In this document: in pieces, positions 1-64,000 of the stretch
Position numbering within the stretch: position 1 is the first letter of the stretch
Layout: the number at the start of each line of letters is the position of its first letter
Source: Prochlorococcus sp. AG-418-C09
Lineage (GTDB): Bacteria; Cyanobacteriota; Cyanobacteriia; PCC-6307; Cyanobiaceae
NCBI GenBank assembly: GCA_003214355.1
Contig: QCLS01000003.1
Coordinates: forward strand, 124,001-188,000
DNA length: 64,000 nucleotides
Direction of reading: 5' to 3'
Translations under genes and position numbers: made by a program
The notes under the pieces: model-generated
What the model saw: the letters and a program-made list of their open reading frames with translations, nothing else
What the model was told of the DNA's origin: nothing
The model's database searches: none

Positions 1-21
1 GGCAGTGTTAATGTTTTCCAT
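1..21 (-). CDS. Possible start of a gene running off the left edge
   Basis: An ATG at 21 opens a frame of seven codons (MENINTA) to the window edge. An AATAAATA motif lies at 28..35, only six bases before this ATG, so either the transcript is nearly leaderless or the true start is beyond the edge. Too little is present to name a product. Confidence 0.3.
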
Positions 22-40
22 AATAGTTATTTATTACTAT

Positions 41-901
41 TTAAAAATAGAACCTCCAAATGCCATCGCACTTGATCCCATGACCCTGTAAGGTGATGCG
101 ATTGTCGTCTGGCATACACTTATATCTAGCGGGAGCTATCTGATGTACGATATGACCTGTGAAATATACTAGGTTCTTCTCTATATACTCCTCGAACAGT
201 GGTTCGTGATCCATCCTCTTAAGTTCTGCTGTACCAGAGTTGAAACATATCTCACCCTTGAGTCCAGACTTACTATACTTATAGCTTCCATTGTCATAGA
301 GGAACTTGTTCTTCAGCTGACTGTTCTTGTCATCGTTGTGTTGGAAGTTAAAGTTATCTATGAAGTCCTGATCCATGTCCACCCAGTCCCAGATGTACAG
401 TCCACCACCATACTTAGGCATCTCTAGTGCCAGAGTAAAGTTCAGTGTATTCTCTAGGTCATACTCCTTGAACGTCTTCCAGTAGTAGTTGTGCTCCTTG
501 TACTGTATGTCTGTGTGGATACTAGCAAGTGGTTGTGATAACCAATAGCATTCTTTATCAGTCATAGAGATCCCTTTCTTCTGACCGAACACATGGAAAC
601 CAGGATGACCTAGTTTATCATCAATGGTACAAGGATCCCCTAGTTCCTCCTCGAATCTACGACACAGAATGTCGTACAACCAAGAGAACTTCTTCTTTAA
701 TATTGGATTGATTGCCTTCCTATGTCTATGGTACATGCCTATGTTCTCTGTACCATCGAGATAAGTGACTGCTCCTAGCGTCCAGAACGGAACACGAGGG
801 GTGTGTGGTTGACCACCACTACGGTTCAACCAACATTTATCTAGACTGTGTATTATATCTACTGCTCTCTGTCTCTCTTCTTCTGTCAGGATGTTCTTCA
901 T
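41..901 (-). CDS. 2OG-Fe(II) oxygenase-like protein
   Basis: A 286-aa protein if the ATG at 901 is used. I chose this start because the frame is open to 988 but that extension would overlap the upstream gene by 77 bases; from 901 there is a 10-base gap and a GGCAGG just before the ATG. An HTD triplet (H129, D131), a distal His within GHIVH (about 250-253) and an Arg in NRITL (about 268) fit the H-x-D...H...R arrangement of Fe(II)/2-oxoglutarate dioxygenases. The substrate cannot be told. It is longer than the other oxygenases here and sits downstream of a putative head protein. Confidence 0.65.
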   Translation of the reverse strand: MKNILTEEERQRAVDIIHSLDKCWLNRSGGQPHTPRVPFWTLGAVTYLDGTENIGMYHRHRKAINPILKKKFSWLYDILCRRFEEELGDPCTIDDKLGHPGFHVFGQKKGISMTDKECYWLSQPLASIHTDIQYKEHNYYWKTFKEYDLENTLNFTLALEMPKYGGGLYIWDWVDMDQDFIDNFNFQHNDDKNSQLKNKFLYDNGSYKYSKSGLKGEICFNSGTAELKRMDHEPLFEEYIEKNLVYFTGHIVHQIAPARYKCMPDDNRITLQGHGIKCDGIWRFYF

Positions 902-911
902 CCTGCCAAAC

Positions 912-1625
912 TTACATGTTGATGAAATCTGATAGGAACTGTTTAGAGTTTCCAACGTTGTCGATCCATGCTTCTTTGTGGTCATCACTTAATTCCATAA
1001 ACTTAGTTACTACATATGCTGCTTCCTTAACAGTGATTTCTAGTTCACTATCATCATAGAAGAAGTATGTTGTAGGGTTGGTGTTAGTATCTTCGATCTG
1101 CTCTAGCATAAAGTTAAGAATGTTAGCACCATCATATGCTTCTGTCTTACCTTTATCCTTGTTAAGATTCTGTGCGATCTTCTTCTGTCTATCTTTTGCC
1201 TTACGTTGATAGTCAGCAGACTTAGCACGAGCGATTGTCTGGATCTCGTTCTTGCGGTTAGCGGCTCTCTTATCACGTTCTTGTTTCTTCTGCACCTTAC
1301 GACGCTGAGATAAGAACTTGTATGCTTGTTTAGTAGCAGCTCCAGATTCTGCTAGTTGTTCTTCGTTCATTTTCTTTTTGCGTTTAGCTAATCGTTTAAT
1401 AAGTTTACGAGCTTGCTTGCTCCTACCATCTATGTAGGTAGGATCTTTTCTCCTGTGATCCCACTGTTTACCCGCAGACTCTTGCTTCTTACGTTTCTTA
1501 GTGGCACGTTTGGAGAACTTCATGATCGGATCAAACCCTGCTATAGCACCTTGTCCTGTGACGGGGGTGTTAATAGGACCCACGTTGCCACCAAATGTTC
1601 CCATCTCAGCGAGTCCGTGGTTCAT
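912..1625 (-). CDS. Basic protein with a capsid-like N-terminal tag; putative internal head protein
   Basis: A 237-aa protein. Residues 16-33 (GPINTPVTG...GFDPIM) closely match residues 58-76 of the major capsid protein in this window (GPINTPTTG...GFDPIL). Just before it, GLAE at residues 4-7 resembles the L-x-E recognition site of T4-type prohead proteases; gp23 has LTE at 50-52 in the same relative place. Residues 36-160 are strongly Lys/Arg-rich and probably coiled, suggesting nucleic-acid contact; the C-terminal 75 residues are acidic. It lies in a run of head-associated genes and overlaps the next upstream gene by four bases. I infer a protein packaged in or attached to the capsid; its function is unknown. 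Confidence 0.7.
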   Translation of the reverse strand: MNHGLAEMGTFGGNVGPINTPVTGQGAIAGFDPIMKFSKRATKKRKKQESAGKQWDHRRKDPTYIDGRSKQARKLIKRLAKRKKKMNEEQLAESGAATKQAYKFLSQRRKVQKKQERDKRAANRKNEIQTIARAKSADYQRKAKDRQKKIAQNLNKDKGKTEAYDGANILNFMLEQIEDTNTNPTTYFFYDDSELEITVKEAAYVVTKFMELSDDHKEAWIDNVGNSKQFLSDFINM

Positions 1626-1993
1626 AATGATTTGAGTTCCTTAATGATCTGTTCGTTAATAGGTATTCGTTTGAGAGTATCAGTCTCAACTTGGGGATAG
1701 CGTTCAAGGAATATCATAATTGATTTTATGATAGACCAATACTCCTTGTCCATCTTGTAGAACAAGAGGGGAGTAGCAGCCTCATTGAACACATTATATA
1801 CTATTATAATATGATTGAGAAGTAAGTGTAACTTGACCTCTCCGTTCTTTAGATACTTGTTAATGAGACGCTTGATATATTTAAAGCGTCTCAGGTCATC
1901 TAAAAAATCTTCTTTGGTAACCGCTGAAGGATTATCATAATATTTAATAGCGAATAGGACGTAGTTGTCCTCAGTCAATTCAGTAAAATTCAT
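1622..1993 (-). CDS. Conserved small phage protein, function unknown
   Basis: A 123-aa, mainly helical protein rich in Leu, Ile and Tyr, with no membrane segment and no catalytic motif that I can see. I recognise its general type as a protein conserved in marine T4-like phages, but I know of no function. Its stop overlaps the start of the basic capsid-tag protein by four bases, so the two are probably co-translated. The upstream neighbour is an Ig-domain structural protein, which suggests a late role. Confidence 0.7.
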   Translation of the reverse strand: MNFTELTEDNYVLFAIKYYDNPSAVTKEDFLDDLRRFKYIKRLINKYLKNGEVKLHLLLNHIIIVYNVFNEAATPLLFYKMDKEYWSIIKSIMIFLERYPQVETDTLKRIPINEQIIKELKSL

Positions 1994-1996
1994 TCA

Positions 1997-2611
1997 TTAG
2001 TTGCCGTATGTGAGTGTAGCAGCTCCGTTTGTGATTACTTCTGTAGCACCCTTAGATGTAGTTATCTTACATCTGTACTTGTAACCGTCGAGTGAATCAT
2101 CACCGTAGCTACTGTAACCAAGGGTTGCTGTAGTGAAGTTAGCGTATGTGATACCTGTGTCAAGGTTAGCAGTGATGTTAGTCCATCTGTTTCCAGTGGC
2201 TGTCTGTCTCTGCCATACGTATGCGGGAGTACCAGATTGGTCAACAGATACTGTAACAGCAAATGTTCCTGCTTCACTAGAAGAAGTGGAGTTAGCAGGT
2301 TGACCAGTAATAGTAATGGTCTCTAGTACGTCTGCTCCGATTGTATCGTCGGCTTGTGTCTCAGATGCGTTAGCTTCTGGTTTAGCAATGTAAACGAGTT
2401 GCTCTGCCTTATGGCGTGTCTTACCATGACTGTCGGTGTATGTAAAATACGACCACCAGCCAGGTGCGTTGAGTCCTCTGTCCTTATTGGACTTGAGTTG
2501 TGCTTCTGTATCGTCAATAAAGACAACAGTTTTTGCTTGTGATGAGGCACCAATACCTATACCAGCTTTGGTTTTATTAGCATTGCTGTCATCATTTCCA
2601 TAAAGTGACAT
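1997..2611 (-). CDS. Virion structural protein with C-terminal Ig-like domain
   Basis: A 204-aa protein. The first ~95 residues are a soluble domain (MSLYGNDD..., with GWWSYFTY near 52-59) of a type found in marine T4-like phages. Residues ~100-204 form an Ig-like fold with the signature I-x-G-Q-P, YVWQRQ, and a late Y-x-C (YKYRCK), the same repeat style as in the 2076-aa protein at 55478..61708. A good ribosome site (AAGGAG) precedes the ATG, and a late-promoter-like AATAAATA lies 38 bases upstream. It may be a surface decoration of the head, analogous in role to T4 Hoc, but that is inference. Confidence 0.7.
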   Translation of the reverse strand: MSLYGNDDSNANKTKAGIGIGASSQAKTVVFIDDTEAQLKSNKDRGLNAPGWWSYFTYTDSHGKTRHKAEQLVYIAKPEANASETQADDTIGADVLETITITGQPANSTSSSEAGTFAVTVSVDQSGTPAYVWQRQTATGNRWTNITANLDTGITYANFTTATLGYSSYGDDSLDGYKYRCKITTSKGATEVITNGAATLTYGN

Positions 2612-2648
2612 GAGACACTATCTCCTTGTTTGTTTAATACCTATGATT

Positions 2649-2656
2649 TATTTATT
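2649..2656 (-). promoter_or_regulatory. Late promoter-like AATAAATA
   Basis: AATAAATA on the minus strand, 38 bases before the Ig-domain gene. It overlaps the stop codon of the preceding 61-aa gene. It matches the T4 late consensus TATAAATA at 7 of 8 positions and belongs to a series of similar sites before structural genes in this window. Confidence 0.5.
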
Positions 2657-2837
2657 CAAGTAGTGCTTTCTCTAGTGCTGCAACCAGTTGGTCATCTACT
2701 TTGTTACCTGATTTAGCTGCTGCTTTCTTCAGCAATCCGATAACGAACTCCTTGATTTTACCCTCTAGATCTTCGGGGATTTTGTCTACTGCTTTGTCGA
2801 TAATGTTGATAGCAATAGGTAGTAAGAATTTAGTCAT
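2652..2837 (-). CDS. Small helical protein, function unknown
   Basis: A 61-aa protein, amphipathic helical with alternating Lys and hydrophobic residues (residues 1-45) and no transmembrane run long enough to be convincing. It lies in line between the AspH-like oxygenase gene and the Ig-domain gene, all on one strand. No family recognised. Confidence 0.55.
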   Translation of the reverse strand: MTKFLLPIAINIIDKAVDKIPEDLEGKIKEFVIGLLKKAAAKSGNKVDDQLVAALEKALLE

Positions 2838-2853
2838 AATAATACAGTAATTA

Positions 2854-3555
2854 CTAATCTATATAGGGGTCTTCTAACACGAAGTCTGTGAGTTCTTCTA
2901 ACTGGTCAATGGAGTAATCAAATATGACCACGATACGATCCCTAGTGCCATTATGCTGAGCCCAATGCTTATCATTATCATAAAATCCGAAAACATTCCC
3001 TACCTCCCAAGTACGTTTGCGTCCTCTTACTGATAACCAAGCATCTGGATCTGTTACTACTGGGAAGTGTACCCGTAGAGAATCAATGTCACCGTTATGA
3101 GGATTTATCTTAGTACCTGGTGAAAGACGAGAGATTGTTGCGGACTTTAACAATTTCTTAAGGATATCCTCTTCTAAGTATGCTGCTGTCTTGGGGCAGC
3201 AACGTACGAAACTGTCATAGATCTTAGGACCTAACTCATTCATCTCTTCCAATGTAATATTAAAGAGCTTAGCAAACGATACCATCTCACTGAGTTGGTA
3301 GTCACCATCTATTGCTGTACACCCTACCTCATTGATAGGAAAGGGTATGACTCTCCAGTCACCATCCCATAGTTGTACTCGTCCTAGGTTCTTATCATCC
3401 ACCCACTTATCCATGATCCATTGATCCATCAAGTACTCATTGTCCTTGACGAATGCTAGTATCTCTGGAATTATTTCCTTATGTTTGTCTCTTAAATTAC
3501 GGTAGGAACTAAGGTTTTCTAATCTGTCCTCGTACCAAATTTTCCTCACTGCCAC
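2854..3555 (-). CDS. Aspartyl/asparaginyl beta-hydroxylase-like oxygenase
   Basis: A 233-aa protein starting with GTG at 3555. The C-terminal half carries the signature of the aspartyl/asparaginyl beta-hydroxylase family (Fe(II)/2OG-dependent): SRLSPGT then NPHNG (H153), R161-x-H163-FPV, W-x-x-G, FYDNDKH (H197), and HNGTRDRIV (R205/R207) before a short beta strand. The N-terminal ~130 residues are helical and family-specific. The family hydroxylates protein or peptide side chains in cellular organisms; the phage substrate is unknown. It overlaps the preceding 74-aa gene by 47 bases, so it may be translated by coupling. Confidence 0.8.
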   Translation of the reverse strand: MAVRKIWYEDRLENLSSYRNLRDKHKEIIPEILAFVKDNEYLMDQWIMDKWVDDKNLGRVQLWDGDWRVIPFPINEVGCTAIDGDYQLSEMVSFAKLFNITLEEMNELGPKIYDSFVRCCPKTAAYLEEDILKKLLKSATISRLSPGTKINPHNGDIDSLRVHFPVVTDPDAWLSVRGRKRTWEVGNVFGFYDNDKHWAQHNGTRDRIVVIFDYSIDQLEELTDFVLEDPYID

Positions 3556-3733
3556 ATCCCCATTGTATATTGTAAAGGCAACTGCCTATCAGCATGTCGT
3601 ACGCATTTATATATTTGTCTTGCTTATTCTCATCATACAACCAACACTGTAAACTTCCATAGTTTGCTCTTGGTACTTCTTGATCGAACCACCAATCGTA
3701 AGGTGTGTATTTGTCTGATGCTTTGTATGTCAT
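3509..3733 (-). CDS. Small protein, function unknown
   Basis: A 74-aa protein when started at the ATG at 3733, whose A is shared with the TAA stop of the upstream gene (TAATG). The upstream in-frame start at 3745 is less likely. It is rich in Trp, Tyr, Asp and Cys. It overlaps the start of the AspH-like gene by 47 bases in another frame. I considered that it might be a frameshifted N-terminus of that gene, but the oxygenase has its own full-length domain. No family recognised. Confidence 0.5.
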   Translation of the reverse strand: MTYKASDKYTPYDWWFDQEVPRANYGSLQCWLYDENKQDKYINAYDMLIGSCLYNIQWGCGSEENLVRGQIRKP

Positions 3734-4368
3734 TAACAATTCCAAGCTCTAAGTGACTTATTTATTCTTGAATCAGGATCGTTAGCAGTCTTCTTAGACG
3801 TTAACTTCTTCTTCATACCTTTCATTCTAGCACAGAAACTTGCTCTTCGCTTGTTTCCTTTCTTCTTTGATGGTGCTTTCAAGTCAGAGCCAGGATTCTC
3901 ACGTTCATAAGACTTGCGTCCCTTCTCATTGAGTCCACCCTCCTTGTTCTTGCCAGACTTCTTAGTCCAAGCAGCACCTTCTAGGATACCATCCTTGTTC
4001 ACCTTTGCTCCTTTAGGAATAGGTTTACATTTCTGGTCATCATTACAGAAGTAGTGACCTTCTTTACAGGTCTTCTTACCTTCTTCCATACTTGTTTCGT
4101 TCTTATGCTTCCAAGCAGTAGCATAAGCAATGCCTTCTTTGTCTTTAGGATAGTTCTTTTTTATATGCTTGACCATCCTAGCATACTTTTTTCCTTTTGG
4201 TGCCTCTTCCTTTACAGTTGCACAATCTTTTGTACCGTGAACAGGACACTCATCGCCTTTCTGTGTATGGTTACATGCCTCCTTTACCTTTTGCTTAGGT
4301 ACCTTGGGCATTTTCTTGTCCCCTTTGAGGTGCGGTTGAGATCCATCGGCATCGTCGATCTCAGGCAT
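3733..4368 (-). CDS. Cationic Cys/His-containing protein (DUF6321-like C-terminus)
   Basis: A 211-aa, strongly basic protein. Residues ~30-50 hold a Cys/His cluster (C-x-H...C-x-x-H...C) that could bind a metal. The C-terminal ~80 residues (GGLNEKGRKSYE..., then RINKSLRAWNC) look like a domain conserved in marine phages that databases call DUF6321; this name is from memory. With its neighbour at 4386..5588 it is probably an internal or capsid-associated head protein, judging from charge and context only. Confidence 0.6.
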   Translation of the reverse strand: MPEIDDADGSQPHLKGDKKMPKVPKQKVKEACNHTQKGDECPVHGTKDCATVKEEAPKGKKYARMVKHIKKNYPKDKEGIAYATAWKHKNETSMEEGKKTCKEGHYFCNDDQKCKPIPKGAKVNKDGILEGAAWTKKSGKNKEGGLNEKGRKSYERENPGSDLKAPSKKKGNKRRASFCARMKGMKKKLTSKKTANDPDSRINKSLRAWNC

Positions 4369-4385
4369 GATCTCAACGGGACCTA

Positions 4386-5588
4386 CTACTTTTTTTCAGT
4401 TACCTCTTTACGCCACTCAGCGAACTCTTTAACGCAGTTTGGTACTGACTTACCACCCTTCATCTTAGTTCCTTTTGCTTTATATCCCTTCCAACAACTA
4501 GGTTTCTTAGGATCTCTACCTATGTTCTTACGTGCTGTTGCTAGTGATGCTTCCTCTACTGAGCTAGGAGTACCATCACCACCTAGATCCTTATCTTTCT
4601 CCTCATCTGAATGTGGAATAACTTTTCCAGTAGAAGGATCCTTCTCATGATGCTCCTTTGCCATCGCTTTAGAGATTGCCTTTCTCTTCTTATGAAGATA
4701 CTTGTCGCTGCTATCTGTATCACCATCATTGTCTATATCTTTATCCTTTCTGTTCTTAAACTTTTTCTTTACTGCCACCTTGTTGACTGGATCAAGACTC
4801 TTCTCATCAAGAACTTCTTTGTTCTTGTCATCATTGATTGCGTGTTCATGATACTCAGACAGTGTGACGTTGAGTTCGTTGATTGATACGTTCTGCTCTA
4901 GACCATGCTCAAACATAACATCGTAGTGTGTTACTGTTCCGTCTTCGTCTAGTGTGTGCTGTTCCTTCAGACAGTTTCCTGCTCCCCACTCTGGATGCTC
5001 AACCTTAGTAGCACAAGCATGCTTAGGTTTCTTGATGGATGGTTTACCCTTTGTACCTTTTGGTTCTGCCATCTTCATGCCAGGTGCGTCACCGCCACCA
5101 ACACCTTTAGCACCGCTAGTGCCTTTAGGATTCTTGTTAGCTGTACCTTCCTTTCCGACTGGTGTCTTCTTGACTGGTGGTACTGGTGAGTACTCGTTAA
5201 GCTGATCTACTACAGCTTGAACTAGGGATTCATGGTTGTCCATCTTATCTTTTTTGGGGTCTGTTGGTATTACTTGCTTGACTTTGACTGATCCTTCTGG
5301 TTTCTGTACCTTCTGACCAGGTGTCAAGGACATAACGTATTGCCTATAGGCATCCGTACCAATTTCAAAGACTTCCTTAACGTCCTTGACCCATGTACGG
5401 AACTTTGTATCTTCAGCTGTCAAACATATAAGATAGTTAGGACCTCTACGTATGATCTTGCCAACGTGATCTTTCTCAGTGAGTACCCACTCACCTACCT
5501 TATAAATTTCTTCACGATAATATTGGTCACGGACGTTCTGATCCTTGACCTCTTTGCGTATCGTTTTGAAATCGCTGAATGATTTCAT
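4386..5588 (-). CDS. Large charged head-associated protein with CTS-like N-terminus
   Basis: A 400-aa protein using the ATG at 5588 (the TTG one codon earlier is less likely). It begins MKSFSDF, resembling the MKTF/MKTY-x-x-F start of T4 capsid-targeting sequences. Residues ~28-75 resemble a KOW-like beta barrel. A linker rich in Lys, Pro and Gly follows, then a second small beta domain (HPEWGAGNC..., ~205-250), an acidic DxDNDGDTD stretch (~288-296) that resembles a calcium-binding loop, and a basic C-terminus. A perfect TATAAATA lies 25 bases upstream, so it is probably a late virion protein. Confidence 0.65.
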   Translation of the reverse strand: MKSFSDFKTIRKEVKDQNVRDQYYREEIYKVGEWVLTEKDHVGKIIRRGPNYLICLTAEDTKFRTWVKDVKEVFEIGTDAYRQYVMSLTPGQKVQKPEGSVKVKQVIPTDPKKDKMDNHESLVQAVVDQLNEYSPVPPVKKTPVGKEGTANKNPKGTSGAKGVGGGDAPGMKMAEPKGTKGKPSIKKPKHACATKVEHPEWGAGNCLKEQHTLDEDGTVTHYDVMFEHGLEQNVSINELNVTLSEYHEHAINDDKNKEVLDEKSLDPVNKVAVKKKFKNRKDKDIDNDGDTDSSDKYLHKKRKAISKAMAKEHHEKDPSTGKVIPHSDEEKDKDLGGDGTPSSVEEASLATARKNIGRDPKKPSCWKGYKAKGTKMKGGKSVPNCVKEFAEWRKEVTEKK

Positions 5589-5612
5589 CAAACTCTAATC
5601 TTATTACAGTTT

Positions 5613-5620
5613 TATTTATA
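5613..5620 (-). promoter_or_regulatory. Late promoter TATAAATA
   Basis: A perfect match to the T4 late promoter octamer on the minus strand, 25 bases before the ATG of the 400-aa head-associated gene. It lies in the short gap after the nucleotidyltransferase gene, overlapping its last codons. Confidence 0.65.
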
Positions 5621-6167
5621 ACAGTTCTGCTATTTCATCGAATAAATTCCGCGTCTCTTTAGGTCCCAAAGCCTTTGGTATACCTTTCTTGAACCCTTCA
5701 AAGTCTCCTGCTTCAGCTGCTCTCCGCATCTTTGTACCAGATATAGCGAAGGTATCACCATCAGCATCACGTTCTCCACTAGATATCACTTCTATCTTTC
5801 TGAAGGTGTAGTCCTTACCATTATAGTTCTTGATCCACTGCATAGCCTGCACTCTGTCACTACCTACTACCATGACAGCATCATCATATCCCTGTGACTG
5901 TAGTTCTGATAGTATAGCAACGGGATCTTTAGGACCTGATCTAATTTTCTTTGACAACTGTGGGAACATCTTCTTAGCATAGTATAATTTCCTGTCAGGA
6001 GGTAGAGGATTAGATCCTTTCTTATCTACAGTCTGCGACAAGTAGATATAGTAGTCACACTTCCCTGCCTTGCTTGCTACTGCCTTGAAGTTTTCACCAT
6101 GACCTATCGTTGGAGGTTGGAACCTACCAAAGGTGAAGTACACGCATTTATAATCTATTATCTCCAT
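5616..6167 (-). CDS. Nucleotidyltransferase of the NMNAT/cytidylyltransferase fold
   Basis: A 183-aa protein. Residues 13-24 (FGRFQPPTIGHG) are the nucleotide-binding T/H-x-G-H signature of HIGH-type nucleotidyltransferases. VVGSDR (~100) and ISGTKMRRA (~142-150, the ISxTxxR motif) complete the catalytic set. Such enzymes transfer AMP or CMP to a phosphorylated acceptor such as NMN, a sugar phosphate or pantetheine phosphate; which is used here cannot be told. It overlaps the ligase-like gene by 10 bases, which suggests coupled synthesis and perhaps a shared pathway. Confidence 0.8.
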   Translation of the reverse strand: MEIIDYKCVYFTFGRFQPPTIGHGENFKAVASKAGKCDYYIYLSQTVDKKGSNPLPPDRKLYYAKKMFPQLSKKIRSGPKDPVAILSELQSQGYDDAVMVVGSDRVQAMQWIKNYNGKDYTFRKIEVISSGERDADGDTFAISGTKMRRAAEAGDFEGFKKGIPKALGPKETRNLFDEIAELL

Positions 6168-7366
6168 TGTTTTGCCAGTGTGAAGTTGATGTAAGAGAAC
6201 TCAATTCTATTTACAAGTTTGATCATGTCTCCGTTGTGATGTAACACATAGCCCTCTGGTGCGGTGACCTTGTACCCCTTGTCAGTCCGTACAAAAGTTC
6301 TAAAAGTTTCAAGGTTATCTAATGCTTCTATGACTATAGTTTTATTCTCTTGTATCTTTCTATAGAGATTGAACATAGCATGGAACGCTTGTTCATTGTC
6401 TTCCAGATATGCTAGACCATCGTATAACATCTTCCTTCTCTCTGCCTGTTTCTGTACACTCTTCATCTTATTAACTTCCTTGCCCATCTTCTCGTGATAG
6501 AACTCACCCAATGACTTGAGTGCTTTCTTAGGATCAGTGATACTACGAGACGCTTTGATCTCCGCATTGAAGAACTGTTTAAGATATGATGCTACATGAA
6601 ACTTCTTATCACCTTTCGTACCCATGTTCTCTACTAGATGATCTAAAAACTTACCAGACTTCTTACACATCTGAGCTATGATTGTGACATTAGCTTCAAA
6701 CTTTTTAAGTTTAGATGCGTCAACAGATACATCTGACATCTCTGTATCATTCTCTACTACCACCACGTTGTCAGACTTACTGAACTGTGAAGTAGGAGCA
6801 CCACCCTTTGCTGACATCGTAGTCAGTTCTTTACCAGTGTAGTGTGTATGAAATACTATTCCTATCTTTGCGTTCTTAATCTGTGTGCCTATAGGATGAT
6901 CTACTGGTATACCATAGGTGATAGTGTTAGGTGTAAACGTATATAATTTCTCACCATCTACCTCTTCCTCTTTTACATCTGAAGTGAACAACAGATCTCC
7001 CTGTACAACAGTAGGTATATTAAGATCAGGAAAATACTTGACACAGAATTTTAATTTCTCTTGTAGATCATTACTAGCATCACCGTACATAATATCTACA
7101 TCTGCTTCGTCATAACATATCTTTGGTTCTTTATTAAATACTGACTTGGTTCCCGCAAAGAACATACCATTAACAGGATGCTTACCACATACTACAGCGG
7201 GAGCACCATCCCATTTAGTCTGCATGTAACCACTGCTAGGTTTCTTACCTAACATACGAAGCATCTCTTTCATAGCAGACACAGCAGCATCACACCCATC
7301 TACTCCGTAGTTGAGCATCTCATCTTCTATATGTTCTAAGTGTTTTAGTTGAGTTATGTTTGCCAT
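6158..7366 (-). CDS. Polynucleotide ligase-like protein (lysine nucleotidyltransferase motifs)
   Basis: A 402-aa protein. Residues 51-54 are KWDG, matching ligase motif I (KxDG, with the Lys that becomes adenylylated). VVQGDLLF (~121-128) resembles motif III, EGYVL (371-375) motif IV, and IKLVNR (382-387) motif V. Motifs I and IV are about 320 residues apart, more than in most ligases, because a helical, Lys-rich section (~220-365) lies between them. Databases keep this marine-phage family as uncharacterised, as far as I recall. It shares TAATG with the nuclease-like gene upstream. A nucleic-acid ligase role is inference. Confidence 0.65.
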   Translation of the reverse strand: MANITQLKHLEHIEDEMLNYGVDGCDAAVSAMKEMLRMLGKKPSSGYMQTKWDGAPAVVCGKHPVNGMFFAGTKSVFNKEPKICYDEADVDIMYGDASNDLQEKLKFCVKYFPDLNIPTVVQGDLLFTSDVKEEEVDGEKLYTFTPNTITYGIPVDHPIGTQIKNAKIGIVFHTHYTGKELTTMSAKGGAPTSQFSKSDNVVVVENDTEMSDVSVDASKLKKFEANVTIIAQMCKKSGKFLDHLVENMGTKGDKKFHVASYLKQFFNAEIKASRSITDPKKALKSLGEFYHEKMGKEVNKMKSVQKQAERRKMLYDGLAYLEDNEQAFHAMFNLYRKIQENKTIVIEALDNLETFRTFVRTDKGYKVTAPEGYVLHHNGDMIKLVNRIEFSYINFTLAKQWR

Positions 7367-8805
7367 TACATTGCTTTTAAATATGGTGCGGAATCTTTTG
7401 ATTGTGATGTAGCATACAACGCAATTAAATTTGCCACTTTATCTTGGTCACCTGTTGATAAGTCCATCATTCTATCTACAAATAATAGACCAAGATACTT
7501 TGAGAAAACCCACTGCCCTTTAGTCGTTGTTCTATTGTAATGATAGTCTATAGTTTCCTTTGTCATCTTTGGTGCTACAAACTTAGAAGACTTCTTAGGA
7601 TTCTTACTTCCATTAATAATATCCTCATGCTTCTTTGCTAATCTCAATAGACGATTGTTTAAACTACCGCTTTTAGCTGCTGATTTATACACATCAATAT
7701 TTCTATACAGTTCTTTACCAGTCACCTCTCCTAGGATACGACTGTAAACACCACCACCTATCTTACCATGCTTAGCTAAAGAACCTATCGCTTCACCCTG
7801 CCACTGTAATCCTTTACCTCCAGATGTATCACGGAACTGAACCTCTATTTTCATTTGACCCTGTGTATACATCCAAACATCTAATGAGTCAAATGACTTA
7901 GCATATATGTCTTTAAAAGTATCCTCTGGTCTTGAAGCACTATAGTTTACATGTTTAAGAGTAATCTTATCACTGGTTGTTTTCTTTAGAGATATACCAA
8001 ACAATATTTTCTTATCAATAAACTCTTTGAGTAGAGCATTGTAAGAAGCAAAGTTAGTTGCTTTTGTCAACTGATCCTGAGTTACACTACACTCACATGC
8101 CCAGATATCTGCGGGTGTCCACTTGTTTAAGTTAGAAAATGGAGCTGAATCATAACTGTCGTTGACTTTCTTAAACTGTTTATTAAGCATGTCAACAAAC
8201 TTACCACCCCTGTACCATTTGTATTTGTTCTTTGTTCCTTTACCAAACTCATTATACAATGCGTTAGCAGTAGCCATACATGAATCAACCCATGCAGGTT
8301 CTTCTTCTAGAAATGCTTTGATGTCATCTAATTTTTTATCTGTATCAACTATACTCTCAACACTTTTATATTCATCATCATTTGGAGCATACTTTAAGTC
8401 TTTACTCCTACTAAATCTAACAGCAGAAAACCATGCAGCAGCTGACTCTTGTAGTGCTGTTCCTGCTGCACCACCACCTGATCCCTTGTTAGATCCAAAC
8501 CTTGTTGTCTTTTCTAGATCAGAGAGTTTCATATCAACAGTCCCACTCTTCGTGATATATTTTAACTTACCATTACCTTTTATAGCAGCGTTTAATTTAT
8601 CATGTATCTTTTCATCCATAGTATCAGCAGCGTCTTTGAGTAGACCAATTATCTTTGGGTCTTTAACCTGTACAGCATACTTGCCACCTTTCATGAACTC
8701 TAGAGGAGTTCCTTTTTGTATGGCATCTAACAATACAGCAGCACGTGACGTTCCTACACCTGTTGGGTCATTGCTTCGTAGATCTTTTGGTGATAGTGCT
8801 CCCAT
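7366..8805 (-). CDS. PD-(D/E)XK nuclease-like protein
   Basis: A 479-aa protein. The central part has TPADIW (D233) followed about 40 residues later by FGISLKK (S272-L-K274), the typical spacing and sequence context of PD-(D/E)XK nucleases of the restriction-endonuclease fold. A Gly-rich GSNKGSGGG and ALQE (E120) precede. The C-terminal ~180 residues are basic and may bind nucleic acid. It is joined by start-stop overlaps both to the oxygenase upstream and to the ligase-like gene downstream. It could alternatively be an inactive structural protein with this fold; E replaced by S in the ExK triplet occurs in some active members. Confidence 0.5.
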   Translation of the reverse strand: MGALSPKDLRSNDPTGVGTSRAAVLLDAIQKGTPLEFMKGGKYAVQVKDPKIIGLLKDAADTMDEKIHDKLNAAIKGNGKLKYITKSGTVDMKLSDLEKTTRFGSNKGSGGGAAGTALQESAAAWFSAVRFSRSKDLKYAPNDDEYKSVESIVDTDKKLDDIKAFLEEEPAWVDSCMATANALYNEFGKGTKNKYKWYRGGKFVDMLNKQFKKVNDSYDSAPFSNLNKWTPADIWACECSVTQDQLTKATNFASYNALLKEFIDKKILFGISLKKTTSDKITLKHVNYSASRPEDTFKDIYAKSFDSLDVWMYTQGQMKIEVQFRDTSGGKGLQWQGEAIGSLAKHGKIGGGVYSRILGEVTGKELYRNIDVYKSAAKSGSLNNRLLRLAKKHEDIINGSKNPKKSSKFVAPKMTKETIDYHYNRTTTKGQWVFSKYLGLLFVDRMMDLSTGDQDKVANLIALYATSQSKDSAPYLKAM

Positions 8806-9398
8806 TAGAATTGTTTCCAGTACTTCGGATGTGTGAGTCCTCCTTCTTTATTTAGATCTGTGTTAGTGAGTAACACGTCTCCTGCTAGACTCCAACGGTG
8901 TCCAGTATTATATGTCATGTGTCTCAAGTTGGCAGGGAATATTAGTAGGTCACCCTCCTGTGTGTTCTCCTCCCAGACAGATGTGTTAAGAAAATTCTTC
9001 TCTGCGTCAGCAAATGCCTGTGGGAACCACTCGTTCTGACTATCCTTAGTAAAGCATAGTGGGTCTTGTGTGTCCAAGTAATACACCCATGATATATGAG
9101 CAGGGTCATGACAATGATTAGGAACTGAACAGTCCTCACCACTGATAGCATACCATGTCTTCATGAAATGAATATTATATTCTACGTTCATAGATGCTAG
9201 GTACTGATCTATACAGTCATTGATCTCTAGCATAAAACTATTAAGTTGTGGGTCAAGATGTACTAACACCTTACCATTTAACTCTCCTGTTAGACCTTCA
9301 TTGAACATGTGATGTTCATACCTCTTGGCAACCCAATCAGTATAGTCTATTAAATTAAATTTACCTACAGTTGTAGGAAATAGATTAATCTTTTCCAT
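8805..9398 (-). CDS. 2OG-Fe(II) oxygenase-like protein
   Basis: A 197-aa protein of the short marine-phage oxygenase type: FPTTVGKF at the N-terminus, NHCHD (H95, H97) followed by SWVYYLD, then GDLLIFPANLRH (H160) and HRWSLAGDVLL (R168). This is the H-x-H/D ... H ... R layout seen in putative 2OG-Fe(II) oxygenases (PF13759 type). The substrate is unknown. It shares TAATG overlaps with both neighbours. Confidence 0.8.
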   Translation of the reverse strand: MEKINLFPTTVGKFNLIDYTDWVAKRYEHHMFNEGLTGELNGKVLVHLDPQLNSFMLEINDCIDQYLASMNVEYNIHFMKTWYAISGEDCSVPNHCHDPAHISWVYYLDTQDPLCFTKDSQNEWFPQAFADAEKNFLNTSVWEENTQEGDLLIFPANLRHMTYNTGHRWSLAGDVLLTNTDLNKEGGLTHPKYWKQF

Positions 9399-9904
9399 TA
9401 TATTGGTATCAATGATAGCATATTATTAGGAGGAGCCGTGTGTGTTGTGACATCAAATCCTATTGTGATTCTTGGAGTCTCAAACTTCTCGTTAACAATA
9501 ACTTCATGCTGTCTGTGACCAGGTCCTATGTAGATATTACCTACCTCATTTACTATTGAGTAGTCAGCAAAACGAGTTGTAGTATCATGTGGAACTATAC
9601 TTATATAACCATGGTAGTCCCAGTCGTGGTTATGCCATTTCAATACTTGATCTGGGTAATGATAATTGATCCATGACTGCATCCACTTACCATCATCAGG
9701 TATAAGATTCTTCAGTTCAACAAACAACTCATACGCTAGAGCGTTAGGTGCTGCTAAAGAAAAGAAATTATACTTGTAGTATGACCACGTAGAATCTTCA
9801 CCAAATATATTCTGATGAAAATCCCAACACTCACTTACAAGATCTACAAATTCTTGGTGGTTGTTAAGTATCAACTCAGAGGTATGTACTTTATGGTCCT
9901 TCAT
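9398..9904 (-). CDS. 2OG-Fe(II) oxygenase-like protein
   Basis: A 168-aa protein with WHNHDWDYHGYIS (H91, H93, D94), GPGHRQH (H130/H133) and PRITIGFDV (R145), consistent with a double-stranded beta-helix Fe(II)/2OG enzyme. It differs in sequence from its neighbour at 8805..9398, so it is not a recent duplicate. The start overlaps the stop of the 58-aa gene upstream by 14 bases. Confidence 0.75.
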   Translation of the reverse strand: MKDHKVHTSELILNNHQEFVDLVSECWDFHQNIFGEDSTWSYYKYNFFSLAAPNALAYELFVELKNLIPDDGKWMQSWINYHYPDQVLKWHNHDWDYHGYISIVPHDTTTRFADYSIVNEVGNIYIGPGHRQHEVIVNEKFETPRITIGFDVTTHTAPPNNMLSLIPI

Positions 9905-10067
9905 GTATTTGTATGAAAGGATTATCTCCTTGTCTAGACTTGTTGTATATAATTATTCTATCGTTTTTATAGTCTGGAACGAACTCTAACTCATCAGTAT
10001 TAGGCCACATCATTTCTTGGTAAAGAGAATTGAGTTTTGCCATGTCATCATATAGATCACCTGTCAT
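9891..10067 (-). CDS. Conserved small protein linked to mazG
   Basis: A 58-aa protein when started at the ATG at 10067, which overlaps the mazG stop by 11 bases; the frame is open to 10109. It begins MTGDLYDDMAKLNSLYQEM and ends with a strand-rich part containing PDYKNDRIIIY. I recognise it as a small protein that often follows mazG in marine T4-like phages. No function known to me. Confidence 0.65.
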   Translation of the reverse strand: MTGDLYDDMAKLNSLYQEMMWPNTDELEFVPDYKNDRIIIYNKSRQGDNPFIQIHEGP

Positions 10068-10467
10068 CTGCTGCTCTGTTCTCTGATTTATAGATGTCAA
10101 ATGTTCCACTAGGATATCTCTTCTCTAATTTCTTGACGTTCATCTCTAAGACATCTTCAAAGTCTACACCTAATGCCATACATGCTTGTGCTACGTACCA
10201 CATAACGTCACCCAACTCAATAAGAAGATGTTCTCTATTACTGTCACTCCAAGGCTTACCTTGGAAGACCATCTTCTTAACGATCTCCAAGAACTCTCCG
10301 CTTTCAGCAGCAAGGCCAACACCAGAAGTGGTAAGACGTTCAATATTGGCACCCTGTCTGTCAAGTTCAACCAGACGATCAGCAAGATCGACAAAATCTT
10401 TAGAACAATCGGATGTGACAGCATCCACGAACTCCTCGTAACGTTTAAAATCTATTTGTTTTTTCAT
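10057..10467 (-). CDS. mazG: MazG nucleotide pyrophosphohydrolase
   Basis: A 136-aa all-helical protein. AAESGEFLE (E55, E58) and ELGDVMWYV (E84, D87) give the ExxE...ExxD metal-binding pattern of the MazG family, which hydrolyses nucleoside triphosphates to monophosphates. Phage MazG has been proposed to adjust alarmone or nucleotide pools in the host. It overlaps the upstream 86-aa gene by four bases, in an operon with gp41. Confidence 0.9.
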   Translation of the reverse strand: MKKQIDFKRYEEFVDAVTSDCSKDFVDLADRLVELDRQGANIERLTTSGVGLAAESGEFLEIVKKMVFQGKPWSDSNREHLLIELGDVMWYVAQACMALGVDFEDVLEMNVKKLEKRYPSGTFDIYKSENRAADDR

Positions 10468-10724
10468 GATTTAGCATCAATAACTTTAGCGGTTTCAATG
10501 TCATCACTCTCATCTGGATTAGTATGGTGTGTGACTTCTTTTAATGTCTTGACATATTCTAAGACATGTTCTCTGATCTCCATCAGTTCATCGTAGCAAC
10601 CCTGATTGTGAGCACAACCTCTGAGGTGGTGGTCAGGTGCTAGGAGTGATTCAGTAAACAGAGCAAGTGCTCTATCATATTTGATAGCAGGAGTCTCTTC
10701 TCCTACAGATGCTTGGTCTTTCAT
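10464..10724 (-). CDS. Conserved small protein, function unknown
   Basis: An 86-aa mostly helical, acidic protein with a His/Cys stretch (HHLRGCAHNQGC, ~32-43) that could bind a metal. It lies two bases after gp41 and overlaps mazG. No enzyme motif seen. Confidence 0.65.
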   Translation of the reverse strand: MKDQASVGEETPAIKYDRALALFTESLLAPDHHLRGCAHNQGCYDELMEIREHVLEYVKTLKEVTHHTNPDESDDIETAKVIDAKS

Positions 10725-10726
10725 AA

Positions 10727-12106
10727 TTAAAACTTAAAGTCATTGAACTTACCCTTAGATTGAGTAAGTGCCTTGACTGTATCTTGGTTCAGAACAACTT
10801 GACCTGAGTCCATGATGTTATTCTGTGCCTCTTGTTCAACATTATACAGTCTCATCTTCGCTCTGTCAATACCTACAACAAAACGTTTGTTAAGTGTGGG
10901 ATCATAGTATCTATTCTTCAACTGTTTGACCATTATCTGATTCTGTTCCTCCAATTCCTCCGTAGATATAAGAGCAAACATAAGATCAGCAGTTGCGGGA
11001 AGCCCAAAACTTTCGCTTGTATCAGTAAGATCAACATCACTACTCCCATAGCCAGAACGAGTCGTCTGAGTAGCGGAGACGAGTGGTACATTAAACTCAA
11101 CTGCAAGACCACGGAGCTCTTCCGCAATCGACTTAACCATGGTATATGAATTGACCGACGCATTTCTAAACCTCTGCGATGTACAGATATTTAGATAGTC
11201 TATGAATATTATCTCTGGTCTGAATGCTTTCTTTAATGCCAGATCATTTAAGAGTGCTCGGAAGTGACCCGCATGTGCTGACGCAGTGGGGTACTCTTTT
11301 ACTATGAGTTTACCTTGTGTCTTCTTAGATAAGTCTGTGATCTTATTCTCAAACATTATCTTAGGTAACTGTGCCAGTGTTTGTATGTCTACGTTGAGGA
11401 GGTTTGCGTCAATTCGTTCAGCAATTTTCTCTTCTGCCATCTCCATTGTAATATAGAGTACGTTCCTCCCTTGGAGCAACACGGAGCTAGCGACGTGGCA
11501 CATGAATAGAGATTTCCCGACACCTGTACCAGCCAACGCGATGTTAAGAGTCTTATTAGGTAGACCACCTTTTGTAATTTTGTTAAAGAAGTCAAGGTCA
11601 AAGGGTACTTTGGTTTCAACTCTGTGATAACTTTCGTATCTTTCTTCGTAGTCATCTATGTAATCGTGTCCTATATGATTATCAAACGACACACCAAGAG
11701 CGTCCGATAGTATACTTGGTATAGCATCGGCACTCTTCTTATCATCAGAACCATCTGCTATCTTGATTGATTCCATCAACGCAAGATAAATCGCACGGTC
11801 TTGGCACCACTTCTCAGTAGTATCCAACAACCAATCTAGTTCTGTTTTCTCTTTATCAAACGACTCTAAAGTCTGGTGTATCTGCTTGAACTGATCATCA
11901 CTAAGTGTAGATATCTTACCTACTTCAATGGTAAGGGCTTCAACTGTTGGAACAGCAGAATACTTTACGAAGTATTTATGAATTACATCGAATAGATGTT
12001 GATCTGTTCTGTCCTCAAAATATTCTTGTTTGACAAACGGAAGTACTCTCCGAGGATAATCCTCAGTTAACAGTAAGTTCTTCAGTATCAGTGTCTCCAC
12101 CTTCAT
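10727..12106 (-). CDS. 41: Replicative DNA helicase gp41
   Basis: A DnaB-type hexameric helicase that unwinds DNA at the fork. Walker A AGTGVGKS lies near residues 192-199 (counting from the ATG at 12106), followed by the RecA core with IIFIDYLN and SATQTTRSG-like segments. The N-terminal ~150 residues are helical as in DnaB. Two starts are possible, 12121 and 12106, both inside the end of the upstream oxygenase gene. At 459 aa it is close to T4 gp41 (475 aa). Confidence 0.92.
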   Translation of the reverse strand: MKVETLILKNLLLTEDYPRRVLPFVKQEYFEDRTDQHLFDVIHKYFVKYSAVPTVEALTIEVGKISTLSDDQFKQIHQTLESFDKEKTELDWLLDTTEKWCQDRAIYLALMESIKIADGSDDKKSADAIPSILSDALGVSFDNHIGHDYIDDYEERYESYHRVETKVPFDLDFFNKITKGGLPNKTLNIALAGTGVGKSLFMCHVASSVLLQGRNVLYITMEMAEEKIAERIDANLLNVDIQTLAQLPKIMFENKITDLSKKTQGKLIVKEYPTASAHAGHFRALLNDLALKKAFRPEIIFIDYLNICTSQRFRNASVNSYTMVKSIAEELRGLAVEFNVPLVSATQTTRSGYGSSDVDLTDTSESFGLPATADLMFALISTEELEEQNQIMVKQLKNRYYDPTLNKRFVVGIDRAKMRLYNVEQEAQNNIMDSGQVVLNQDTVKALTQSKGKFNDFKF

Positions 12107-12671
12107 AGACTTCCTCTTCAATAAAAAAATTAAATGATATAGTAGACCTCATCTTGGAGGACTTGTTCATGGGAGCAGCATGCTCTAACCATGATGGGAA
12201 GATAATCATATCACCCTCTTGTACCCAAGGGGTAATGACATTCGCCTTGCTATTAATCATACCACTTGTCGCAAGTAATGTCTCTAATGGATGATGAAAG
12301 TTTGTTGCCTTATGCTCATTCGGATCGAAGTGAACATAGTATACACCAGACCATTGACCTGGTGAGTGGATATGTTTCTCTTGCCAGTGCTTAGTCTCAT
12401 AGACATTCATCCATAAGTCTGTCAAAATCATATTACCATAACATTGTGCTTCTGTCTGGAACTCATCTAGTGTGGGTGTGAATGCGTCTAAACATTCTCC
12501 AATAGGAAACTTGCCTGACCCATAGGATGTAAACAGGTCACAGTTCCACTGGTCAGGTACATCAGTTTTAAATTTATTATCTTTATAATATTCTTCTACT
12601 CTTGCTTTGATAGCATCGTTATCATCTATGTGATACCTGTAGAGGAGTGTGGGGAATGCTTCTACTTTCAT
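12063..12671 (-). CDS. 2OG-Fe(II) oxygenase-like protein
   Basis: A 202-aa protein with FPTLLYRY at the start, [17 protein letters not shown] (H100, H102), [13 protein letters not shown] (H164) and MRSTISFNF (R175), matching the short PF13759-type 2OG-Fe(II) oxygenases. It is wedged between uvsX (4-base ATGA overlap) and gp41 (overlap of about 44 bases), so it is made with the replication proteins. Confidence 0.82.
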
Positions 12672-13678
12672 GATCCGTATTTAAACTCCTGTCCTGCTGC
12701 CCAATCTAATTTCTCCATCACTTCTCCTGTGAAGTATTTGTCAGGATCCTTGAGAATAGCAGAAGGGTACACGCTAGACTCCCCAACAACAACACGGTTA
12801 CCTTTACGTTCAAAAACTCCATACTTCTCACCCAGTTCCAGTAGCCCGTAATATTTGTCAAGTCCACGTTCATCATAGTACAGTCTGATACTAACACTTG
12901 CATTCTCCTTTGATAATCTGCTCTTAGCAGTCTTTGCTTTAATGATATTACCTATCACTTCCTTACCATCTTTCTCTTTAGACTTGGTAAGATATATGAT
13001 TGTAGACGCAGCATACTTAAGTCCACTACCTCCACCCATTTCTTTGGTAGGTACGTAAGCACCAACCACATCATATGTATGATTGGTCACAAGCATAGGT
13101 ACGTTTGCTTTGCCTAATTTTAATGTAAGTATTCTAAAGATTGCCTTAACAACTTGTGCTCTTGTCATGTCACGAGTGTCTTTACCTTGTGCTGAGTCTT
13201 CTAACTCTTTACTTGTTGACAACATGCCAAGAGAATCTAACACAAACATTAAGGGTTTGCGATCTTTTTCTGGTTGTTCTAAATATTTGTCTAATATTCT
13301 GATTGCCTGTGTACGAAACTCCTGTACTGTAGTGACAGGTACGAGCATCATACGTGTGGTGTCCACGTTACGATCCTCCATCATCTGTTTACTGATAGCA
13401 GCTTCAGACTCAAAGTATATAACTCCTGCGTCTTTGTTCTCTCTTAGAAAGTTCTCTACAACACCAAGACAAAAGAATGTCTTACCTGTAGATGATTCTC
13501 CTGCGATAGCAGTGATCTTATTAGAAGGGATACCACCATTGATACTACCACTGACCAGTGCGTTAAAAATATAAGAACCAGTATCTACATACCCTCCTAT
13601 ATCTCCTACTGATCCATCCGCAAGTATTCCTGCGTAGTCGTTACCTATTTCTTTAACGACATCTTTCAAAAAACTCAT
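12668..13678 (-). CDS. uvsX: RecA-like recombinase UvsX
   Basis: A 336-aa strand-exchange protein. GESSTGKT (60-67) is the Walker A motif; FVLDSLGML is Walker [12 protein letters not shown] and the Gly-rich [11 protein letters not shown] match the L2/core region of UvsX. It promotes homologous pairing in recombination-dependent replication together with UvsY (36397..36810). It overlaps the polymerase gene by four bases. Confidence 0.93.
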
Positions 13679-16167
13679 GTAAATAAAAACTCAAGCGATG
13701 ATTTCTTCTCTGTATCCCATCCTATCACATTAGTGATGATTTGTAAAGGATCAAGAAAAGATTTTTTAAAACTGATCTTGTGATCAATACATTCCTCTAG
13801 TCCAAGTTCCCTCGGAAATGTGTTGAGGAATGATAGTACGTTTTCTCCAGTATAATTTGTGCGACCTACCTTCATGTAGATATATTTTATCTTTTCTCCT
13901 TCTTGAATGAGAGGGTACTTGTTCTCCAGTTTCTTTTGAGCGACATAAAAATTATACAGGAGAGATCCACGAACATGTAGCGGGCATCCCTTTGAATACA
14001 CGTCTGTGTCTGATTTGAATTTGCGTAGTCCATTGACCGACCTCGGAAATGCAATGTCTTCTGGTGGTAGAGAGTAGAACTCTTTCTTAAAGTCATCTAT
14101 AAACTTTATGAGTTCATCCTGCTCACCAGTCATCATTATGTTTAGTGCGTCCTTAATAGCTTTACGACAAGGCATCGGAGTAGAGGACTTGACTGCCTCG
14201 ATACCCATCATCTTCAGCTTTGGTTGATTGTATCTGACACCTTCACTGTCCCACACGTTGAGGATGTATCTTTTCTTAGCAGTCCAGATACCTCTAGCAG
14301 CAATGTTCTCTCGCTTCATAAACATCTTCTGTTCATAAGCGTTAGTGTACTCTGCCAACTCAGTGTACGATCTATCAATGAAGGGTTCTATTTTTTCCTT
14401 ACATGCCTTGTCAAGAAAATCAACTACCTTCTCTTGACTTACTTCCTTATCACCATAAACTTTAGTAACTAAATCATCCAAACAGATGTAGATACTATCT
14501 GTATCACTAGCGATAACATAATCTTTTTCATTACTATTTAACAGTTTGTTTAAGTAACCATTTACTTTGTTTTCGATCCAACGAATTGATACCTGACCTG
14601 ACAATGTAATTGCTTCAGCGTTTCTCAGATTATAATATCTGAAGTACTGATTACCAATAGCACCATAGGCAGAGTTAAGTTGAATCTTACGTGCCATCTG
14701 TATATTATTATACTTACTGATACTCTTCTCTAGATCTTTAGTAGGTGCCTTCTCATACTCCTGCTTTGCCATGAGCATAAGCTTCTTACTTTGTACACGT
14801 TCATCGTATATCTTCTGCATCATCTCTGGTAAGAAACCATGGATGTCCTTACGATACTGAGCACCATTAGCACACGTAGCAAACTGTGGATCTATCTTGT
14901 CTGTTTGATTGAGGAGTCTCTCAACATTAGCAGAGGGATGGCGGGATTCCCAGAGCGTCTCTGGGGAAATATTATATTGCATAATGAGATGAGGGTACAG
15001 AGAGTTAAGATCAAAAGACACCACCCACTCATACTTTCCAGGTATCGGTTCCTTGACGTATGCTCCTGCGTATTTCTCATCTTTGTTTGATCTCTTTGCG
15101 GGGGGTACGACAACGTTTCTCTCCTTTAAAAAATTGTATATCAATGTGTCCCACATTCTAACCTGATAGTACACATCTTTCAAGTTCACCTTAGCGTCAT
15201 ATGCTAGGGCAACAGCAAGTTCAAGGAGCTTCATCTTATCCTCTAACTGTAGAACAAGTTCCACGTCCTTGATGTTGTAGTCGATAAACTTCTGCCAGTC
15301 CTTCGTGTAGAAGTCCTTGAAGTTTTCATACTCACTGTGATCTAATTTCTTCTGACCTAGTTCAACAAATGCTATGTGATCTAGTCTATATGATTCCTGA
15401 TTTGTATATGTAAATTTCTTATACAGATCCATGTAGTCTAGTACATTGATCCCCATAAGATTGTATAGAATATTTGTTCTACCTTTTATCTCTATCTCTT
15501 CACTCTTTACCATGCCCCATGGGGACATCATCTTTAATTCTTTCTCTCCGAATAGACGTTCAAGACGACCACAGATATAAGGTACGTCATACAACTCGAC
15601 ATTCCACCCTGTAAGAACATCTGGGAAGTCAGTTTGCCAATAAGCAAGGAAGCACTGTAACAGATGTTTCTCATCGTCACAGTAGATAAAATCAACATCC
15701 TTACGGGTATTGTGATAATCCCTCGTCGCGAATACTTTAAGTTTACGTGTCTGATAATCCTGTACTGTGATCGCCAGTAGTTGTTCCGCACATTCACGTA
15801 CGTTAGGAAAGCCATTTTCACATGCGACTTCAATATCAAGTGATGTAATCTTGAGAGTCTTGATATCGTAGTCAACTTCGTTGGAGAACTCCTCAGAAAT
15901 ATATTGATATAAGAACCTATCATAACCATGTACCTCAAAATTCTCTACGTCTTTGTACTTGTCTTTAAAGTCACGTGCCTGACCTACAGTATCAAATCGT
16001 ATAGGTTTAGCATAGCGACCATCCAGAGTTTTGTATTCTGTTATCTGATTGCTGACTACGTAGAGAGTAGGAGAAAATTTAAACTTACGTTGAATACGTT
16101 GTCCATTCTCATATCCTATGTAGAGAAGATTGTTACCAATCAGATTTACATTGGTATAGAAACTCAT
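13675..16167 (-). CDS. 43: Family B DNA polymerase gp43
   Basis: An 830-aa replicative polymerase with proofreading. Exonuclease motifs: SLDIE (D111, E113), NVELYD (N189, D194), YNIKD (Y297, D301). Polymerase motifs: [13 protein letters not shown] (~384-395); [14 protein letters not shown] (~494-506); [10 protein letters not shown] (D555, D557). All catalytic acids are present. It is slightly shorter than T4 gp43 (898 aa). It overlaps both the Sm-like gene upstream and uvsX downstream by four bases. Confidence 0.96.
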
Positions 16168-16412
16168 TTAGTTACCATCTTATACTTGTCAAGAATTTCT
16201 TGCTTGGGTTCTAAGATTGTAGCAATAGTGTCAGAATAAATCAAGACATCTTCATCATCTGTATGCAATGGCCAAGGTTCCAGAGTGCCATCATCCTTAA
16301 TAAGATATGGTTGTTCTAGATGGGCAGCGGGTTCCTCATCCAAAGTTTCAATTTTAGTTATCAGGTAGATCCCCGACTTCAGTAGGAGGAGTTGCGTTTC
16401 CATCTTCTTCAT
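16164..16412 (-). CDS. Sm-like small protein (third tandem copy)
   Basis: An 82-aa protein (79 aa if started at the ATG at 16403). TQLLLLKSGIYLITKI, a central PY/PW segment and VLIYSDTIATILEPKQEIL align by eye with the two genes just upstream and with 34540..34932. The family resembles the Sm-like proteins of putative cyanophage origin whose crystal structure was reported by the JCSG. This copy is the shortest and lacks the TGEE of the Sm1 part. It overlaps its upstream paralogue by up to 59 bases. Confidence 0.6.
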   Translation of the reverse strand: MKKMETQLLLLKSGIYLITKIETLDEEPAAHLEQPYLIKDDGTLEPWPLHTDDEDVLIYSDTIATILEPKQEILDKYKMVTK

Positions 16413-16794
16413 TCATAATTTTTTCTGCTTCACTAAACATAGATTCTAGATCCTGCTCCTCATAACTGAGGTTGAATCTTTCTTCATGCTTCTTGAAGTT
16501 TTCATTGTATCTGTCTTCATCAACAGCAGACAGATATTGTGTAGCAAGTGCGTCAAGTGGATTGTACACTGTGACTACGTGACTACCTGGTAAAAAGTAA
16601 TCTCTATCCTTAGACAGAGGTGCCCAAGGAAACCATTCAATCTGATATCCTTGACCTGTTTGTGAGTCAACAATCTCTAGACGAAATGGTTTGTTTAAAC
16701 GATACCCTAATGGTTTATCTGTTTCTGGTTCAACTATCTCTTGTACTGTAGATATAACTTCTTCACCAGTTCTCAACATCAACAGTTTAATCAT
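16354..16794 (-). CDS. Sm-like protein (second tandem copy)
   Basis: A 146-aa protein. IKLLMLRTGEEVISTVQE (1-18) corresponds to the first two strands of an Sm fold, FPWAPLSKDRDYFL and HVVTVYNPLDALATQYL to the last strands. The ~50-residue C-terminal tail is acidic and flexible. Sm/Lsm/Hfq proteins form rings that bind RNA; whether this one does is inference. It overlaps its upstream paralogue by four bases. Confidence 0.65.
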   Translation of the reverse strand: MIKLLMLRTGEEVISTVQEIVEPETDKPLGYRLNKPFRLEIVDSQTGQGYQIEWFPWAPLSKDRDYFLPGSHVVTVYNPLDALATQYLSAVDEDRYNENFKKHEERFNLSYEEQDLESMFSEAEKIMNEEDGNATPPTEVGDLPDN

Positions 16795-17162
16795 ACAACC
16801 TCAGTAGGTGTGACAGGTGGTTCACCCTGATCTCCTGTCTTTGATCTCACGTTAGAGAGATATGTTTGTAGGATACTAGGTGATGGTTCCATTACTGATA
16901 TCACATAGTCAGGTGTGATAGCGATCTTCTGATCAATAGTAAATGGATTCCATGGTGTGTATCTGATCTTAACTTCTTGATCTTCAAACGTTTCCATATT
17001 TACAGGTGTCTCAGGATCTTCAGTGATCTTTACCTTGTATGGTATGGTCATGATGTATGCCTGTCTTTTGCCAGTCTCTTTATCAACTGCCTCCTGTAGA
17101 TCACAGATGATATTGTCTCCATCACGTGTGAATACTAATTTAATTCTTTCTTCTGCTATCAT
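16791..17162 (-). CDS. Sm-like protein (first tandem copy)
   Basis: A 123-aa protein. IKLVFTRDGDNIICDLQEAV and TPWNPFTIDQKIAI...YVISVMEPSPSILQTYL align with the other three Sm-like proteins. It is the first gene after a near-perfect sigma70 promoter (17184..17212), with a leader of only about 15 bases and no clear ribosome site, and it heads the operon that continues into gp43. Confidence 0.62.
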   Translation of the reverse strand: MIAEERIKLVFTRDGDNIICDLQEAVDKETGKRQAYIMTIPYKVKITEDPETPVNMETFEDQEVKIRYTPWNPFTIDQKIAITPDYVISVMEPSPSILQTYLSNVRSKTGDQGEPPVTPTEVV

Positions 17163-17183
17163 GGCAAATTAATGTATGCATAT

Positions 17184-17212
17184 ATTATAAAAGGGGAACC
17201 GACATTTGTCAA
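17184..17212 (-). promoter_or_regulatory. Consensus sigma70 promoter
   Basis: TTGACA at 17207..17212 and TATAAT at 17184..17189 on the minus strand, separated by exactly 17 bases. Both hexamers are perfect. The -35 and spacer lie inside the hairpin of the hsp20 terminator. It should fire with unmodified host polymerase and start near 17177, driving the Sm-like genes, gp43 and the genes below. Confidence 0.8.
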
Positions 17213-17220
17213 TCCCCCTT
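17187..17220 (-). terminator. Rho-independent terminator after hsp20, overlapping a promoter
   Basis: AAGGGG ... GACA-AA-TGTC ... CCCCTT followed by TTATAAT on the minus strand. The long hairpin ends hsp20 transcripts; the same bases supply the -35 of the next promoter. Confidence 0.65.
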
Positions 17221-17227
17221 ATGTATG

Positions 17228-17653
17228 TTAGATGTAATCCTTCCTTGCGTGGTGTTCTGGTACTACTTTCTTCAGTGTTACTGTGAGTAGTCCGTCCTCT
17301 AATGTGACCTCACCTATCTCGGTGTCGTCAGATAGTGACCACTGTTTTGAGAAAGAACGTTGTGCTAATCCCCTGTGTGTATAATTCTCAGGTTCTTTTT
17401 TATCTTCCTTCTGTGCCTCTACTGTGAGTTTACCATACTCTGTGTAGACTTTGACCTCATCTCTCTTGAAGCCTGCTAGTGCTATCTCTAATCTGGATAG
17501 TACATTTGAGACAGCAATTAGATTGTATGGTGGATAATTTGATGTAGTCTGATTCCAGAAAGAATCAAAGTACTCATCCATTCCTATACTATTCTTAGAA
17601 ATTTTATCAAATAGTGTTGGTAAATCGGCAGCACTATATCTTTGAATGTTCAT
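17228..17653 (-). CDS. hsp20: Small heat-shock protein Hsp20
   Basis: A 141-aa alpha-crystallin family chaperone. The domain spans ~40-130, with VEIALAGF-like RLEIALAGFKRDEVKV (54-69), KLTVEA, the AQRSFSKQWSL strand and the closing DGLLTVTLKK (A/G-x-L-x-v-x-v type). Phage Hsp20 proteins are common in marine T4-like phages. It has a strong ribosome site (TTAAGGAGGT) and its own terminator and promoter region, so it is a separate unit. Confidence 0.92.
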   Translation of the reverse strand: MNIQRYSAADLPTLFDKISKNSIGMDEYFDSFWNQTTSNYPPYNLIAVSNVLSRLEIALAGFKRDEVKVYTEYGKLTVEAQKEDKKEPENYTHRGLAQRSFSKQWSLSDDTEIGEVTLEDGLLTVTLKKVVPEHHARKDYI

Positions 17654-17680
17654 GGTGACCTCCTTAAGCGTCGTTAGTTT

Positions 17681-17699
17681 GTGTACCCGAAGCGTACAC
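17681..17699 (-). promoter_or_regulatory. Hairpin at the 5' end of the hsp20 leader
   Basis: GTGTAC-loop of seven-GTACAC, a perfect six-base stem, 28 bases before the hsp20 ATG. A TATAAT lies at 17705..17710 with no clear -35, so transcripts would begin at or near this hairpin. It could protect the mRNA end or act as an operator; neither is shown. Confidence 0.45.
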
Positions 17700-17718
17700 T
17701 ACTAATTATAATACTTCC

Positions 17719-17745
17719 ATAAAAAAAGGGGGTGTGGTTAACCCT
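17719..17745 (-). terminator. Weak terminator after the ParB-like gene
   Basis: GGAGGGTTAACC followed by ACACCCCC and seven T on the minus strand. The stem is short (GGG/CCC core) but the T-run is good. It starts inside the last codons of the ParB-like gene. Confidence 0.4.
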
Positions 17746-18862
17746 CCTCCTCAAATGGATTGAACTCCATGTAGTTAGTAAAATCTACTTGTATTGGTTC
17801 TAACTCACCCTCAAGTTGGTGAAGAACATAAACCTCACTTGCCAAACTATGAACACCTTTGAATGGAAAATCAACTGTCCATCCAGTAGCTTTTAACTTA
17901 CCATTGATAACTTCCTCAGCATGTGTTTTGTAACTCTCGTATGCTAGGTTACAGTATTCAACTACTTTAAAAAATAAATCATCTCGATCATTTTTTACAC
18001 CCAGAGCAGTTCCTTTTTTAGATTGAACAATTATTTTACAAATGTACCCTCCTGCTTCTGCTTCCCAAAAATGACGAAGCATATCCCAAGCATATCTCTT
18101 GTTAAAATTGCTATCCGCAACCATTGTTAATAGTTTTACACCATTTTTATCAGTTGTATTACTACCGAATGGATTATCTTCCCTACTTATGAAGTCCTTA
18201 AGTTCTTCTTCTGTAGAATTTTCTGTCATTCTTGTGGGTTCATCACCCCATTTAGTAATGGCATTTTCTATAGTAGTAATAGCACCAATGTAATTGTATC
18301 TATTATTAACCCCACATAGTTCAAGAAGTTCTCTTACTATTTTGATGTTAGTGTGATCAAGGTTGTTATCCTGACACACTCTTACCACAACAAAAACAAA
18401 ATGATCTTGGACAGCGTTAGTTGTACCGTCATTGGCATTTATATAAAGACCCGCCATAATTATTTTTGATTCGGGTGTTAAGAAACTATACTTATGTCCT
18501 TCTGCTTCAACATACTCAGCACCAGGTACGTCTGGGATTGCTAACTGACTAACAGCAGCATGAGAATGTCTACGGTCAATTAATGTTTTTAATTTCAGTT
18601 GAGTTAAAGCAATGAAAGGAAATGGCCACTTTGTTAAGTCCCATCCTCCTGCGTTAAAGGAAGCATTAAGAGCATGAACATTTCCTTTTTCTTTTGCTGT
18701 TCCTCTCGCTCCGTTGTCTCTGACAACTAGATATTTTGTTTTCTCTAATGAAAATCTTATGAATTTTAGTAGTGGAAAATCTATAAGTGGATCATCGAAC
18801 TTATCTAATTTCGACTTGACATCCTCTACCGTTAGGTTTTCAAACCTTACTTTTCTAGCCAT
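17738..18862 (-). CDS. ParB/sulfiredoxin-fold-like protein
   Basis: A 374-aa protein from the ATG at 18862; a TTG at 18898 would add 12 residues. Residues ~40-125 recall the ParB N-terminal fold: VRDNGARGT, NVHALNASFNAGGWD, then LIDRRHSHAAVSQLAIPDVPGAEYV where ParB proteins have dG-x-hR-x-xA. The remaining 250 residues are helical and unrecognised. ParB-like domains act as CTPases or nucleases and are also found beside restriction and homing systems. It has its own sigma70 promoter and a terminator, and sits next to a homing endonuclease gene. Confidence 0.5.
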   Translation of the reverse strand: MARKVRFENLTVEDVKSKLDKFDDPLIDFPLLKFIRFSLEKTKYLVVRDNGARGTAKEKGNVHALNASFNAGGWDLTKWPFPFIALTQLKLKTLIDRRHSHAAVSQLAIPDVPGAEYVEAEGHKYSFLTPESKIIMAGLYINANDGTTNAVQDHFVFVVVRVCQDNNLDHTNIKIVRELLELCGVNNRYNYIGAITTIENAITKWGDEPTRMTENSTEEELKDFISREDNPFGSNTTDKNGVKLLTMVADSNFNKRYAWDMLRHFWEAEAGGYICKIIVQSKKGTALGVKNDRDDLFFKVVEYCNLAYESYKTHAEEVINGKLKATGWTVDFPFKGVHSLASEVYVLHQLEGELEPIQVDFTNYMEFNPFEEEG

Positions 18863-18917
18863 TTTTAAATTGATTAAATACGATCCCTGTAAAAACAACG
18901 ATCAATGTACATTATAT

Positions 18918-18946
18918 AGTATACCTTAGTCTTCTACTTTTGTCCA
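18918..18946 (-). promoter_or_regulatory. Sigma70-type promoter for the ParB-like gene
   Basis: TGGACA at 18941..18946 and TATACT at 18918..18923 on the minus strand with a 17-base spacer. The -35 lies in the last codons of the homing endonuclease gene. Each hexamer has one mismatch to consensus. Confidence 0.65.
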
Positions 18947-19486
18947 CCCCTTATATCCATTTGGACATCGAGTACCTCTAATCACTTCCCAAAGATTAGC
19001 TCCATTTAAACTATGTTTTTTAGCAAAAGGATAGATGCCTTTGGCAGTATAAATTTTTCCATTTGGATCTCTTACCTTAAAGTCTATTGACTTTGTTACT
19101 GCTGCCTTTCTTTGGTTGGCAAGTCTTTTTTCACGGGACATTTTGTGGAAGTGATGTGTACCATTAGCAAATTTTTCTTTAGCACTTTTAGAAATTGCTT
19201 CAGGATCTATGTGACCTGCTACGTTTTTATTAATACACTTGTCCTTTCCAAATTTTTTCCACCCTTCCCTGATAAAAATTGTTTCTTTAGCGGTTAAGTC
19301 TGCGTAAGAAATATCAGAGCTCTCGAAAAGAATATGTTTTTCTTTTTTCATCTCCCATAAAGGTTTATTCATTTTACCAGGAGATCCCCAGTAATCTACA
19401 TCATCCTTTGCGGGCACTTTTGATTTACGAGATCCAATATAAAATCTACCGTCCTCAAATTTAATCATATAGAGATAATAATACAT
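18926..19486 (-). CDS. GIY-YIG homing endonuclease (free-standing)
   Basis: A 186-aa protein. YYLYMI (2-7) and RFYIGSRKS (14-22) form the GIY-YIG strands; E68 in AKETIFI fits the catalytic Glu. The middle (REKRLANQRKAAV) resembles a NUMOD3-type DNA-binding repeat, and the C-terminus (GKIYTAKGIYPFAKKH...NGYKGWTKV) a NUMOD1-type helix-turn-helix. It is a free-standing mobile gene: no intron is evident, and the adjacent frames are intact. It may have carried the neighbouring ParB-like gene. Confidence 0.85.
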   Translation of the reverse strand: MYYYLYMIKFEDGRFYIGSRKSKVPAKDDVDYWGSPGKMNKPLWEMKKEKHILFESSDISYADLTAKETIFIREGWKKFGKDKCINKNVAGHIDPEAISKSAKEKFANGTHHFHKMSREKRLANQRKAAVTKSIDFKVRDPNGKIYTAKGIYPFAKKHSLNGANLWEVIRGTRCPNGYKGWTKVED

Positions 19487-19487
19487 A

Positions 19488-20501
19488 TCAGAATGTCAAT
19501 TTCACTGTCTTCATTCTATCTATGTACCTACTAATGTATGGTTCTTGAAGGTAAGGTTGATAAGGTTTCCGAGTCAAAGTATAACATAGGTACGTGTAAT
19601 CAAACTGATACCTATGACATAAACGATTGCTAGTATCACCTAGTCTTCTATGTTGTACTATACTGTTGTCAAATATTAATAGGTCATCATCATTCTCCCA
19701 CCAATAATCATAGGTATACTTATCGAGACCCCATCTTATTTCGTTCAGTAGTCTTACTGATTCTTCTATAGGATAGTCCTTGATACGTGTGGTTGTATTG
19801 TATGGGAAGTGTAGTCCTTTAATACCACCAGGTGATTGTATGACTAGAGGTATCTCAGTGTCTGGTTCGGGACACATGTTCTTGTACAATAAATTATTCT
19901 CACCTTCTACGTTTATCTTTCCATCTTGGAAGTTATGGACGAGCACCATCTCATCCAGTTCACTACGCATACTTTCACTGAGGCTATAGTAGTAGGGTGT
20001 AGTGACCATGAATCCAGTAGCACTTTCCGTCATTCCATGATCCCCAAGGAGTGCTACGCCTGGCGTAAAGGCTATGTCACCACTCTCGTTGCTATGCCAT
20101 AGTAGCTCTCCATGAGCAAATAGCCCTGTGCCATCACCACAAACTCTCAGGACGGCACCGCTTGTGTTGCCACCTATCTTATCGTATTCTTTTAGTATTG
20201 CTTTCTCATGGTCAGTCACCTCTGGACTATCCATAAGTTTATGTCTATCTTTATTTGCCCATGGATACTTAGCAAAGAGAGTAGCAGCATAGTTCTGTCT
20301 ATCTCTCCCCCATATCTTCATTAACTTATGAAAGTGCTGCCTCTTGAGTCCAGTGTTACGTATAACCATAACAGGTTTCTTCATATGAAGCATGCCAAGT
20401 TCCTTCCACTCCTCTCTAGTGAGGTGTTGGAAGTCTATACCATCTACAAAGACACCATAACCTTCTAGGTTAGGTATATCACTAAGTCTTTTTCTTCCCA
20501 A
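19488..20501 (-). CDS. TauD/TfdA-like oxygenase with an altered metal triad
   Basis: A 337-aa protein. GELLWHSNES (H136) is in the place of the TauD W-H-x-D motif, and DDLLIFDNSIVQHRR (H284) with NRLCHRYQF (R293/R297) match the distal His and the 2OG-binding Arg. The usual acid two residues after the first His is Asn (N138), with Glu next to it (E139). Either the metal site is unusual or E139 takes over. It overlaps regA by 20 bases. Confidence 0.75.
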   Translation of the reverse strand: MGRKRLSDIPNLEGYGVFVDGIDFQHLTREEWKELGMLHMKKPVMVIRNTGLKRQHFHKLMKIWGRDRQNYAATLFAKYPWANKDRHKLMDSPEVTDHEKAILKEYDKIGGNTSGAVLRVCGDGTGLFAHGELLWHSNESGDIAFTPGVALLGDHGMTESATGFMVTTPYYYSLSESMRSELDEMVLVHNFQDGKINVEGENNLLYKNMCPEPDTEIPLVIQSPGGIKGLHFPYNTTTRIKDYPIEESVRLLNEIRWGLDKYTYDYWWENDDDLLIFDNSIVQHRRLGDTSNRLCHRYQFDYTYLCYTLTRKPYQPYLQEPYISRYIDRMKTVKLTF

Positions 20502-20907
20502 TATTATACTTACTCTCTAAGTTCCAACCACCCTTGTCCTTATAACTTAGGACTTTGATCTGGCTAAGAGGTGCTACATCTACAATAGTATCTGGTTGCT
20601 TGATAGTAATTAAACCCCAGTCACTTAGTAACTGTATGATTCTATTGCGACGTTGTACATCATTGAGTGATAAGTTTGCTGACTTACCATCCAATGCGAA
20701 CAGTTCTTTAAAGTGTACGATATAATACTTGCCTTGCTTATGAAGTATGTGACAGGACTGGTATAACTTCTTCTCTTTTCTAGAAGCTACTCCTATCCTA
20801 GTTAATGTTTCTCTTACCTTTAAAAAATCATCTGGTTCACTCAAGTTTACTTCTACCATTTGATCAGGACTCCATTTGACTTCCTGCTCAGTGAATGAAG
20901 TGCTCAT
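20482..20907 (-). CDS. regA: Translational repressor RegA
   Basis: A 141-aa protein. VRETLTRIGVASRKEKKLYQSCHILHKQGKYYIVHFKELF, given here only as the region ~30-69, is the conserved core of T4 RegA, which binds early mRNAs near the start codon and blocks translation. It ends with a C-terminal extension beyond the T4 length (122 aa). It overlaps gp62 by four bases and the TauD-like gene by 20. Confidence 0.9.
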   Translation of the reverse strand: MSTSFTEQEVKWSPDQMVEVNLSEPDDFLKVRETLTRIGVASRKEKKLYQSCHILHKQGKYYIVHFKELFALDGKSANLSLNDVQRRNRIIQLLSDWGLITIKQPDTIVDVAPLSQIKVLSYKDKGGWNLESKYNIGKKKT

Positions 20908-21290
20908 CGTCTTCCTCCCTTCTCATGTTTTTTACGAATGTATTCAATTTGGGTGTTGGTAAGAAGAGTTAATGCGACCCTCGCTTTCTCATTACTATAT
21001 CCATAGTGTGTTTTGACCAGATCCAAGTCATCGACTTGTTCTTTCTTCAACCAAGGTGTGAAACGTTTACGTTTTCTCAAACTATTTAGCAAGAAGTCAT
21101 ATTGAAGACGCTTGTCTAGGAGGGGGTACTTATTTACTTCATTAGCAAATAGGATCGCATCAATGTGTCCACTGAGACATCTGTTGACAATGTAAGGAGG
21201 ATAAGATTTAACACGGTCAGGATCATCAAGATACAAATGCTCTTTGGTATTGTTGATAGACGCGAGAATTTCTGAAAGATCACTACTCAT
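20904..21290 (-). CDS. 62: Clamp loader small subunit gp62
   Basis: A 128-aa protein from the ATG at 21290, which shares ATGA with the upstream stop. It is the partner of gp44 in loading the gp45 clamp. Identification rests on position (gp45-gp44-...-gp62-regA), on size class and on the helical pattern with PPYIVNRCLSGHIDAILFANEVNKY-type core (~32-56). It is shorter than T4 gp62 (187 aa), as in other marine relatives. Confidence 0.82.
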   Translation of the reverse strand: MSSDLSEILASINNTKEHLYLDDPDRVKSYPPYIVNRCLSGHIDAILFANEVNKYPLLDKRLQYDFLLNSLRKRKRFTPWLKKEQVDDLDLVKTHYGYSNEKARVALTLLTNTQIEYIRKKHEKGGRR

Positions 21291-21787
21291 AACCAATTCG
21301 GTTTACGGGATGGGTCACGAAGATAATTAGATGCAACCCAAGGTTTGCTGCCAATGTAATTCTTGTAAGCAGTAAAAGTGTCAATGCTTGTGTCATATTT
21401 AAACCGTTCGGGCATTGCTCTGGTATAGCTCGTAGGGATATCATTGTTGTTAGGGAATATTATATTAGCATGAAGCATAGTATGTTGACAACTATGTACC
21501 TTGTTGTATCTATGTGTGTACTCAGCACACAAGGCAAGACCATGCTTGATCAACCAACGGAAGTTAGTCTGTGCCCAGATAGTACATGGGTGGTTACGGA
21601 ACGCACCCTTCTCTGTCTTGTATGGTTCACCATTGAGTTTAGGTAAGTCACCGAAACCATGACCCCACTTGCTAGACGCTACGATAGATAACATCTGACA
21701 TGTTTCTAGTGGCATCTTGACAATATGTTTGTCAGGTAATACCTGAGCAGACTTGATAGGGTCAGGGTCGGTAACAAATATATTCAT
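21287..21787 (-). CDS. Pyrimidine-dimer glycosylase-like protein
   Basis: A 166-aa protein. The opening MNIFVTDPDPIKSAQVLPDKHIVKMPLE belongs to a phage family often annotated as pyrimidine dimer DNA glycosylase (endonuclease V type), with conserved His, Lys and Trp residues in the first 100 residues. The resemblance to T4 DenV itself is low, so the DNA-repair role is uncertain. It is coupled by ATGA overlaps to gp62 and to the oxygenase upstream. Confidence 0.55.
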   Translation of the reverse strand: MNIFVTDPDPIKSAQVLPDKHIVKMPLETCQMLSIVASSKWGHGFGDLPKLNGEPYKTEKGAFRNHPCTIWAQTNFRWLIKHGLALCAEYTHRYNKVHSCQHTMLHANIIFPNNNDIPTSYTRAMPERFKYDTSIDTFTAYKNYIGSKPWVASNYLRDPSRKPNWL

Positions 21788-22407
21788 AGTATAGGAGGAT
21801 TCTTAGCGTATGCTTTATAGTCAGGAGTAATGTTCATAGTCAGAGTCAATCTCCTGTCGTTAGTATCATTATAACCTGTTTTGTGGCGAAGCCAAGAGGG
21901 GAAGAACACAACGTCACCTTCTGAAACACTGATCCTTCTCCAAGGATGATTGCCACTGATAGGTTCTGCTGCTCTTACTGCTGTCATGGGATCATAGATC
22001 CATAAGTCACCAGAGTTCTCTGGTTTGAGGATGTATGCTGTACATGTGAGACCCACACCATGATGATGCTCGTCAGTATAGTCCCATTGATAATGTTCAT
22101 TATACCATGAGTTAGATATGTAGTGTGGGTATCCTTCATACCTCCATGCTGTACGTAGATACTGCATCTTCTGTCTTAACCATACCACATACTTAGAGTT
22201 CACTTCCAAGTTATGTGGAAAGTGATTGCTAGGTTCTAGTATATTAAACAGGTCAGCAGTAGACTTACCACCTTCTTCTAGTGCTGATTCAATATCATAC
22301 TTGTCAACCATGTCAAACAATTCATCAGCAGTTTTGATCTGTTCTGATGTATTAAACTTGAAGGTGTCTTTGTATACAACAGGTGCTGAGATGTTGATAG
22401 GTTTCAT
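21784..22407 (-). CDS. 2OG-Fe(II) oxygenase-like protein
   Basis: A 207-aa protein. DEHHHGVGLTCTAYIL (H114-H116), GDVVFFPSWLRHKTG (H175) and DRRLTLTMNI (R185/R186) fit the short 2OG-Fe(II) oxygenase pattern. An N-terminal extension of about 60 residues sets it apart from the others. It lies between two small replication-operon genes with four-base overlaps on each side. Confidence 0.8.
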   Translation of the reverse strand: MKPINISAPVVYKDTFKFNTSEQIKTADELFDMVDKYDIESALEEGGKSTADLFNILEPSNHFPHNLEVNSKYVVWLRQKMQYLRTAWRYEGYPHYISNSWYNEHYQWDYTDEHHHGVGLTCTAYILKPENSGDLWIYDPMTAVRAAEPISGNHPWRRISVSEGDVVFFPSWLRHKTGYNDTNDRRLTLTMNITPDYKAYAKNPPIL

Positions 22408-22619
22408 GTAATTATTCTTCTGGGTCCGTTGACACCTGTGCGGTGTTGATTGATTTCATAGATCGCTACTGATCCAGACTCCAGAGTGACATGTATCTCG
22501 TCACCCTGTATTAATGCTTGTACAGCACCCCTAGCAAAATTAGTAAGGACACCTCTGCGTGTATGATATAGAGAACAGATTCCGTTCTTGACTCTGACTC
22601 CTAAGCTTCCTTCTGACAT
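22404..22619 (-). CDS. Small protein, function unknown
   Basis: A 71-aa, beta-rich protein with ALIQGDEIHVTLESGSVAIYEIN (~36-58), compatible with a small barrel. It overlaps dam by 19 bases and the oxygenase by four. No family recognised with certainty. Confidence 0.6.
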   Translation of the reverse strand: MSEGSLGVRVKNGICSLYHTRRGVLTNFARGAVQALIQGDEIHVTLESGSVAIYEINQHRTGVNGPRRIIT

Positions 22620-23458
22620 GAGTAGTTCGTAAGTAAAAGTTCGCGTCTCCCCTGTTGATTCTTCATGTAATCACCAGTGGATCTCATAGTATAAGTATGA
22701 TCCCAATCATACGAATGCCATTCCCAAAAACGATCAACGATCTTCTTTGAGTTATTATATGATATCATAACATTACCCATTGTGTCATCCATTGTGTCAG
22801 CAAATCGTGTATGATCGAATCCTTTATGTAGTTTACCCTTCTCACCATATAGATTATCTTTGATACTGTATGGAGGATCAGCATAGATGAATGTATTGTC
22901 ATCACATGTAAGAGAACCTATTCTACCTAGACAATCTTCTACTAGATCAGCATAGTCTACACATGTTATCTTCCACTCACGTATCAGTTCACAGTAAGCA
23001 GGAAGTTTTTCTATTCCACGCATCGTCCAGTTGTTATCTGATGCTTGAGGAGAGAATGATGATGACTCAGTTAGACCTGAGAAACTACACTTGTTAATAA
23101 CATAAAACTTAACTGCTCTCTCAAGATCAGTACCATCTTTGAGACTATCTTTGTAGTCATCAAATAATTCTCTTGCCTTATCAGGAGTATCATATTCTTC
23201 TTTTAGATCTTTTAGATCTGATGTCAACTCTTCTCCATCCTGTTGTAGTTGTACCCAGAAATTATAGAGTGGTTCATACATATCGTTGACCCAGATAGGT
23301 AGATCTGGAAATTGTTTTGTCATAGCAATAGCAAAGCTACCACCACCCAGAAAAGGTTCACGAAACTCTGTGATATGTTCTGGTAAGAATTGGAATAGTT
23401 TTGATACTGCTCTGGATTTACCGCCAGGATAACGCAGTGGTGTCTTCAAAGATTTCAT
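22601..23458 (-). CDS. dam: DNA adenine methyltransferase (Dam type)
   Basis: A 285-aa enzyme. LRYPGGKSR (8-16) is the AdoMet-binding motif of the D12/Dam class, FLGGGSF (36-42) the motif I loop, and YADPPYS (192-198) the catalytic DPPY. It methylates N6 of adenine; the family target is often GATC. It may protect phage DNA or mark it. It overlaps the oxygenase upstream by four bases. Confidence 0.92.
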   Translation of the reverse strand: MKSLKTPLRYPGGKSRAVSKLFQFLPEHITEFREPFLGGGSFAIAMTKQFPDLPIWVNDMYEPLYNFWVQLQQDGEELTSDLKDLKEEYDTPDKARELFDDYKDSLKDGTDLERAVKFYVINKCSFSGLTESSSFSPQASDNNWTMRGIEKLPAYCELIREWKITCVDYADLVEDCLGRIGSLTCDDNTFIYADPPYSIKDNLYGEKGKLHKGFDHTRFADTMDDTMGNVMISYNNSKKIVDRFWEWHSYDWDHTYTMRSTGDYMKNQQGRRELLLTNYSCQKEA

Positions 23459-23955
23459 AAGTAAGTTGCGACTAAAACGACACGTCTTGTTCCGTTACAT
23501 GGTTGTTCGATACTATGTAACCCTTCAAATATTATTATATCATCTTCTTGTGGATTATGCGACTCCCCTTCAACATTTGTAGCACCACACTCAAATTGAT
23601 TTAGATATACTACTATGTTATGTGTATCAAAATCATGATCCATATGTACAGGTGTAGTATTACCATCCGTTTCATGTGTACAGTTAACATTGATCCTGAG
23701 CACACTCTTGACCTTGATATTATTTGCCATAAAGATCTCTAAGAGAACCTTGTTAGCAATGTTCAACCAGTCTGATTGTTGAGTAGGCATGAGTGACTCC
23801 TCATAGCCAGGTCTTGCCAGTATAGTATGACTATAGTATGCGGGACTTGCTTTATCTCCATGAAAATAATTCCAAGGGAAGGCACTACTATTAACATCAC
23901 TCTTGAACCTACGATAGGTTTGTGTTAGAGGATTATCTATTACTTGAATTGACAT
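23455..23955 (-). CDS. 2OG-Fe(II) oxygenase-like protein
   Basis: A 166-aa protein with PVHMDHDFDTHNIVVYLN (H104, D106), DDIIIFEGLHSIE (H147) and GTRRVVLVATYL (R157/R158), a clear H-x-D...H...R set. It sits between gp44 and dam with overlaps of 16 and four bases. Confidence 0.82.
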   Translation of the reverse strand: MSIQVIDNPLTQTYRRFKSDVNSSAFPWNYFHGDKASPAYYSHTILARPGYEESLMPTQQSDWLNIANKVLLEIFMANNIKVKSVLRINVNCTHETDGNTTPVHMDHDFDTHNIVVYLNQFECGATNVEGESHNPQEDDIIIFEGLHSIEQPCNGTRRVVLVATYL

Positions 23956-24881
23956 TCTACCATGATCTCCGTGAGTGCTGCTAGTAGATTGATCTCTTGA
24001 TCAGCAACAAATGCTATCTGATACTGATACTTTGCGATGACCAATACAGCAGAGGGTATACTACTTGGTTCTAATTTCTCATACAGTGAGTCATATAGAT
24101 TACGTAGTATAATATTAGGATCGTTGTCAAGATTATCAACAACCCATTTCCTAACACTACCATAATCTTTTCTTGATAGAAAGTCAACTAACTGATCAAT
24201 GTTAGTATCAATCATGGCAGCAAGGATACCTGTGTCAATGTTTCCAGAGGTAGAATATCTCTGTAGTTCATTGAGTACACGTCTCCAATCAGGGAAGTAT
24301 CTCTGAATCAATTCTGCTATAACTTTCTTCTCATATGCTATCCCTTCTTCTTCTAATATAGTATTCAACCTACCAAAGAATGATGCCATGATCTGTTGCT
24401 TTTCATTCTTCTGAATCTGAAAATCTATACAACTACATCTTGAGTGTATAGGTTCTATTATCTTATTCTTGAAGTTACAAGTGAATATGAACGAACAAGT
24501 CTTATGAAATTCCTCAATGAATCCACGGAGGAGAAGTTGTACGTCGTGAGTGGTATTGTCTGCCTCATCAATAATAATGACCTTGCGTGAGGATCCACCC
24601 AAGAGGGAAACAGTTGATGCAAAGTTTTTCGCTTGACTCCTGACGGTATCAAGGAACCTGCCTTCGTCAGATCCGTTAATAACATAACTGTCTACTCCTA
24701 ATTGTTTACATAAAGCTTTTGCTACGGTAGTCTTACCGATCCCTGCTGTTCCAGACAGCAATAGATTAGGTACCTGACCCTGATCTACTATCTGTTGGAA
24801 GGTATCCTTAATACGTGAGGGTAGGATACAATCTTCAATCTTCTGTGGACGATATTTCTCGACCCAAAGAAATTCACTCAT
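23940..24881 (-). CDS. 44: Clamp loader large subunit gp44
   Basis: A 313-aa AAA+ ATPase that opens and loads the gp45 clamp. Walker A SGTAGIGKT (43-51), Walker B IIIDEADN (101-108), sensor 1 IFTCNF, and the SRC motif (146-148) are all present. Length matches T4 gp44 (319 aa). The ATG overlaps the upstream oxygenase stop (ATGA). Confidence 0.95.
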   Translation of the reverse strand: MSEFLWVEKYRPQKIEDCILPSRIKDTFQQIVDQGQVPNLLLSGTAGIGKTTVAKALCKQLGVDSYVINGSDEGRFLDTVRSQAKNFASTVSLLGGSSRKVIIIDEADNTTHDVQLLLRGFIEEFHKTCSFIFTCNFKNKIIEPIHSRCSCIDFQIQKNEKQQIMASFFGRLNTILEEEGIAYEKKVIAELIQRYFPDWRRVLNELQRYSTSGNIDTGILAAMIDTNIDQLVDFLSRKDYGSVRKWVVDNLDNDPNIILRNLYDSLYEKLEPSSIPSAVLVIAKYQYQIAFVADQEINLLAALTEIMVECQFK

Positions 24882-25453
24882 GATAAAACCGTGTTAATTA
24901 AGATCCGAGTTTGATGCTCGGAGGGGGAGTATCCTGTATGGAGATAGTTCCCATCAAATAGTACCATACGTCCTGCCTTGGGAGCAACCCTCTCCTTAAT
25001 AGGGAGGTTGTTTGTCTCAAGATATGTTTCTGCCCACTTAGTTTTGTGGTCATAGATTACTGTGTCTCCATCACTGTCATTAACATATACTATACACGCT
25101 ACGTGCGGTTGATCTATGTCAATGTGAGGAGGATGTAAGTATCTATCGTGTAGAACTGTCATGTCTAGTCTACACCTCAGAATGTGATCTGCCTTTGCTA
25201 TATCTTTGATACGATATATCAGAGGTTGTATCAGTGTTGCTATAGGAGTCTCTTCAAACTTATCTGGTTGCCATGGTGGTACTAAACCAATAGAAAAACC
25301 GAAGTCTTCTATCAAAGCATTGTCATATTCAGAAAGAGATTGCGACCCTTGAAAGTACCATGGGGTACTAGCAGGATCACACGCACTCTGTATAGCTTCT
25401 AGGTATGATGGCGATACGAAATCATCGTAGATCGCTAGATCAATTTTCCTCAT
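24878..25453 (-). CDS. 2OG-Fe(II) oxygenase-like protein (prolyl-hydroxylase type)
   Basis: A 191-aa protein. PPHIDIDQPHVACIVYVN (H110, D112), GRMVLFDGNYLHTG (H172) and QTRILINTVL (R183) match the prolyl-4-hydroxylase-like layout of Fe(II)/2OG enzymes. It lies between gp45 and gp44, with a 14-base overlap with gp45 and a four-base overlap with gp44, so it interrupts what is otherwise a clamp/clamp-loader pair. Confidence 0.83.
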   Translation of the reverse strand: MRKIDLAIYDDFVSPSYLEAIQSACDPASTPWYFQGSQSLSEYDNALIEDFGFSIGLVPPWQPDKFEETPIATLIQPLIYRIKDIAKADHILRCRLDMTVLHDRYLHPPHIDIDQPHVACIVYVNDSDGDTVIYDHKTKWAETYLETNNLPIKERVAPKAGRMVLFDGNYLHTGYSPSEHQTRILINTVLS

Positions 25454-26129
25454 AGGTTGAGTCAGGTTCTAGAGCGATAAGGTATACAACTCCATCGGAT
25501 GATACCCACTGACTAGCACCAGACTTACTGATCCTCACATTGTAACCTGTGTTAGCGTTACTATAATCTAGTTTAAATATATTTTCTGACTTAAGGTTGA
25601 AAGAGAATGAAGCATCAGTATTACCTACACCTATAGAGTATGTGTTAGAGGATGCGTTCTCTCTGTCTCTGATCTCAACAGATACAGTTCCATTCTTACC
25701 TACGATAGCAATGTCTTCTAGATGACCATAGATTGATAGAGCAGTTCTAATTCTATTAAGATCACCAATACTTAAATCAAACTCACATTCTATACTAGGC
25801 AACTCTGGAAACTCAGCAGGAGGTTGCTGTACGATAGAAGGATCAGCAAAGAAATATTTTGCCTGTGTTCTATCTGTCTTGACAGTAACGTATGCTTCAT
25901 TGTCAAAGATAAGATCTCCTTGGTTATCAGTAAGACTCATAACTTTAAGGAACTCGTCTAGATCATAGATAGCAAAATCCTGTGGGAATGTTTCCTCAAC
26001 AGGTGTCTTAGCAAGAACGTTCTTTTGTATTGATAAAGAAGATAGTTCATTACCTTCTTTAAATTGAATCGACCTGTTGATCTTAGACATATTGGTCAAG
26101 ATTCTAATGGTACGATCAGATAATTTCAT
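25440..26129 (-). CDS. 45: Sliding clamp gp45
   Basis: A 229-aa processivity factor from the ATG at 26129 (a GTG at 26147 would add six residues). MKLSDRTIRILTNMSKIN is the typical start of marine-phage gp45. The rest is beta-rich, two-domain clamp sequence, ending with VVYLIALEPD. T4 gp45 is 228 aa. It tethers gp43 to DNA and in T4 also activates late transcription with gp55. Confidence 0.92.
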   Translation of the reverse strand: MKLSDRTIRILTNMSKINRSIQFKEGNELSSLSIQKNVLAKTPVEETFPQDFAIYDLDEFLKVMSLTDNQGDLIFDNEAYVTVKTDRTQAKYFFADPSIVQQPPAEFPELPSIECEFDLSIGDLNRIRTALSIYGHLEDIAIVGKNGTVSVEIRDRENASSNTYSIGVGNTDASFSFNLKSENIFKLDYSNANTGYNVRISKSGASQWVSSDGVVYLIALEPDSTYEEN

Positions 26130-26490
26130 TGGTGTTTGTGTGCTCACGTTTTCTAGAAAAATGATATAGTAGGACGCAGTAATGAATTGCCTTTAAGATG
26201 TCACTCTCTGGAAATCCTTTCTTATCATATCGTGCCAGATACTTAATAGCATTTGAACGACAGAACGCAGGAGCGTCACCCACTGCGTCAATAAGATCTA
26301 ATGTTTGTATGCCATCAGCACTTGAATAGTGTTTAGCATATGTACTCCTGATATAGTCAACAGCACTGCTGAGGATTTCATCCTCATTGTACTTACAGGG
26401 AACAGGAGGAGATTTACTCTCCACCTGTTTCTCGAAACTATTCATAGAGTCTGCCAAAAGTTCACTTGCTGATTTTAACTCATGTTCCAT
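26116..26490 (-). CDS. DUF3310-like protein
   Basis: A 124-aa protein from the ATG at 26490, one base after the CobS-like stop. Residues ~45-115 carry the DUF3310 pattern: DYIRSTYAKHYS, GIQTLDLID, FCRSNAIKYLARYDKKG, DILKAIHYCVLL. Its biochemical role is not established. The stop overlaps the start of gp45 by 14 bases. Confidence 0.8.
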   Translation of the reverse strand: MEHELKSASELLADSMNSFEKQVESKSPPVPCKYNEDEILSSAVDYIRSTYAKHYSSADGIQTLDLIDAVGDAPAFCRSNAIKYLARYDKKGFPESDILKAIHYCVLLYHFSRKREHTNTNEII

Positions 26491-26491
26491 G

Positions 26492-27604
26492 TTACTCTGT
26501 TTCCTTTCCTTTGTCAACCTCGAACTCTACATCAGCATCAACCTTGTCATATAACTCAGAGAACGCTTGCTTTGTCTCGTCATCAAATCTGTTGATACAT
26601 GTAGATATAGCTTTTGCTTTATCGTTAAAGATTGAGTATGCTTTAGCGATGTGTACGAGTCTACGTGTACTGATAACCTCGTCAATACCACCATCCTTGA
26701 ATGTTCTACGGATGATGTCTGCCCAATCACATAGGTGCTTGATGTAGTTCTTGTCTTCACAGTGGAAGGCAAGTATCTTTGCTTCGGTTACAGGTGTAGG
26801 ATACTCCTGCTCGAATGTGATAGGGAATCTCTCAAGGAATGCTTCGTTCAATACGTTAGTACCTACGAATCTTCCGTCATCAGATCCTTTACCTTTTGTG
26901 TTAGCAGTAGCGATCACTGTGAATCCTGCTGCGGGTCTTACATACCTACCGATCTTCTTAAGGAAGACACCCTTGCCTTCTAAGATAGATTGTAGACATA
27001 GTACCTTGTTAGATGCTAGGTCAACCTCGTCTAGTAATAGAACAGCACCCTTCTCAAGTGCTTCTATGACAGGACCGTTATGCCAAACAGTGTCCCCATC
27101 AACAAGACGAAAACCACCAATAAGATCATCCTCATCAGTTTCAATAGTAATGTTTACACGGATTAACTCACGATTCAACTGAGCACATGCTTGCTCAACT
27201 GAGTAAGTCTTACCGTTACCAGATAGACCAGTGATAAACATAGGGTAGAACTGCTTAGATCTCAAGACTTTCTTGACATCGTTGAAGTTACCGAATGGTA
27301 CGAACTCAGCGTCCTTAACTGGAACTAAGTTCTGTGTGACTCCCTGCTCTGTTTTTAGTGTAGCACATGTTTGAGGAGTTGTCGATGGTGACGCAACAAA
27401 TGTGTCTTCTAGTGCTTGTCTTTGTGAAGCAAGAGACGCTAGGTTCCACTGACCTTTAGTGTTAGGTACTTTATATTTTTTGAGTTGCTTTGCGATAGTA
27501 GAGTAACGGATACCTACCTCTGCGATGTACTCATTGACTTGAGCAGATGATACGTTGTTACCGTAACGTGCTTGAAGTTCTTGTGCTCTGTTTTTAGAAG
27601 ACAT
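26492..27604 (-). CDS. cobS: CobS-like MoxR-family AAA+ ATPase
   Basis: A 370-aa protein. Walker A GLSGNGKT (126-133), Walker B LLLDEVD (189-195) and an ERFPITF box near 265 place it in the MoxR/CobS group. Cellular CobS works with CobT in cobalt insertion into cobalamin precursors, and cobS homologues are known in marine T4-like phages. The ~100 N-terminal residues are unlike cellular CobS and look DNA-binding-like. A CobT-like partner is encoded at 28295..30424, so a chaperone-type ATPase/VWA pair is likely. Confidence 0.85.
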   Translation of the reverse strand: MSSKNRAQELQARYGNNVSSAQVNEYIAEVGIRYSTIAKQLKKYKVPNTKGQWNLASLASQRQALEDTFVASPSTTPQTCATLKTEQGVTQNLVPVKDAEFVPFGNFNDVKKVLRSKQFYPMFITGLSGNGKTYSVEQACAQLNRELIRVNITIETDEDDLIGGFRLVDGDTVWHNGPVIEALEKGAVLLLDEVDLASNKVLCLQSILEGKGVFLKKIGRYVRPAAGFTVIATANTKGKGSDDGRFVGTNVLNEAFLERFPITFEQEYPTPVTEAKILAFHCEDKNYIKHLCDWADIIRRTFKDGGIDEVISTRRLVHIAKAYSIFNDKAKAISTCINRFDDETKQAFSELYDKVDADVEFEVDKGKETE

Positions 27605-27611
27605 AATACTG

Positions 27612-27660
27612 TGTGAATTGCTTATGTATTAATAATATAGCCTCAAGCACTACTTGTGAA
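27612..27660 (-). other. Intergenic hairpin before the CobS-like gene
   Basis: In the gap 27605..27674 the minus strand reads AGCTTCACAAG-loop-CTTGAGGCT, a stem with a two-base bulge, followed by an AT-rich stretch and not by a T-run. It may be a weak terminator or leader structure for the CobS-like mRNA. Confidence 0.35.
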
Positions 27661-27674
27661 GCTATTGTGGACAC

Positions 27675-28298
27675 TTATTTTATTGTCACATCTGACCCAC
27701 CATAGTGACCAAACTTGCCACGTATGAAAACATCAAAAGCTACTGCGTATCTGACTTGATCTGTCTTATTCTTTTCTACGTTATGTATAACCTGACTAGG
27801 GAAAACTAAGATCATACCGTTCTCAGGTCTGACTCTCCAACTCTGCTGTGTATATTGATTGAAGAAATTTACATCGGGTGTGAGTGTGGTCATGAAACAA
27901 TTAGTTGAGTGTTGACCCTTCTCTATCACTAGGTCACCACTATTCTCACTCACATCTAGGTAGTATATACCTGAGAATACACTGTTCATATGACAATGAT
28001 TTTGTGCCCAGTCGTTAGGCATATGTTTGATACCCCATGCCCTACACACATCAATATAAACGTAGTCAGATACCTTTAGATGCCCATAGGCAAAGTACTT
28101 TACAGCATCAGATATCTCATGCTTAAGTGAACGTAACTCTGGGTGTGAAAATATATCTCTATCTCTACTAATATATCCATTGTCCATCGCTGTGCGATCA
28201 TAATTTAATGTCTTTACATATTCCAACCACCCCTCCTTCAGAGGTATTTCACTCTGGAAGACAGGGGTGGGGAACAGACTATGTACCTGTGGTTTCAT
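27675..28298 (-). CDS. 2OG-Fe(II) oxygenase-like protein
   Basis: A 207-aa protein with SLFPTPVFQSE at the start, NHCHMNSVFSGIYYLD (H101, H103), GMILVFPSQVIHNV (H172) and VRYAVAFDVF (R183), a textbook member of the PF13759-type phage oxygenases. It is inserted between the CobT-like and CobS-like genes with an ATGA overlap with the former. Confidence 0.85.
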   Translation of the reverse strand: MKPQVHSLFPTPVFQSEIPLKEGWLEYVKTLNYDRTAMDNGYISRDRDIFSHPELRSLKHEISDAVKYFAYGHLKVSDYVYIDVCRAWGIKHMPNDWAQNHCHMNSVFSGIYYLDVSENSGDLVIEKGQHSTNCFMTTLTPDVNFFNQYTQQSWRVRPENGMILVFPSQVIHNVEKNKTDQVRYAVAFDVFIRGKFGHYGGSDVTIK

Positions 28299-30424
28299 GC
28301 TATAACTGAGATGAACTCATTCAATATTCTCTTAGATGATGTCTTACCTTTTTGTGACTTCTTGAATGCTCTAGAGATGTCTTGCTTACGTGCGTCTTCT
28401 TTGACCTCAAAAGCATTGTCAGAGTCATCCATTACTGTTGTCTGTATGTATAAGGATCTGGTGTATGCTGAGTTGAAGTTGATGTAAGACTTGTGCTTTC
28501 TCCACTCTGCCTTTACCTTCTCCTTAGTATCGAAGTCCATGTCCCATGTAACTCTGTTGAACTCATGTCCAGAGCATAGTCTGATAGAGATAACGTTAGT
28601 GCTAGGGAAGTGATCCTTTAGGTTTTGAACAAAGATATCTGTGTGACTAGAACCATAGTAGTCGTAACCAAACATAGGATAGATTCTACCTACCTTTCTG
28701 TCACGTAACTGACAATCAGCGATGTTACCTGATACAAGTTTGTCGTAGTCATAGTGACCCCACTTCTTGTTTCTCATGATATATGAACCCTCACCATCTG
28801 TCAAGTTAATGATGTGTGACTTCTCTACATTGTTCTTCTTAATGAACTGAGGAAGAATCTGTCTCATTGAGATGATCGCTTCGTTAAGTGGTGTACCTGA
28901 TAGGTATAGAGAGTAAGGTACGTTGTAACGTGAATGTCTGTATGTCATGCTGTAGGCAAGTCTGAACATATACTTCATAACCTTGTCTAGTTGCTTAGTC
29001 TTGAGTTGACTAGAAGCAAAGTTGATCATGTTGAATCCTTCGATGATAACTTCATTCTCGATAGGGTTGTCAACTCTTTGTGCTTCCTTACGATCCCACT
29101 CATTAGTGAAGGCATATACCTCGAATGGGATACCTGTCTTCTTACAGAACTGAACTAGGTTTAGTAACTGCTTCATAGTATTGAAGAGTACGTTAGACAT
29201 AGAACCAGACCAATCTAGGTTGAAGATTAGACCGTGGTTCTTACCATCAGGTGTTACTGCGATCTTCTTGAAGATGTCATCGTTGTACTTGTACTGGAAA
29301 AGCTTTGATGTGTTAAGAACACCTGTCTTAGACACTGTTGTACGTGCGTATGCTGAAGCACTCTTCTTCATCTCGAACTCTTTAACGAGATAGTTGACTT
29401 CCTTTGTTGATTGTGTCTTATACTTTCTCCACTCTGCGTCTATCTCTGCGAACTCGAAGTGCTCATGCTCTGTCCAGTAGTCCTCAAGACACTTAACCCA
29501 TGTGTCAGGTGTAACGATAGTCTTCTCTAGATTGATCTCTGGAAGAGTAACATATGTGATAGGAGCAGACTCGGTGTCAACAAGGTTTTGGATTGATTCT
29601 TCTAGGATTGAATCTGTAACTGCTTCCAAGTCATCGCCATAAGTCTTACCACTTGTAGCACCTTTTCCTGCGGGTGCTGCGGGTGAGGGAGCACTCTCCT
29701 GAGACTCCTCAGACTTTTGACCGTCTTCTTGTTCTGCCTTGGTAGGTGCTTCTGTTCCCTGCTCGTTAGATTCTTTTGATTCTGTTGGTTCCTGCTGTGA
29801 GGATTGGATCTTGTCACCACTACCTTGTTGAGGTAACTCTATAGGAGTACCTTCTGTTGCTTCGGTCTGGGAGGTTGAATCCGAGACCTGTTCCTGCTGA
29901 TATTTAGCGATACGTGCTGCTAAATCCTTGACCTCTTCAAATGTCTCAACAGTTGCTGCTTCGTCTCTGAATGCTATCTCCTGAGCACCTGTGAATGGGA
30001 TGTCCCAGAATGAACCGACCTTATAGAATAGGTTGATGCGGTCAATAAGAGCAAACGCTTCTAGGTCACGGAACTGTAGTTGAAAGAAGTCTTTCTTGTT
30101 GATATCTTTGTAACCATTATAGAATGTCTTAGGAAGTCCTGCGTATCTACGCTTCATTAACTTCTCAACACGTACATCTTCTATAACGTTGACGTATGAG
30201 AGAGGAATCTGACCTACGAAGTCCCACTCATTAGGTGTGTATAGTGCGTGACCTACCTCATGAGCAATGAGCATGTCGATGACAGAAGCTTCTGCTTTCT
30301 CCCACATTGGAAGTGTTAAGATACGCTTTTCTACATCAAATTGTGCTGTTTCTACCTGTCTGTGCTCAACGATTAGATCTTCTTGAGCAAGTAGTTTAGC
30401 GAGTGTGCCTTTGACTTCTAACAT
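28295..30424 (-). CDS. CobT-like protein with HExxH-type site and VWA domain
   Basis: A 709-aa protein. HEVGH (55-59) with a likely third ligand in NVIEDVRVE (E82) suggests a zinc metallopeptidase fold. Residues ~175-270 are a low-complexity Gln/Glu/Ser/Pro linker. The C-terminal part is a von Willebrand A domain with the MIDAS motif DWSGS (404-408). CobT has the same acidic-linker plus VWA design and is the partner of CobS. Start: ATG at 30424 with AGGAAT before it. The joint role with the CobS-like ATPase is inferred; cobalamin work is not required, since MoxR/VWA pairs also act as assembly chaperones. Confidence 0.8.
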   Translation of the reverse strand: MLEVKGTLAKLLAQEDLIVEHRQVETAQFDVEKRILTLPMWEKAEASVIDMLIAHEVGHALYTPNEWDFVGQIPLSYVNVIEDVRVEKLMKRRYAGLPKTFYNGYKDINKKDFFQLQFRDLEAFALIDRINLFYKVGSFWDIPFTGAQEIAFRDEAATVETFEEVKDLAARIAKYQQEQVSDSTSQTEATEGTPIELPQQGSGDKIQSSQQEPTESKESNEQGTEAPTKAEQEDGQKSEESQESAPSPAAPAGKGATSGKTYGDDLEAVTDSILEESIQNLVDTESAPITYVTLPEINLEKTIVTPDTWVKCLEDYWTEHEHFEFAEIDAEWRKYKTQSTKEVNYLVKEFEMKKSASAYARTTVSKTGVLNTSKLFQYKYNDDIFKKIAVTPDGKNHGLIFNLDWSGSMSNVLFNTMKQLLNLVQFCKKTGIPFEVYAFTNEWDRKEAQRVDNPIENEVIIEGFNMINFASSQLKTKQLDKVMKYMFRLAYSMTYRHSRYNVPYSLYLSGTPLNEAIISMRQILPQFIKKNNVEKSHIINLTDGEGSYIMRNKKWGHYDYDKLVSGNIADCQLRDRKVGRIYPMFGYDYYGSSHTDIFVQNLKDHFPSTNVISIRLCSGHEFNRVTWDMDFDTKEKVKAEWRKHKSYINFNSAYTRSLYIQTTVMDDSDNAFEVKEDARKQDISRAFKKSQKGKTSSKRILNEFISVIA

Positions 30425-30445
30425 TTGATTCCTGTGTCTGTATAC

Positions 30446-30595
30446 CTATATGATAACAAAAAACCGCCCCTTGGGACGGTTTAGTAGACACTTTGTCAAC
30501 TGGTTGCGTCTGGCACGTGCTTGTCGTAGTGCCTGAGGCTTTAGTGTTCTCTTTTGTGGTTTCTTTGAATGATGCTGCCAGTTTGGAACTCGCAT
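30446..30595 (-). CDS. Small very basic protein
   Basis: A 49-aa frame from the ATG at 30595, preceded by the strongest ribosome site in the window (TTAAGGAGGT, 5 bases before the ATG) and by a CTAAATA motif 30 bases upstream. It has 17 Lys/Arg/His residues and no acidic residue. Its last seven codons run through a terminator hairpin, which is a reason for doubt. A longer in-frame extension to 30751 from GTG is less likely. Function unknown. Confidence 0.55.
   Translation of the reverse strand: MRVPNWQHHSKKPQKRTLKPQALRQARARRNQLTKCLLNRPKGRFFVII
30457..30482 (-). terminator. Rho-independent terminator
   Basis: AACCGTCCC and GGGGCGGTT form a nine-pair stem (one wobble) followed by six T on the minus strand. 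It ends the transcription unit of the small basic ORF before the CobT-like gene. Confidence 0.75.
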
Positions 30596-30624
30596 AACGA
30601 CCTCCTTAAGTGTGTTTGCCTCAA

Positions 30625-30631
30625 TATTTAG
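30625..30631 (-). promoter_or_regulatory. Late promoter-like CTAAATA
   Basis: CTAAATA on the minus strand, 30 bases before the ATG of the small basic ORF, in the same form and distance as the sites before gp18 and the tail fibre. Confidence 0.45.
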
Positions 30632-30825
30632 TAAAGAGGGAGGTTGGATTCCTGTGTACCAACAAACAACGGGCATTACTACAGTAGTAAAAACGTTGTT
30701 GCCTGAGACCCGATTGGTTGAATCGGTTCTGCATCGCTGCAGCAGCACCACCTGTGTCTCATCACCTTAACTAGCGGTTGCCAGTAAGTTTATTCAGTCA
30801 CTCCCATGTCGCGTCCGACTCTTGT

Positions 30826-30854
30826 ATATTAACAGGGTCTTCGCATTGTGTCAA
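30826..30854 (-). promoter_or_regulatory. Sigma70-type promoter
   Basis: TTGACA at 30849..30854 (perfect) and TAATAT at 30826..30831 with a 17-base spacer on the minus strand. It would start near 30819 and produce a structured leader ending in the small basic ORF. Confidence 0.65.
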
Positions 30855-30895
30855 CCCCCTCTGGTGGTATCCTATGTGAAATATCTCAACAAGGA

Positions 30896-30938
30896 TGAAA
30901 AACCCCACTATCAGTAGGTTACAGACAGTCAAGGGGTG
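30896..30938 (-). terminator. Terminator after gp46
   Basis: ACCCC...ACTGTC...GATAGT...GGGGT followed by TTTTC on the minus strand: an 11-pair stem with a three-base bulge. It lies just after the gp46 stop. Confidence 0.6.
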
Positions 30939-30948
30939 TGTTATGACG

Positions 30949-32670
30949 TTAAATACCGCTTTCTTCATTGATTACAGAGAAGTTTTGCTTCTTTTCTACT
31001 CTTAGTATTCTATCAAACTTATCCTGTAAGACATCAGTTTTGTGTGAGATTATAAACACGTTAGTACTGTCGTTAAATGACCTCAGAATCTTCATAAAGT
31101 CATAAGTTCCTGCTATATCCAGAGAACTATCAAATATCTCGTCAAGTATCAGTAAATTAGTGTTGGCACTGTTCTTCATCTTAGCTATGGTTCTCCATGT
31201 GAACAGAAGTGCTAGATCTATCCTCATTTTCTCCCCTTCAGAGAAGGATGCGTAGCAAAATTCGTCTCTAAACCTAGATTTTATAGTCTCCTCAAAGTTT
31301 TCATTGAGATCAAATGACACATAGAAATCTAACTCATTCAAATACTTATTAATCAGTTGATTCATGATCGGAAGGTACTTTTTAATGATCTGAGACTTGA
31401 TTCCAGTGTCCTTGAGCAGTGATGAACACACATCAAAATTTTCTTTCACCTTCTTAGTTTCCTTGAGTGCTATCTCTCCCTCTAGACCCTCTTTTACCAG
31501 TGTTTTTAGGTTATTTTGCTCTCTTTTTAGGTTATCTGTCTGTGGTGTGTCAATCTCTTCTTGTATCTTCTTCATAGATTTTTTCTTCCACCTAATCTCC
31601 TTGGTGTCGGAGGAAATATTGCTCTGAACCTCCCTAATTTCCTTGATTTTACCCTCTTTTAGTGATACTTGCTCCTTGATCTCTTCAAGCTTTTGTTTAA
31701 GATCCACTGTGGCACTTTCAATTTGATTGAGTTGGTCTGTAATTCCTCTCTGGTTGCTCTTCTTGCTTCGTTCCGTAATAGTTTGGCTACAAGTTGGGCA
31801 TCTATCGTTTTCTTCATAGAATTTCATCTCCTTATTAAGTGTTTTCTTCTTGTCATTGAACTTAGACTGATACACCTTCAGTTCATTTAACTTAGAGGTC
31901 ACATCACCTATGGAATCTGCCTCATTTTGGAGCAAATCCACAGTTTCTGCTGCTTTTATGATGTTATCCTCTAGCACATCTACCTCAGTCTGTAACGTGT
32001 GGATATCCGTACTCTTTGCGTCCCTCTGTTTCTTCTGATTTGCCTTAATATCCTCTATAAATCGCTGTTGTATCTCTACTTTCTCCTTAATTAGGTCAAG
32101 GTCATACGTTGCCTGTGTTATGCTGTCACGTAGTCCTTTTGCTCTTCCTTTGAGGATGTCATTCATGGTAGAAAACACCTTAATATCAAGCAAATCCTCT
32201 ATAACCTCCCTTCTATTGGGTGCTGTGAGTTGCATGAAAGGTACGAAGGTACTGCTACCTAGTATCACTACCTGTGTGAATGACTTATAGTTTAATTTTA
32301 GTACAGATTGCTCCAACCAGGTCTGTTGATCACGCTGATTTGACTCCTGATTGAGTGCTGTACCGTCTCTAAAGATTTCAAATATATTTGGCTTCACTCC
32401 TCTGTTCACTTGCCAATGAGTTGACCCTATTTTGAACTCAATAGAGACCATCATCTCCTTCTCATTGACAGCATTTATCAGTTGTGCCTGTGATATCTTA
32501 CGGAAAGGTTTCTTGAACAGGACAAAGCAGATAGCATCAAGCATCGTGCTTTTTCCTGCCCCGTTGGAACCGACAATTAGTGTTGATGGACTACCTTTCA
32601 AGTCAACTTCGCTAAAAGCATTACCTGTTGCTAGGAAATTCTTCCAACGAATTTTCTCAAATACGATCAT
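30949..32670 (-). CDS. 46: Recombination nuclease subunit gp46 (Rad50/SbcC-like)
   Basis: A 573-aa SMC-type ATPase. Walker A GSNGAGKS (34-41), long coiled coils on both sides of a zinc hook CPTC (291-294), the signature ASFSEGEKMRIDLALLF and Walker B LLILDEIFDSSLD near the C-terminus. With gp47 it resects DNA ends for recombination-dependent replication. T4 gp46 is 560 aa. Confidence 0.95.
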   Translation of the reverse strand: MIVFEKIRWKNFLATGNAFSEVDLKGSPSTLIVGSNGAGKSTMLDAICFVLFKKPFRKISQAQLINAVNEKEMMVSIEFKIGSTHWQVNRGVKPNIFEIFRDGTALNQESNQRDQQTWLEQSVLKLNYKSFTQVVILGSSTFVPFMQLTAPNRREVIEDLLDIKVFSTMNDILKGRAKGLRDSITQATYDLDLIKEKVEIQQRFIEDIKANQKKQRDAKSTDIHTLQTEVDVLEDNIIKAAETVDLLQNEADSIGDVTSKLNELKVYQSKFNDKKKTLNKEMKFYEENDRCPTCSQTITERSKKSNQRGITDQLNQIESATVDLKQKLEEIKEQVSLKEGKIKEIREVQSNISSDTKEIRWKKKSMKKIQEEIDTPQTDNLKREQNNLKTLVKEGLEGEIALKETKKVKENFDVCSSLLKDTGIKSQIIKKYLPIMNQLINKYLNELDFYVSFDLNENFEETIKSRFRDEFCYASFSEGEKMRIDLALLFTWRTIAKMKNSANTNLLILDEIFDSSLDIAGTYDFMKILRSFNDSTNVFIISHKTDVLQDKFDRILRVEKKQNFSVINEESGI

Positions 32671-32684
32671 AATAATTAGACAAA

Positions 32685-32939
32685 TTAAAAATCAGGAGGT
32701 ATCACTATTTGATCAGGTCTGATCACATAATATGGGTGATTATACTTCTTACAAGTACCTATCGCCTCGTCTGCATCAACTTCTACCGCACACATCTGTG
32801 GGTAATCGTTCGCTTCCAATAACCTAGCATAGCGTATTGCGTCATCTTTGTCAAGGAAAAGGTAAAGTGTTTTAAGACCCTCTCTTTCCACTGAATAAGC
32901 ACCCTCTTTTTCTTTTCCTTTGAGTGCTATGATGTACAT
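32685..32939 (-). CDS. DUF3110-like protein
   Basis: An 84-aa protein. LYLFLDKDDAIRYARLLEANDYPQ (about 26-49) is the core of DUF3110, a small family known mainly from cyanobacteria and their phages, which is one hint to the host. It lies between gp46 and gp47, sharing one base with gp47. The role is unknown. Confidence 0.8.
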   Translation of the reverse strand: MYIIALKGKEKEGAYSVEREGLKTLYLFLDKDDAIRYARLLEANDYPQMCAVEVDADEAIGTCKKYNHPYYVIRPDQIVIPPDF

Positions 32940-33973
32940 TAGACTAGCTCCAGTGCTTCGACGTAAAGTGATTTTAAAATAGTCTTGATACCCTCCTTAT
33001 CATGGTATTCCATACCATTTACATAGTTGTCTAGTAGTGTGAGTGTATCTTCCTTCTCTATATCTATATCATCTGAAAATTCTGAGTCGTATGATGAGTC
33101 CTCCACTACCTTGATGTCATATACACCATTAACATACAGTTGAGAGATGAAATATTCAAACTTAGCAGTGTCTTTTTTGTTCTCTACTATGACTTTGACC
33201 ATCCTATCCTTATACTGCCTAGCATCAGGTAGTTTCCTCTCATCATAAAAAATCTTGTCAAAGATTTTATAAGGATTTTCTATGAATTTCTTCTCTTTTG
33301 TGGTCGTATTGTACTCATGGAACCCTCTTTCGTCACCCCAGTCGTTCCAGTATATGTGATAGGGATTACCAAGGTAGTGACAGTTACCATGGTGTGACTT
33401 AGTGTGGTAGTGACCACTGTATACTTGGTCAAATTTAGCAAAAAGGTTCTTATCTATGCCATGTGTCATAGTAAATCCTTTGTGTGCTTCAAACCCATTG
33501 AGTTCTAGATGTCCCATTGCTACTGTAGCAGTGGTTTCTTCTATCATTCTATAGGTATTCTCCTGATTTTCAGCATTTATCCATGGTATGAACAGTATTT
33601 CTAGGTCACCTATCAGCACCTGTGTTGGTTCAGAATATATGTGTACGTTCTCGTACTCACCAAGGAAATTATCTAGTGTATTTACGCTGTTTGTGTCCTT
33701 ATAATAGGCAGTATGGTTCCCCACGAGTGAATGAACCTCGACCCCCATTTTTTGTAGACGATTGAAGTAATTATTTCTTGCCCAATCCACTGACCAGATG
33801 TCTACATTCTTACGATTGTCAAATGTATCACCTAAATCTAGTAGTATTTTTATATTATTCTCTTCTAAGTATGGAAAAAATACGTTGTCGTAGAAATTTT
33901 TAAAGTAGTCATGAAAATGTCGACTAGACTTCCTAGCACCGAAGTGCTGATCAGTTATTATTGCTATATTCAA
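32939..33973 (-). CDS. 47: Recombination nuclease subunit gp47 (Mre11-like)
   Basis: A 344-aa metallophosphatase-fold nuclease: ITDQHFG (D8, H10), LLDLGDTFDNR (~45-55), VGNHT (~93) and GHYHTKSHH (~190) are the metal-binding motifs. It is the partner of gp46. T4 gp47 is 339 aa. It overlaps gp55 by four bases. Confidence 0.95.
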   Translation of the reverse strand: MNIAIITDQHFGARKSSRHFHDYFKNFYDNVFFPYLEENNIKILLDLGDTFDNRKNVDIWSVDWARNNYFNRLQKMGVEVHSLVGNHTAYYKDTNSVNTLDNFLGEYENVHIYSEPTQVLIGDLEILFIPWINAENQENTYRMIEETTATVAMGHLELNGFEAHKGFTMTHGIDKNLFAKFDQVYSGHYHTKSHHGNCHYLGNPYHIYWNDWGDERGFHEYNTTTKEKKFIENPYKIFDKIFYDERKLPDARQYKDRMVKVIVENKKDTAKFEYFISQLYVNGVYDIKVVEDSSYDSEFSDDIDIEKEDTLTLLDNYVNGMEYHDKEGIKTILKSLYVEALELV

Positions 33974-34431
33974 TTTGATTTTACCTGTACGTTCTCTTTT
34001 ATGCTGTTCATTGCTGAGTGATCATCAGTTCCATCACTGTGGAATAGTTGATCGTACCCTGATTTAGTGATAATCTTGTTCTTTATCTCTAATTGTCTCT
34101 TCTCTTTAGAAATCCTACGTAAAAAAGCATAGTATATTATCTGTGTAAAATATGCGAAAGGGTTACTTGACTTGCTTGGGTCGAAGTTTCCTATGTACTG
34201 TACACAATTTTCTATACCATCACATATCATGTCCTCTCTGAACATATAGTTGACGAAGTTAGGTTTGTATGACAGGTGCGTTGCTATCTTAAGAAAACAT
34301 TCTCCTATGTAATTGTTGATCCGAGGTTTGGGTTCACCATTTTCCTCAGCAACCTTACATTCTGCCTTGAAATCTACAAGGGCAAGAAGGAATTCTTTGT
34401 TATTAACGTAGTGTTCTGACTTCTTTTTCAT
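33970..34431 (-). CDS. 55: Late-transcription sigma factor gp55
   Basis: A 153-aa divergent sigma70-family factor. DGIENCVQYIGNFDPSKSSNPFAYFTQIIYYAFLRRISKEK, the region ~71-111, is the region-2 core typical of gp55. It lets host polymerase read late promoters of TATAAATA type, which occur throughout this window. It is shorter than T4 gp55 (185 aa). It has its own sigma70 promoter. Confidence 0.92.
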   Translation of the reverse strand: MKKKSEHYVNNKEFLLALVDFKAECKVAEENGEPKPRINNYIGECFLKIATHLSYKPNFVNYMFREDMICDGIENCVQYIGNFDPSKSSNPFAYFTQIIYYAFLRRISKEKRQLEIKNKIITKSGYDQLFHSDGTDDHSAMNSIKENVQVKSN

Positions 34432-34453
34432 ACCAATGAGTTTGGTTACTTAC

Positions 34454-34482
34454 AGTATACTATGTTACGATGTCCACGTCAA
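34454..34482 (-). promoter_or_regulatory. Sigma70-type promoter of the gp55 operon
   Basis: TTGACG at 34477..34482 and TATACT at 34454..34459, spacer 17 bases, minus strand. The -35 lies in a perfect 12-base palindrome, GTCAAGCTTGAC, a possible operator. It serves gp55, gp47, the DUF3110 gene and gp46. Confidence 0.7.
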
Positions 34483-34539
34483 GCTTGACAACACGCTCTG
34501 AAAGGTGTACACTAACTGTGTAGCAGGTTCAGAGACATA

Positions 34540-34932
34540 TTAGGACCATTTATTTTTCTTCTTAAAGATAGACTCTAGAATTGCTCTAGACTCTTCCACC
34601 GTACCTAGGTCACCTTCCTTAGATGCGGTCTTTTTATTATAATCAGGATCAATCTTTTCTATAGACATCTCATAGAACATTGATACCTCTATGTCACACT
34701 CTACACAAGTGACGATTCTATCCATCGGAACGATGAATGATCTTTCCTTAGAGAATTTCATCCAAGGGGATACTTTTGCACCTACTCTGGAGTCCATAGT
34801 AACCTCTTCAACTACTATAGGGTTCTCAAGAACAAGATAGTTTCCGTTCTCGTCGTTGACATACGTCACTTTAGACAGCACTTCTTCACCTGTCACTATT
34901 TTGAGTGCTCCTAGGAATTCTTCTTCAGGCAT
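34540..34932 (-). CDS. Sm-like protein (fourth, distant copy)
   Basis: A 130-aa protein. ALKIVTGEEVLSKVTYV (~9-25), SPWMKFSKERSFIVPMDRIVTCVE (~54-77) and EVSMFYEMSI align by eye with the three tandem Sm-like genes at 16.2-17.2 kb. It is the copy closest to the structurally known Sm-like protein of putative cyanophage origin, judging from TGEEV. It sits between uvsW and gp55. Confidence 0.65.
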   Translation of the reverse strand: MPEEEFLGALKIVTGEEVLSKVTYVNDENGNYLVLENPIVVEEVTMDSRVGAKVSPWMKFSKERSFIVPMDRIVTCVECDIEVSMFYEMSIEKIDPDYNKKTASKEGDLGTVEESRAILESIFKKKNKWS

Positions 34933-34934
34933 AT

Positions 34935-36404
34935 CTATTTTGTTTTAAGGTTGACATCAATAAATTCATAATCGAATGACTCTTCATTGTATATTTTAAC
35001 ACGTTCAATCAGATGATTGAGAGTATAGTTGCGACGACCTCCTTTTGAGATGTCATCTGCTATATCATATAGTACAGCTTTGGTTTTGTTATCTCCTTTA
35101 CGGAGTACACGTCCTATAGACTGTAAATTCCTTATCCTCGACTTGCTTGGCGACGCAAAGACAACGTTGTGTAAGTTCCTAATATTAATACCAGTACTAA
35201 AAGTGCCATAGGATGCCACAATAATAGAATCTTTAGTAGTCTCAGCGATGCGTCGTGCCTTCTCCCTGTCCTCTGTGTCTACTCCTCCATAGATCAGGAA
35301 GGTTTGTCTTGAATCCTCTACTTTATTATTTATCAGTTCAAACAGTGGCATGCCATGTTTCTCTACGTAGTTGAATAATACTAGAGTGTTGCCTTCTAGA
35401 TCACATACGAGGTTACGTATGAACCTATTGCGACCCGCGTGGGAGCATAGGTACTCCATCTCATCTTGGTAGGTATCAAACTCTTGATACTCATGCTTTA
35501 ACATGAGGACTTTGATTTCAAATTCAGACAGGTGTCCTTGTTCGATAAGGTTCTCAGTCTTGGTGACCTTGGCACACGTACCAAACACACCCTCTAAGAC
35601 CAGTCTATTGGTCTGTAACCCATCTAATGTACCAGTAAACCCTATTCTATACTTACAGTCATGTAATTTACCCATGATACCTGTAAGAGATTTAGCTTTG
35701 AACTGGTGTGCTTCGTCTCCTATGACAGCACCGAACTCATTAAAGTACTTCTTAGGTAACTTATAGATGGATTGCCATGTAGTTATTATAACATCTTTCT
35801 CAGAAAATGGGGTCGCCCCGCCATATACCTTGTGGCAATGGTGCTTTGCGTTCCAACCATACTCTCGAAAGTCCTTATACATTTGCTCTACAAGGGACGT
35901 AGTAGGCACTACAATAAGAGTTTTAAGGTCTTTCTTACCAAAGTATCTACAGAGGGCATATATCATAAGACTTTTACCACTCGCAGTAGGTGACAGGAGG
36001 AGTTTCCTCTTGAACCTCATTGCTTCATAGATTGCTTGGTACTGATAGTCCCTTACTTTGTGAGGTAACTGTAGTCCCTTAACGAATGCCCCGACAGCAG
36101 CGGGTGTAACAAGGTCATCCACTTCTTCTGGAAGTCCATAGACATCGTTGTCGACGAATTTGTATGGGTATCCGTGCTCCTGTAGAAAAGTTGTAACGTA
36201 AGGTAGCAAGCCAGCATATATTTCACCTGTAGCTGGACTGAATAATTTGATTTTTCCATCCCAATACCTCTTTTTATAGGCAGACATAAATTTTGCTTGA
36301 GGCACCTCGAAGGTGAACTCGTCTGCCAATTCATATTGTACGTGGGGTGGGCAATCTAATGTGAGATATACTTCGTTCTTCTTCTTGATAAGGACATCAG
36401 ACAT
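34935..36404 (-). CDS. uvsW: DNA/RNA helicase UvsW
   Basis: A 489-aa superfamily 2 helicase. Walker A SPTASGKS (138-145), DEAH (230-233), FTGT (motif III-like) and the C-terminal QSIGRVLRKGD (motif VI) are clear. UvsW unwinds branched DNA and R-loops and helps switch replication mode. T4 UvsW is 503 aa. It overlaps uvsY by eight bases. Confidence 0.95.
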   Translation of the reverse strand: MSDVLIKKKNEVYLTLDCPPHVQYELADEFTFEVPQAKFMSAYKKRYWDGKIKLFSPATGEIYAGLLPYVTTFLQEHGYPYKFVDNDVYGLPEEVDDLVTPAAVGAFVKGLQLPHKVRDYQYQAIYEAMRFKRKLLLSPTASGKSLMIYALCRYFGKKDLKTLIVVPTTSLVEQMYKDFREYGWNAKHHCHKVYGGATPFSEKDVIITTWQSIYKLPKKYFNEFGAVIGDEAHQFKAKSLTGIMGKLHDCKYRIGFTGTLDGLQTNRLVLEGVFGTCAKVTKTENLIEQGHLSEFEIKVLMLKHEYQEFDTYQDEMEYLCSHAGRNRFIRNLVCDLEGNTLVLFNYVEKHGMPLFELINNKVEDSRQTFLIYGGVDTEDREKARRIAETTKDSIIVASYGTFSTGINIRNLHNVVFASPSKSRIRNLQSIGRVLRKGDNKTKAVLYDIADDISKGGRRNYTLNHLIERVKIYNEESFDYEFIDVNLKTK

Positions 36405-36810
36405 CGTAACCCTTCAGCATTTTGGCAAACTCAATCGCATTCTTAATCATAAACGATTGATTGTTCACAGCCGTTAGTATACTCTTAAGAGTATCAATCA
36501 TCTGGTTATAATACTTCAGCTTGAACACAGCCTTCTGGTATTTTTCATCCGAATCTATGTAGATAGAGATGTCTGTTTTTAGAAGTTTAGTAGGAAATGG
36601 CTTGGTTGACTTTCCAGTATAAAATTCCCAGAGTTCACGGTAAAGTGACTTAAGTTTTAGTTCATGCTCATCTCTGAGCATAGTTACTTGATTAAGTAAT
36701 TGAAGATATTTAGCATGTTTTCTCGGTATAGAGAGGGAGTCATGATCTAATTTTTCATCATCAAGTTTAGAGTCCTCTTTCCACATGGACTCAATCATCT
36801 CAAGGTTCAT
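36397..36810 (-). CDS. uvsY: Recombination mediator UvsY
   Basis: A 137-aa mostly helical protein, equal in length to T4 UvsY. The pattern IPRKHAKYLQLL near 28 and KLKSLYRELWEFYTGKSTKP near 52-71, plus position next to uvsW, support the call. It helps load UvsX on gp32-covered single strands. An AT-rich TATAAT lies just upstream with no clear -35, a possible middle promoter. Confidence 0.85.
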   Translation of the reverse strand: MNLEMIESMWKEDSKLDDEKLDHDSLSIPRKHAKYLQLLNQVTMLRDEHELKLKSLYRELWEFYTGKSTKPFPTKLLKTDISIYIDSDEKYQKAVFKLKYYNQMIDTLKSILTAVNNQSFMIKNAIEFAKMLKGYDV

Positions 36811-36835
36811 ACTAAATGTCCTGTTGTATTATATA

Positions 36836-37402
36836 TTAAACTTTATTACCGTCGTTATCCTCAAATTCTAATAGGGTATACTGGAAGGTGACATCTGCTG
36901 TTACGTAGTCAATGTCAGTAGGATCTGCTGAGAACCTCACACCACTGAGTGACACAGGGAATACATCCATGAATACTGTAGTGGTAATAGTATTAAAGTT
37001 ACTGTCTAATACTAATAGTCTAGCATCTGTAGTTGCTTTTCGGAAGGGTTCTTGTCTACCAACTTCTTTCTTAACACCCGCAAGGTAATTAAAAAACTCT
37101 TCCTCTTCTTTAGGATTGGATAAACCTTTCATCCATTTGTATATCTCATAATAATTATCCATGTTCTCGTTGATCAAGAACGTTAGATTAAGATCACCAA
37201 AGGTCATCTTATCACCTGGTGTGTTATATGCTTTAACTCTGGTCTCTAGTTGTCTAGAACCTATGCTTATTTCTGGTAAGTTGACAGTCTGACAGAAAAA
37301 TTCTACCGTAGGTATCCTCTCTATAAGAAACTTAAACCCAACTGGAGATAGAAAGTTCTTACTGTCAGGTGAAAACATCGCGTTTGAGGATGTCATTCCC
37401 AA
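36836..37402 (-). CDS. Tail tube-fold protein (gp19-like paralogue)
   Basis: A 188-aa protein. LSPVGFKFLIERIPTVEFFCQTVNLPEIS near the N-terminus, PGDKMTFGDLNLTF (~62-75) and the strand-rich C-terminus recall gp19-type tube proteins. The regular gp19 is at 42750..43337, so this is a second, divergent member; by position outside the sheath-portal run it could act like gp54, the tube initiator, but that is a guess. Confidence 0.65.
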   Translation of the reverse strand: MGMTSSNAMFSPDSKNFLSPVGFKFLIERIPTVEFFCQTVNLPEISIGSRQLETRVKAYNTPGDKMTFGDLNLTFLINENMDNYYEIYKWMKGLSNPKEEEEFFNYLAGVKKEVGRQEPFRKATTDARLLVLDSNFNTITTTVFMDVFPVSLSGVRFSADPTDIDYVTADVTFQYTLLEFEDNDGNKV

Positions 37403-37557
37403 TACTCATCTAATACATCTAATACATTATTTAGGATCATCTGAGCTGCTGCTCTCTCATTTTCATCCCAATGAGGGTACCACTGATGCCTATGAAGACC
37501 ATCCTTCATCCTCATCACCTTCGCAGTCATCGCTACTTTGTTCACTCTTCCGTTCAT
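37393..37557 (-). CDS. Conserved small protein
   Basis: A 54-aa protein from the ATG at 37557; it overlaps the tube-like gene by 10 bases. MNGRVNKVAMTAKVMRMKDG, then HRHQWYPHWDENERAAAQMIL, is a compact pattern I associate with marine T4-like phages. No function known. Confidence 0.65.
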   Translation of the reverse strand: MNGRVNKVAMTAKVMRMKDGLHRHQWYPHWDENERAAAQMILNNVLDVLDEYWE

Positions 37558-37574
37558 AGTATTATAATTTAGCA

Positions 37575-37599
37575 TAAAAAAAGGGGCGAAACGCCCCTT
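37575..37599 (-). terminator. Strong rho-independent terminator after gp23
   Basis: AAGGGGCG-TTT-CGCCCCTT, a perfect eight-pair stem, followed by a run of T on the minus strand. It ends the capsid operon. Confidence 0.85.
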
Positions 37600-37631
37600 G
37601 TAAAGTTATTTCAGTATATCCTGATACAGGA

Positions 37632-38999
37632 TTACATAAGGTTAGCAACTCTAACTCTTCTGTAGTAAGCGTTAGCACCAATGTTTGTGCTGTGCTGTGG
37701 ATCAGAGTTTGAAAGTGCTGTAAGTCCCTTAGCGAATGGGTTAAGAACCATTCCGTAACGAGTTTTAAACCCGATACGTGGCTGGAATGTATCCTGACCA
37801 ATCGCTCTGTACATTTGTAGCGGAACGTATGGGCAGTAGAATAATCCTGCGTCGTATGCGTTAGTACCTTTGTATCCAACAACGTAGTATTGGTCAGCAG
37901 ATACGTTTGCTGAGTAAGGGTCGATGTACACTTTGAATCTTCCGTTGATTGTACCAACGAATGTGTTTCCTGTGTCATCAATCTCGCCAAGTCCACCAAC
38001 TGCTTGGTTGATACCTGAAGAGTAGTCTAGAACACCCGCCATAGCAAGAGCAGAAGCAACATCACTAGAAGTGATGATTACGTTACCCTTTCCTCTACGA
38101 GTCTCTAGTGCGATTGCGTTAGCATCTCTTTCGATCTGGAATAGTAGACCTTTGAATTTCTCAACAGACCATCTTCCATTTGAGTCAACGTCTAAGTCAA
38201 ATACACCTGCATTTGCTGTGTTAACCTGAGCACCAGGCTTAGCACCTCTGTATACAGTACGTACAACTTCTCTGTTGATTTCAGCAAGGATCTCAGTAGA
38301 AAGAATGTTTGCTAGTTCAGACTCGGCATCTAATCCGTGGATTGCTTTCAAGTCTTGAGCAAGTTCAACTGAGTAGTCTGCTCTTAATGCTCTACCTTTA
38401 GCTTCAACAGCAATTCTGTCGATGCTAAACGCCATTTCCATGAACGCTGTAGAAGTTCCTTCTCCAAGAGATTCCATCTCAGATGTGCCGAACTTAGAAG
38501 AAGCAAGGTCATAGTTACCTTCTGTTGTACCACCACCAGAAGCATCGTTGATCAAACCTGGGTTTTTCTCAGTTGTTGCTGTTGGAGGAGTAGCTCCGTC
38601 GGTACCAGAGAACTGTGCGTCTGGCTCATCGAAGAATGCTTCGTTACCTGACTGGTTAACGTAGCGTGATCTCATTGCGAAGATTAATCCAGTAGGACCA
38701 TTCATAGGCTGAACACCTGCGATGTCATAAGCAATAAGCTTAGGCATAGCACGACGAATCAAGCTAATAAGAATTGGGTCGAAACCGAAGTTAGCACCCG
38801 CACCTGTGGTAGGGGTGTTGATAGGACCTGCGTTAGTAGGTGCCTCTGTAAGGATTTGCTTTTCCTCACGCATGAACCTTTCTTGGTTCTCTAGGAGTTG
38901 TGCGGTAACCGCTTTACGATAGTTATCCTTTATCTCAGGAAGACCATCATGCTTTAGTACGGGATTCCACTTCTCCTGTAGTTTTTCTGTATTGAACAT
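37632..38999 (-). CDS. 23: Major capsid protein gp23
   Basis: A 455-aa HK97-fold capsid protein. The first ~52 residues are a removable N-terminal arm ending in ILTE (49-52), a good prohead-protease site (L-x-E before A). GPINTPTTG...GFDPILISLIRRAMPKLIAYDIAGVQPM follows (from ~58). The C-terminal half is typical gp23 (RIGFKTRYGMVLNPF). It is shorter than T4 gp23 (521 aa). No late-promoter motif is visible in the 27-base gap after gp22, so it may be read through from gp22. Confidence 0.96.
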   Translation of the reverse strand: MFNTEKLQEKWNPVLKHDGLPEIKDNYRKAVTAQLLENQERFMREEKQILTEAPTNAGPINTPTTGAGANFGFDPILISLIRRAMPKLIAYDIAGVQPMNGPTGLIFAMRSRYVNQSGNEAFFDEPDAQFSGTDGATPPTATTEKNPGLINDASGGGTTEGNYDLASSKFGTSEMESLGEGTSTAFMEMAFSIDRIAVEAKGRALRADYSVELAQDLKAIHGLDAESELANILSTEILAEINREVVRTVYRGAKPGAQVNTANAGVFDLDVDSNGRWSVEKFKGLLFQIERDANAIALETRRGKGNVIITSSDVASALAMAGVLDYSSGINQAVGGLGEIDDTGNTFVGTINGRFKVYIDPYSANVSADQYYVVGYKGTNAYDAGLFYCPYVPLQMYRAIGQDTFQPRIGFKTRYGMVLNPFAKGLTALSNSDPQHSTNIGANAYYRRVRVANLM

Positions 39000-39026
39000 T
39001 TTAAAATGTTAGTTTAAGAGAGTGAA

Positions 39027-40121
39027 TTAGATCCTTTTAGCTAGTTGCTCGACATATGCTGCCATGCTTTCACTAACAGTTTCAAGTGTTTTTTCTGCTT
39101 CTGGAGCAGATTCTTCTGAAGCAACCTCAGTCACGGTCTCTGCCTTTGGAGCACCAAAGTATGATTCCTTAATTTGACCTAGCTTCTCACGATACGACTC
39201 ATCAGATTTGAATTCGACTGCATCGGCAAGGGATTTGAACTTGTCCTTCTGTGTCTCAGCGAGACCTCTGGTTAGTTCTGTCAAAATCTCATTTTTACGA
39301 TAGGTACCCACTACCTCGTGTAGTTCGACATTCTTCTTAACCTGTTCGTTAAGTCGGTCTTCCATGTCATCTATTTTCTCGCTCATCTCAGCAGCAAGAT
39401 CCAGTTTATCATCTGGAACATTGATGTTTGATTCGATGAACAATTTCCTTAATCCTTCCATGAACGTCTCAGTGACTTCAGTGCGGAGACCTTGCTCTAC
39501 TGCAAGTTCGTTCTCCTTGAGCCACTCATCTGCAGCGTACTGGAGGAAATTCTCTACGCGGCCAGCAAACTCGTCTTTCATTGATTCGATTTCTTCAACG
39601 AATTTTGCTGCTGCTTGCTCCTTAAGGGAGTCAATCTTTGCTGCGACTCTTGCGTCTACAGCTGCTTCAAAGACAGTCTTTGCTTTTGCTGTGAAGTCTT
39701 CATCTAAATCAGCACCCTTAAGTACTGCATCGATGTCTTCACTGCTGTCTTCAGTTACCACATCTCCTTCGACTTCCACGTCGTCAAAGATTTTAGCTGA
39801 TAAAGCACCAGGCATTGATGATGATGCACCAGATGGTTTCATCTTCAAGGTCTTGTCTTTTTCTACTCCTACAGGAGCAGCTGCTTTTTTACCAACGTTG
39901 TCAGGACCTTCAGGTTTTTCCTTAGAAGAACCACCTACCTCAATGGCATCGTTCTTTAAGTCTGACTTTTGTTGTGGAACAGCACCACCAGTTATGGCAG
40001 TGTTACCTGTTGCTGCGTCTTCAGAAACTTCGGTTTTTGGTTCAGATGCTTCCTCAGCTACAGCTTCAGTTGCTTTCTTTTCCGCGATGAGTTTCTCAAA
40101 TTTTTCATCTATTGTGGACAT
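39027..40121 (-). CDS. 22: Prohead core scaffold gp22
   Basis: A 364-aa very acidic, Ala/Glu/Lys-rich, largely coiled-coil protein. Position between the protease and capsid genes and composition identify it as the main core scaffold, which is degraded by gp21. The first ~130 residues form a disordered extension that makes it longer than T4 gp22 (269 aa). Ribosome site TAGGAG; a perfect TATAAATA lies 43 bases upstream. Confidence 0.9.
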   Translation of the reverse strand: MSTIDEKFEKLIAEKKATEAVAEEASEPKTEVSEDAATGNTAITGGAVPQQKSDLKNDAIEVGGSSKEKPEGPDNVGKKAAAPVGVEKDKTLKMKPSGASSSMPGALSAKIFDDVEVEGDVVTEDSSEDIDAVLKGADLDEDFTAKAKTVFEAAVDARVAAKIDSLKEQAAAKFVEEIESMKDEFAGRVENFLQYAADEWLKENELAVEQGLRTEVTETFMEGLRKLFIESNINVPDDKLDLAAEMSEKIDDMEDRLNEQVKKNVELHEVVGTYRKNEILTELTRGLAETQKDKFKSLADAVEFKSDESYREKLGQIKESYFGAPKAETVTEVASEESAPEAEKTLETVSESMAAYVEQLAKRI

Positions 40122-40163
40122 GGTTTCTCCTACGAAATAAGATCTGCGGTAATTTACTATTTT

Positions 40164-40171
40164 TATTTATA
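40164..40171 (-). promoter_or_regulatory. Late promoter TATAAATA
   Basis: A perfect T4 late octamer on the minus strand, 43 bases before gp22. It probably drives gp22 and gp23. Confidence 0.7.
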
Positions 40172-40173
40172 AT

Positions 40174-40821
40174 TTATATACTTCTTAGGAAACTCGCGAA
40201 CGCGGAGATTTTCCTTTCTTGAAGTTCTTGTGGTGTAGGTGCGTTGTCAATAGCAGCCTTGATCTCTTCGATCTGTTGCTCTTTGAACTTGCCATCTACA
40301 GTGACCCACTCACGTCCTTCGTATATACCTTCTACGAATGCATCAGGTGCTGAAGGATCTGCTACGATGTCCGCAGCAGTGGAAAGAATAAAGTCATCTG
40401 CTACCACAGAACAACTACCTTCCTTCTTGATTGAACCGAGACCTCTTGATGATACTCCCAGTTGTACACCTTCTTCGAGTAAAGACTTTGCAATCTTACC
40501 CATTGGTGTTTCCATAAGTTTCGCCTTACCTATGAAGTTAGTACCTTCTGGATAAAGTTCAACGATTTTATGTGACACTCTATCTAGGTTAAGTGTCGGA
40601 CCCTCTGGATGACCTAACTCACCAAGAGCTCTACCTCTGTTAACGAACTCCTCATTATACTTTGACACCTCTCTATTCATGGTATCGAATTTGTACATCC
40701 GACCATTGCGATTGGTTATCTCAGTCTGTAGGAATACACCTTTGATATAGGTTGATTTCTTACCGTCTTTTTCTTCGGTAAGAACTTCTATATCATTGTT
40801 CTGTTCCGTTATCAGTTTCAT
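40174..40821 (-). CDS. 21: Prohead protease gp21
   Basis: A 215-aa serine protease of the T4 prohead type. LGELGHPEGP contains the catalytic His (H71) and GVSSRGLG the Ser (S124 or S125). It matures capsid and core proteins at L/I-x-E sites. T4 gp21 is 212 aa. It overlaps the core protein gene by 29 bases. Confidence 0.93.
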   Translation of the reverse strand: MKLITEQNNDIEVLTEEKDGKKSTYIKGVFLQTEITNRNGRMYKFDTMNREVSKYNEEFVNRGRALGELGHPEGPTLNLDRVSHKIVELYPEGTNFIGKAKLMETPMGKIAKSLLEEGVQLGVSSRGLGSIKKEGSCSVVADDFILSTAADIVADPSAPDAFVEGIYEGREWVTVDGKFKEQQIEEIKAAIDNAPTPQELQERKISAFASFLRSI

Positions 40822-41047
40822 CAGTAGGTTCCTCTAATTCAGCAGTAGGGTTTTCCAGTGCTTCTGGATCAGGTTCCGCATTACCTTCATCAGGTACATG
40901 AGGAAACATCCTGTCAGCAACACCTTGCTTACTAGCGTCTACTGCCATAGCAGCTTTCACTTGTAGCATGTCTTTGAGTTTTCCCAGAGCGTCAGCCTGG
41001 TCGTCATTCCAAAGCAAATCAACGAGTTCTCGTTCTTGTGAAGCCAT
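40793..41047 (-). CDS. Prohead core protein (gp67/gp68 position)
   Basis: An 84-aa acidic protein: a helical N-terminal half (ERELVDLLWNDDQADALGKLKDML) and a Pro/Glu-rich tail. Its place between portal and protease is that of the small prohead core proteins gp67/gp68 in T4. A late-type AATAAATA is 22 bases upstream. Confidence 0.65.
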   Translation of the reverse strand: MASQERELVDLLWNDDQADALGKLKDMLQVKAAMAVDASKQGVADRMFPHVPDEGNAEPDPEALENPTAELEEPTDETDNGTEQ

Positions 41048-41067
41048 AATAAATGTGTTACGTAATG

Positions 41068-42720
41068 TTATTTATTACCATTCCCACTTTTAGCAGGGGT
41101 TCTGGTACTACCAGAGGGGTTAGTGGTACCCTTTTCTTTGGTAGATTTAATCTGTGCTTTCTTCATCTCCTTATCAAGATCCGCATTTTGTTTCTCATCT
41201 TCCATGGCTTGATTATCCATAGCGGTGACTTCTAATGGGTCTATGATTTTACCTGAAGAAATATCATCTGACATCTGATCGTCAAGTTCTTTTTTCTCGA
41301 CTTCAGATTGACCTAAGATGTTTGTACGTACGTATTCAGTTGAGAAGTAACGTCCCATGAATGGTTCCATGGCAGTGATTAAGTTAATCTTCTCGTTTAA
41401 CATTTCAATATTCTTAAGTTCTGTAAAGTGATTGTCATATAAGTAATCGTACTGTATATGCTCCTTCATATCATCCCAGTCTTCTGGTGTGATCACACCT
41501 TTTAGAATGAGTTGAGTCTTAAGAATGTCTTGGAACATCTCACTAAATTTCTTGCGGAGTTTACCCACAAACTTAGTGAACTTCAGTTCATCACGCATGA
41601 TCTCTGAAGATCTTCCTATGTTAAATGTTGACTCTGAATCTAAACGACCAGCTGGTACGTTCAGTGCCTTGTAAAGTTTAGTCTGGAAGTACTGGATGTC
41701 CGTAAGTTCTCCAAGATTTTGTCCACCTGGTAACGTAGTGATTTCAGTACCTCGTCCTCCTTCTCTACGTGGCAACCAGAAATCTTCGAGCATCGACATG
41801 TATTTTCTGTCATCTCTAATCTCTCCTGTGTTAGCATCGTAAACAAGTTTGTTTCTATAGCGACTCATTACCTCACGTAGGTATTGCTCCGCTTTCACCT
41901 TTGGTAGGTTTCCTACATCAATGTAGAAAATTCTACGCTCTGGTGCTCTTGATATCCTGTAGATAACAAGAGAGTCCTCGATCATCATGAGTTGATTAAG
42001 AACTTTGATTGCCTTATGTAAGTAAGACAATACTATATTCTTATTAGTATCAAGGATACCAGAGGTGACATATGTTATAGCATCTTTCGCAATCTTTATA
42101 CCACTATTTGCGGAGGTGTTGCGTAGTCCTTTGGGGTTGTATATAAAATATTCATCTACCTTTCCGTAGTCTAGTGACTGGAACTGGTCTGCTGTCTTTG
42201 GAATCTTGTTGATCTGTCTGACCTTCTTGATCTTTTGTGGATCTACATAGCGGAGTTCGAGTATACCATCTTGAGGTCTCTTCAAATCTATGACCTTATG
42301 ATAATACAAACGCCCATCAATGTACCATCTACGGAACATCTCATGGGCTTTAGTATCAAATCCTATTAAGTTTTTAATATAATCGAACTCGTCTCTAATC
42401 ATATTTTTGACAGAATCACTGACATCTAAGTTTGCCAGATCAATCTGTACGGGCGAATCGTTCTGATCTGTGACGATTGCCTCTTGTATAATGTCTTCAA
42501 TTGCACTGTCTACTTCAGGGTGCATCGCCATCATGCGATACTTAACCACCATGTCATATTCAGTTTTGAAGTTACCGTCTAGATCTACGTAGGTTCCATG
42601 ATAACCTCCCGCAATGAAACTGGTAGCACCGTCTTCATTCGTGGGGGCAACAGGAGAGGGAGCACTTTTCTTTAACTGCTCCTCTCTTTTCCTAAACGAG
42701 AATCCGAATAACTCTGCCAT
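41068..42720 (-). CDS. 20: Portal protein gp20
   Basis: A 550-aa portal vertex protein. SFIAGGYHGTYVDLDG near 34-49, the long EVDSAIEDIIQEAIV helix region and ERRIFYIDVGNLPKVKAEQYLREVM in the middle are gp20 signatures used as a marine-phage marker. T4 gp20 is 524 aa. It forms the ring for DNA packaging and head-tail joining. CTAAATA lies 23 bases upstream. Confidence 0.95.
   Translation of the reverse strand: MAELFGFSFRKREEQLKKSAPSPVAPTNEDGATSFIAGGYHGTYVDLDGNFKTEYDMVVKYRMMAMHPEVDSAIEDIIQEAIVTDQNDSPVQIDLANLDVSDSVKNMIRDEFDYIKNLIGFDTKAHEMFRRWYIDGRLYYHKVIDLKRPQDGILELRYVDPQKIKKVRQINKIPKTADQFQSLDYGKVDEYFIYNPKGLRNTSANSGIKIAKDAITYVTSGILDTNKNIVLSYLHKAIKVLNQLMMIEDSLVIYRISRAPERRIFYIDVGNLPKVKAEQYLREVMSRYRNKLVYDANTGEIRDDRKYMSMLEDFWLPRREGGRGTEITTLPGGQNLGELTDIQYFQTKLYKALNVPAGRLDSESTFNIGRSSEIMRDELKFTKFVGKLRKKFSEMFQDILKTQLILKGVITPEDWDDMKEHIQYDYLYDNHFTELKNIEMLNEKINLITAMEPFMGRYFSTEYVRTNILGQSEVEKKELDDQMSDDISSGKIIDPLEVTAMDNQAMEDEKQNADLDKEMKKAQIKSTKEKGTTNPSGSTRTPAKSGNGNK
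41069..41076 (-). promoter_or_regulatory. Late promoter-like AATAAATA
   Basis: AATAAATA on the minus strand, 22 bases before the prohead core gene, overlapping the last codons of the portal gene. Confidence 0.5.
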
Positions 42721-42742
42721 AATATTGTGTACTTGTACCTAT

Positions 42743-42749
42743 TATTTAG
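42743..42749 (-). promoter_or_regulatory. Late promoter-like CTAAATA
   Basis: CTAAATA on the minus strand, 23 bases before the portal start, ending at the gp19 stop. Confidence 0.45.
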
Positions 42750-43337
42750 TTAGGTTGCGGAAGTAACTCTTTTCATAGTGTTGGATCCTATTCCAGTCTC
42801 GAAGTACTGATAAGCAAACTCAACATCGAACTCTTCATAAGAATCGTTGTTGTCATATGCTATTGATACCTGAGATACAGATACTGGGAACGCACTAATG
42901 AGTTTGTACTCTCTGATGTTCTTAAATCCTGTAGCACTACCACCAAACTTATCCATCTGGGTAACTGTAATATCCTTTAAGATATCACTGATATTACCAG
43001 CTGCTGTGTTAGCGTCAACTGTGTTAGTTAACTCTACCCACTTTTCATAAGCACCACGTAACTCAAACGCATCATCCATGTAGAATGTAGCAGTCCATGA
43101 TTCAAAGGTTCTGTCGCCAGGTACCTTTATTACTCTACCACGGAAAGGTAGTTCGACTGTACCTACAGTAGATGCAGGAAGAGCAGCAGACTTACATAAG
43201 AAAGTTGCTAGTTCTTTGTTGACACTCAACCCTCCTGTACTAGGAAAGTCGTGGTTCACTTGGAACAGGTTAGGTCTAACTGCTCCTTTAATTTTTTGTT
43301 GGAACTGTAAAACGCCCAACGCTGCGGTTTCTGCCAT
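42750..43337 (-). CDS. 19: Tail tube protein gp19
   Basis: A 195-aa protein between sheath and portal genes. NLFQVNHDFP, CKSAALPASTVGTVELPFRGRVIKVPGDRTFESWTATF (as region ~49-86) and EYKLISAFPVSVSQVSIAYDNNDSYEEFDVEFAYQYF in the C-terminal third are typical tube segments. T4 gp19 is 163 aa. It stacks as hexamers to form the DNA channel. Confidence 0.93.
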   Translation of the reverse strand: MAETAALGVLQFQQKIKGAVRPNLFQVNHDFPSTGGLSVNKELATFLCKSAALPASTVGTVELPFRGRVIKVPGDRTFESWTATFYMDDAFELRGAYEKWVELTNTVDANTAAGNISDILKDITVTQMDKFGGSATGFKNIREYKLISAFPVSVSQVSIAYDNNDSYEEFDVEFAYQYFETGIGSNTMKRVTSAT

Positions 43338-43340
43338 TGT

Positions 43341-45299
43341 TTAGGTTCTCCTTGGGATTACTTCCTCGAAGCTAACGCCAGTACGTGTAGCAACAAAGGT
43401 TAGTGTAATGAAGTTGATTGAACGAGAAGGTTTGATGTATATTTCAGCAACAAACTCATTTCTATCAATTACTTCAGGTGTGTTGTTAGAACTATCACAT
43501 ACAACTAAGAAATCAGTGATACCACGACGTGCTTGGATGTCACGTAGATATGGTTCAATGATGTTGTTGAAGTTGTTTCTAGTAAATTCGTCGTTTAGTT
43601 CAAACAATACTCCCTTCGCAGCATTTCCTATTGTCTTCTCTACGACGAGGAAGAGACGACGGACGTTGATGCGATCAAAAGCAGATGGTGAAGCGAGAGC
43701 AGTTTTGTCTCCGAAGAGCACGATACCTTGACCAGGAAGAGATGTGATAGGGTTAACTCTCTTCTGATATAGTGTATCTCTTTCAGATTTTTTAGGTGAG
43801 TATGCTAGTTTAATAGCATTTCTGATTCCACCTCGGTTCAATCCTGCGGGAGAGAACCATGGGTCACCGTTAGCAGTGGTGCTAGAACATAGTCCAGCTA
43901 CGTCACCGTTACATGGTACCCATCTATACTTGTCAGCGAAGCGGTCATAAAGATACTTCCAACCACTATCGAAGACAGCGTAAGACGTTGACGCAAAGTT
44001 TTCAAAGAATGAAACTATGTTTGATGTCTGAGTGGCAGAGTCTGCTACTCCGATTACATTTGTTTTATCTGGAGAGATAAACGCTACACAGTCTTTTCTG
44101 TTTCCTGCGATACTTATTAGTTTGTTTGCCTTTGCCTGAGACTCGGTTTCATTACCACCGCCACCACCCATGATGAGGTAGTCGATCTGAACTGTCTCTG
44201 GATCAGCAAAGTAATCATATCCTGATATGATTTCTGCCTGTGTTAAATCGAAATCATCAGCACCACCAGTCAATACGTATTCTTTCTCACCAAGAACGTC
44301 GAATGCTGTTGTACTGTTTCCACCAAAGTTAGAAGAGTTGGCAAGAGCGTTGCCACTTACATCCCAGATGTCCTCATTATCATGAGAACCCCAGTAGATA
44401 TACTGACTTGATGTAAGTAATACTTCTGGATAGTATACGTTAGATCCTTCAGCAGATTTACCGTCGGATGCCTTTGATAGATAAAGGAATTTTTCAAGAA
44501 CAGTGTTAGGTGTTCCTGTTACTCCACCGTCTACATCAACTACAACGATGTGCATCTCGTCAGTTGATCCACCACGATCAGCAACGTATGGTGATGTGCC
44601 TGGTCGGGGAGCCACTTGATTCCAGTTCAAGCCTGTTGTGATAGTCTGAGCATCGTACCAATCTTGTACACCAACGATAGGAATGTCAGGACTAGAACCA
44701 TCGTCAACGATGTCTGTTGTTGTCCATCCACCACCTGTTACCCAGATGATGTCAACCTTTACTCCGTCTATTGCGTGAATGTACGCAGATTTAGTACCAA
44801 CTGTATTCTCTAGTAATGATCCTGGAATAGCACCACCCGCTAGAGAGTTGTTTAGTGTTAGTTGCTGACTAGCACCCGCGTCGATTGCTACAACTTTAAT
44901 TGAGTTACCTACAGTACCTACAGACCTAGACGCATAGTCCCATGCCTGAGTTCCATCGTAGTAATTACCTTCGTAATCTTCTACGCTATTAATTGTAACT
45001 GATACTCCACCTTTATTAGCAGTCTTAAGTGACGCACCACTAGCACGTACTACATCAAGCACTCCACCGTATGAGAGGAATGAGCTTGCTGCGAACCATG
45101 TTTCATAGTTGCTGTCAGAGGGTTCACCGAATGTAGATAGTAATTCTGATTCACTGTTGATTCTAACTGGTTTGTTAACAGGTCCTTTACTAAAGGCACC
45201 CGCTATTGCTCCAACGTTAACTTCTACGGTTTCAATGTTTCCGAGGGACGCATCCCTCTCTTGAATTACCACTCCTGGTGAGAGAAGTGTGCTAGCCAT
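43341..45299 (-). CDS. 18: Contractile tail sheath protein gp18
   Basis: A 652-aa protein, near T4's 659. STLLSPGVVIQERD at the N-terminus, FSKGPVNKPVRI, and the C-terminal domain (QGIVLFGDKTA..., NVRRLFLVVEKTI, LRDIQARRGITDFLVVCDSSNNTP) are diagnostic. A ribosome site TTAGGAG and a CTAAATA 41 bases upstream precede it. Confidence 0.95.
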   Translation of the reverse strand: MASTLLSPGVVIQERDASLGNIETVEVNVGAIAGAFSKGPVNKPVRINSESELLSTFGEPSDSNYETWFAASSFLSYGGVLDVVRASGASLKTANKGGVSVTINSVEDYEGNYYDGTQAWDYASRSVGTVGNSIKVVAIDAGASQQLTLNNSLAGGAIPGSLLENTVGTKSAYIHAIDGVKVDIIWVTGGGWTTTDIVDDGSSPDIPIVGVQDWYDAQTITTGLNWNQVAPRPGTSPYVADRGGSTDEMHIVVVDVDGGVTGTPNTVLEKFLYLSKASDGKSAEGSNVYYPEVLLTSSQYIYWGSHDNEDIWDVSGNALANSSNFGGNSTTAFDVLGEKEYVLTGGADDFDLTQAEIISGYDYFADPETVQIDYLIMGGGGGNETESQAKANKLISIAGNRKDCVAFISPDKTNVIGVADSATQTSNIVSFFENFASTSYAVFDSGWKYLYDRFADKYRWVPCNGDVAGLCSSTTANGDPWFSPAGLNRGGIRNAIKLAYSPKKSERDTLYQKRVNPITSLPGQGIVLFGDKTALASPSAFDRINVRRLFLVVEKTIGNAAKGVLFELNDEFTRNNFNNIIEPYLRDIQARRGITDFLVVCDSSNNTPEVIDRNEFVAEIYIKPSRSINFITLTFVATRTGVSFEEVIPRRT

Positions 45300-45339
45300 G
45301 CTTGGTACTCCTAATGAATAATTTCAATTTGTCTAAAAA

Positions 45340-45346
45340 TATTTAG
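45340..45346 (-). promoter_or_regulatory. Late promoter-like CTAAATA
   Basis: CTAAATA on the minus strand in the 61-base gap between gp17 and gp18, 41 bases before the sheath gene. Confidence 0.5.
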
Positions 45347-45360
45347 GGAAAGTAGCTTTT

Positions 45361-47061
45361 CTACCGATACTCCCACATAAATGATCTGTCACCATACTCG
45401 TCTGTATTCCATTTACTGTCTTCCCTGTCACTTCCGTCCATCTCAAGTGACCAGACATCTCCTTTCTCATCTACTACCACCTCTTCATCATCTACACCGT
45501 TAAGAATAAATCCAAATGGTGCCATGTCTTGCTCTATCTGATTTTTCTGTTCTTCGTAGATCCTGCGACGGATGTCCTGATCTGTAAGTTCTTTAAAATA
45601 CTCTTGCTGTACTAACCACGCAAAGATAACCAGACACATTACAAGGTCATCGTTATATCCCTCGTCTGCCTCAAATGATTGCTTGTTTTGTATGAATGTA
45701 GTCAGTTCAGATACAATGTTATAGTCGTTTACAATTAGTTTATCATCTTCTATCAGTGTCTTGAGGTTTGAGCATCCCTGTGCTTTCACAGTCTTACTCA
45801 TCTTGACACCCATCTGTGTCTTACCTCCGCTAAATCCTGTACCAACTATCTGTCCAGCTCTACCACGCATAGCACACATGAGTACATTCTCATACTCCAC
45901 ATCATAATGGAGTTGTGATGCTACTGCCTCTCCTATATCATTTACTTCTATCAATACATATGCCATATTATATGCCTTTGCTACGTCAGCAATGACATTT
46001 GGTAGGAGCATAGGTCTAATCTCATGGTCTCTATACTTTGCTACGAGTTTCCATGGAGCTTGTGATATGTCTATAACGCAGAAAGCACTATAATCCTGTG
46101 CTAAACCACGGGATATATCGCACGTAATTATATAATCTCTCTCAGGTATAGGGTTTTCATATACATCTAGTGATCCATTTGTCCGCACGGGGTCATCATA
46201 AGTCAGTACTCTTAACTTACTAGCAGCTATGAGTGTATCAACAGACCCTAGGAACTCACAGTCAAACTCTTGAGTGAACTGTCTGACTGACGTGTTGGCA
46301 ATAGTAGTTTCTTTCCACGCAGCATCCCTGCCTGGTACTTTTGACCAGTGTACTTCAGTCCATATGTATCCGTTCCTACCTTTCTGTGCGTCAACCCACA
46401 ACTTGTAGAAATGATTCATTCCGTTGGGGGTAGAAATAATAATGACTTTCGTGGACTTACCAGAAGTAATAGTAGGATAAACGGAACTAAAGAATTGCTC
46501 CGCAATATGGTTAGGTATAAACGCAAACTCATCGAGGAAGATGATGTTAAACGACATACCACGAACAGCAGATGCTGAAGTAGATGCAGCGAGAATCTTT
46601 GATCCATTTTCTAACTCCATGCTACCCTTGTTCCATGCTATGATCCCCTGTTGCATCCAGAGTGGGAGTTGTTCATAGGCAAGTTGTAGTCTTCCGAGTA
46701 GATCTCTAGCAGTGGATAGCTTGTTTGCTAGGATACCAATGTTCACGTTGTCGTTGAACAGTGCATAATGTAAAAGGTAAGACACACACGTAGTGGACTT
46801 ACCAGTCTGTCTAGGAAGTTTTGCTATATTAAACCTGTTCTCGTGAAAGTTTCTAATCAATTCCTGTTGGAAGTCCCACATCTTAAATGGAACTATACCT
46901 TCATCAAGAGATATAATCTTGATGTAGTTCATAGCAAAGTATACAGGATCTGCCTTACACTTAAGGTATTCCTGTATTTGTTCTTGGGTAAACTCAATTT
47001 CAGTTCCAACCTTTTTGAGGTTGGGGTTACCAAGATAGAAGTCTTGGGCAGATGAAGGCAT
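45361..47061 (-). CDS. 17: Large terminase gp17
   Basis: A 566-aa packaging motor. Walker A region KLPRQTGKST (81-90), Walker B IIFLDEFAFI (~173-182), and the nuclease domain opening CDISRGLAQDYSAFCVID with acidic residues. T4 gp17 is 610 aa. It shares TAATG with the tail fibre gene. Confidence 0.96.
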   Translation of the reverse strand: MPSSAQDFYLGNPNLKKVGTEIEFTQEQIQEYLKCKADPVYFAMNYIKIISLDEGIVPFKMWDFQQELIRNFHENRFNIAKLPRQTGKSTTCVSYLLHYALFNDNVNIGILANKLSTARDLLGRLQLAYEQLPLWMQQGIIAWNKGSMELENGSKILAASTSASAVRGMSFNIIFLDEFAFIPNHIAEQFFSSVYPTITSGKSTKVIIISTPNGMNHFYKLWVDAQKGRNGYIWTEVHWSKVPGRDAAWKETTIANTSVRQFTQEFDCEFLGSVDTLIAASKLRVLTYDDPVRTNGSLDVYENPIPERDYIITCDISRGLAQDYSAFCVIDISQAPWKLVAKYRDHEIRPMLLPNVIADVAKAYNMAYVLIEVNDIGEAVASQLHYDVEYENVLMCAMRGRAGQIVGTGFSGGKTQMGVKMSKTVKAQGCSNLKTLIEDDKLIVNDYNIVSELTTFIQNKQSFEADEGYNDDLVMCLVIFAWLVQQEYFKELTDQDIRRRIYEEQKNQIEQDMAPFGFILNGVDDEEVVVDEKGDVWSLEMDGSDREDSKWNTDEYGDRSFMWEYR

Positions 47062-50000
47062 TAAGAAGAAGCTCTATATGTAAAGTCAAGGTATAACGCA
47101 GCAGTACCAATAGCACAGTTTCCTGCGGTAATGACACTTGATCTCTTGTAGTCAGCGTTACGTATCTGGAGTACCATCCACTGATTCTGAGATCCTGCGT
47201 GTGATACTACCATGTCTTTACTGTCGTCTAAGAATATTGCTTGTCCTGTGTTCAAGAAGTGTGTGGATGATGTATCCATTACTACTGTCTGTACTGGTGC
47301 GTCACTATGTGATAGTGCGGGTTGGAATGGAATTGGGAACTTAAGAACACCACCAATCAATGATGCGTCTTGAATGTTAACTGTAACCTTAGCATGTACA
47401 TGTACCATTCTACCTACCTTGGTGTAGTAACCAGTAGATGTAGTTGTCATACCAGCTCTGATTGTTGACGCAAACTCTGGAGTAGCATCATAGAAACCTT
47501 CTTCATAGTGGTCAAGGATTTGATATGTTTTACCAGGTAGTGATGTCTGGTTACTGAAGTCAATACCTTTGTCTTGCTGTAACTTATAGTGACCTGACTC
47601 AGTGATTCTTGCTGCTTCAGATAGTGTACCAGACTGTACAGTAAAGAACTTAAGTGCTCCGTTCTCCTGTAAGTTTCCTGTGCCAGTAACTTCAGCAAAG
47701 ATACCTGCGTAGGTAACGTTAGCATCATCATTAGCATTTCTACCTCTGAAGTCAATTCTACCTGGCTGATGTCCAACACCGATAGTACCTGATTTGTATA
47801 GTACAAGGTCAGGAGCAGTAGTAGAACTGTTAGTTGTGTTCTCAATAATTATCTGGTCAGTTGTGTCATTACCTTTGACGTGTAACTGTCCTGCGGGTTC
47901 CTCTATATTCAGACCGACTAGACCACCACGTAGTGTCATAGTCTTGACTTCTGATCCTGCGTCTATAACTGAGAAGTTGAGTAGTCCTCTCTCAGATCCT
48001 TGAGTATCAAAATGTATCTTGGATTGTATCTTACCAAACTCTACGTCAGCACCGTTACTTGTATTCCTACCATGGAACTTAACAGCACCAAGTAAGTCAT
48101 TAGTAGCAGCACTAGCACTGTCTCTCTGAATAATAAGATCAGGACCTGCGTTCTCTGAAGCATCATTTAACTCAACTGTAAGTGATGATCCTACTACCTT
48201 AGTTGTAGCAGCAGTTAATGAGATGTAACTAGAACTAAGATTTAAGTTTGTGTCACCTACCTCTAGGTTAGGTGTACCATTATTATTTGCGTCTACTTCA
48301 AATGTTACTTTGCTTCCTTCTGTATTTCTCTTTCTAAATCCAAAAGCTGCTACCTTAGAACCACCGTTGTTTCTAAAGTCAATATGTCCTAGGTCATTAC
48401 CATCAGCAACAATACTATCAGAGGTAAAGTCAATACCACTGTGTTTAAATGTGATGTTAGCAACTGTGTCTACTGTACCTACGTTGTCAGTGTTCTGTAT
48501 AAGTAGGTTTCTTGTACCACTAGCACCGATAGTTACCTCACCAAAGGTAACGTCTGAGTTAGTAGCAACTGCCTGTCCAATAGAAATCGCACCTGATGCG
48601 GAATTATAAGTTACACCTGTACTACCACTAAGGTGTTGTCTAGTCTCTAGAGGACTAGGACCTGTGTAAGTTATAACACCTGTGCTTGCGTCATAAGACA
48701 TAGATCCGTCACCACCTAAGTCAGTGACTGAAACATGTGCTCTTACTTCAGCAGCACTAGGACCTGTGTATGTGAATACACCTGTGCTATTATCGTATGC
48801 TAAACTACCATCTCCACCACTATCTGTGACAGAAACGGATGCTCTTGATCTAGTATTAGTAAAGTATAGATCGGTAGATCCCTCTACAACATCATCAGTT
48901 GTAAACTCTGTAAAGTCTACAGATAATGTGAGTGAGTCTGCTAAGTCATTGTATGACTTGGAGATACCAGTTCCACCTACAAGTAATGTTGATACTCTAT
49001 CGTCTACTCTTTCATTAGTAAAGAATAAATTTGTTGGTGAACTAGACGCTTCTGCGATATCATCTAGATCTAATGTGATGTCAGCACCACCATTAAATGA
49101 TACACCGTTTATATTTCTTGCTGTCTGTAATGTTGTTGCTGTAGTTGCGTTACCCACAACTGCTGCTGTTACTTGATTAAATTCTACATCGTCAGTTGTA
49201 CCGACTGCCTGTCCTATGGCAACTGATCCCGACGCGATTGTAACTCCCGTCCCTCCCGAAAAATGTGCTCTAACTTCTGCGGAGCTAGGACCAGTATAGG
49301 TAATAACACCTGTGCCTGAGTCGTAACCGAGGGAACCATCACCGCCAGAATCCGTGACACTAACCGCAGATCTCGCTCTAGTGTTTGTGAAGTACACATT
49401 CGTTGGGGTTCCCGACTCCTGAACATTGTCAGTAACCAAGTCGATATCTGCTCCACCATTGAACGAAACGCCCGAAATGTTTCTAGCAGTCTGTAAAGTA
49501 CTTGCAGTGTCAGCATTACCAGTAAGTGCTCCTGTTATAGATGTGATGTTAGCAGCGTCACCATATATGTTCTGCCAACGTATTAAATTGCTACCTAAGT
49601 CATATGTGCTATCAGCAGCAGGGAATACATGTTGATTAAACTCCCATGCGTCATTAGCATTTGACCAGAGCATACTGTGATCTGATGCTCCTTTCAAGAT
49701 TATACCACCACCATCTGCTGTAGCGTCAGTAGGTGAAGCAACAGTACCAAGCTCTAAGTTTTTGTCATCGACTTGAACGGTAGTAGAGTTCACCGTAGTG
49801 GTCGTCCCGTTAACTGTCAAGTCACCTGTGACTGTCAAGTCATTAGGCATCGTGACATCATTTGGGAAAGCAAACTGTATATTATTATCGTCTATACGTG
49901 AACATATAATCTGCTGTACATTACCTTTAAATGTTATGTCATCTAATACAGAGTAAGAAGATGTCAATCTAAAGATAACATCAGGAGATGTAGATGCGAT

Positions 50001-50213
50001 AGCACGTATATCATATTCTGTACCAATAGTAGATCCACCACCACCAACGTCAAAGTTTCTGACAACACCATCTGTGCCCTTCAACTTCATGGTCAGGACG
50101 TTATTAGCAGTTGCCTCTAATACTACGTCACCATTTTGTGAGGGTGATATACTTGATGGGGGTCTGAGCAGATTGTTATCCTGTTCAGGTAATCTACGAA
50201 TCGTCAGTGACAT
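47061..50213 (-). CDS. Long tail fibre-like protein with internal repeats
   Basis: A 1050-aa protein, Ser/Thr/Gly/Asp-rich, beta-structured. The unit VSVTDSGGDGSL..YD...GV.TYTGPS..E.RAH occurs three times, and TLQTARNI.GVSFNGGADI twice; FFTNERV/YFTNTR linkers recur. The C-terminal ~150 residues (from GKTYQILDHYEEG) form a different domain that may bind the receptor. The repeats resemble those of marine phage fibres. It has a CTAAATA 30 bases upstream and is joined to gp17. Confidence 0.8.
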   Translation of the reverse strand: MSLTIRRLPEQDNNLLRPPSSISPSQNGDVVLEATANNVLTMKLKGTDGVVRNFDVGGGGSTIGTEYDIRAIASTSPDVIFRLTSSYSVLDDITFKGNVQQIICSRIDDNNIQFAFPNDVTMPNDLTVTGDLTVNGTTTTVNSTTVQVDDKNLELGTVASPTDATADGGGIILKGASDHSMLWSNANDAWEFNQHVFPAADSTYDLGSNLIRWQNIYGDAANITSITGALTGNADTASTLQTARNISGVSFNGGADIDLVTDNVQESGTPTNVYFTNTRARSAVSVTDSGGDGSLGYDSGTGVITYTGPSSAEVRAHFSGGTGVTIASGSVAIGQAVGTTDDVEFNQVTAAVVGNATTATTLQTARNINGVSFNGGADITLDLDDIAEASSSPTNLFFTNERVDDRVSTLLVGGTGISKSYNDLADSLTLSVDFTEFTTDDVVEGSTDLYFTNTRSRASVSVTDSGGDGSLAYDNSTGVFTYTGPSAAEVRAHVSVTDLGGDGSMSYDASTGVITYTGPSPLETRQHLSGSTGVTYNSASGAISIGQAVATNSDVTFGEVTIGASGTRNLLIQNTDNVGTVDTVANITFKHSGIDFTSDSIVADGNDLGHIDFRNNGGSKVAAFGFRKRNTEGSKVTFEVDANNNGTPNLEVGDTNLNLSSSYISLTAATTKVVGSSLTVELNDASENAGPDLIIQRDSASAATNDLLGAVKFHGRNTSNGADVEFGKIQSKIHFDTQGSERGLLNFSVIDAGSEVKTMTLRGGLVGLNIEEPAGQLHVKGNDTTDQIIIENTTNSSTTAPDLVLYKSGTIGVGHQPGRIDFRGRNANDDANVTYAGIFAEVTGTGNLQENGALKFFTVQSGTLSEAARITESGHYKLQQDKGIDFSNQTSLPGKTYQILDHYEEGFYDATPEFASTIRAGMTTTSTGYYTKVGRMVHVHAKVTVNIQDASLIGGVLKFPIPFQPALSHSDAPVQTVVMDTSSTHFLNTGQAIFLDDSKDMVVSHAGSQNQWMVLQIRNADYKRSSVITAGNCAIGTAALYLDFTYRASS
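48648..49375 (-). repeat. Repeats inside the tail fibre gene
   Basis: Three copies of a ~35-codon unit (about 49265..49375, 48738..48845, 48648..48737; the last two adjacent) and, flanking, two copies of a ~20-codon unit. The copies differ at many third positions, so the duplication is old or under protein-level constraint. Confidence 0.65.
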
Positions 50214-50222
50214 TATAACTGT

Positions 50223-50465
50223 TTAACTACTTGTACTATGGGTATTTAGCGTATACCAATCACGTGCTTCTGCTTCGTGGTCGAAGAACATCGTGACTCC
50301 ATGATCATATGCCACCCACTTGTCAATTATATAATCCCAGTGAGGTGCTTCTGGGTAATCATTGTGGTGTGCTGTTAGATAATCTTGGTAGAACTCAGGG
50401 TTCTCTTTCATATCTTCCTCAAAGTCCAACTGGGCTGTGAGGCGATCCTCTGGTACTTCAGACAT
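50223..50465 (-). CDS. Small acidic protein
   Basis: An 80-aa protein from the ATG at 50465; the GTG at 50495 would put the start upstream of the CTAAATA at 50486..50492, so the ATG is preferred. It is rich in Asp, Glu, His, Trp and Tyr. No family recognised. It lies between the fibre gene and an oxygenase. Confidence 0.55.
   Translation of the reverse strand: MSEVPEDRLTAQLDFEEDMKENPEFYQDYLTAHHNDYPEAPHWDYIIDKWVAYDHGVTMFFDHEAEARDWYTLNTHSTSS
50243..50249 (-). promoter_or_regulatory. Late promoter-like CTAAATA
   Basis: CTAAATA on the minus strand, 30 bases before the tail fibre ATG, inside the last codons of the small acidic gene. Confidence 0.5.
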
Positions 50466-50485
50466 GGCAATAATTGGTGCTAATA

Positions 50486-50492
50486 TATTTAG
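50486..50492 (-). promoter_or_regulatory. Late promoter-like CTAAATA
   Basis: CTAAATA on the minus strand, 21 bases before the ATG of the small acidic gene at 50465, at the end of the oxygenase gene. Confidence 0.4.
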
Positions 50493-51034
50493 CACACTTT
50501 CCAGAATAAATTTCCTGATACGGTAATTCTTTCTTTATCTGTGGAATGATAAGGATACACTGCGTGATTAGTAGGAGACGGAAACATAAGCACCTGTCCG
50601 TTCCATGATCTATCCACGTTGATAAGTCTATCCTCTAGTTGGAATCCACCATCACTAGCAAAGTCTTTCCGTTCCTCCACACCGTATGGTATGTCTACAA
50701 AAATAACAAAACTTACCACACCGTGATGGCAGTGGTAAGGATTGTATTGACCAGGTTTCTGATAGTTTACCCATAGTTCGCGGAGATCCAAGTAGTTTGG
50801 ATTGAAGTCTCCTTCGTATGGGCATGTCTGAAAGAATGTGTGCCAGATATTCTGTGAAGTATGGACGAGATAATCTTCCAACCCCTCAGTAGGAACGAGA
50901 GATGACTGTTGATTCAAAGCACCAACTAATTTATTATTATAGTCCCAGTCCTCGTCTTTCCTTCTTTCTATACAAGCATCTTTTAGCTTGTTAAAAAGGG
51001 AAGGGGGGATATGTTCGTGCCAAACTTTGCTCAT
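50489..51034 (-). CDS. 2OG-Fe(II) oxygenase-like protein
   Basis: A 181-aa protein from the ATG at 51034. NPYHCHHGVVSFVIFVD (H101, H103), GQVLMFPSPTNHAV (H157) and KERITVSGNLFW (R169) match the short phage oxygenases. Unlike most others here it lies among tail genes. The start overlaps the 52-aa gene upstream. Confidence 0.82.
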   Translation of the reverse strand: MSKVWHEHIPPSLFNKLKDACIERRKDEDWDYNNKLVGALNQQSSLVPTEGLEDYLVHTSQNIWHTFFQTCPYEGDFNPNYLDLRELWVNYQKPGQYNPYHCHHGVVSFVIFVDIPYGVEERKDFASDGGFQLEDRLINVDRSWNGQVLMFPSPTNHAVYPYHSTDKERITVSGNLFWKVC

Positions 51035-51149
51035 CACAAGAATATTGTTCTAGGTAGTCCTCTAACTTACGTATAAGTTTCACACTACATTTATCTGTTG
51101 TACGACACATGTCTAGTAATTCTAGTATGTCGTTTTCTCTGAACTGCAT
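50991..51149 (-). CDS. Very small overlapping gene
   Basis: A 52-aa frame: ATG at 51149 shares its first base with the TAA of the upstream gene (TAATG), and the end overlaps the oxygenase start by 44 bases. MQFRENDILELLDMCRTTDKC, then a charged helical stretch. Without it there would be a 114-base gap in an otherwise gapless operon. No family recognised. Confidence 0.5.
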   Translation of the reverse strand: MQFRENDILELLDMCRTTDKCSVKLIRKLEDYLEQYSCDEQSLARTYPPFPF

Positions 51150-51382
51150 TAGAAATAATCAATAGCGAATAGCATAGGTAGGTCGGGTGAACGACTTGCT
51201 TCTACATATGATATTATTCTAGCACCAGGATATATTTTGCCAGCTTGTTTGGCGATATCCTGACGTTTAGGTTTCTGAAGCTTTGGGAAAAATATCTGAA
51301 CACGGTACGGTCTACCACGCCAAACCAACTCGACGTAATAGTATTTGCCATACTCATTCAGTCTCGCAGCTTCTGTAATCAT
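51149..51382 (-). CDS. Small protein, function unknown
   Basis: A 77-aa basic protein: YYYVELVWRGRPYRVQIFFP then KQAGKIYPGARIISYV. It may be a small alpha/beta fold. It is coupled on both sides by shared stop/start bases. A marine-phage conserved protein by impression; role unknown. Confidence 0.6.
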   Translation of the reverse strand: MITEAARLNEYGKYYYVELVWRGRPYRVQIFFPKLQKPKRQDIAKQAGKIYPGARIISYVEASRSPDLPMLFAIDYF

Positions 51383-51924
51383 TATGATACGACTACTTGA
51401 ACCTCTGTACAGTGGACTGTTGCTCCACTAGCAGTCTTAGGCATTATAGCATACTTCATTGAGTTACGCACTTCTGCTGTTCCTGCGAACGCTGCGAAAC
51501 CTGATCCATCTGTACCACCTATTGTAAAGGTAGTAGGTGTAGCAGCAGTTACCTCAACATGAGATAAGTTATATGCTGCTGTAGATGAACCTGTAACTGT
51601 AACGTAGTCTCCTACCTTGATCTGATTATGATTTCCACCTGATCTTTCTATTGTGAATACTACTGGGTTAGCAGCAGTAGCACCTGTGATACCCATACGT
51701 ACTGGGCTATCACCTTTGACTATAACTGATTCGCCTTTCTCTACATACAAACTTGAGTTAGTGGCATTGGCAGCTCCACCTAACTGTATGGCAGCACCGC
51801 CCTTTGCGACTTCAGCAGCGAAGCGATAGATACCTGTCTTGACAGATAGTGCTGTACTTTGTGTGTTGGCAGCACTACCGACGGTCACCGTAGGTCCATC
51901 CTGCACTACTTTTAATACTGACAT
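51382..51924 (-). CDS. Virion structural-like protein
   Basis: A 180-aa beta-rich protein, Ala/Thr/Gly/Val-dominated, with VGDYVTVTGSSTAAYNLSHVEVTAATPTTFTI as region ~103-134. The composition and the GATAAATA 24 bases upstream point to a late structural protein. No family recognised. Confidence 0.6.
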   Translation of the reverse strand: MSVLKVVQDGPTVTVGSAANTQSTALSVKTGIYRFAAEVAKGGAAIQLGGAANATNSSLYVEKGESVIVKGDSPVRMGITGATAANPVVFTIERSGGNHNQIKVGDYVTVTGSSTAAYNLSHVEVTAATPTTFTIGGTDGSGFAAFAGTAEVRNSMKYAIMPKTASGATVHCTEVQVVVS

Positions 51925-51946
51925 TTTAATAATAGTTGGTTCTTAC

Positions 51947-52342
51947 TTATTTATCCTTGGAAGCATTCTTCAACATCTTCTGTAAATCAGCAGTACTGCC
52001 TACAAATAAAGCGTTGTTAACTGTGGAAGGTCCTTTCTTTTTCTCTTCCTTTACTTCTTTGGTTGTTTTCTGAAGTGCCATAAGTTTATCAGCAACGTCA
52101 CCGACGTGTTTGATTAACTGTCCTGCTACTTCATATGCTCTGGGGTGGTCACTGCCTTGTGCTACATCTAAAGCACCATCGACTGCTTCCTGACCTTTCT
52201 CTATCAAGGAGTATAGATTTGCTCTAGCATACTCATGATCATCATTGACTTGATCATCAGTATTCTTGACAGGGGTTGCTTTTTTGGGTTTAGGTTCAGA
52301 GGTGTCAAACGCCTTTTCTAAACCACCGAAATTGTTATCCAT
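51947..52342 (-). CDS. 16: Small terminase gp16
   Basis: A 131-aa helical protein. ARANLYSLIEKGQEAVDGALDVAQGSDHPRAYEVAGQLIKHVGDVADKLMALQK is the conserved central coiled hairpin (given as region ~39-91). It recognises DNA for packaging by gp17. T4 gp16 is 164 aa. It overlaps gp15 by eight bases. Confidence 0.9.
   Translation of the reverse strand: MDNNFGGLEKAFDTSEPKPKKATPVKNTDDQVNDDHEYARANLYSLIEKGQEAVDGALDVAQGSDHPRAYEVAGQLIKHVGDVADKLMALQKTTKEVKEEKKKGPSTVNNALFVGSTADLQKMLKNASKDK
51948..51955 (-). promoter_or_regulatory. Late promoter-like GATAAATA
   Basis: GATAAATA on the minus strand, 24 bases before the 180-aa structural gene, in the last codons of gp16. Confidence 0.55.
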
Positions 52343-53333
52343 AGAAAGATGTCATCTCGTTGAATCCGAAGTCATCATCACTCTCAAGGAGTTCTGTGTC
52401 AGCGGTTGTAATAATATCTATAACTGCACCACTCGCATGAGCAGATTGAGTTGTAGCATTTTGACCACGATGTACAGTAATAGACACTCCATCAGGTTTA
52501 GTCTTGACCTTCATAACCTCGTTGTTGATCTCAATGTAGTCACCTATATTGAATACAGTTGAATCTGTGACAGGTAAGGTTGCGACTGACTTGTTGACCT
52601 GTGCTGTTAACGTTAGACCAGCTCCATCATTATCCTTATCACGGAGAGCAGTAGGTTCTACCTGATATGTCATACGACGTACTGGAGCCGCAGGGGTACC
52701 AGTATCGTAGTGAACCTTTGCCTTCTTGATTGGTTTCCCAGTCTGTGTAGGTCCGAAGATGTATGCTTTGACAGTAAATGTACAGTCAATCGTAGTCAAT
52801 TTACGTTGATCAAAGTTACCTTCGTATTCGTCAGCGTAGTTTATACTATTTAAAATTATCGGTATATCACGATACTCATTGATGTCATCTATAATCTTGA
52901 TACTGACACTATAACCAGGTTGGAAAACAGGAACTATCTGTTCTATAATTTCCAATGCTTCATCGTTTGTCTTAGATAAGATAGACAAACTAAAGTCTAG
53001 ATTATATGGTACTGGTGTATATATTTTTCTCGCACTCTTTCCATCTTTCTTATAGTCAGCCGTGATAGGACTTAACTTTCTAGAACTATCATATGATATA
53101 CCTGATAGTTCAAAAGATATTCTAGGTAGAGTGATAGCAACCTTCTTATTTAATTCTGGTTGTCCCTCTAGTCTAGCTAAAAACTTTTGCTTAGGACCGT
53201 AAGCAAGAGGTACTTTCATCTTCTGGTAAGTTGTACCACCTGTCTCTTTCCTAACTTCTATTCCGTTGAATAAAGTACCAAAAGCGATAACACACTTTCT
53301 GATTACCTTATTATATGTGTAGTCACCTAACAT
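52335..53333 (-). CDS. 15: Proximal tail sheath stabiliser gp15
   Basis: A 332-aa protein. GTLFNGIEVRKE, VPLAYGPKQKFLARLEGQP and LPRISFELSGISYDSSRKL are gp15 hallmarks. It caps the tail at the head end. An extra C-terminal ~80 residues, including SVTVHRGQNATTQSAHASGA-like sequence, make it longer than T4 gp15 (272 aa). Confidence 0.92.
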   Translation of the reverse strand: MLGDYTYNKVIRKCVIAFGTLFNGIEVRKETGGTTYQKMKVPLAYGPKQKFLARLEGQPELNKKVAITLPRISFELSGISYDSSRKLSPITADYKKDGKSARKIYTPVPYNLDFSLSILSKTNDEALEIIEQIVPVFQPGYSVSIKIIDDINEYRDIPIILNSINYADEYEGNFDQRKLTTIDCTFTVKAYIFGPTQTGKPIKKAKVHYDTGTPAAPVRRMTYQVEPTALRDKDNDGAGLTLTAQVNKSVATLPVTDSTVFNIGDYIEINNEVMKVKTKPDGVSITVHRGQNATTQSAHASGAVIDIITTADTELLESDDDFGFNEMTSFYG

Positions 53334-53334
53334 G

Positions 53335-54669
53335 TTATGTTCCTATACCAAATGGGTTACCTTCACTGAAGTCAATAATATCATCAGCAAATGTCTCAAA
53401 CGTAGCAGACTCAGAGTATTTAGTATCTGTAGTCTTCATAGCGTCATAACTATGTATCGTTATTGACGCACCGCTTGTATTACCAACGAGTAGTTCTCCT
53501 ATCTGGAAGTCCTCAGTAGGTGATTTTAATTTTAACCAGCCTTCAGATTTATCCCAGTCTGCTAAGAGAGCTGTACCCGCAGTAGTACCACTGGTAACAG
53601 TCTCACCATCTGTGAAGTTACCAGACAGTCCAGATGGTACAGACTCTATGTCAAACGCAGCAGTAGTATATCCACTACCACCACTGTCAATTACTATTTG
53701 ACTGACTGAATCGTACCCGTCCCCTTCATTTGTAATCTCGACTTTAGTGAGTGTACCATTCGAGTCAAAAGTCGGAGTGACCACAGGTTTGGTGCCTGCA
53801 GTGCCAGGATCATTAAAATCAATATAAGATCTAGATACATCATAACCTTCTCCTCCATTAAGAATTTTTAGACCAACCATCTTACCGTTCTTCACGGTAG
53901 GATCAAAGGTGGCAGGGGTAATTGGGATTGATCCACCCACGTTTACAACTATCATTTCAGCATGTGCTGTTGCTCCTGTACCATCACCTGTTACAGTCAC
54001 AGTAGGAGTGAAGTTGTATTTAGAACCATTTGTATTGACGACAGCCTGTGATACTGCATCGCCAGTTAATAGTGGCGTAGCAGATGCTGACTGACCAGGT
54101 GATACAAGATAATAGTATTGTACAGTATACCCTGTATCTATCATCTCGTCGTCTCCTGCGAAGAACTCTCCACCTTCGTCGCTGTACTCGAAGAGTTCTG
54201 CTTTCAGTTTGTAGGTATAGTTCTTACCTAACTGGTAGAAAGGTTCTTCGTGTTCTACAAACTTGATCTCAAAATAGTTTGAGGATAGTGGGAAGTATAT
54301 TAAATCTCCTTCTTGTGGTCTTTCTCCTACCTCTATGTCCTCGTCTAACAATAGGAACTGAGATATAAGATCACTAAATCTCTGCTGTGATATAACCATA
54401 GTTATCTCATCAGTCTGTCTAATACCAAACTTTGTCAATAGATCTCCACCACCTTGGAACCCATCAAAGTTCTCTAGGTATGCTTCTATAATATATGAAT
54501 CATCGAACTGTGATACTACTTCTTCATTGAACACATTATCTTTTGCTATCAGTTGTCTAGGAATGTATAACACATCCATACCAAACATCTTGATATACTC
54601 CTCAACAAGATTCTGCTGAAGGAACTGCTCGTTACGAGTACCATGTGTGAAGAATACGTTTCTTGCCAT
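53335..54669 (-). CDS. 14: Neck protein gp14 with a large insertion
   Basis: A 444-aa protein against 256 in T4. The N-terminal ~175 residues (FFTHGTRNEQFLQQNLVEEYIKMFGMDVLYIPRQ...) are standard gp14, and the C-terminal EGNPFGIGT is also typical. Between them lies about 200 residues with repeats of GGEGYD, GDGYDSV and GGSGYTT and strands of TVTGDGTGATA type, like the beta domains of phage fibres. The insertion may decorate the neck. Confidence 0.88.
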   Translation of the reverse strand: MARNVFFTHGTRNEQFLQQNLVEEYIKMFGMDVLYIPRQLIAKDNVFNEEVVSQFDDSYIIEAYLENFDGFQGGGDLLTKFGIRQTDEITMVISQQRFSDLISQFLLLDEDIEVGERPQEGDLIYFPLSSNYFEIKFVEHEEPFYQLGKNYTYKLKAELFEYSDEGGEFFAGDDEMIDTGYTVQYYYLVSPGQSASATPLLTGDAVSQAVVNTNGSKYNFTPTVTVTGDGTGATAHAEMIVVNVGGSIPITPATFDPTVKNGKMVGLKILNGGEGYDVSRSYIDFNDPGTAGTKPVVTPTFDSNGTLTKVEITNEGDGYDSVSQIVIDSGGSGYTTAAFDIESVPSGLSGNFTDGETVTSGTTAGTALLADWDKSEGWLKLKSPTEDFQIGELLVGNTSGASITIHSYDAMKTTDTKYSESATFETFADDIIDFSEGNPFGIGT

Positions 54670-55478
54670 TATCCGATCATATCCATTGGGGGCATTTCAT
54701 ACTTAGTCAACATCTCATCTTCTATCTTGTTTAACTCTTCTTGTGCCTGTTGATATATCTGATCACCATTCATAGTGATACCACCTGGCAACTGTGCTCC
54801 TTGGAACTTAGATAAGTTCTGTCCCCACTGTCTCTTGATGAGCTGTGTGGTATATCTCTTGAGGAAGATGTCATCATATAGTGTAGTAAATGATGAAGGA
54901 TCTAATGCTCTGTAAGCATCAAAGACTATAAAGTCTCCATCGTTTACATCAGTTCTGAAGTCTAGATCCATGTATAATCTATCTCCTCTGCTCTGGAATC
55001 TTATTTGCTTCTGTCCTTCTAGTAACCAGTATATATCTTCTAGTCTTCTGTTTACCATTTCATATGTAAGAATCTCAGTCTGAGTTAGATCCCAGAGATC
55101 ATTCAATCTCCACTGGTATCTGACATCAAATAGGTTAGTAGTATTCTTAGATGTGAAATCAAATATCTTAATGACTGAGGTGACATGCTCAGGCATAGTA
55201 ATAAAGTTATTCTGCTCAAGGAAGTTTGCTTGTCTAGCACCCACCTGTGTCACTGTGGTAGTGGTGTCAGTGGTCATGGCATCTATTGTTGCCTGATCAA
55301 ACTGATACTTCAAGAACGTTCTTATATAACCGTCAGTAGATCTCTCTTGGAAAAACTGCAAAGCATCATCAATCAGATCATCTATCTGATCATCATCTAC
55401 GTTTATTTCTAGGACTGGTGCTCCTAGTTTTCTTAAGGCATACTCTGCTAGAGTGTCCTTACTACTTGGTTTTGCCAT
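54669..55478 (-). CDS. 13: Neck protein gp13
   Basis: A 269-aa protein. TLAEYALRKLGAPVLEINVDDDQIDDLIDDALQFFQERSTDGY (region ~9-51) and LIKRQWGQNLSKFQGAQLPGGITMNGDQIYQQAQEE (~203-239) are diagnostic for gp13, which joins head and tail with gp14. T4 gp13 is 309 aa. Confidence 0.93.
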   Translation of the reverse strand: MAKPSSKDTLAEYALRKLGAPVLEINVDDDQIDDLIDDALQFFQERSTDGYIRTFLKYQFDQATIDAMTTDTTTTVTQVGARQANFLEQNNFITMPEHVTSVIKIFDFTSKNTTNLFDVRYQWRLNDLWDLTQTEILTYEMVNRRLEDIYWLLEGQKQIRFQSRGDRLYMDLDFRTDVNDGDFIVFDAYRALDPSSFTTLYDDIFLKRYTTQLIKRQWGQNLSKFQGAQLPGGITMNGDQIYQQAQEELNKIEDEMLTKYEMPPMDMIG

Positions 55479-58400
55479 TAGACTGTATCGACGTTGAATC
55501 TCGCTCTTACATAATATGTAGTTGTAGGTAACAGTGTAACGTCACCTGGTAATGTATATGACAGTAGGTTGGTAGAGTTTCCTAACGATTGGTGTACAAT
55601 AGTAGTGAATGTATCTGCCTGTGAGAACTGCCAGTCAGTAGAGTTATGTCCATAACCAGTCTTAAATTCTGGTGTTAGAACATTGATAGTAGGATTAAAT
55701 GCGGGAGTAATAGTTTGTATATTTGGTTGATCTACAACAGGAGTAGAGAACTGTACAGCAGTCGAGTAATTACTTGATAGTCCTGCGTTATCTTTATACT
55801 TAACCTGAACTGAATAAGTTGTTTGGAAGTCAAGTGTACCAGCTGGTACTGTGAATGTAGTCAAATTACCAGTATCACCCTGTGATAAATCAGGAACTGT
55901 GATAGCAGCAGTATCATATATTACTGCGTTATCAGATGTTCTCTTAATTAACCACCAAGATGCTGAATGAGTTGACCCTGCGTACTGTGATACAAATGCG
56001 TCTGATGTAAATGTAGGTTGTCTATTGAATGTCAAGTTAGTTGTTGGGTCTATATTGACAACAATACCAGTAGCTGCTTCTACAAATTCAGACTCATTTA
56101 CAGTAATAGTAGCGGACTGAGATGTAACTGATATCGCATTGCTGTTAGACAATACACAACGATACTCATTGTTGAGTGTTGGGAAAGGTTGTGTGACTGT
56201 AGTATATGAAGCAGCTGTAGCACCATTTATATTTGCCCAGTTAGCACCACTATCAGTTGACTTCTGCCACTGGTAGTTGATTGATCCAGATGTGATAGCA
56301 GCAGTGATACTAAATGTTGCTGTCTGTCCTTCAATGATTGTTTGTGCCTGTGGTTGCTGAGATATACTAATAACTCTAAGAACTGTCTGTACCGCAAAGG
56401 TTGATACTAGATCATTTTGAGCACCTACTAGACTGAGTGTACACTTAAATCTGTCATCATTATCATCAGCAAATACTAAAGCAGGAGTGGTATAGGTAGC
56501 TCCTACAGCACCTGGTATAGTATTATAGTCTACGCCATTGTCAGATTTACTCCACTGATAAGTATGTGAACCACTAGATGTATTACCCGCTACAGTATAT
56601 GATGATGTTCCTCCTTCATTACCTGTTGCGTTGACTGGTTGAAGGGTTATGTTATGAGTCCTGTAGACAGTTAACAATGCGGCTGAGGTGAACTCATCAG
56701 CATCAGCACCGATAGCCGAAAGCTTACAACGGAACCTATCATGATGATGATCTGCGTATGTCAATGTGCCTGTGTTGTAAGTAGGACTTGTTGCTCCACC
56801 TATATCAGTATATTGATCAGTCACAGTCATCGCTGCTCCTTGACCTGTATGGAAATGACACCAGTAATATAGAGGTGATGACTGAGAACCAGGTACTGTC
56901 CACTCCACTCTTCTATCACTAGCAGCTACGAATCCACTGACATACCCTGCCATATTTACAGTGACACCATCTAACTTATAAACTACTCCCATCATATAAT
57001 GTCCGTTACCATTATGATCTCCGTCAGCACCTGTACTGAACATCAATGGATGATGAACTGAACCATAGGTAGCATTAGTAGAATCATTCTGGATAAAAGT
57101 ATATGTAGCATTCTGCTCAAATTCTAGAACTGCCTTCTCCACTCCATCAAAATAGAATACACCAGTTGATTGTCCTGCGTTCGTATCTACACCTACTGTG
57201 ACTGTAATAGTCGCATCACCATCAGATTTCTGCCACTGATACTGGACTGAAGGTGCGTGGTTAGACCAGATAGAGTTGTATAGTTCTGGATCAGCAGCTG
57301 TCTCTGCCTTAGCAGAAGCACCACCACCTGAAGGTGTTGTCCAGTTACCAACTCCAAAGGAAGAGTTCAATAACGCAGTGATTGCTTGAGTCTGTACTGT
57401 ACCAACTGCTGTGAATGAAGCAGTCTGTCCCTCATCCCTAGTTGCGTCACTTGGATTAGCAACTACAGATACAGTAACTGTTTCTACCTGTAAGGTAGCA
57501 GCATTAGAGAATGTATTAACAGCACCAGCCGCGGATATTAAACATCTATATTGATATTCATCGAACTGAGCCGTAAGGGTAGGTGTAGTATATGTGCTAG
57601 TATTTGCTCCTGAAATACTTGAGAAGTTATTACCATCATCTAGTGACAACTGCCACTGATAGTTAATGTCAGCACTGTCACCATCAGAAAGACTAGCAGT
57701 AACTGCGAAGTCTGCTGTTCCACCAACTGCTCCTGTGTCATTCTGTGGATGTGCGTCGACTGATATAGTTCTTGTAACTGTTAACTGAGCACTATTTGAT
57801 ACTACCTCACTAGCACCTGTAGCGTTGACTCTACATCTAAAGTAGTCTCCGCTGTCAGCAGCAAAGGAAGCTGGAGGTGTACCACCACTATCATATGTGG
57901 TTGCTGTAGTAGTATATGCTGCACTCGTAGCACCTGGTATTTGATGCCATACAGAGTCATCCTCTGACTTATCCCATGCATATGAAATTGATGCTGAGTC
58001 AGCAGTAGAAGCAGTTATATTGAATGTAGCAGCAGCTGGTGATACTACAGATGTACTAGATGGTTGTGCCTGTATACTCACTACTCTAGTTACAGTCAGT
58101 GTAGCAGCATTTGACGTTGTACTAGAAGCTGCTGTATTAGAATCTAATACGCATCGGTATTGCCATCCGTTAAATGAGTAGTCATCATCTACAGTAAGTG
58201 TATCTGTTGTCTCTCCACTATGTCCTGCTTGACCACTAATACTTGTCCAAGCACCACCTGTACTGTACTGCCACTGGTATGTGATAGTAGATGAGTCTGA
58301 TACAGTAGCGTTTAAAGGACCAAACTGTGCGTTGGTTCCTGCTCCCGCTTCTATTGATGCATCGGAAGGTTGATCTCCAATCGTAACAATAACACCAGTA

Positions 58401-61400
58401 CCTAGTGTATGGAAATTATAATTTCTTGATTCTCCAGAACTATCTTCTGTGACTGTGATGTCAAAGAATGTATCCTGATAAGATGATATAACTGTACCAG
58501 ATAGAACTCCACTTGTTGTATTAAATGTTAGTCCTGTACCTGATAAACTGTCACCTGAAAGAGTATATGTCTCTCCTGAATTAAATGTTTCGTTAGCATA
58601 GCTCTTGAACTCGTCAACTCCTATGTCTATATTGATAGCACCATTGTGAGCAAATCCATCACCACCTATCTTACCTGTGGTTACTTGGTTTGATGTACCA
58701 GTTCCTTGAGCAGTCTTAAGGAAGAATGGATGACCAGAAGCATTGACATCAAATACTAAGATGTCACCTGGTGTAGCATTGATACCCGCATCATCACCAC
58801 TCTGTCCTGCTGTGTTATTTGCTTGTACAGTGATAGTACCATACATGCCATTGTGATACTCACATTGATAGTAGTAAACTCCTATGGAACCTGGTGTCCA
58901 TGCGACAGTTCCACCACTCTCAGTACCCTGACCTGTAGCACCACTTACCTGATTACTTGAACCAGTTCCTTGAACAGTCTTAAGATATAATGGGTGACCA
59001 CCCGCATTCATATTGAAGTTTAATGTATCACCAACCTGACATACAATAGCAGGGTCAGCACCACTGATTGATCCAGTTCTATCTGTACCTGATAATGTGT
59101 AGTCACTACTACCAGAAGCAGTTACAGCAATATTATATGTGTTGACTACAGGAGTAACATTCTGTTCTGCGATAGTATAGTTGCTACTATTAGCAGCAGT
59201 TACGTTCCAATATCTTTTGGCAGTACCACCTGATCCAGAAAGCGTAATGGTACCATACATGTCATTGTGATCACGACATTGATAGTAATAACTACCAGCT
59301 GTGACTCCAGTTGTATCCCAGTATATTCTTCCATTGACAGTTCCTTGACCTCCTGTGCTACTGATATTACCGTTGTAGAACCATGTAATAGTCTTGCTGA
59401 TGTACTGTGTGAACAGTCCTCTGACCTTACTGATCAAAGATCCTGACTGTTGGAAATCAAAGTCAACACCTGAATCTACTGGTATTTGTTTGATAGTACG
59501 ACCTGTATGTCCTGCTTCCTCTGAGTCTAACTCGGCAAATAATGTGACGTTACCAAATGTAGGTCCGTCAGTTCCCTCATGTGTATCAGATATTACACAC
59601 ATGTAGTTACCAGTTCCACCAGCTACCTCGTTACTTGTAGCACTATTGATTACAGTTATCTCGATATAGTTATTAGCAGCATCCTGTCCTGTGATACCCC
59701 ACCATGTTCCAGATATATCATAGATGTCAAGACCACCTACTACAAGTCCAGTGTTAGGTACTCTTAACTGTATCTTCTTACCAATCTTGTTCAAGAATGC
59801 TGCTGAATCTACTGAGTTATAGTATATCTTAATTACATTACTACCTGAACTGGCAGCGAATGGGTTGGTAGGTAACTTATATTCGTGAGCTGTATTAGCA
59901 GGATATGCAGTAGTACTGACAGCAGCATAGTCGCCAGGATCTCCATTACTTCTAATCCAGTTCTTACATAGTACTGGTAGTGTGCTTGTAGAAAGGTTAT
60001 AGTTGTTCGCTGCTATGAACTGACATACCACACCACATGTAATAGGACCTGAGAATGATGTACCCTGTATAACATTGTAGTTTGATACTGATGTGTAAGG
60101 TGTGTTAGTAGTCCAGTTGTACTGAGGTGTTGTTATGTGTTGACCTGGTGCTGTAACTGTTACACCTGAACCATAGTTAGAGAAGTCTGCCCAGAAGTCA
60201 TTGTAATCTGTAGCACCTACAGAGATAGACGCGATATTTGTATCAAATATGTTTACGTCACCATCCTGATATCCTGCTGATCTAGTTCCTGCTTGGAATC
60301 TACCCTGTAGAGGTCCTAAGAAACTGTCACTAGAGTCTTTGAATCCGTTACCCGCTGATCTAACGAGTACAATATTAGCATCTACTACGTCTTTCTCTGT
60401 CTCGTCATATAGTTCTACGTCAAACCCTGCGTCAGTTCCTGCTTCGTTCAACTCAACGTATGGGAAAGAACCACTAGGTTGTGTAGAACCAAAGGATGCA
60501 TTGATGATTGCGGGTCTGGTATTACCTTTGTAGTTAGCATTACCACTGTCATTGTGGTTGATAACGGCTTGATAGGCATTCATGATACCTGACAAAGATC
60601 CACTACCAAATGAACTAAAGCACTTCAGAGCATAGAATTTTACCTTGTGTGCGACACCACTCTTGATACCACCGATCAAGTTAGCACACCATGTACCGTG
60701 TGCGTTGTCATCTTCATTGCTGTTAGCCACACCGCCAACTGTATATCCTGAGCTGTAACCTGGCACCTCATACACCCTGTATGCCTGTTGCTCTGATAAA
60801 CCATTAAGGTCAGCGTTGTTTGTTATATCAAATAATTCTGGATGTAAACCTACTCCAGATCCTGTTGGTCTTGAAGCACCCCTAATACCAGTATCAAGTA
60901 CATACACGTCAACACCGTCAGCTTCTTCCGTAGTGTTATATAATCCATTCATGAAACTCCTGCTTTGCTTTGATATACGATCTAGATGCCAGAAGTCATG
61001 TATACAGATGGCACCGTAACGTAATGGACTATCATCATAAGCACCGTAATCAGAGTTAGACACGTTGTACCAATATAGTACAGATGCTGTAACACTATCC
61101 ACAGTGATACGAGTATACGCACCAGATGAACCAGGCGTACCCGCTGTTGTTACATTATATGTGTACTGTACACCATCTCTATGTGTACCGTCAGGTGTTA
61201 AGGAGAATGCTAGTCTATGTCCTGTGTTAGATGCGTCAGACTGGTCAAAGGTATATGTACCCCCTTGTACGAAACCACTGTAGGTTGCTATTCTACTATA
61301 AACACCACCCTGTGTAGATGATAACTGGAATCTCTGGTTACCACTATAGTTTGCTACCTTTACATATATTGTTCCACCACCACTAGATGTTATTATCCTT

Positions 61401-61708
61401 GTGTTTCTCTGTCCTGATATCTCACTTGTGTTGTCTTCTAATGTATCTGTTTCCCACTCTGCTACTGCTGTCTCACCACCCTCTACTGGGTCTATTTTAT
61501 ATTCTTTATCATACGTCGCACCATGAACATACGCCAACTTCCTAATCTCATCTATAGATGATTGATCCTCGGAAGGTGCTGTAAACTGGATAGTTCTAAA
61601 TGAAGGGAAAGATCTTACAAATTCTAAATAACTATGCTGACCCATTATTAGTGCTTGAGCACCATCAAGAGTCATAGAACTTGCTACCTTTACTAAAAGG
61701 GTTGCCAT
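55478..61708 (-). CDS. Giant virion protein: subtilisin-like protease, cupredoxin-like and Ig-like domains
   Basis: A 2076-aa protein. Residues ~50-65 and ~225-560 form an S8 subtilase: D272 in VYVLDTG, H337 in DDNAHGTWC, N454 in SAGN, S551 in GTSFSGP; all catalytic residues are present. At ~740-1010 lie cupredoxin-like units with GHPLYLK and Y-Y-Q-C-x-x-H-x-x-M (near 807 and 946). From ~1090 there are six Ig-like repeats (Q-P...YQWQKS...YRC), the fourth interrupted by a further cupredoxin-like unit, then an FN3-like end. A TATAAATA is 30 bases upstream. Probably a fibre or adhesin that may cut itself or surface proteins. Confidence 0.85.
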   Translation of the reverse strand: MATLLVKVASSMTLDGAQALIMGQHSYLEFVRSFPSFRTIQFTAPSEDQSSIDEIRKLAYVHGATYDKEYKIDPVEGGETAVAEWETDTLEDNTSEISGQRNTRIITSSGGGTIYVKVANYSGNQRFQLSSTQGGVYSRIATYSGFVQGGTYTFDQSDASNTGHRLAFSLTPDGTHRDGVQYTYNVTTAGTPGSSGAYTRITVDSVTASVLYWYNVSNSDYGAYDDSPLRYGAICIHDFWHLDRISKQSRSFMNGLYNTTEEADGVDVYVLDTGIRGASRPTGSGVGLHPELFDITNNADLNGLSEQQAYRVYEVPGYSSGYTVGGVANSNEDDNAHGTWCANLIGGIKSGVAHKVKFYALKCFSSFGSGSLSGIMNAYQAVINHNDSGNANYKGNTRPAIINASFGSTQPSGSFPYVELNEAGTDAGFDVELYDETEKDVVDANIVLVRSAGNGFKDSSDSFLGPLQGRFQAGTRSAGYQDGDVNIFDTNIASISVGATDYNDFWADFSNYGSGVTVTAPGQHITTPQYNWTTNTPYTSVSNYNVIQGTSFSGPITCGVVCQFIAANNYNLSTSTLPVLCKNWIRSNGDPGDYAAVSTTAYPANTAHEYKLPTNPFAASSGSNVIKIYYNSVDSAAFLNKIGKKIQLRVPNTGLVVGGLDIYDISGTWWGITGQDAANNYIEITVINSATSNEVAGGTGNYMCVISDTHEGTDGPTFGNVTLFAELDSEEAGHTGRTIKQIPVDSGVDFDFQQSGSLISKVRGLFTQYISKTITWFYNGNISSTGGQGTVNGRIYWDTTGVTAGSYYYQCRDHNDMYGTITLSGSGGTAKRYWNVTAANSSNYTIAEQNVTPVVNTYNIAVTASGSSDYTLSGTDRTGSISGADPAIVCQVGDTLNFNMNAGGHPLYLKTVQGTGSSNQVSGATGQGTESGGTVAWTPGSIGVYYYQCEYHNGMYGTITVQANNTAGQSGDDAGINATPGDILVFDVNASGHPFFLKTAQGTGTSNQVTTGKIGGDGFAHNGAINIDIGVDEFKSYANETFNSGETYTLSGDSLSGTGLTFNTTSGVLSGTVISSYQDTFFDITVTEDSSGESRNYNFHTLGTGVIVTIGDQPSDASIEAGAGTNAQFGPLNATVSDSSTITYQWQYSTGGAWTSISGQAGHSGETTDTLTVDDDYSFNGWQYRCVLDSNTAASSTTSNAATLTVTRVVSIQAQPSSTSVVSPAAATFNITASTADSASISYAWDKSEDDSVWHQIPGATSAAYTTTATTYDSGGTPPASFAADSGDYFRCRVNATGASEVVSNSAQLTVTRTISVDAHPQNDTGAVGGTADFAVTASLSDGDSADINYQWQLSLDDGNNFSSISGANTSTYTTPTLTAQFDEYQYRCLISAAGAVNTFSNAATLQVETVTVSVVANPSDATRDEGQTASFTAVGTVQTQAITALLNSSFGVGNWTTPSGGGASAKAETAADPELYNSIWSNHAPSVQYQWQKSDGDATITVTVGVDTNAGQSTGVFYFDGVEKAVLEFEQNATYTFIQNDSTNATYGSVHHPLMFSTGADGDHNGNGHYMMGVVYKLDGVTVNMAGYVSGFVAASDRRVEWTVPGSQSSPLYYWCHFHTGQGAAMTVTDQYTDIGGATSPTYNTGTLTYADHHHDRFRCKLSAIGADADEFTSAALLTVYRTHNITLQPVNATGNEGGTSSYTVAGNTSSGSHTYQWSKSDNGVDYNTIPGAVGATYTTPALVFADDNDDRFKCTLSLVGAQNDLVSTFAVQTVLRVISISQQPQAQTIIEGQTATFSITAAITSGSINYQWQKSTDSGANWANINGATAASYTTVTQPFPTLNNEYRCVLSNSNAISVTSQSATITVNESEFVEAATGIVVNIDPTTNLTFNRQPTFTSDAFVSQYAGSTHSASWWLIKRTSDNAVIYDTAAITVPDLSQGDTGNLTTFTVPAGTLDFQTTYSVQVKYKDNAGLSSNYSTAVQFSTPVVDQPNIQTITPAFNPTINVLTPEFKTGYGHNSTDWQFSQADTFTTIVHQSLGNSTNLLSYTLPGDVTLLPTTTYYVRARFNVDTV

Positions 61709-61737
61709 TGAATATTAGTCAGTATTATCCTCTTTTG

Positions 61738-61745
61738 TATTTATA
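61738..61745 (-). promoter_or_regulatory. Late promoter TATAAATA
   Basis: A perfect T4 late octamer on the minus strand, 30 bases before the 2076-aa gene. It lies a few bases in front of the plus-strand gene at 61752, so the two transcripts diverge here. Confidence 0.7.
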
Positions 61746-61751
61746 GAACTC

Positions 61752-62039
61752 ATGGCTGGACTTAGAGACAGAGAAGCACCAACAGGTGAATATAGACTCA
61801 GAGAACACCTCTGGAGTAGAACTGAAGCAAAATTTGATGGCACTTCAGATACTATTCCATTTGACGTTGGCGACAAATATGACGAAAGACCTATCGTTGC
61901 TATAGGCATAACAAAAAACGTCTATGGTAAAAGGTACTATCTCATTGTTGAAGGAGATAAAACCCATGCCCGTAGACGTTTAGAATTTGATGAGAAGCAT
62001 GACTTGATATCAAGCAAGTTCCTCAAGTTTGTAGACTAA
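61752..62039 (+). CDS. Lone plus-strand small protein
   Basis: A 95-aa charged protein (MAGLRDREAPTGEYRLREHLWSR..., ending SSKFLKFVD) with a beta-rich middle (RPIVAIGITKNVYGKRYYLIVEG). It fills the gap between two minus-strand genes and ends one base before the stop of the converging gene at 62040. The opposite frame (61715..61909) has poorer composition. No strong ribosome site and no clear promoter are seen. No family recognised. Confidence 0.65.
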   Translation: MAGLRDREAPTGEYRLREHLWSRTEAKFDGTSDTIPFDVGDKYDERPIVAIGITKNVYGKRYYLIVEGDKTHARRRLEFDEKHDLISSKFLKFVD

Positions 62040-62240
62040 TTATTTAACCTTTGCTTCTTTCACAGGAGCAGGAGCTTCTTCTCCTTCTTTCTGTGTTGCT
62101 AATCGAAGACCTTCTATTGCTCCTTGGAGTCTTAATAGTTGGTCTTCTCTTGTTTTAAGAGCGTCTTTAATTTCTGCGACTTCTGCTTTTACCTTGCTCT
62201 GTTGCTCGGTGAAGTCTGTAATCATTTCTTCAATGGTCAT
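62040..62240 (-). CDS. Small coiled-coil protein
   Basis: A 66-aa protein with heptad-like Glu/Lys/Leu over ~5-50 and a Pro/Ala/Lys tail. It overlaps the next upstream gene by four bases. Function unknown. Confidence 0.6.
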   Translation of the reverse strand: MTIEEMITDFTEQQSKVKAEVAEIKDALKTREDQLLRLQGAIEGLRLATQKEGEEAPAPVKEAKVK

Positions 62241-62542
62241 GCTGTAGTTTCCTCAGTACGTTGGATTTTAGATTCGACACCTAGGACGGTGGTGCGTATA
62301 ATATCAAGTGCTTCACAAGCACCTTCAAGACGGTTCACTTTAGTGCGAGCGTCATTAAGATCGGTTAGATCAATACGAGTCATAAGACTAGAGTTCTTAT
62401 CGAGCTCCTCTTCTCGTTCTTTGACTTCTTCTCTTGCTGCTACTAATTGAGCAACGAAGTCTTCCCATACCATATCAAATGTCCATTCTTTAGGTTCATT
62501 TTCAACGGTACCCATTCCTGCTGTCTCTGGTTGATCAGACAT
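62237..62542 (-). CDS. Small coiled-coil protein
   Basis: A 101-aa acidic protein: WTFDMVWEDFVAQLVAAREEVKEREEELDKNSSL (region ~20-53), then a second helix with NRLEGACEALDIIRTTVLG. It forms a pair with the 66-aa gene downstream. Function unknown; a structural or chaperone role is a guess. Confidence 0.6.
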   Translation of the reverse strand: MSDQPETAGMGTVENEPKEWTFDMVWEDFVAQLVAAREEVKEREEELDKNSSLMTRIDLTDLNDARTKVNRLEGACEALDIIRTTVLGVESKIQRTEETTA

Positions 62543-63152
62543 AATTGTTTACTTCATCTTGTATATCTTGCTGTGCTAGAGCAAATGGTGTTGCGAGATA
62601 AGGACGTGTGTCATACTTCAGATCTTTGTATTGACCATCAGCATAGACATACTGCATAAAGGCATTGATATGTTCTTTGCCTGTATACTTTTCTCTCCAA
62701 TGTGGAATGTCTCCACTGTATATTACCACATCACCTGGTTCCAAGTCAATATGTAGAGTTTGCTCCTCCCATAAAAAATTTAGATCCCACTTGATGTCGC
62801 GAGCAATAGACAGATTGACTGCTATTTCTGAGGAACGTCTGTCAGTATGTCTGACGAGTTCACTTCCTTCAGTATATATGCGGCCATAAGAATAGGTCGG
62901 TTCGAGGTTTGTCTTTAGTATTTTCTCCACTTGAGGTTTCAACTGGAGACTCAATGCTTCAAAACAAAGAGGTGAATACCAAGAGAAAGTACCAGGTACC
63001 GTAGGGTCACGATAACCTTCACTACTCCCCATAGAAAGTAAAGCATCCCTCATTAGTCTGAACTCTGTGTACAAGTGATCGACTACTGGAATAGGAACTG
63101 CTTCCTTCCAAATTTTAATTATCGGTTTGTATTTTGTAGTTACGTCTGTCAT
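62535..63152 (-). CDS. 2OG-Fe(II) oxygenase-like protein
   Basis: A 205-aa protein. YSYGRIYTEGSELVRHTDRRSSEIAVNLSI, region ~87-116, holds H102 and D104; GDVVIYSGDIPHWRE holds H151. This is the pattern of prolyl-hydroxylase-like phage oxygenases. It overlaps the JmjC-like gene by 38 bases. Confidence 0.82.
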   Translation of the reverse strand: MTDVTTKYKPIIKIWKEAVPIPVVDHLYTEFRLMRDALLSMGSSEGYRDPTVPGTFSWYSPLCFEALSLQLKPQVEKILKTNLEPTYSYGRIYTEGSELVRHTDRRSSEIAVNLSIARDIKWDLNFLWEEQTLHIDLEPGDVVIYSGDIPHWREKYTGKEHINAFMQYVYADGQYKDLKYDTRPYLATPFALAQQDIQDEVNNYV

Positions 63153-63807
63153 AGAACTCTGGGTTTAACACAGTCGGCACACAAGGAATACTCATGGATA
63201 ACCTTGTTTTATCTGGTAAAGCACAATGATATGCTCTATCAGGTATATAGAGAAGATCGCCAGGCTTTAATATCCCTTCCCAATCAATTTCCATTATATC
63301 ATAGTTTAGTGGTTTGTCATTCTTACATGCTAATAATGATGTCTGTTTGTTCTTATATACTTTCCATGGTGTCTCTCCAACACACTGTATGATGAAATTA
63401 GAGAAATGATCACAGTGTGTTTTGAATGAAGGAGACTTAGTTCTTGCTCCATATACATGTACATCTGTACATACATCTAGAGATCTTTCTATCTCTATAC
63501 ACAGGTCTTGAGTCTTTCTTTTTATCTTACTATAACCAGTGATGACAAAACTCTCTCCACTTGTTATGTGATTGTATATTGTGTTCTTATCCTGACATGG
63601 TACAGGAGACCAGTATGGTTTGTACTCTGGTAATGATCTCTTTTCACCATTACCATTTATTAGTTCCCAATACAAATCATCACGTGTAAGACATGTCTCT
63701 ACGTCTTTCCATGATAGGTATTCTTGTGGTTTGTCTAGAAACTGCGGGATGTAAACTACTCCATCATCGCAGTGTAGATTACGCGACGCGAAGAAACGGC
63801 TTAACAT
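63115..63807 (-). CDS. JmjC/cupin_4-like oxygenase
   Basis: A 230-aa protein. FKTHCDHFSNFIIQCVGETPWKVY holds H131 and D133, and LKPGDLLYIPDRAYHCA holds H194. This is the layout of JmjC-type cupins such as the bacterial ribosomal-protein hydroxylases (RoxA/YcfD class), although it is shorter than those (~370 aa). It overlaps the partial gene upstream by 29 bases. Confidence 0.72.
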   Translation of the reverse strand: MLSRFFASRNLHCDDGVVYIPQFLDKPQEYLSWKDVETCLTRDDLYWELINGNGEKRSLPEYKPYWSPVPCQDKNTIYNHITSGESFVITGYSKIKRKTQDLCIEIERSLDVCTDVHVYGARTKSPSFKTHCDHFSNFIIQCVGETPWKVYKNKQTSLLACKNDKPLNYDIMEIDWEGILKPGDLLYIPDRAYHCALPDKTRLSMSIPCVPTVLNPEFYDRRNYKIQTDN

Positions 63808-64000
63808 TAGCAGGGTTGTGACGTTTTACAATATTGATTGTGATTGCTAACCTAGCATCATGACGTGCAGGACACGAGCTAGCATGATAGTGCTTACCAT
63901 CAAAAACGAAAAGCTTATTCTTTTCGGGATGGCATTTATACTTGATCGTATAGTTTTCCGATTGTTCCTTCTCTTCAAATACAACCGTCGGCCCGTCCGA
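63779..64000 (-). CDS. 2OG-Fe(II) oxygenase-like protein, C-terminal part (cut by the window edge)
   Basis: The last 73 residues of a gene that begins beyond 64000. HPEKNKLFVFDGKHYHASSCPARHDARLAITINIV contains the distal His (in KHYH) and the 2OG-binding Arg (in ARLAIT) of the oxygenase fold. The first His and Asp lie outside the window, so the call rests on half a motif set. Confidence 0.6.
   Translation of the reverse strand, partial: SDGPTVVFEEKEQSENYTIKYKCHPEKNKLFVFDGKHYHASSCPARHDARLAITINIVKRHNPANVKPFLRVA

Follow-up and report, generated by a model that had tools for sequence, protein, structure and literature searches.

The DNA analyzed here (the window, 64,000 nucleotides of a contig in the Prochlorococcus sp. 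AG-418-C09 assembly) contains, on the minus strand at 912–1625, an open reading frame (ORF) initiated with an ATG codon that encodes a 237-amino-acid protein (P0001). P0001 matches the PHROG 4187 profile over most of its length (E = 1.2e-47; residues 14–236 on profile positions 8–231 of 237). Upstream on the same strand lies a gene for a DUF7207 protein (1622–1993; PF23837 and PHROG 407 by profile matches), the usual upstream neighbor of genes of this kind, and its stop codon and the ATG of P0001 share a 4-nt overlap (ATGA) both in the window and in many relatives; the DUF7207 protein may serve P0001 as a chaperone or partner. The product of the next gene (1997–2611, minus strand) gave no match in a Pfam search, and by synteny and N-terminal similarity judged by eye it corresponds to the P-HM1 T4-GC537 "virion structural protein" and the Syn9 gp188 "head protein". 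The minus strand also encodes the major capsid protein gp23 (37632–38999; PF07068, E = 1.4e-141), the scaffold protein gp22 (39027–40121; PHROG 237, E = 1.7e-87), and the prohead protease gp21 (40174–40821; PHROG 207, E = 2.6e-76).

The contig is that of a T4-like cyanomyovirus within a 1.6 Mb assembly rated 95% complete, and it was probably carried along with the host as an infection. An IMG/VR contig of 189,106 bases encodes a protein identical to P0001. Elsewhere in the window, 2OG-Fe(II) oxygenase-type matches (PF13759, PF05118) above the Pfam cut-offs were found at 2854–3555, 8805–9398, 12063–12671, 21784–22407, and 27675–28298, and a sixth ORF of this type at 24878–25453 fell just below the cut-off; this number may be high for one window. 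The ORF at 55478–61708 encodes a 2076-amino-acid protein in which a subtilase-like stretch (DTG, HGT, GTSFSGP) followed by Ig-like repeats was recognized by eye, and its only Pfam match, of the plastocyanin type, was below the cut-off.

P0001 can be divided into four parts (all minus strand). Residues 1–7 (MNHGLAE; 1605–1625) form a leader ending in an LxE site of the prohead-protease type, and residues 14–34 (NVGPINTPVTGQGAIAGFDPI; 1524–1586) form a tag, identified by arm search and alignment and kept in homologs, that resembles the N-terminal arm of gp23. The tag is followed by a Lys/Arg-rich body (residues 38–160; 1146–1514), with a long helix predicted at residues 70–157 by a low-confidence AlphaFold2 (AF2) model, and by an acidic C-terminal module (residues 161–237; 912–1145). 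The net charge is +33 over residues 35–160, where Lys and Arg make up 37%, and −12 over residues 161–237. In ACG-2014d and S-RIM14, the proteins encoded at the same position have a C-terminal part that resembles this acidic module (hhalign probability 85.8, E = 5.4e-6, 47 columns). A Pfam search of P0001 gave no match, whereas gp23 matches PF07068, and the AF2 model is mainly helical and weak (mean pLDDT 56.8). An HK97-like or gp23 fold was not found by Pfam or in this low-confidence model, and the N-terminal stretch is all that the two proteins have in common. The first-pass annotation had described a basic helical region with an acidic tail and no capsid fold, a description that these data bear out. 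Matches of the body to S-PM2 at E = 0.3 were set aside as an effect of composition.

The alignment of P0001 with gp23 of the same window is ungapped: residues 14–35 (NVGPINTPVTGQGAIAGFDPIM) and gp23 residues 56–77 (NAGPINTPTTGAGANFGFDPIL) are identical at 16 of 22 positions. The likeness reported by the first-pass annotation is thus real, and its pairing of residues 16–33 with 58–76 needs correction to 16–34. The BLOSUM62 local score between the P0001 N-terminus and gp23 was 87. Shuffling the first 45 residues of P0001 20,000 times gave a mean of 21.0 (sd 4.4, maximum 51), and among the other six-frame ORFs of at least 30 amino acids in the window the highest score was 35. When the gp23 arm was searched against the whole assembly (1.6 Mb, 32 contigs) at E ≤ 10, two places were returned, gp23 itself (E = 3.3e-18) and ORF 912–1625 (E = 2.0e-6). 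An L-x-E site just upstream of the motif is present in both proteins, as the earlier annotation had it: I-L-T-E followed by A53 in gp23 and G-L-A-E followed by M8 in P0001.

Alignment with T4 gp23 placed the shared stretch within the first 25 residues of mature gp23. Residues 53–77 of the window gp23 (38769–38843, minus strand), which start after ILTE, are the counterpart of T4 residues 66–91, the N-fist (PMC7136217), so that by alignment the stretch copied in P0001 is the gp23 N-fist, a more exact identity for what had been noted as a capsid-arm likeness. In T4, this element touches four subunits, two in its own and two in the adjacent capsomer; the N-terminal region of gp23 is disordered in the prohead and passes from the interior to the outer surface upon expansion, and disorder is also seen in N-fists that face the portal (PMC9958956, PMC7136217).

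The same two-place pattern was seen in several other phages. The window gp23 matched gp23 and the gene behind DUF7207 (hereafter the slot gene), and nothing else, in the records of P-HM1, P-HM2, and MED4-213. A Syn9-type arm was searched against 12 whole phage records; it found gp23 in all 12, the slot gene as well in four of them, and no further match. In Syn9 itself, gp23 reads QTTGYTGGDTVTGPVAGFDPV and the slot protein MTTGYTGGDAATGPTAGYDPV.

The closest family, PHROG 4187, includes the proteins of P-HM1, P-HM2, MED4-213, and viral contigs. We read the 18 closest loci (the window, L001–L003, L005–L012, L181–L184, L186, and L190, some with identical N-termini; L004 is identical to the window, and L181–L184, L186, and L190 come from the best 80 of 538 DUF7207-anchored loci). 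The motif was kept in all 18, a result that could have gone against its being a family feature. An L/I-x-E site was found in eight (GLAE, NIAE, GIAE, GITE), and in the other 10, including P-HM1, P-HM2, and MED4-213, the start codon adjoins the tag (MMGSAGITNVGPINTP and similar) and the site is absent. Judged from these sequences, the motif is a feature of the family and the GLAE-type protease site is not, and cleavage is not needed for the design, since 10 of 18 loci lack the site. Within the subclade of the window, [LI]xE followed by M withstands changes of residue among the four forms.

A site common to all members was thus rejected; the site is a property of members with a leader. Among 71 unique N-termini from the best 80 of 538 anchored loci (L203, L228, and L243, which offered no tag anchor by pattern, and six duplicate N-termini were left out), 45 have at least 10 residues ahead of the tag, and 38 of these 45 long leaders contain a [LIM]xE site whose Glu is at most 10 residues away from the tag. 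In 1000 shuffles of the long leaders the mean was 13.7 (sd 2.9, maximum 23), a contrast in which independence is overstated, as the N-termini are related to one another. The site was found in 1 of the 26 short leaders. Leaders such as MKTFKEFMNE and MKSFNAFIDE resemble T4 capsid-targeting sequences. In the Syn9 gp190-type proteins (best 80 of 313), [LI]xE was found within the first 10 residues in none of the 80, and 37 of the 80 begin with M[KN]EEM, which places a Glu just ahead of the tag. The proposal of prohead protease cleavage is partly supported, by the sites in long leaders and in the window's own subclade; the 10 of the 18 closest loci that lack the site would not need it.

In the named phages examined, the tagged gene lies directly after the DUF7207 gene (PHROG 407) and shortly ahead of T4-GC201, gp61, and nrdA or their counterparts; the window conforms, with 912–1625 directly after 1622–1993. 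P-SSM2 has one gene between DUF7207 and the slot gene, and contigs L101 and L228 have a different gene directly after DUF7207. In Syn9, P-SSM4, and S-P4, the slot is occupied by a different protein, PHROG 696, which is labeled "major head protein" in RefSeq; its body differs from that of PHROG 4187 and yet it begins with a version of the gp23 arm. We infer that the label stems from this tag. The Syn9-type family occurs in 283 phage records and at least 313 viral-contig stretches; among the best 80 of the 313, 75 proteins fit the tag pattern (one of them, L164, read from mid-tag only), and the other five, compared by eye, differ by one residue at the end of the pattern.

Among the best 80 of the 538 anchored loci, the gene after DUF7207 carries a tag in 79, the exception being L228. 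By ad hoc patterns (78 loci; L190 was assigned by eye and moved to type 1/4), 37 tags are gp23-like, 35 are of type 2 (APTNNVGGGKIAGTxEAGDDPPV and similar), and seven are of type 3 (PPTNSIGPNQGAEVSLPPA and similar). The median net charge of these anchored proteins is +14.5 with gp23-like tags, +7 with type 2, and +8 with type 3. Type 2 proteins are often short (median 70 amino acids) and made up of a leader, the tag, and a basic tail; PHROG 3286, the mini type of S-SM2, shows weak matches to other slot proteins in their tag region (E = 0.007 to 0.017). In five contigs with a type 2 or 3 tag that also contain gp23, inspection by eye found little beyond PT[NM] common to the tag and the phage's own gp23, and the kinship of type 2 and 3 tags with the N-fist is, from these sequences, less certain. 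These data show that the gene usually found right after DUF7207 encodes an N-fist-like or looser tag on variable, mostly basic bodies.

Structure searches gave little beyond the slot proteins themselves. No credible match was obtained in PDB sequence searches with slot proteins. The AF2 model of the Syn9-type protein is of moderate quality (mean pLDDT 69.4), with a long helix in the basic body; a fold search of this model against a viral library returned three entries at E ≤ 0.001, namely the ACG-2014d and S-H38 slot proteins and one unnamed entry at 52% identity, and a search against the PDB returned none at that threshold. The tag had no confident structure in the P0001 and Syn9-type models.

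The relation of each tag to the gp23 of its own phage was then considered. At residues identical between tag and own arm in 20 genomes, the same codon was used in 139 of 337 cases, compared with 162.4 expected from codon usage. The codons at identical residues are unrelated, which indicates that the likeness is kept at the protein level, and gene conversion or recent duplication is disfavored. Label permutations favored own tag/gp23 pairs (p = 5e-5 for 20 genomes, p = 4e-4 for 16; P-SSM2 and S-SM2 excluded), although the own arm ranked first in only seven of the 20 genomes. Co-evolution with the own gp23 looked promising from the permutations, but the signal disappeared once the gp23 core was held constant in a partial Mantel test (r = 0.135, p = 0.13, n = 20; without the Eurybiavirus group r = −0.03, p = 0.56, n = 17; also without S-CREM2 r = −0.05, p = 0.63, n = 16). 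The set for this test omitted P-SSM2, S-SM2, S-H38, MED4-213, and P-SSM3 and added S-CREM2, L142, and L206. Shared ancestry suffices to account for the matching, and matching beyond ancestry is not supported. Single own-pair cases do exist: P-HM2 has GPINTQ, S-RIM14 VGTGGF, and S-CREM2 GFTGAAAP in both proteins, and ACG-2014d pairs APTM with SPTM. Six of 16 Kyanoviridae combine an AGTGGF-type tag with a TTGYT-type gp23.

For type 2 and 3 tags compared with the own gp23, S-SM2 and S-H38 scored above all 3000 shuffles; for P-SSM2, 26 of the 3000 did as well, a weak likeness, and for HTVC008M, where 1022 of 3000 did as well, there was none. The S-SM2 tag did not find gp23 when searched against its own whole record. 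In Sinorhizobium phage phiN3, gp354 (L023:3369–3794), which follows DUF7207, ends in YIVEVEGSAVPSTNTGNI and a Lys-rich tail. Its PSTNTGNI near the C-terminus, compared with PTTNTGNI within the gp23 arm (APTTNTGNI), scored above all 3000 shuffles, and this likeness was not found by a whole-record search at E ≤ 10. The sequence of gp354, with an IxE site before the stretch, is possibly a C-terminal version of the tag. The likenesses of this group to the own gp23 are best regarded as leads.

Evidence from virions was available for relatives in the slot. S-CREM2 gp160 is encoded directly after DUF7207 (gp159; PHROG 407) and ahead of a primase gene, and it was detected in purified virions with seven unique peptides and 13.1% coverage (PMC10665884 Table 3). 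Its tag GFTGAAAPEGPVAGYDPLM corresponds to GFTGAAAPGGPNAGFDPVM of its own gp23; in context, gp160 reads ..DIKEEMMAAGATGFTGAAAPEGPVAGYDPLM and gp23 reads LLTEAPTQAVGADGFTGAAAPGGPNAGFDPVM. One tagged slot protein is thus shown to be in virions, and the virion location that the first-pass annotation implied for P0001 is supported to the extent of this one protein. In the rows of that virion table between gp156 and gp160, gp159 is absent (PMC10665884 Table 3). The body of gp160 (L269:4843–5736) matches PHROG 727 (profile positions 23–198); the window protein encoded at 3733–4368 matches another part of the same profile (252–430) and also Pfam DUF6321.

In the P-SSM4 record, the note "similar to Synechococcus phage S-SM1 protein" stands on gp3, gp13–15, gp18–21, gp23, and other structural or unassigned genes, and it is absent from gp16, gp17, gp22, gp55, gp46, gp47, uvsW, and uvsY. 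The P-SSM4 slot gene (T4-GC426) bears the note, as do the slot genes of P-SSM7 and S-SSM5. The structural genes gp8 and gp9 of P-SSM4 lack it, which makes it an imperfect marker. Together with the S-SM1 proteome (PMC3037559), the note leads us to infer that the slot protein was detected in S-SM1 virions. The P-HM1 and P-HM2 records label the P0001-family protein hypothetical and carry no such note. Among all 30 proteins in the S-SZBM1 virion table (PMC9146016), none stands at the inferred number of the slot gene.

On balance, we consider it somewhat more likely than not that P0001 is a head protein that uses mimicry of the N-fist to dock into the gp23 lattice, with a basic body facing the DNA. 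The leader, where present, would act like a T4 capsid-targeting sequence and be removed by gp21 after [LIM]xE, leaving the fist near a free N-terminus, as in mature gp23 (gp23*). In leaderless members, translation would start at that point and yield the same end, with the N-fist at or near the free N-terminus. The fist would then enter the lattice pocket normally taken by a gp23 N-fist and tie the protein to the shell. The simplest sites would be unoccupied pockets beside the portal or at the vertices; a missing capsomer should leave such pockets vacant, chiefly around the portal, because T4 fists that face it are disordered. The basic body would stay inside and contact the packaged DNA, as the lysines of T4 internal proteins do (PMC3012670). 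In T4, the N-fist finishes on the outside of the shell once the head has expanded, and docking does not by itself place the body inside.

More tentatively, in gp24-less T4-like marine phages the N-fist could be a portable anchor for interchangeable cargo bodies encoded at one DUF7207 locus, with or without a protease-removed leader, that locks cargoes into free N-fist pockets in the shell or at the portal vertex as the head expands; this wider scheme we regard as possible rather than probable. The gp24 protein was absent from all cyanomyoviruses then known, which have only two of the five T4 shell proteins, with the exception of Hoc in P-SSM2 (PMC2984593). With gp24 absent and few T4 shell proteins present, it would be no surprise to find an accessory shell protein in these phages.

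The best placed of the alternatives, though an unlikely one, is that gp23 and the slot protein share the tag as a signal recognized by the assembly core or by gp21 (for prohead targeting or as an exosite), with no docking role in the mature shell. In leader-bearing members, as in gp23, the tag does directly follow the predicted cut, and the Glu ahead of the tag in the 37 of 80 gp190-type proteins (best 80 of 313) that start with M[KN]EEM would allow a looser cut. Against a recognition role, leaderless members hold the tag without the site (10 of the 18 closest loci), [LI]xE was found near the start of none of the same 80 gp190-type proteins, and the tag remains in the protein after the predicted cut. 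We know of no fist in other T4 gp21 substrates, which likewise counts against a recognition signal.

The slot protein might instead be non-structural, an assembly modulator that binds gp23 or nascent proheads, for example as a competitor or as a chaperone with an arm decoy. A free N-fist could compete with that of gp23, the S-CREM2 product (gp159) of the DUF7207 gene to which the slot gene is coupled is missing from the virion-table rows mentioned above, and the S-SZBM1 slot protein, by its inferred number, is not among the 30 virion proteins; the presence of S-CREM2 gp160 in virions with seven unique peptides (PMC10665884) and the S-SM1 note on T4-GC426 oppose this view, which we regard as improbable. 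Smaller still is the likelihood that the 5′ end of gp23 was once duplicated and joined to another gene and that the similarity is merely its functionless remnant: tag and arm vary between lineages roughly as ancestry predicts, but residues have been kept while codons were randomized, and such tags stand on several different bodies. A chance or convergent Gly/Thr/Pro-rich linker is very hard to credit, since, low as the complexity of the tag is and loosely as type 2 and 3 tags resemble gp23, the score of 87 lies above every composition-preserving shuffle (at most 51) and the arm finds only two places in the assembly at E ≤ 10.

If docking by the N-fist is correct, a second device for sorting head proteins would stand beside the T4 capsid-targeting sequence, working by mimicry of the shell protein's own clamp. 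PHROGs 4187 and 696, and perhaps 3286, would gain a testable function, gp24-less cyanomyoviruses a candidate shell accessory, and the naming of a non-capsid protein as "major head protein" in public records a reason; if docking is real, the tag could also offer a natural means of anchoring cargo in these capsids. The first-pass annotation knew of no description of such an arrangement, and we found none of a gp23 N-fist-like tag on slot proteins in open-access papers. That statement is tempered by PHROG 696 and RefSeq, which already label Syn9-type proteins "major head protein", suggesting that automatic annotation has caught the likeness to gp23.

Several known systems can be compared with P0001. 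The T4 gp23* N-fist (residues 66–91) and N-arm are the same region by alignment and lie at the N-terminus exposed by the gp21 cut, whereas the fist of P0001 is fused to a basic non-capsid body that would dock through it. We know of no T4 internal protein with a gp23-like N-fist after the cut. The T4 proteins IPI, IPII, IPIII, and Alt, which carry capsid-targeting sequences (PMC9026906), are basic head proteins like the slot family, and slot-family leaders such as MKSFNAFIDE and MKTFKEFMNE end in [IM]xE and look like those sequences; in contrast, the leader of P0001 has only seven residues and P-HM1-type members have none. DarA and Hdf of phage P1 are capsid-bound, DNA-facing accessory head proteins, as proposed here for the slot protein, and DarA is processed by the prohead protease with a cut near that of the major capsid protein; the description of both in that source is without a copy of the capsid-protein arm, which sets them apart from P0001 (PMC12810830). 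PHROG 696 (Syn9 gp190, T4-GC426) shares the slot, the kind of tag, and a basic body with a long helix, but belongs to a different body family from PHROG 4187, with similarity confined to the C-terminal module in some members. Finally, Pfam and PDB sequence searches gave no sequence match between the P0001 family and solved gp24 or other shell proteins; by its proposed action, P0001 would fill the shell-stabilizing accessory role that T4 gp24 and other accessory shell proteins play.
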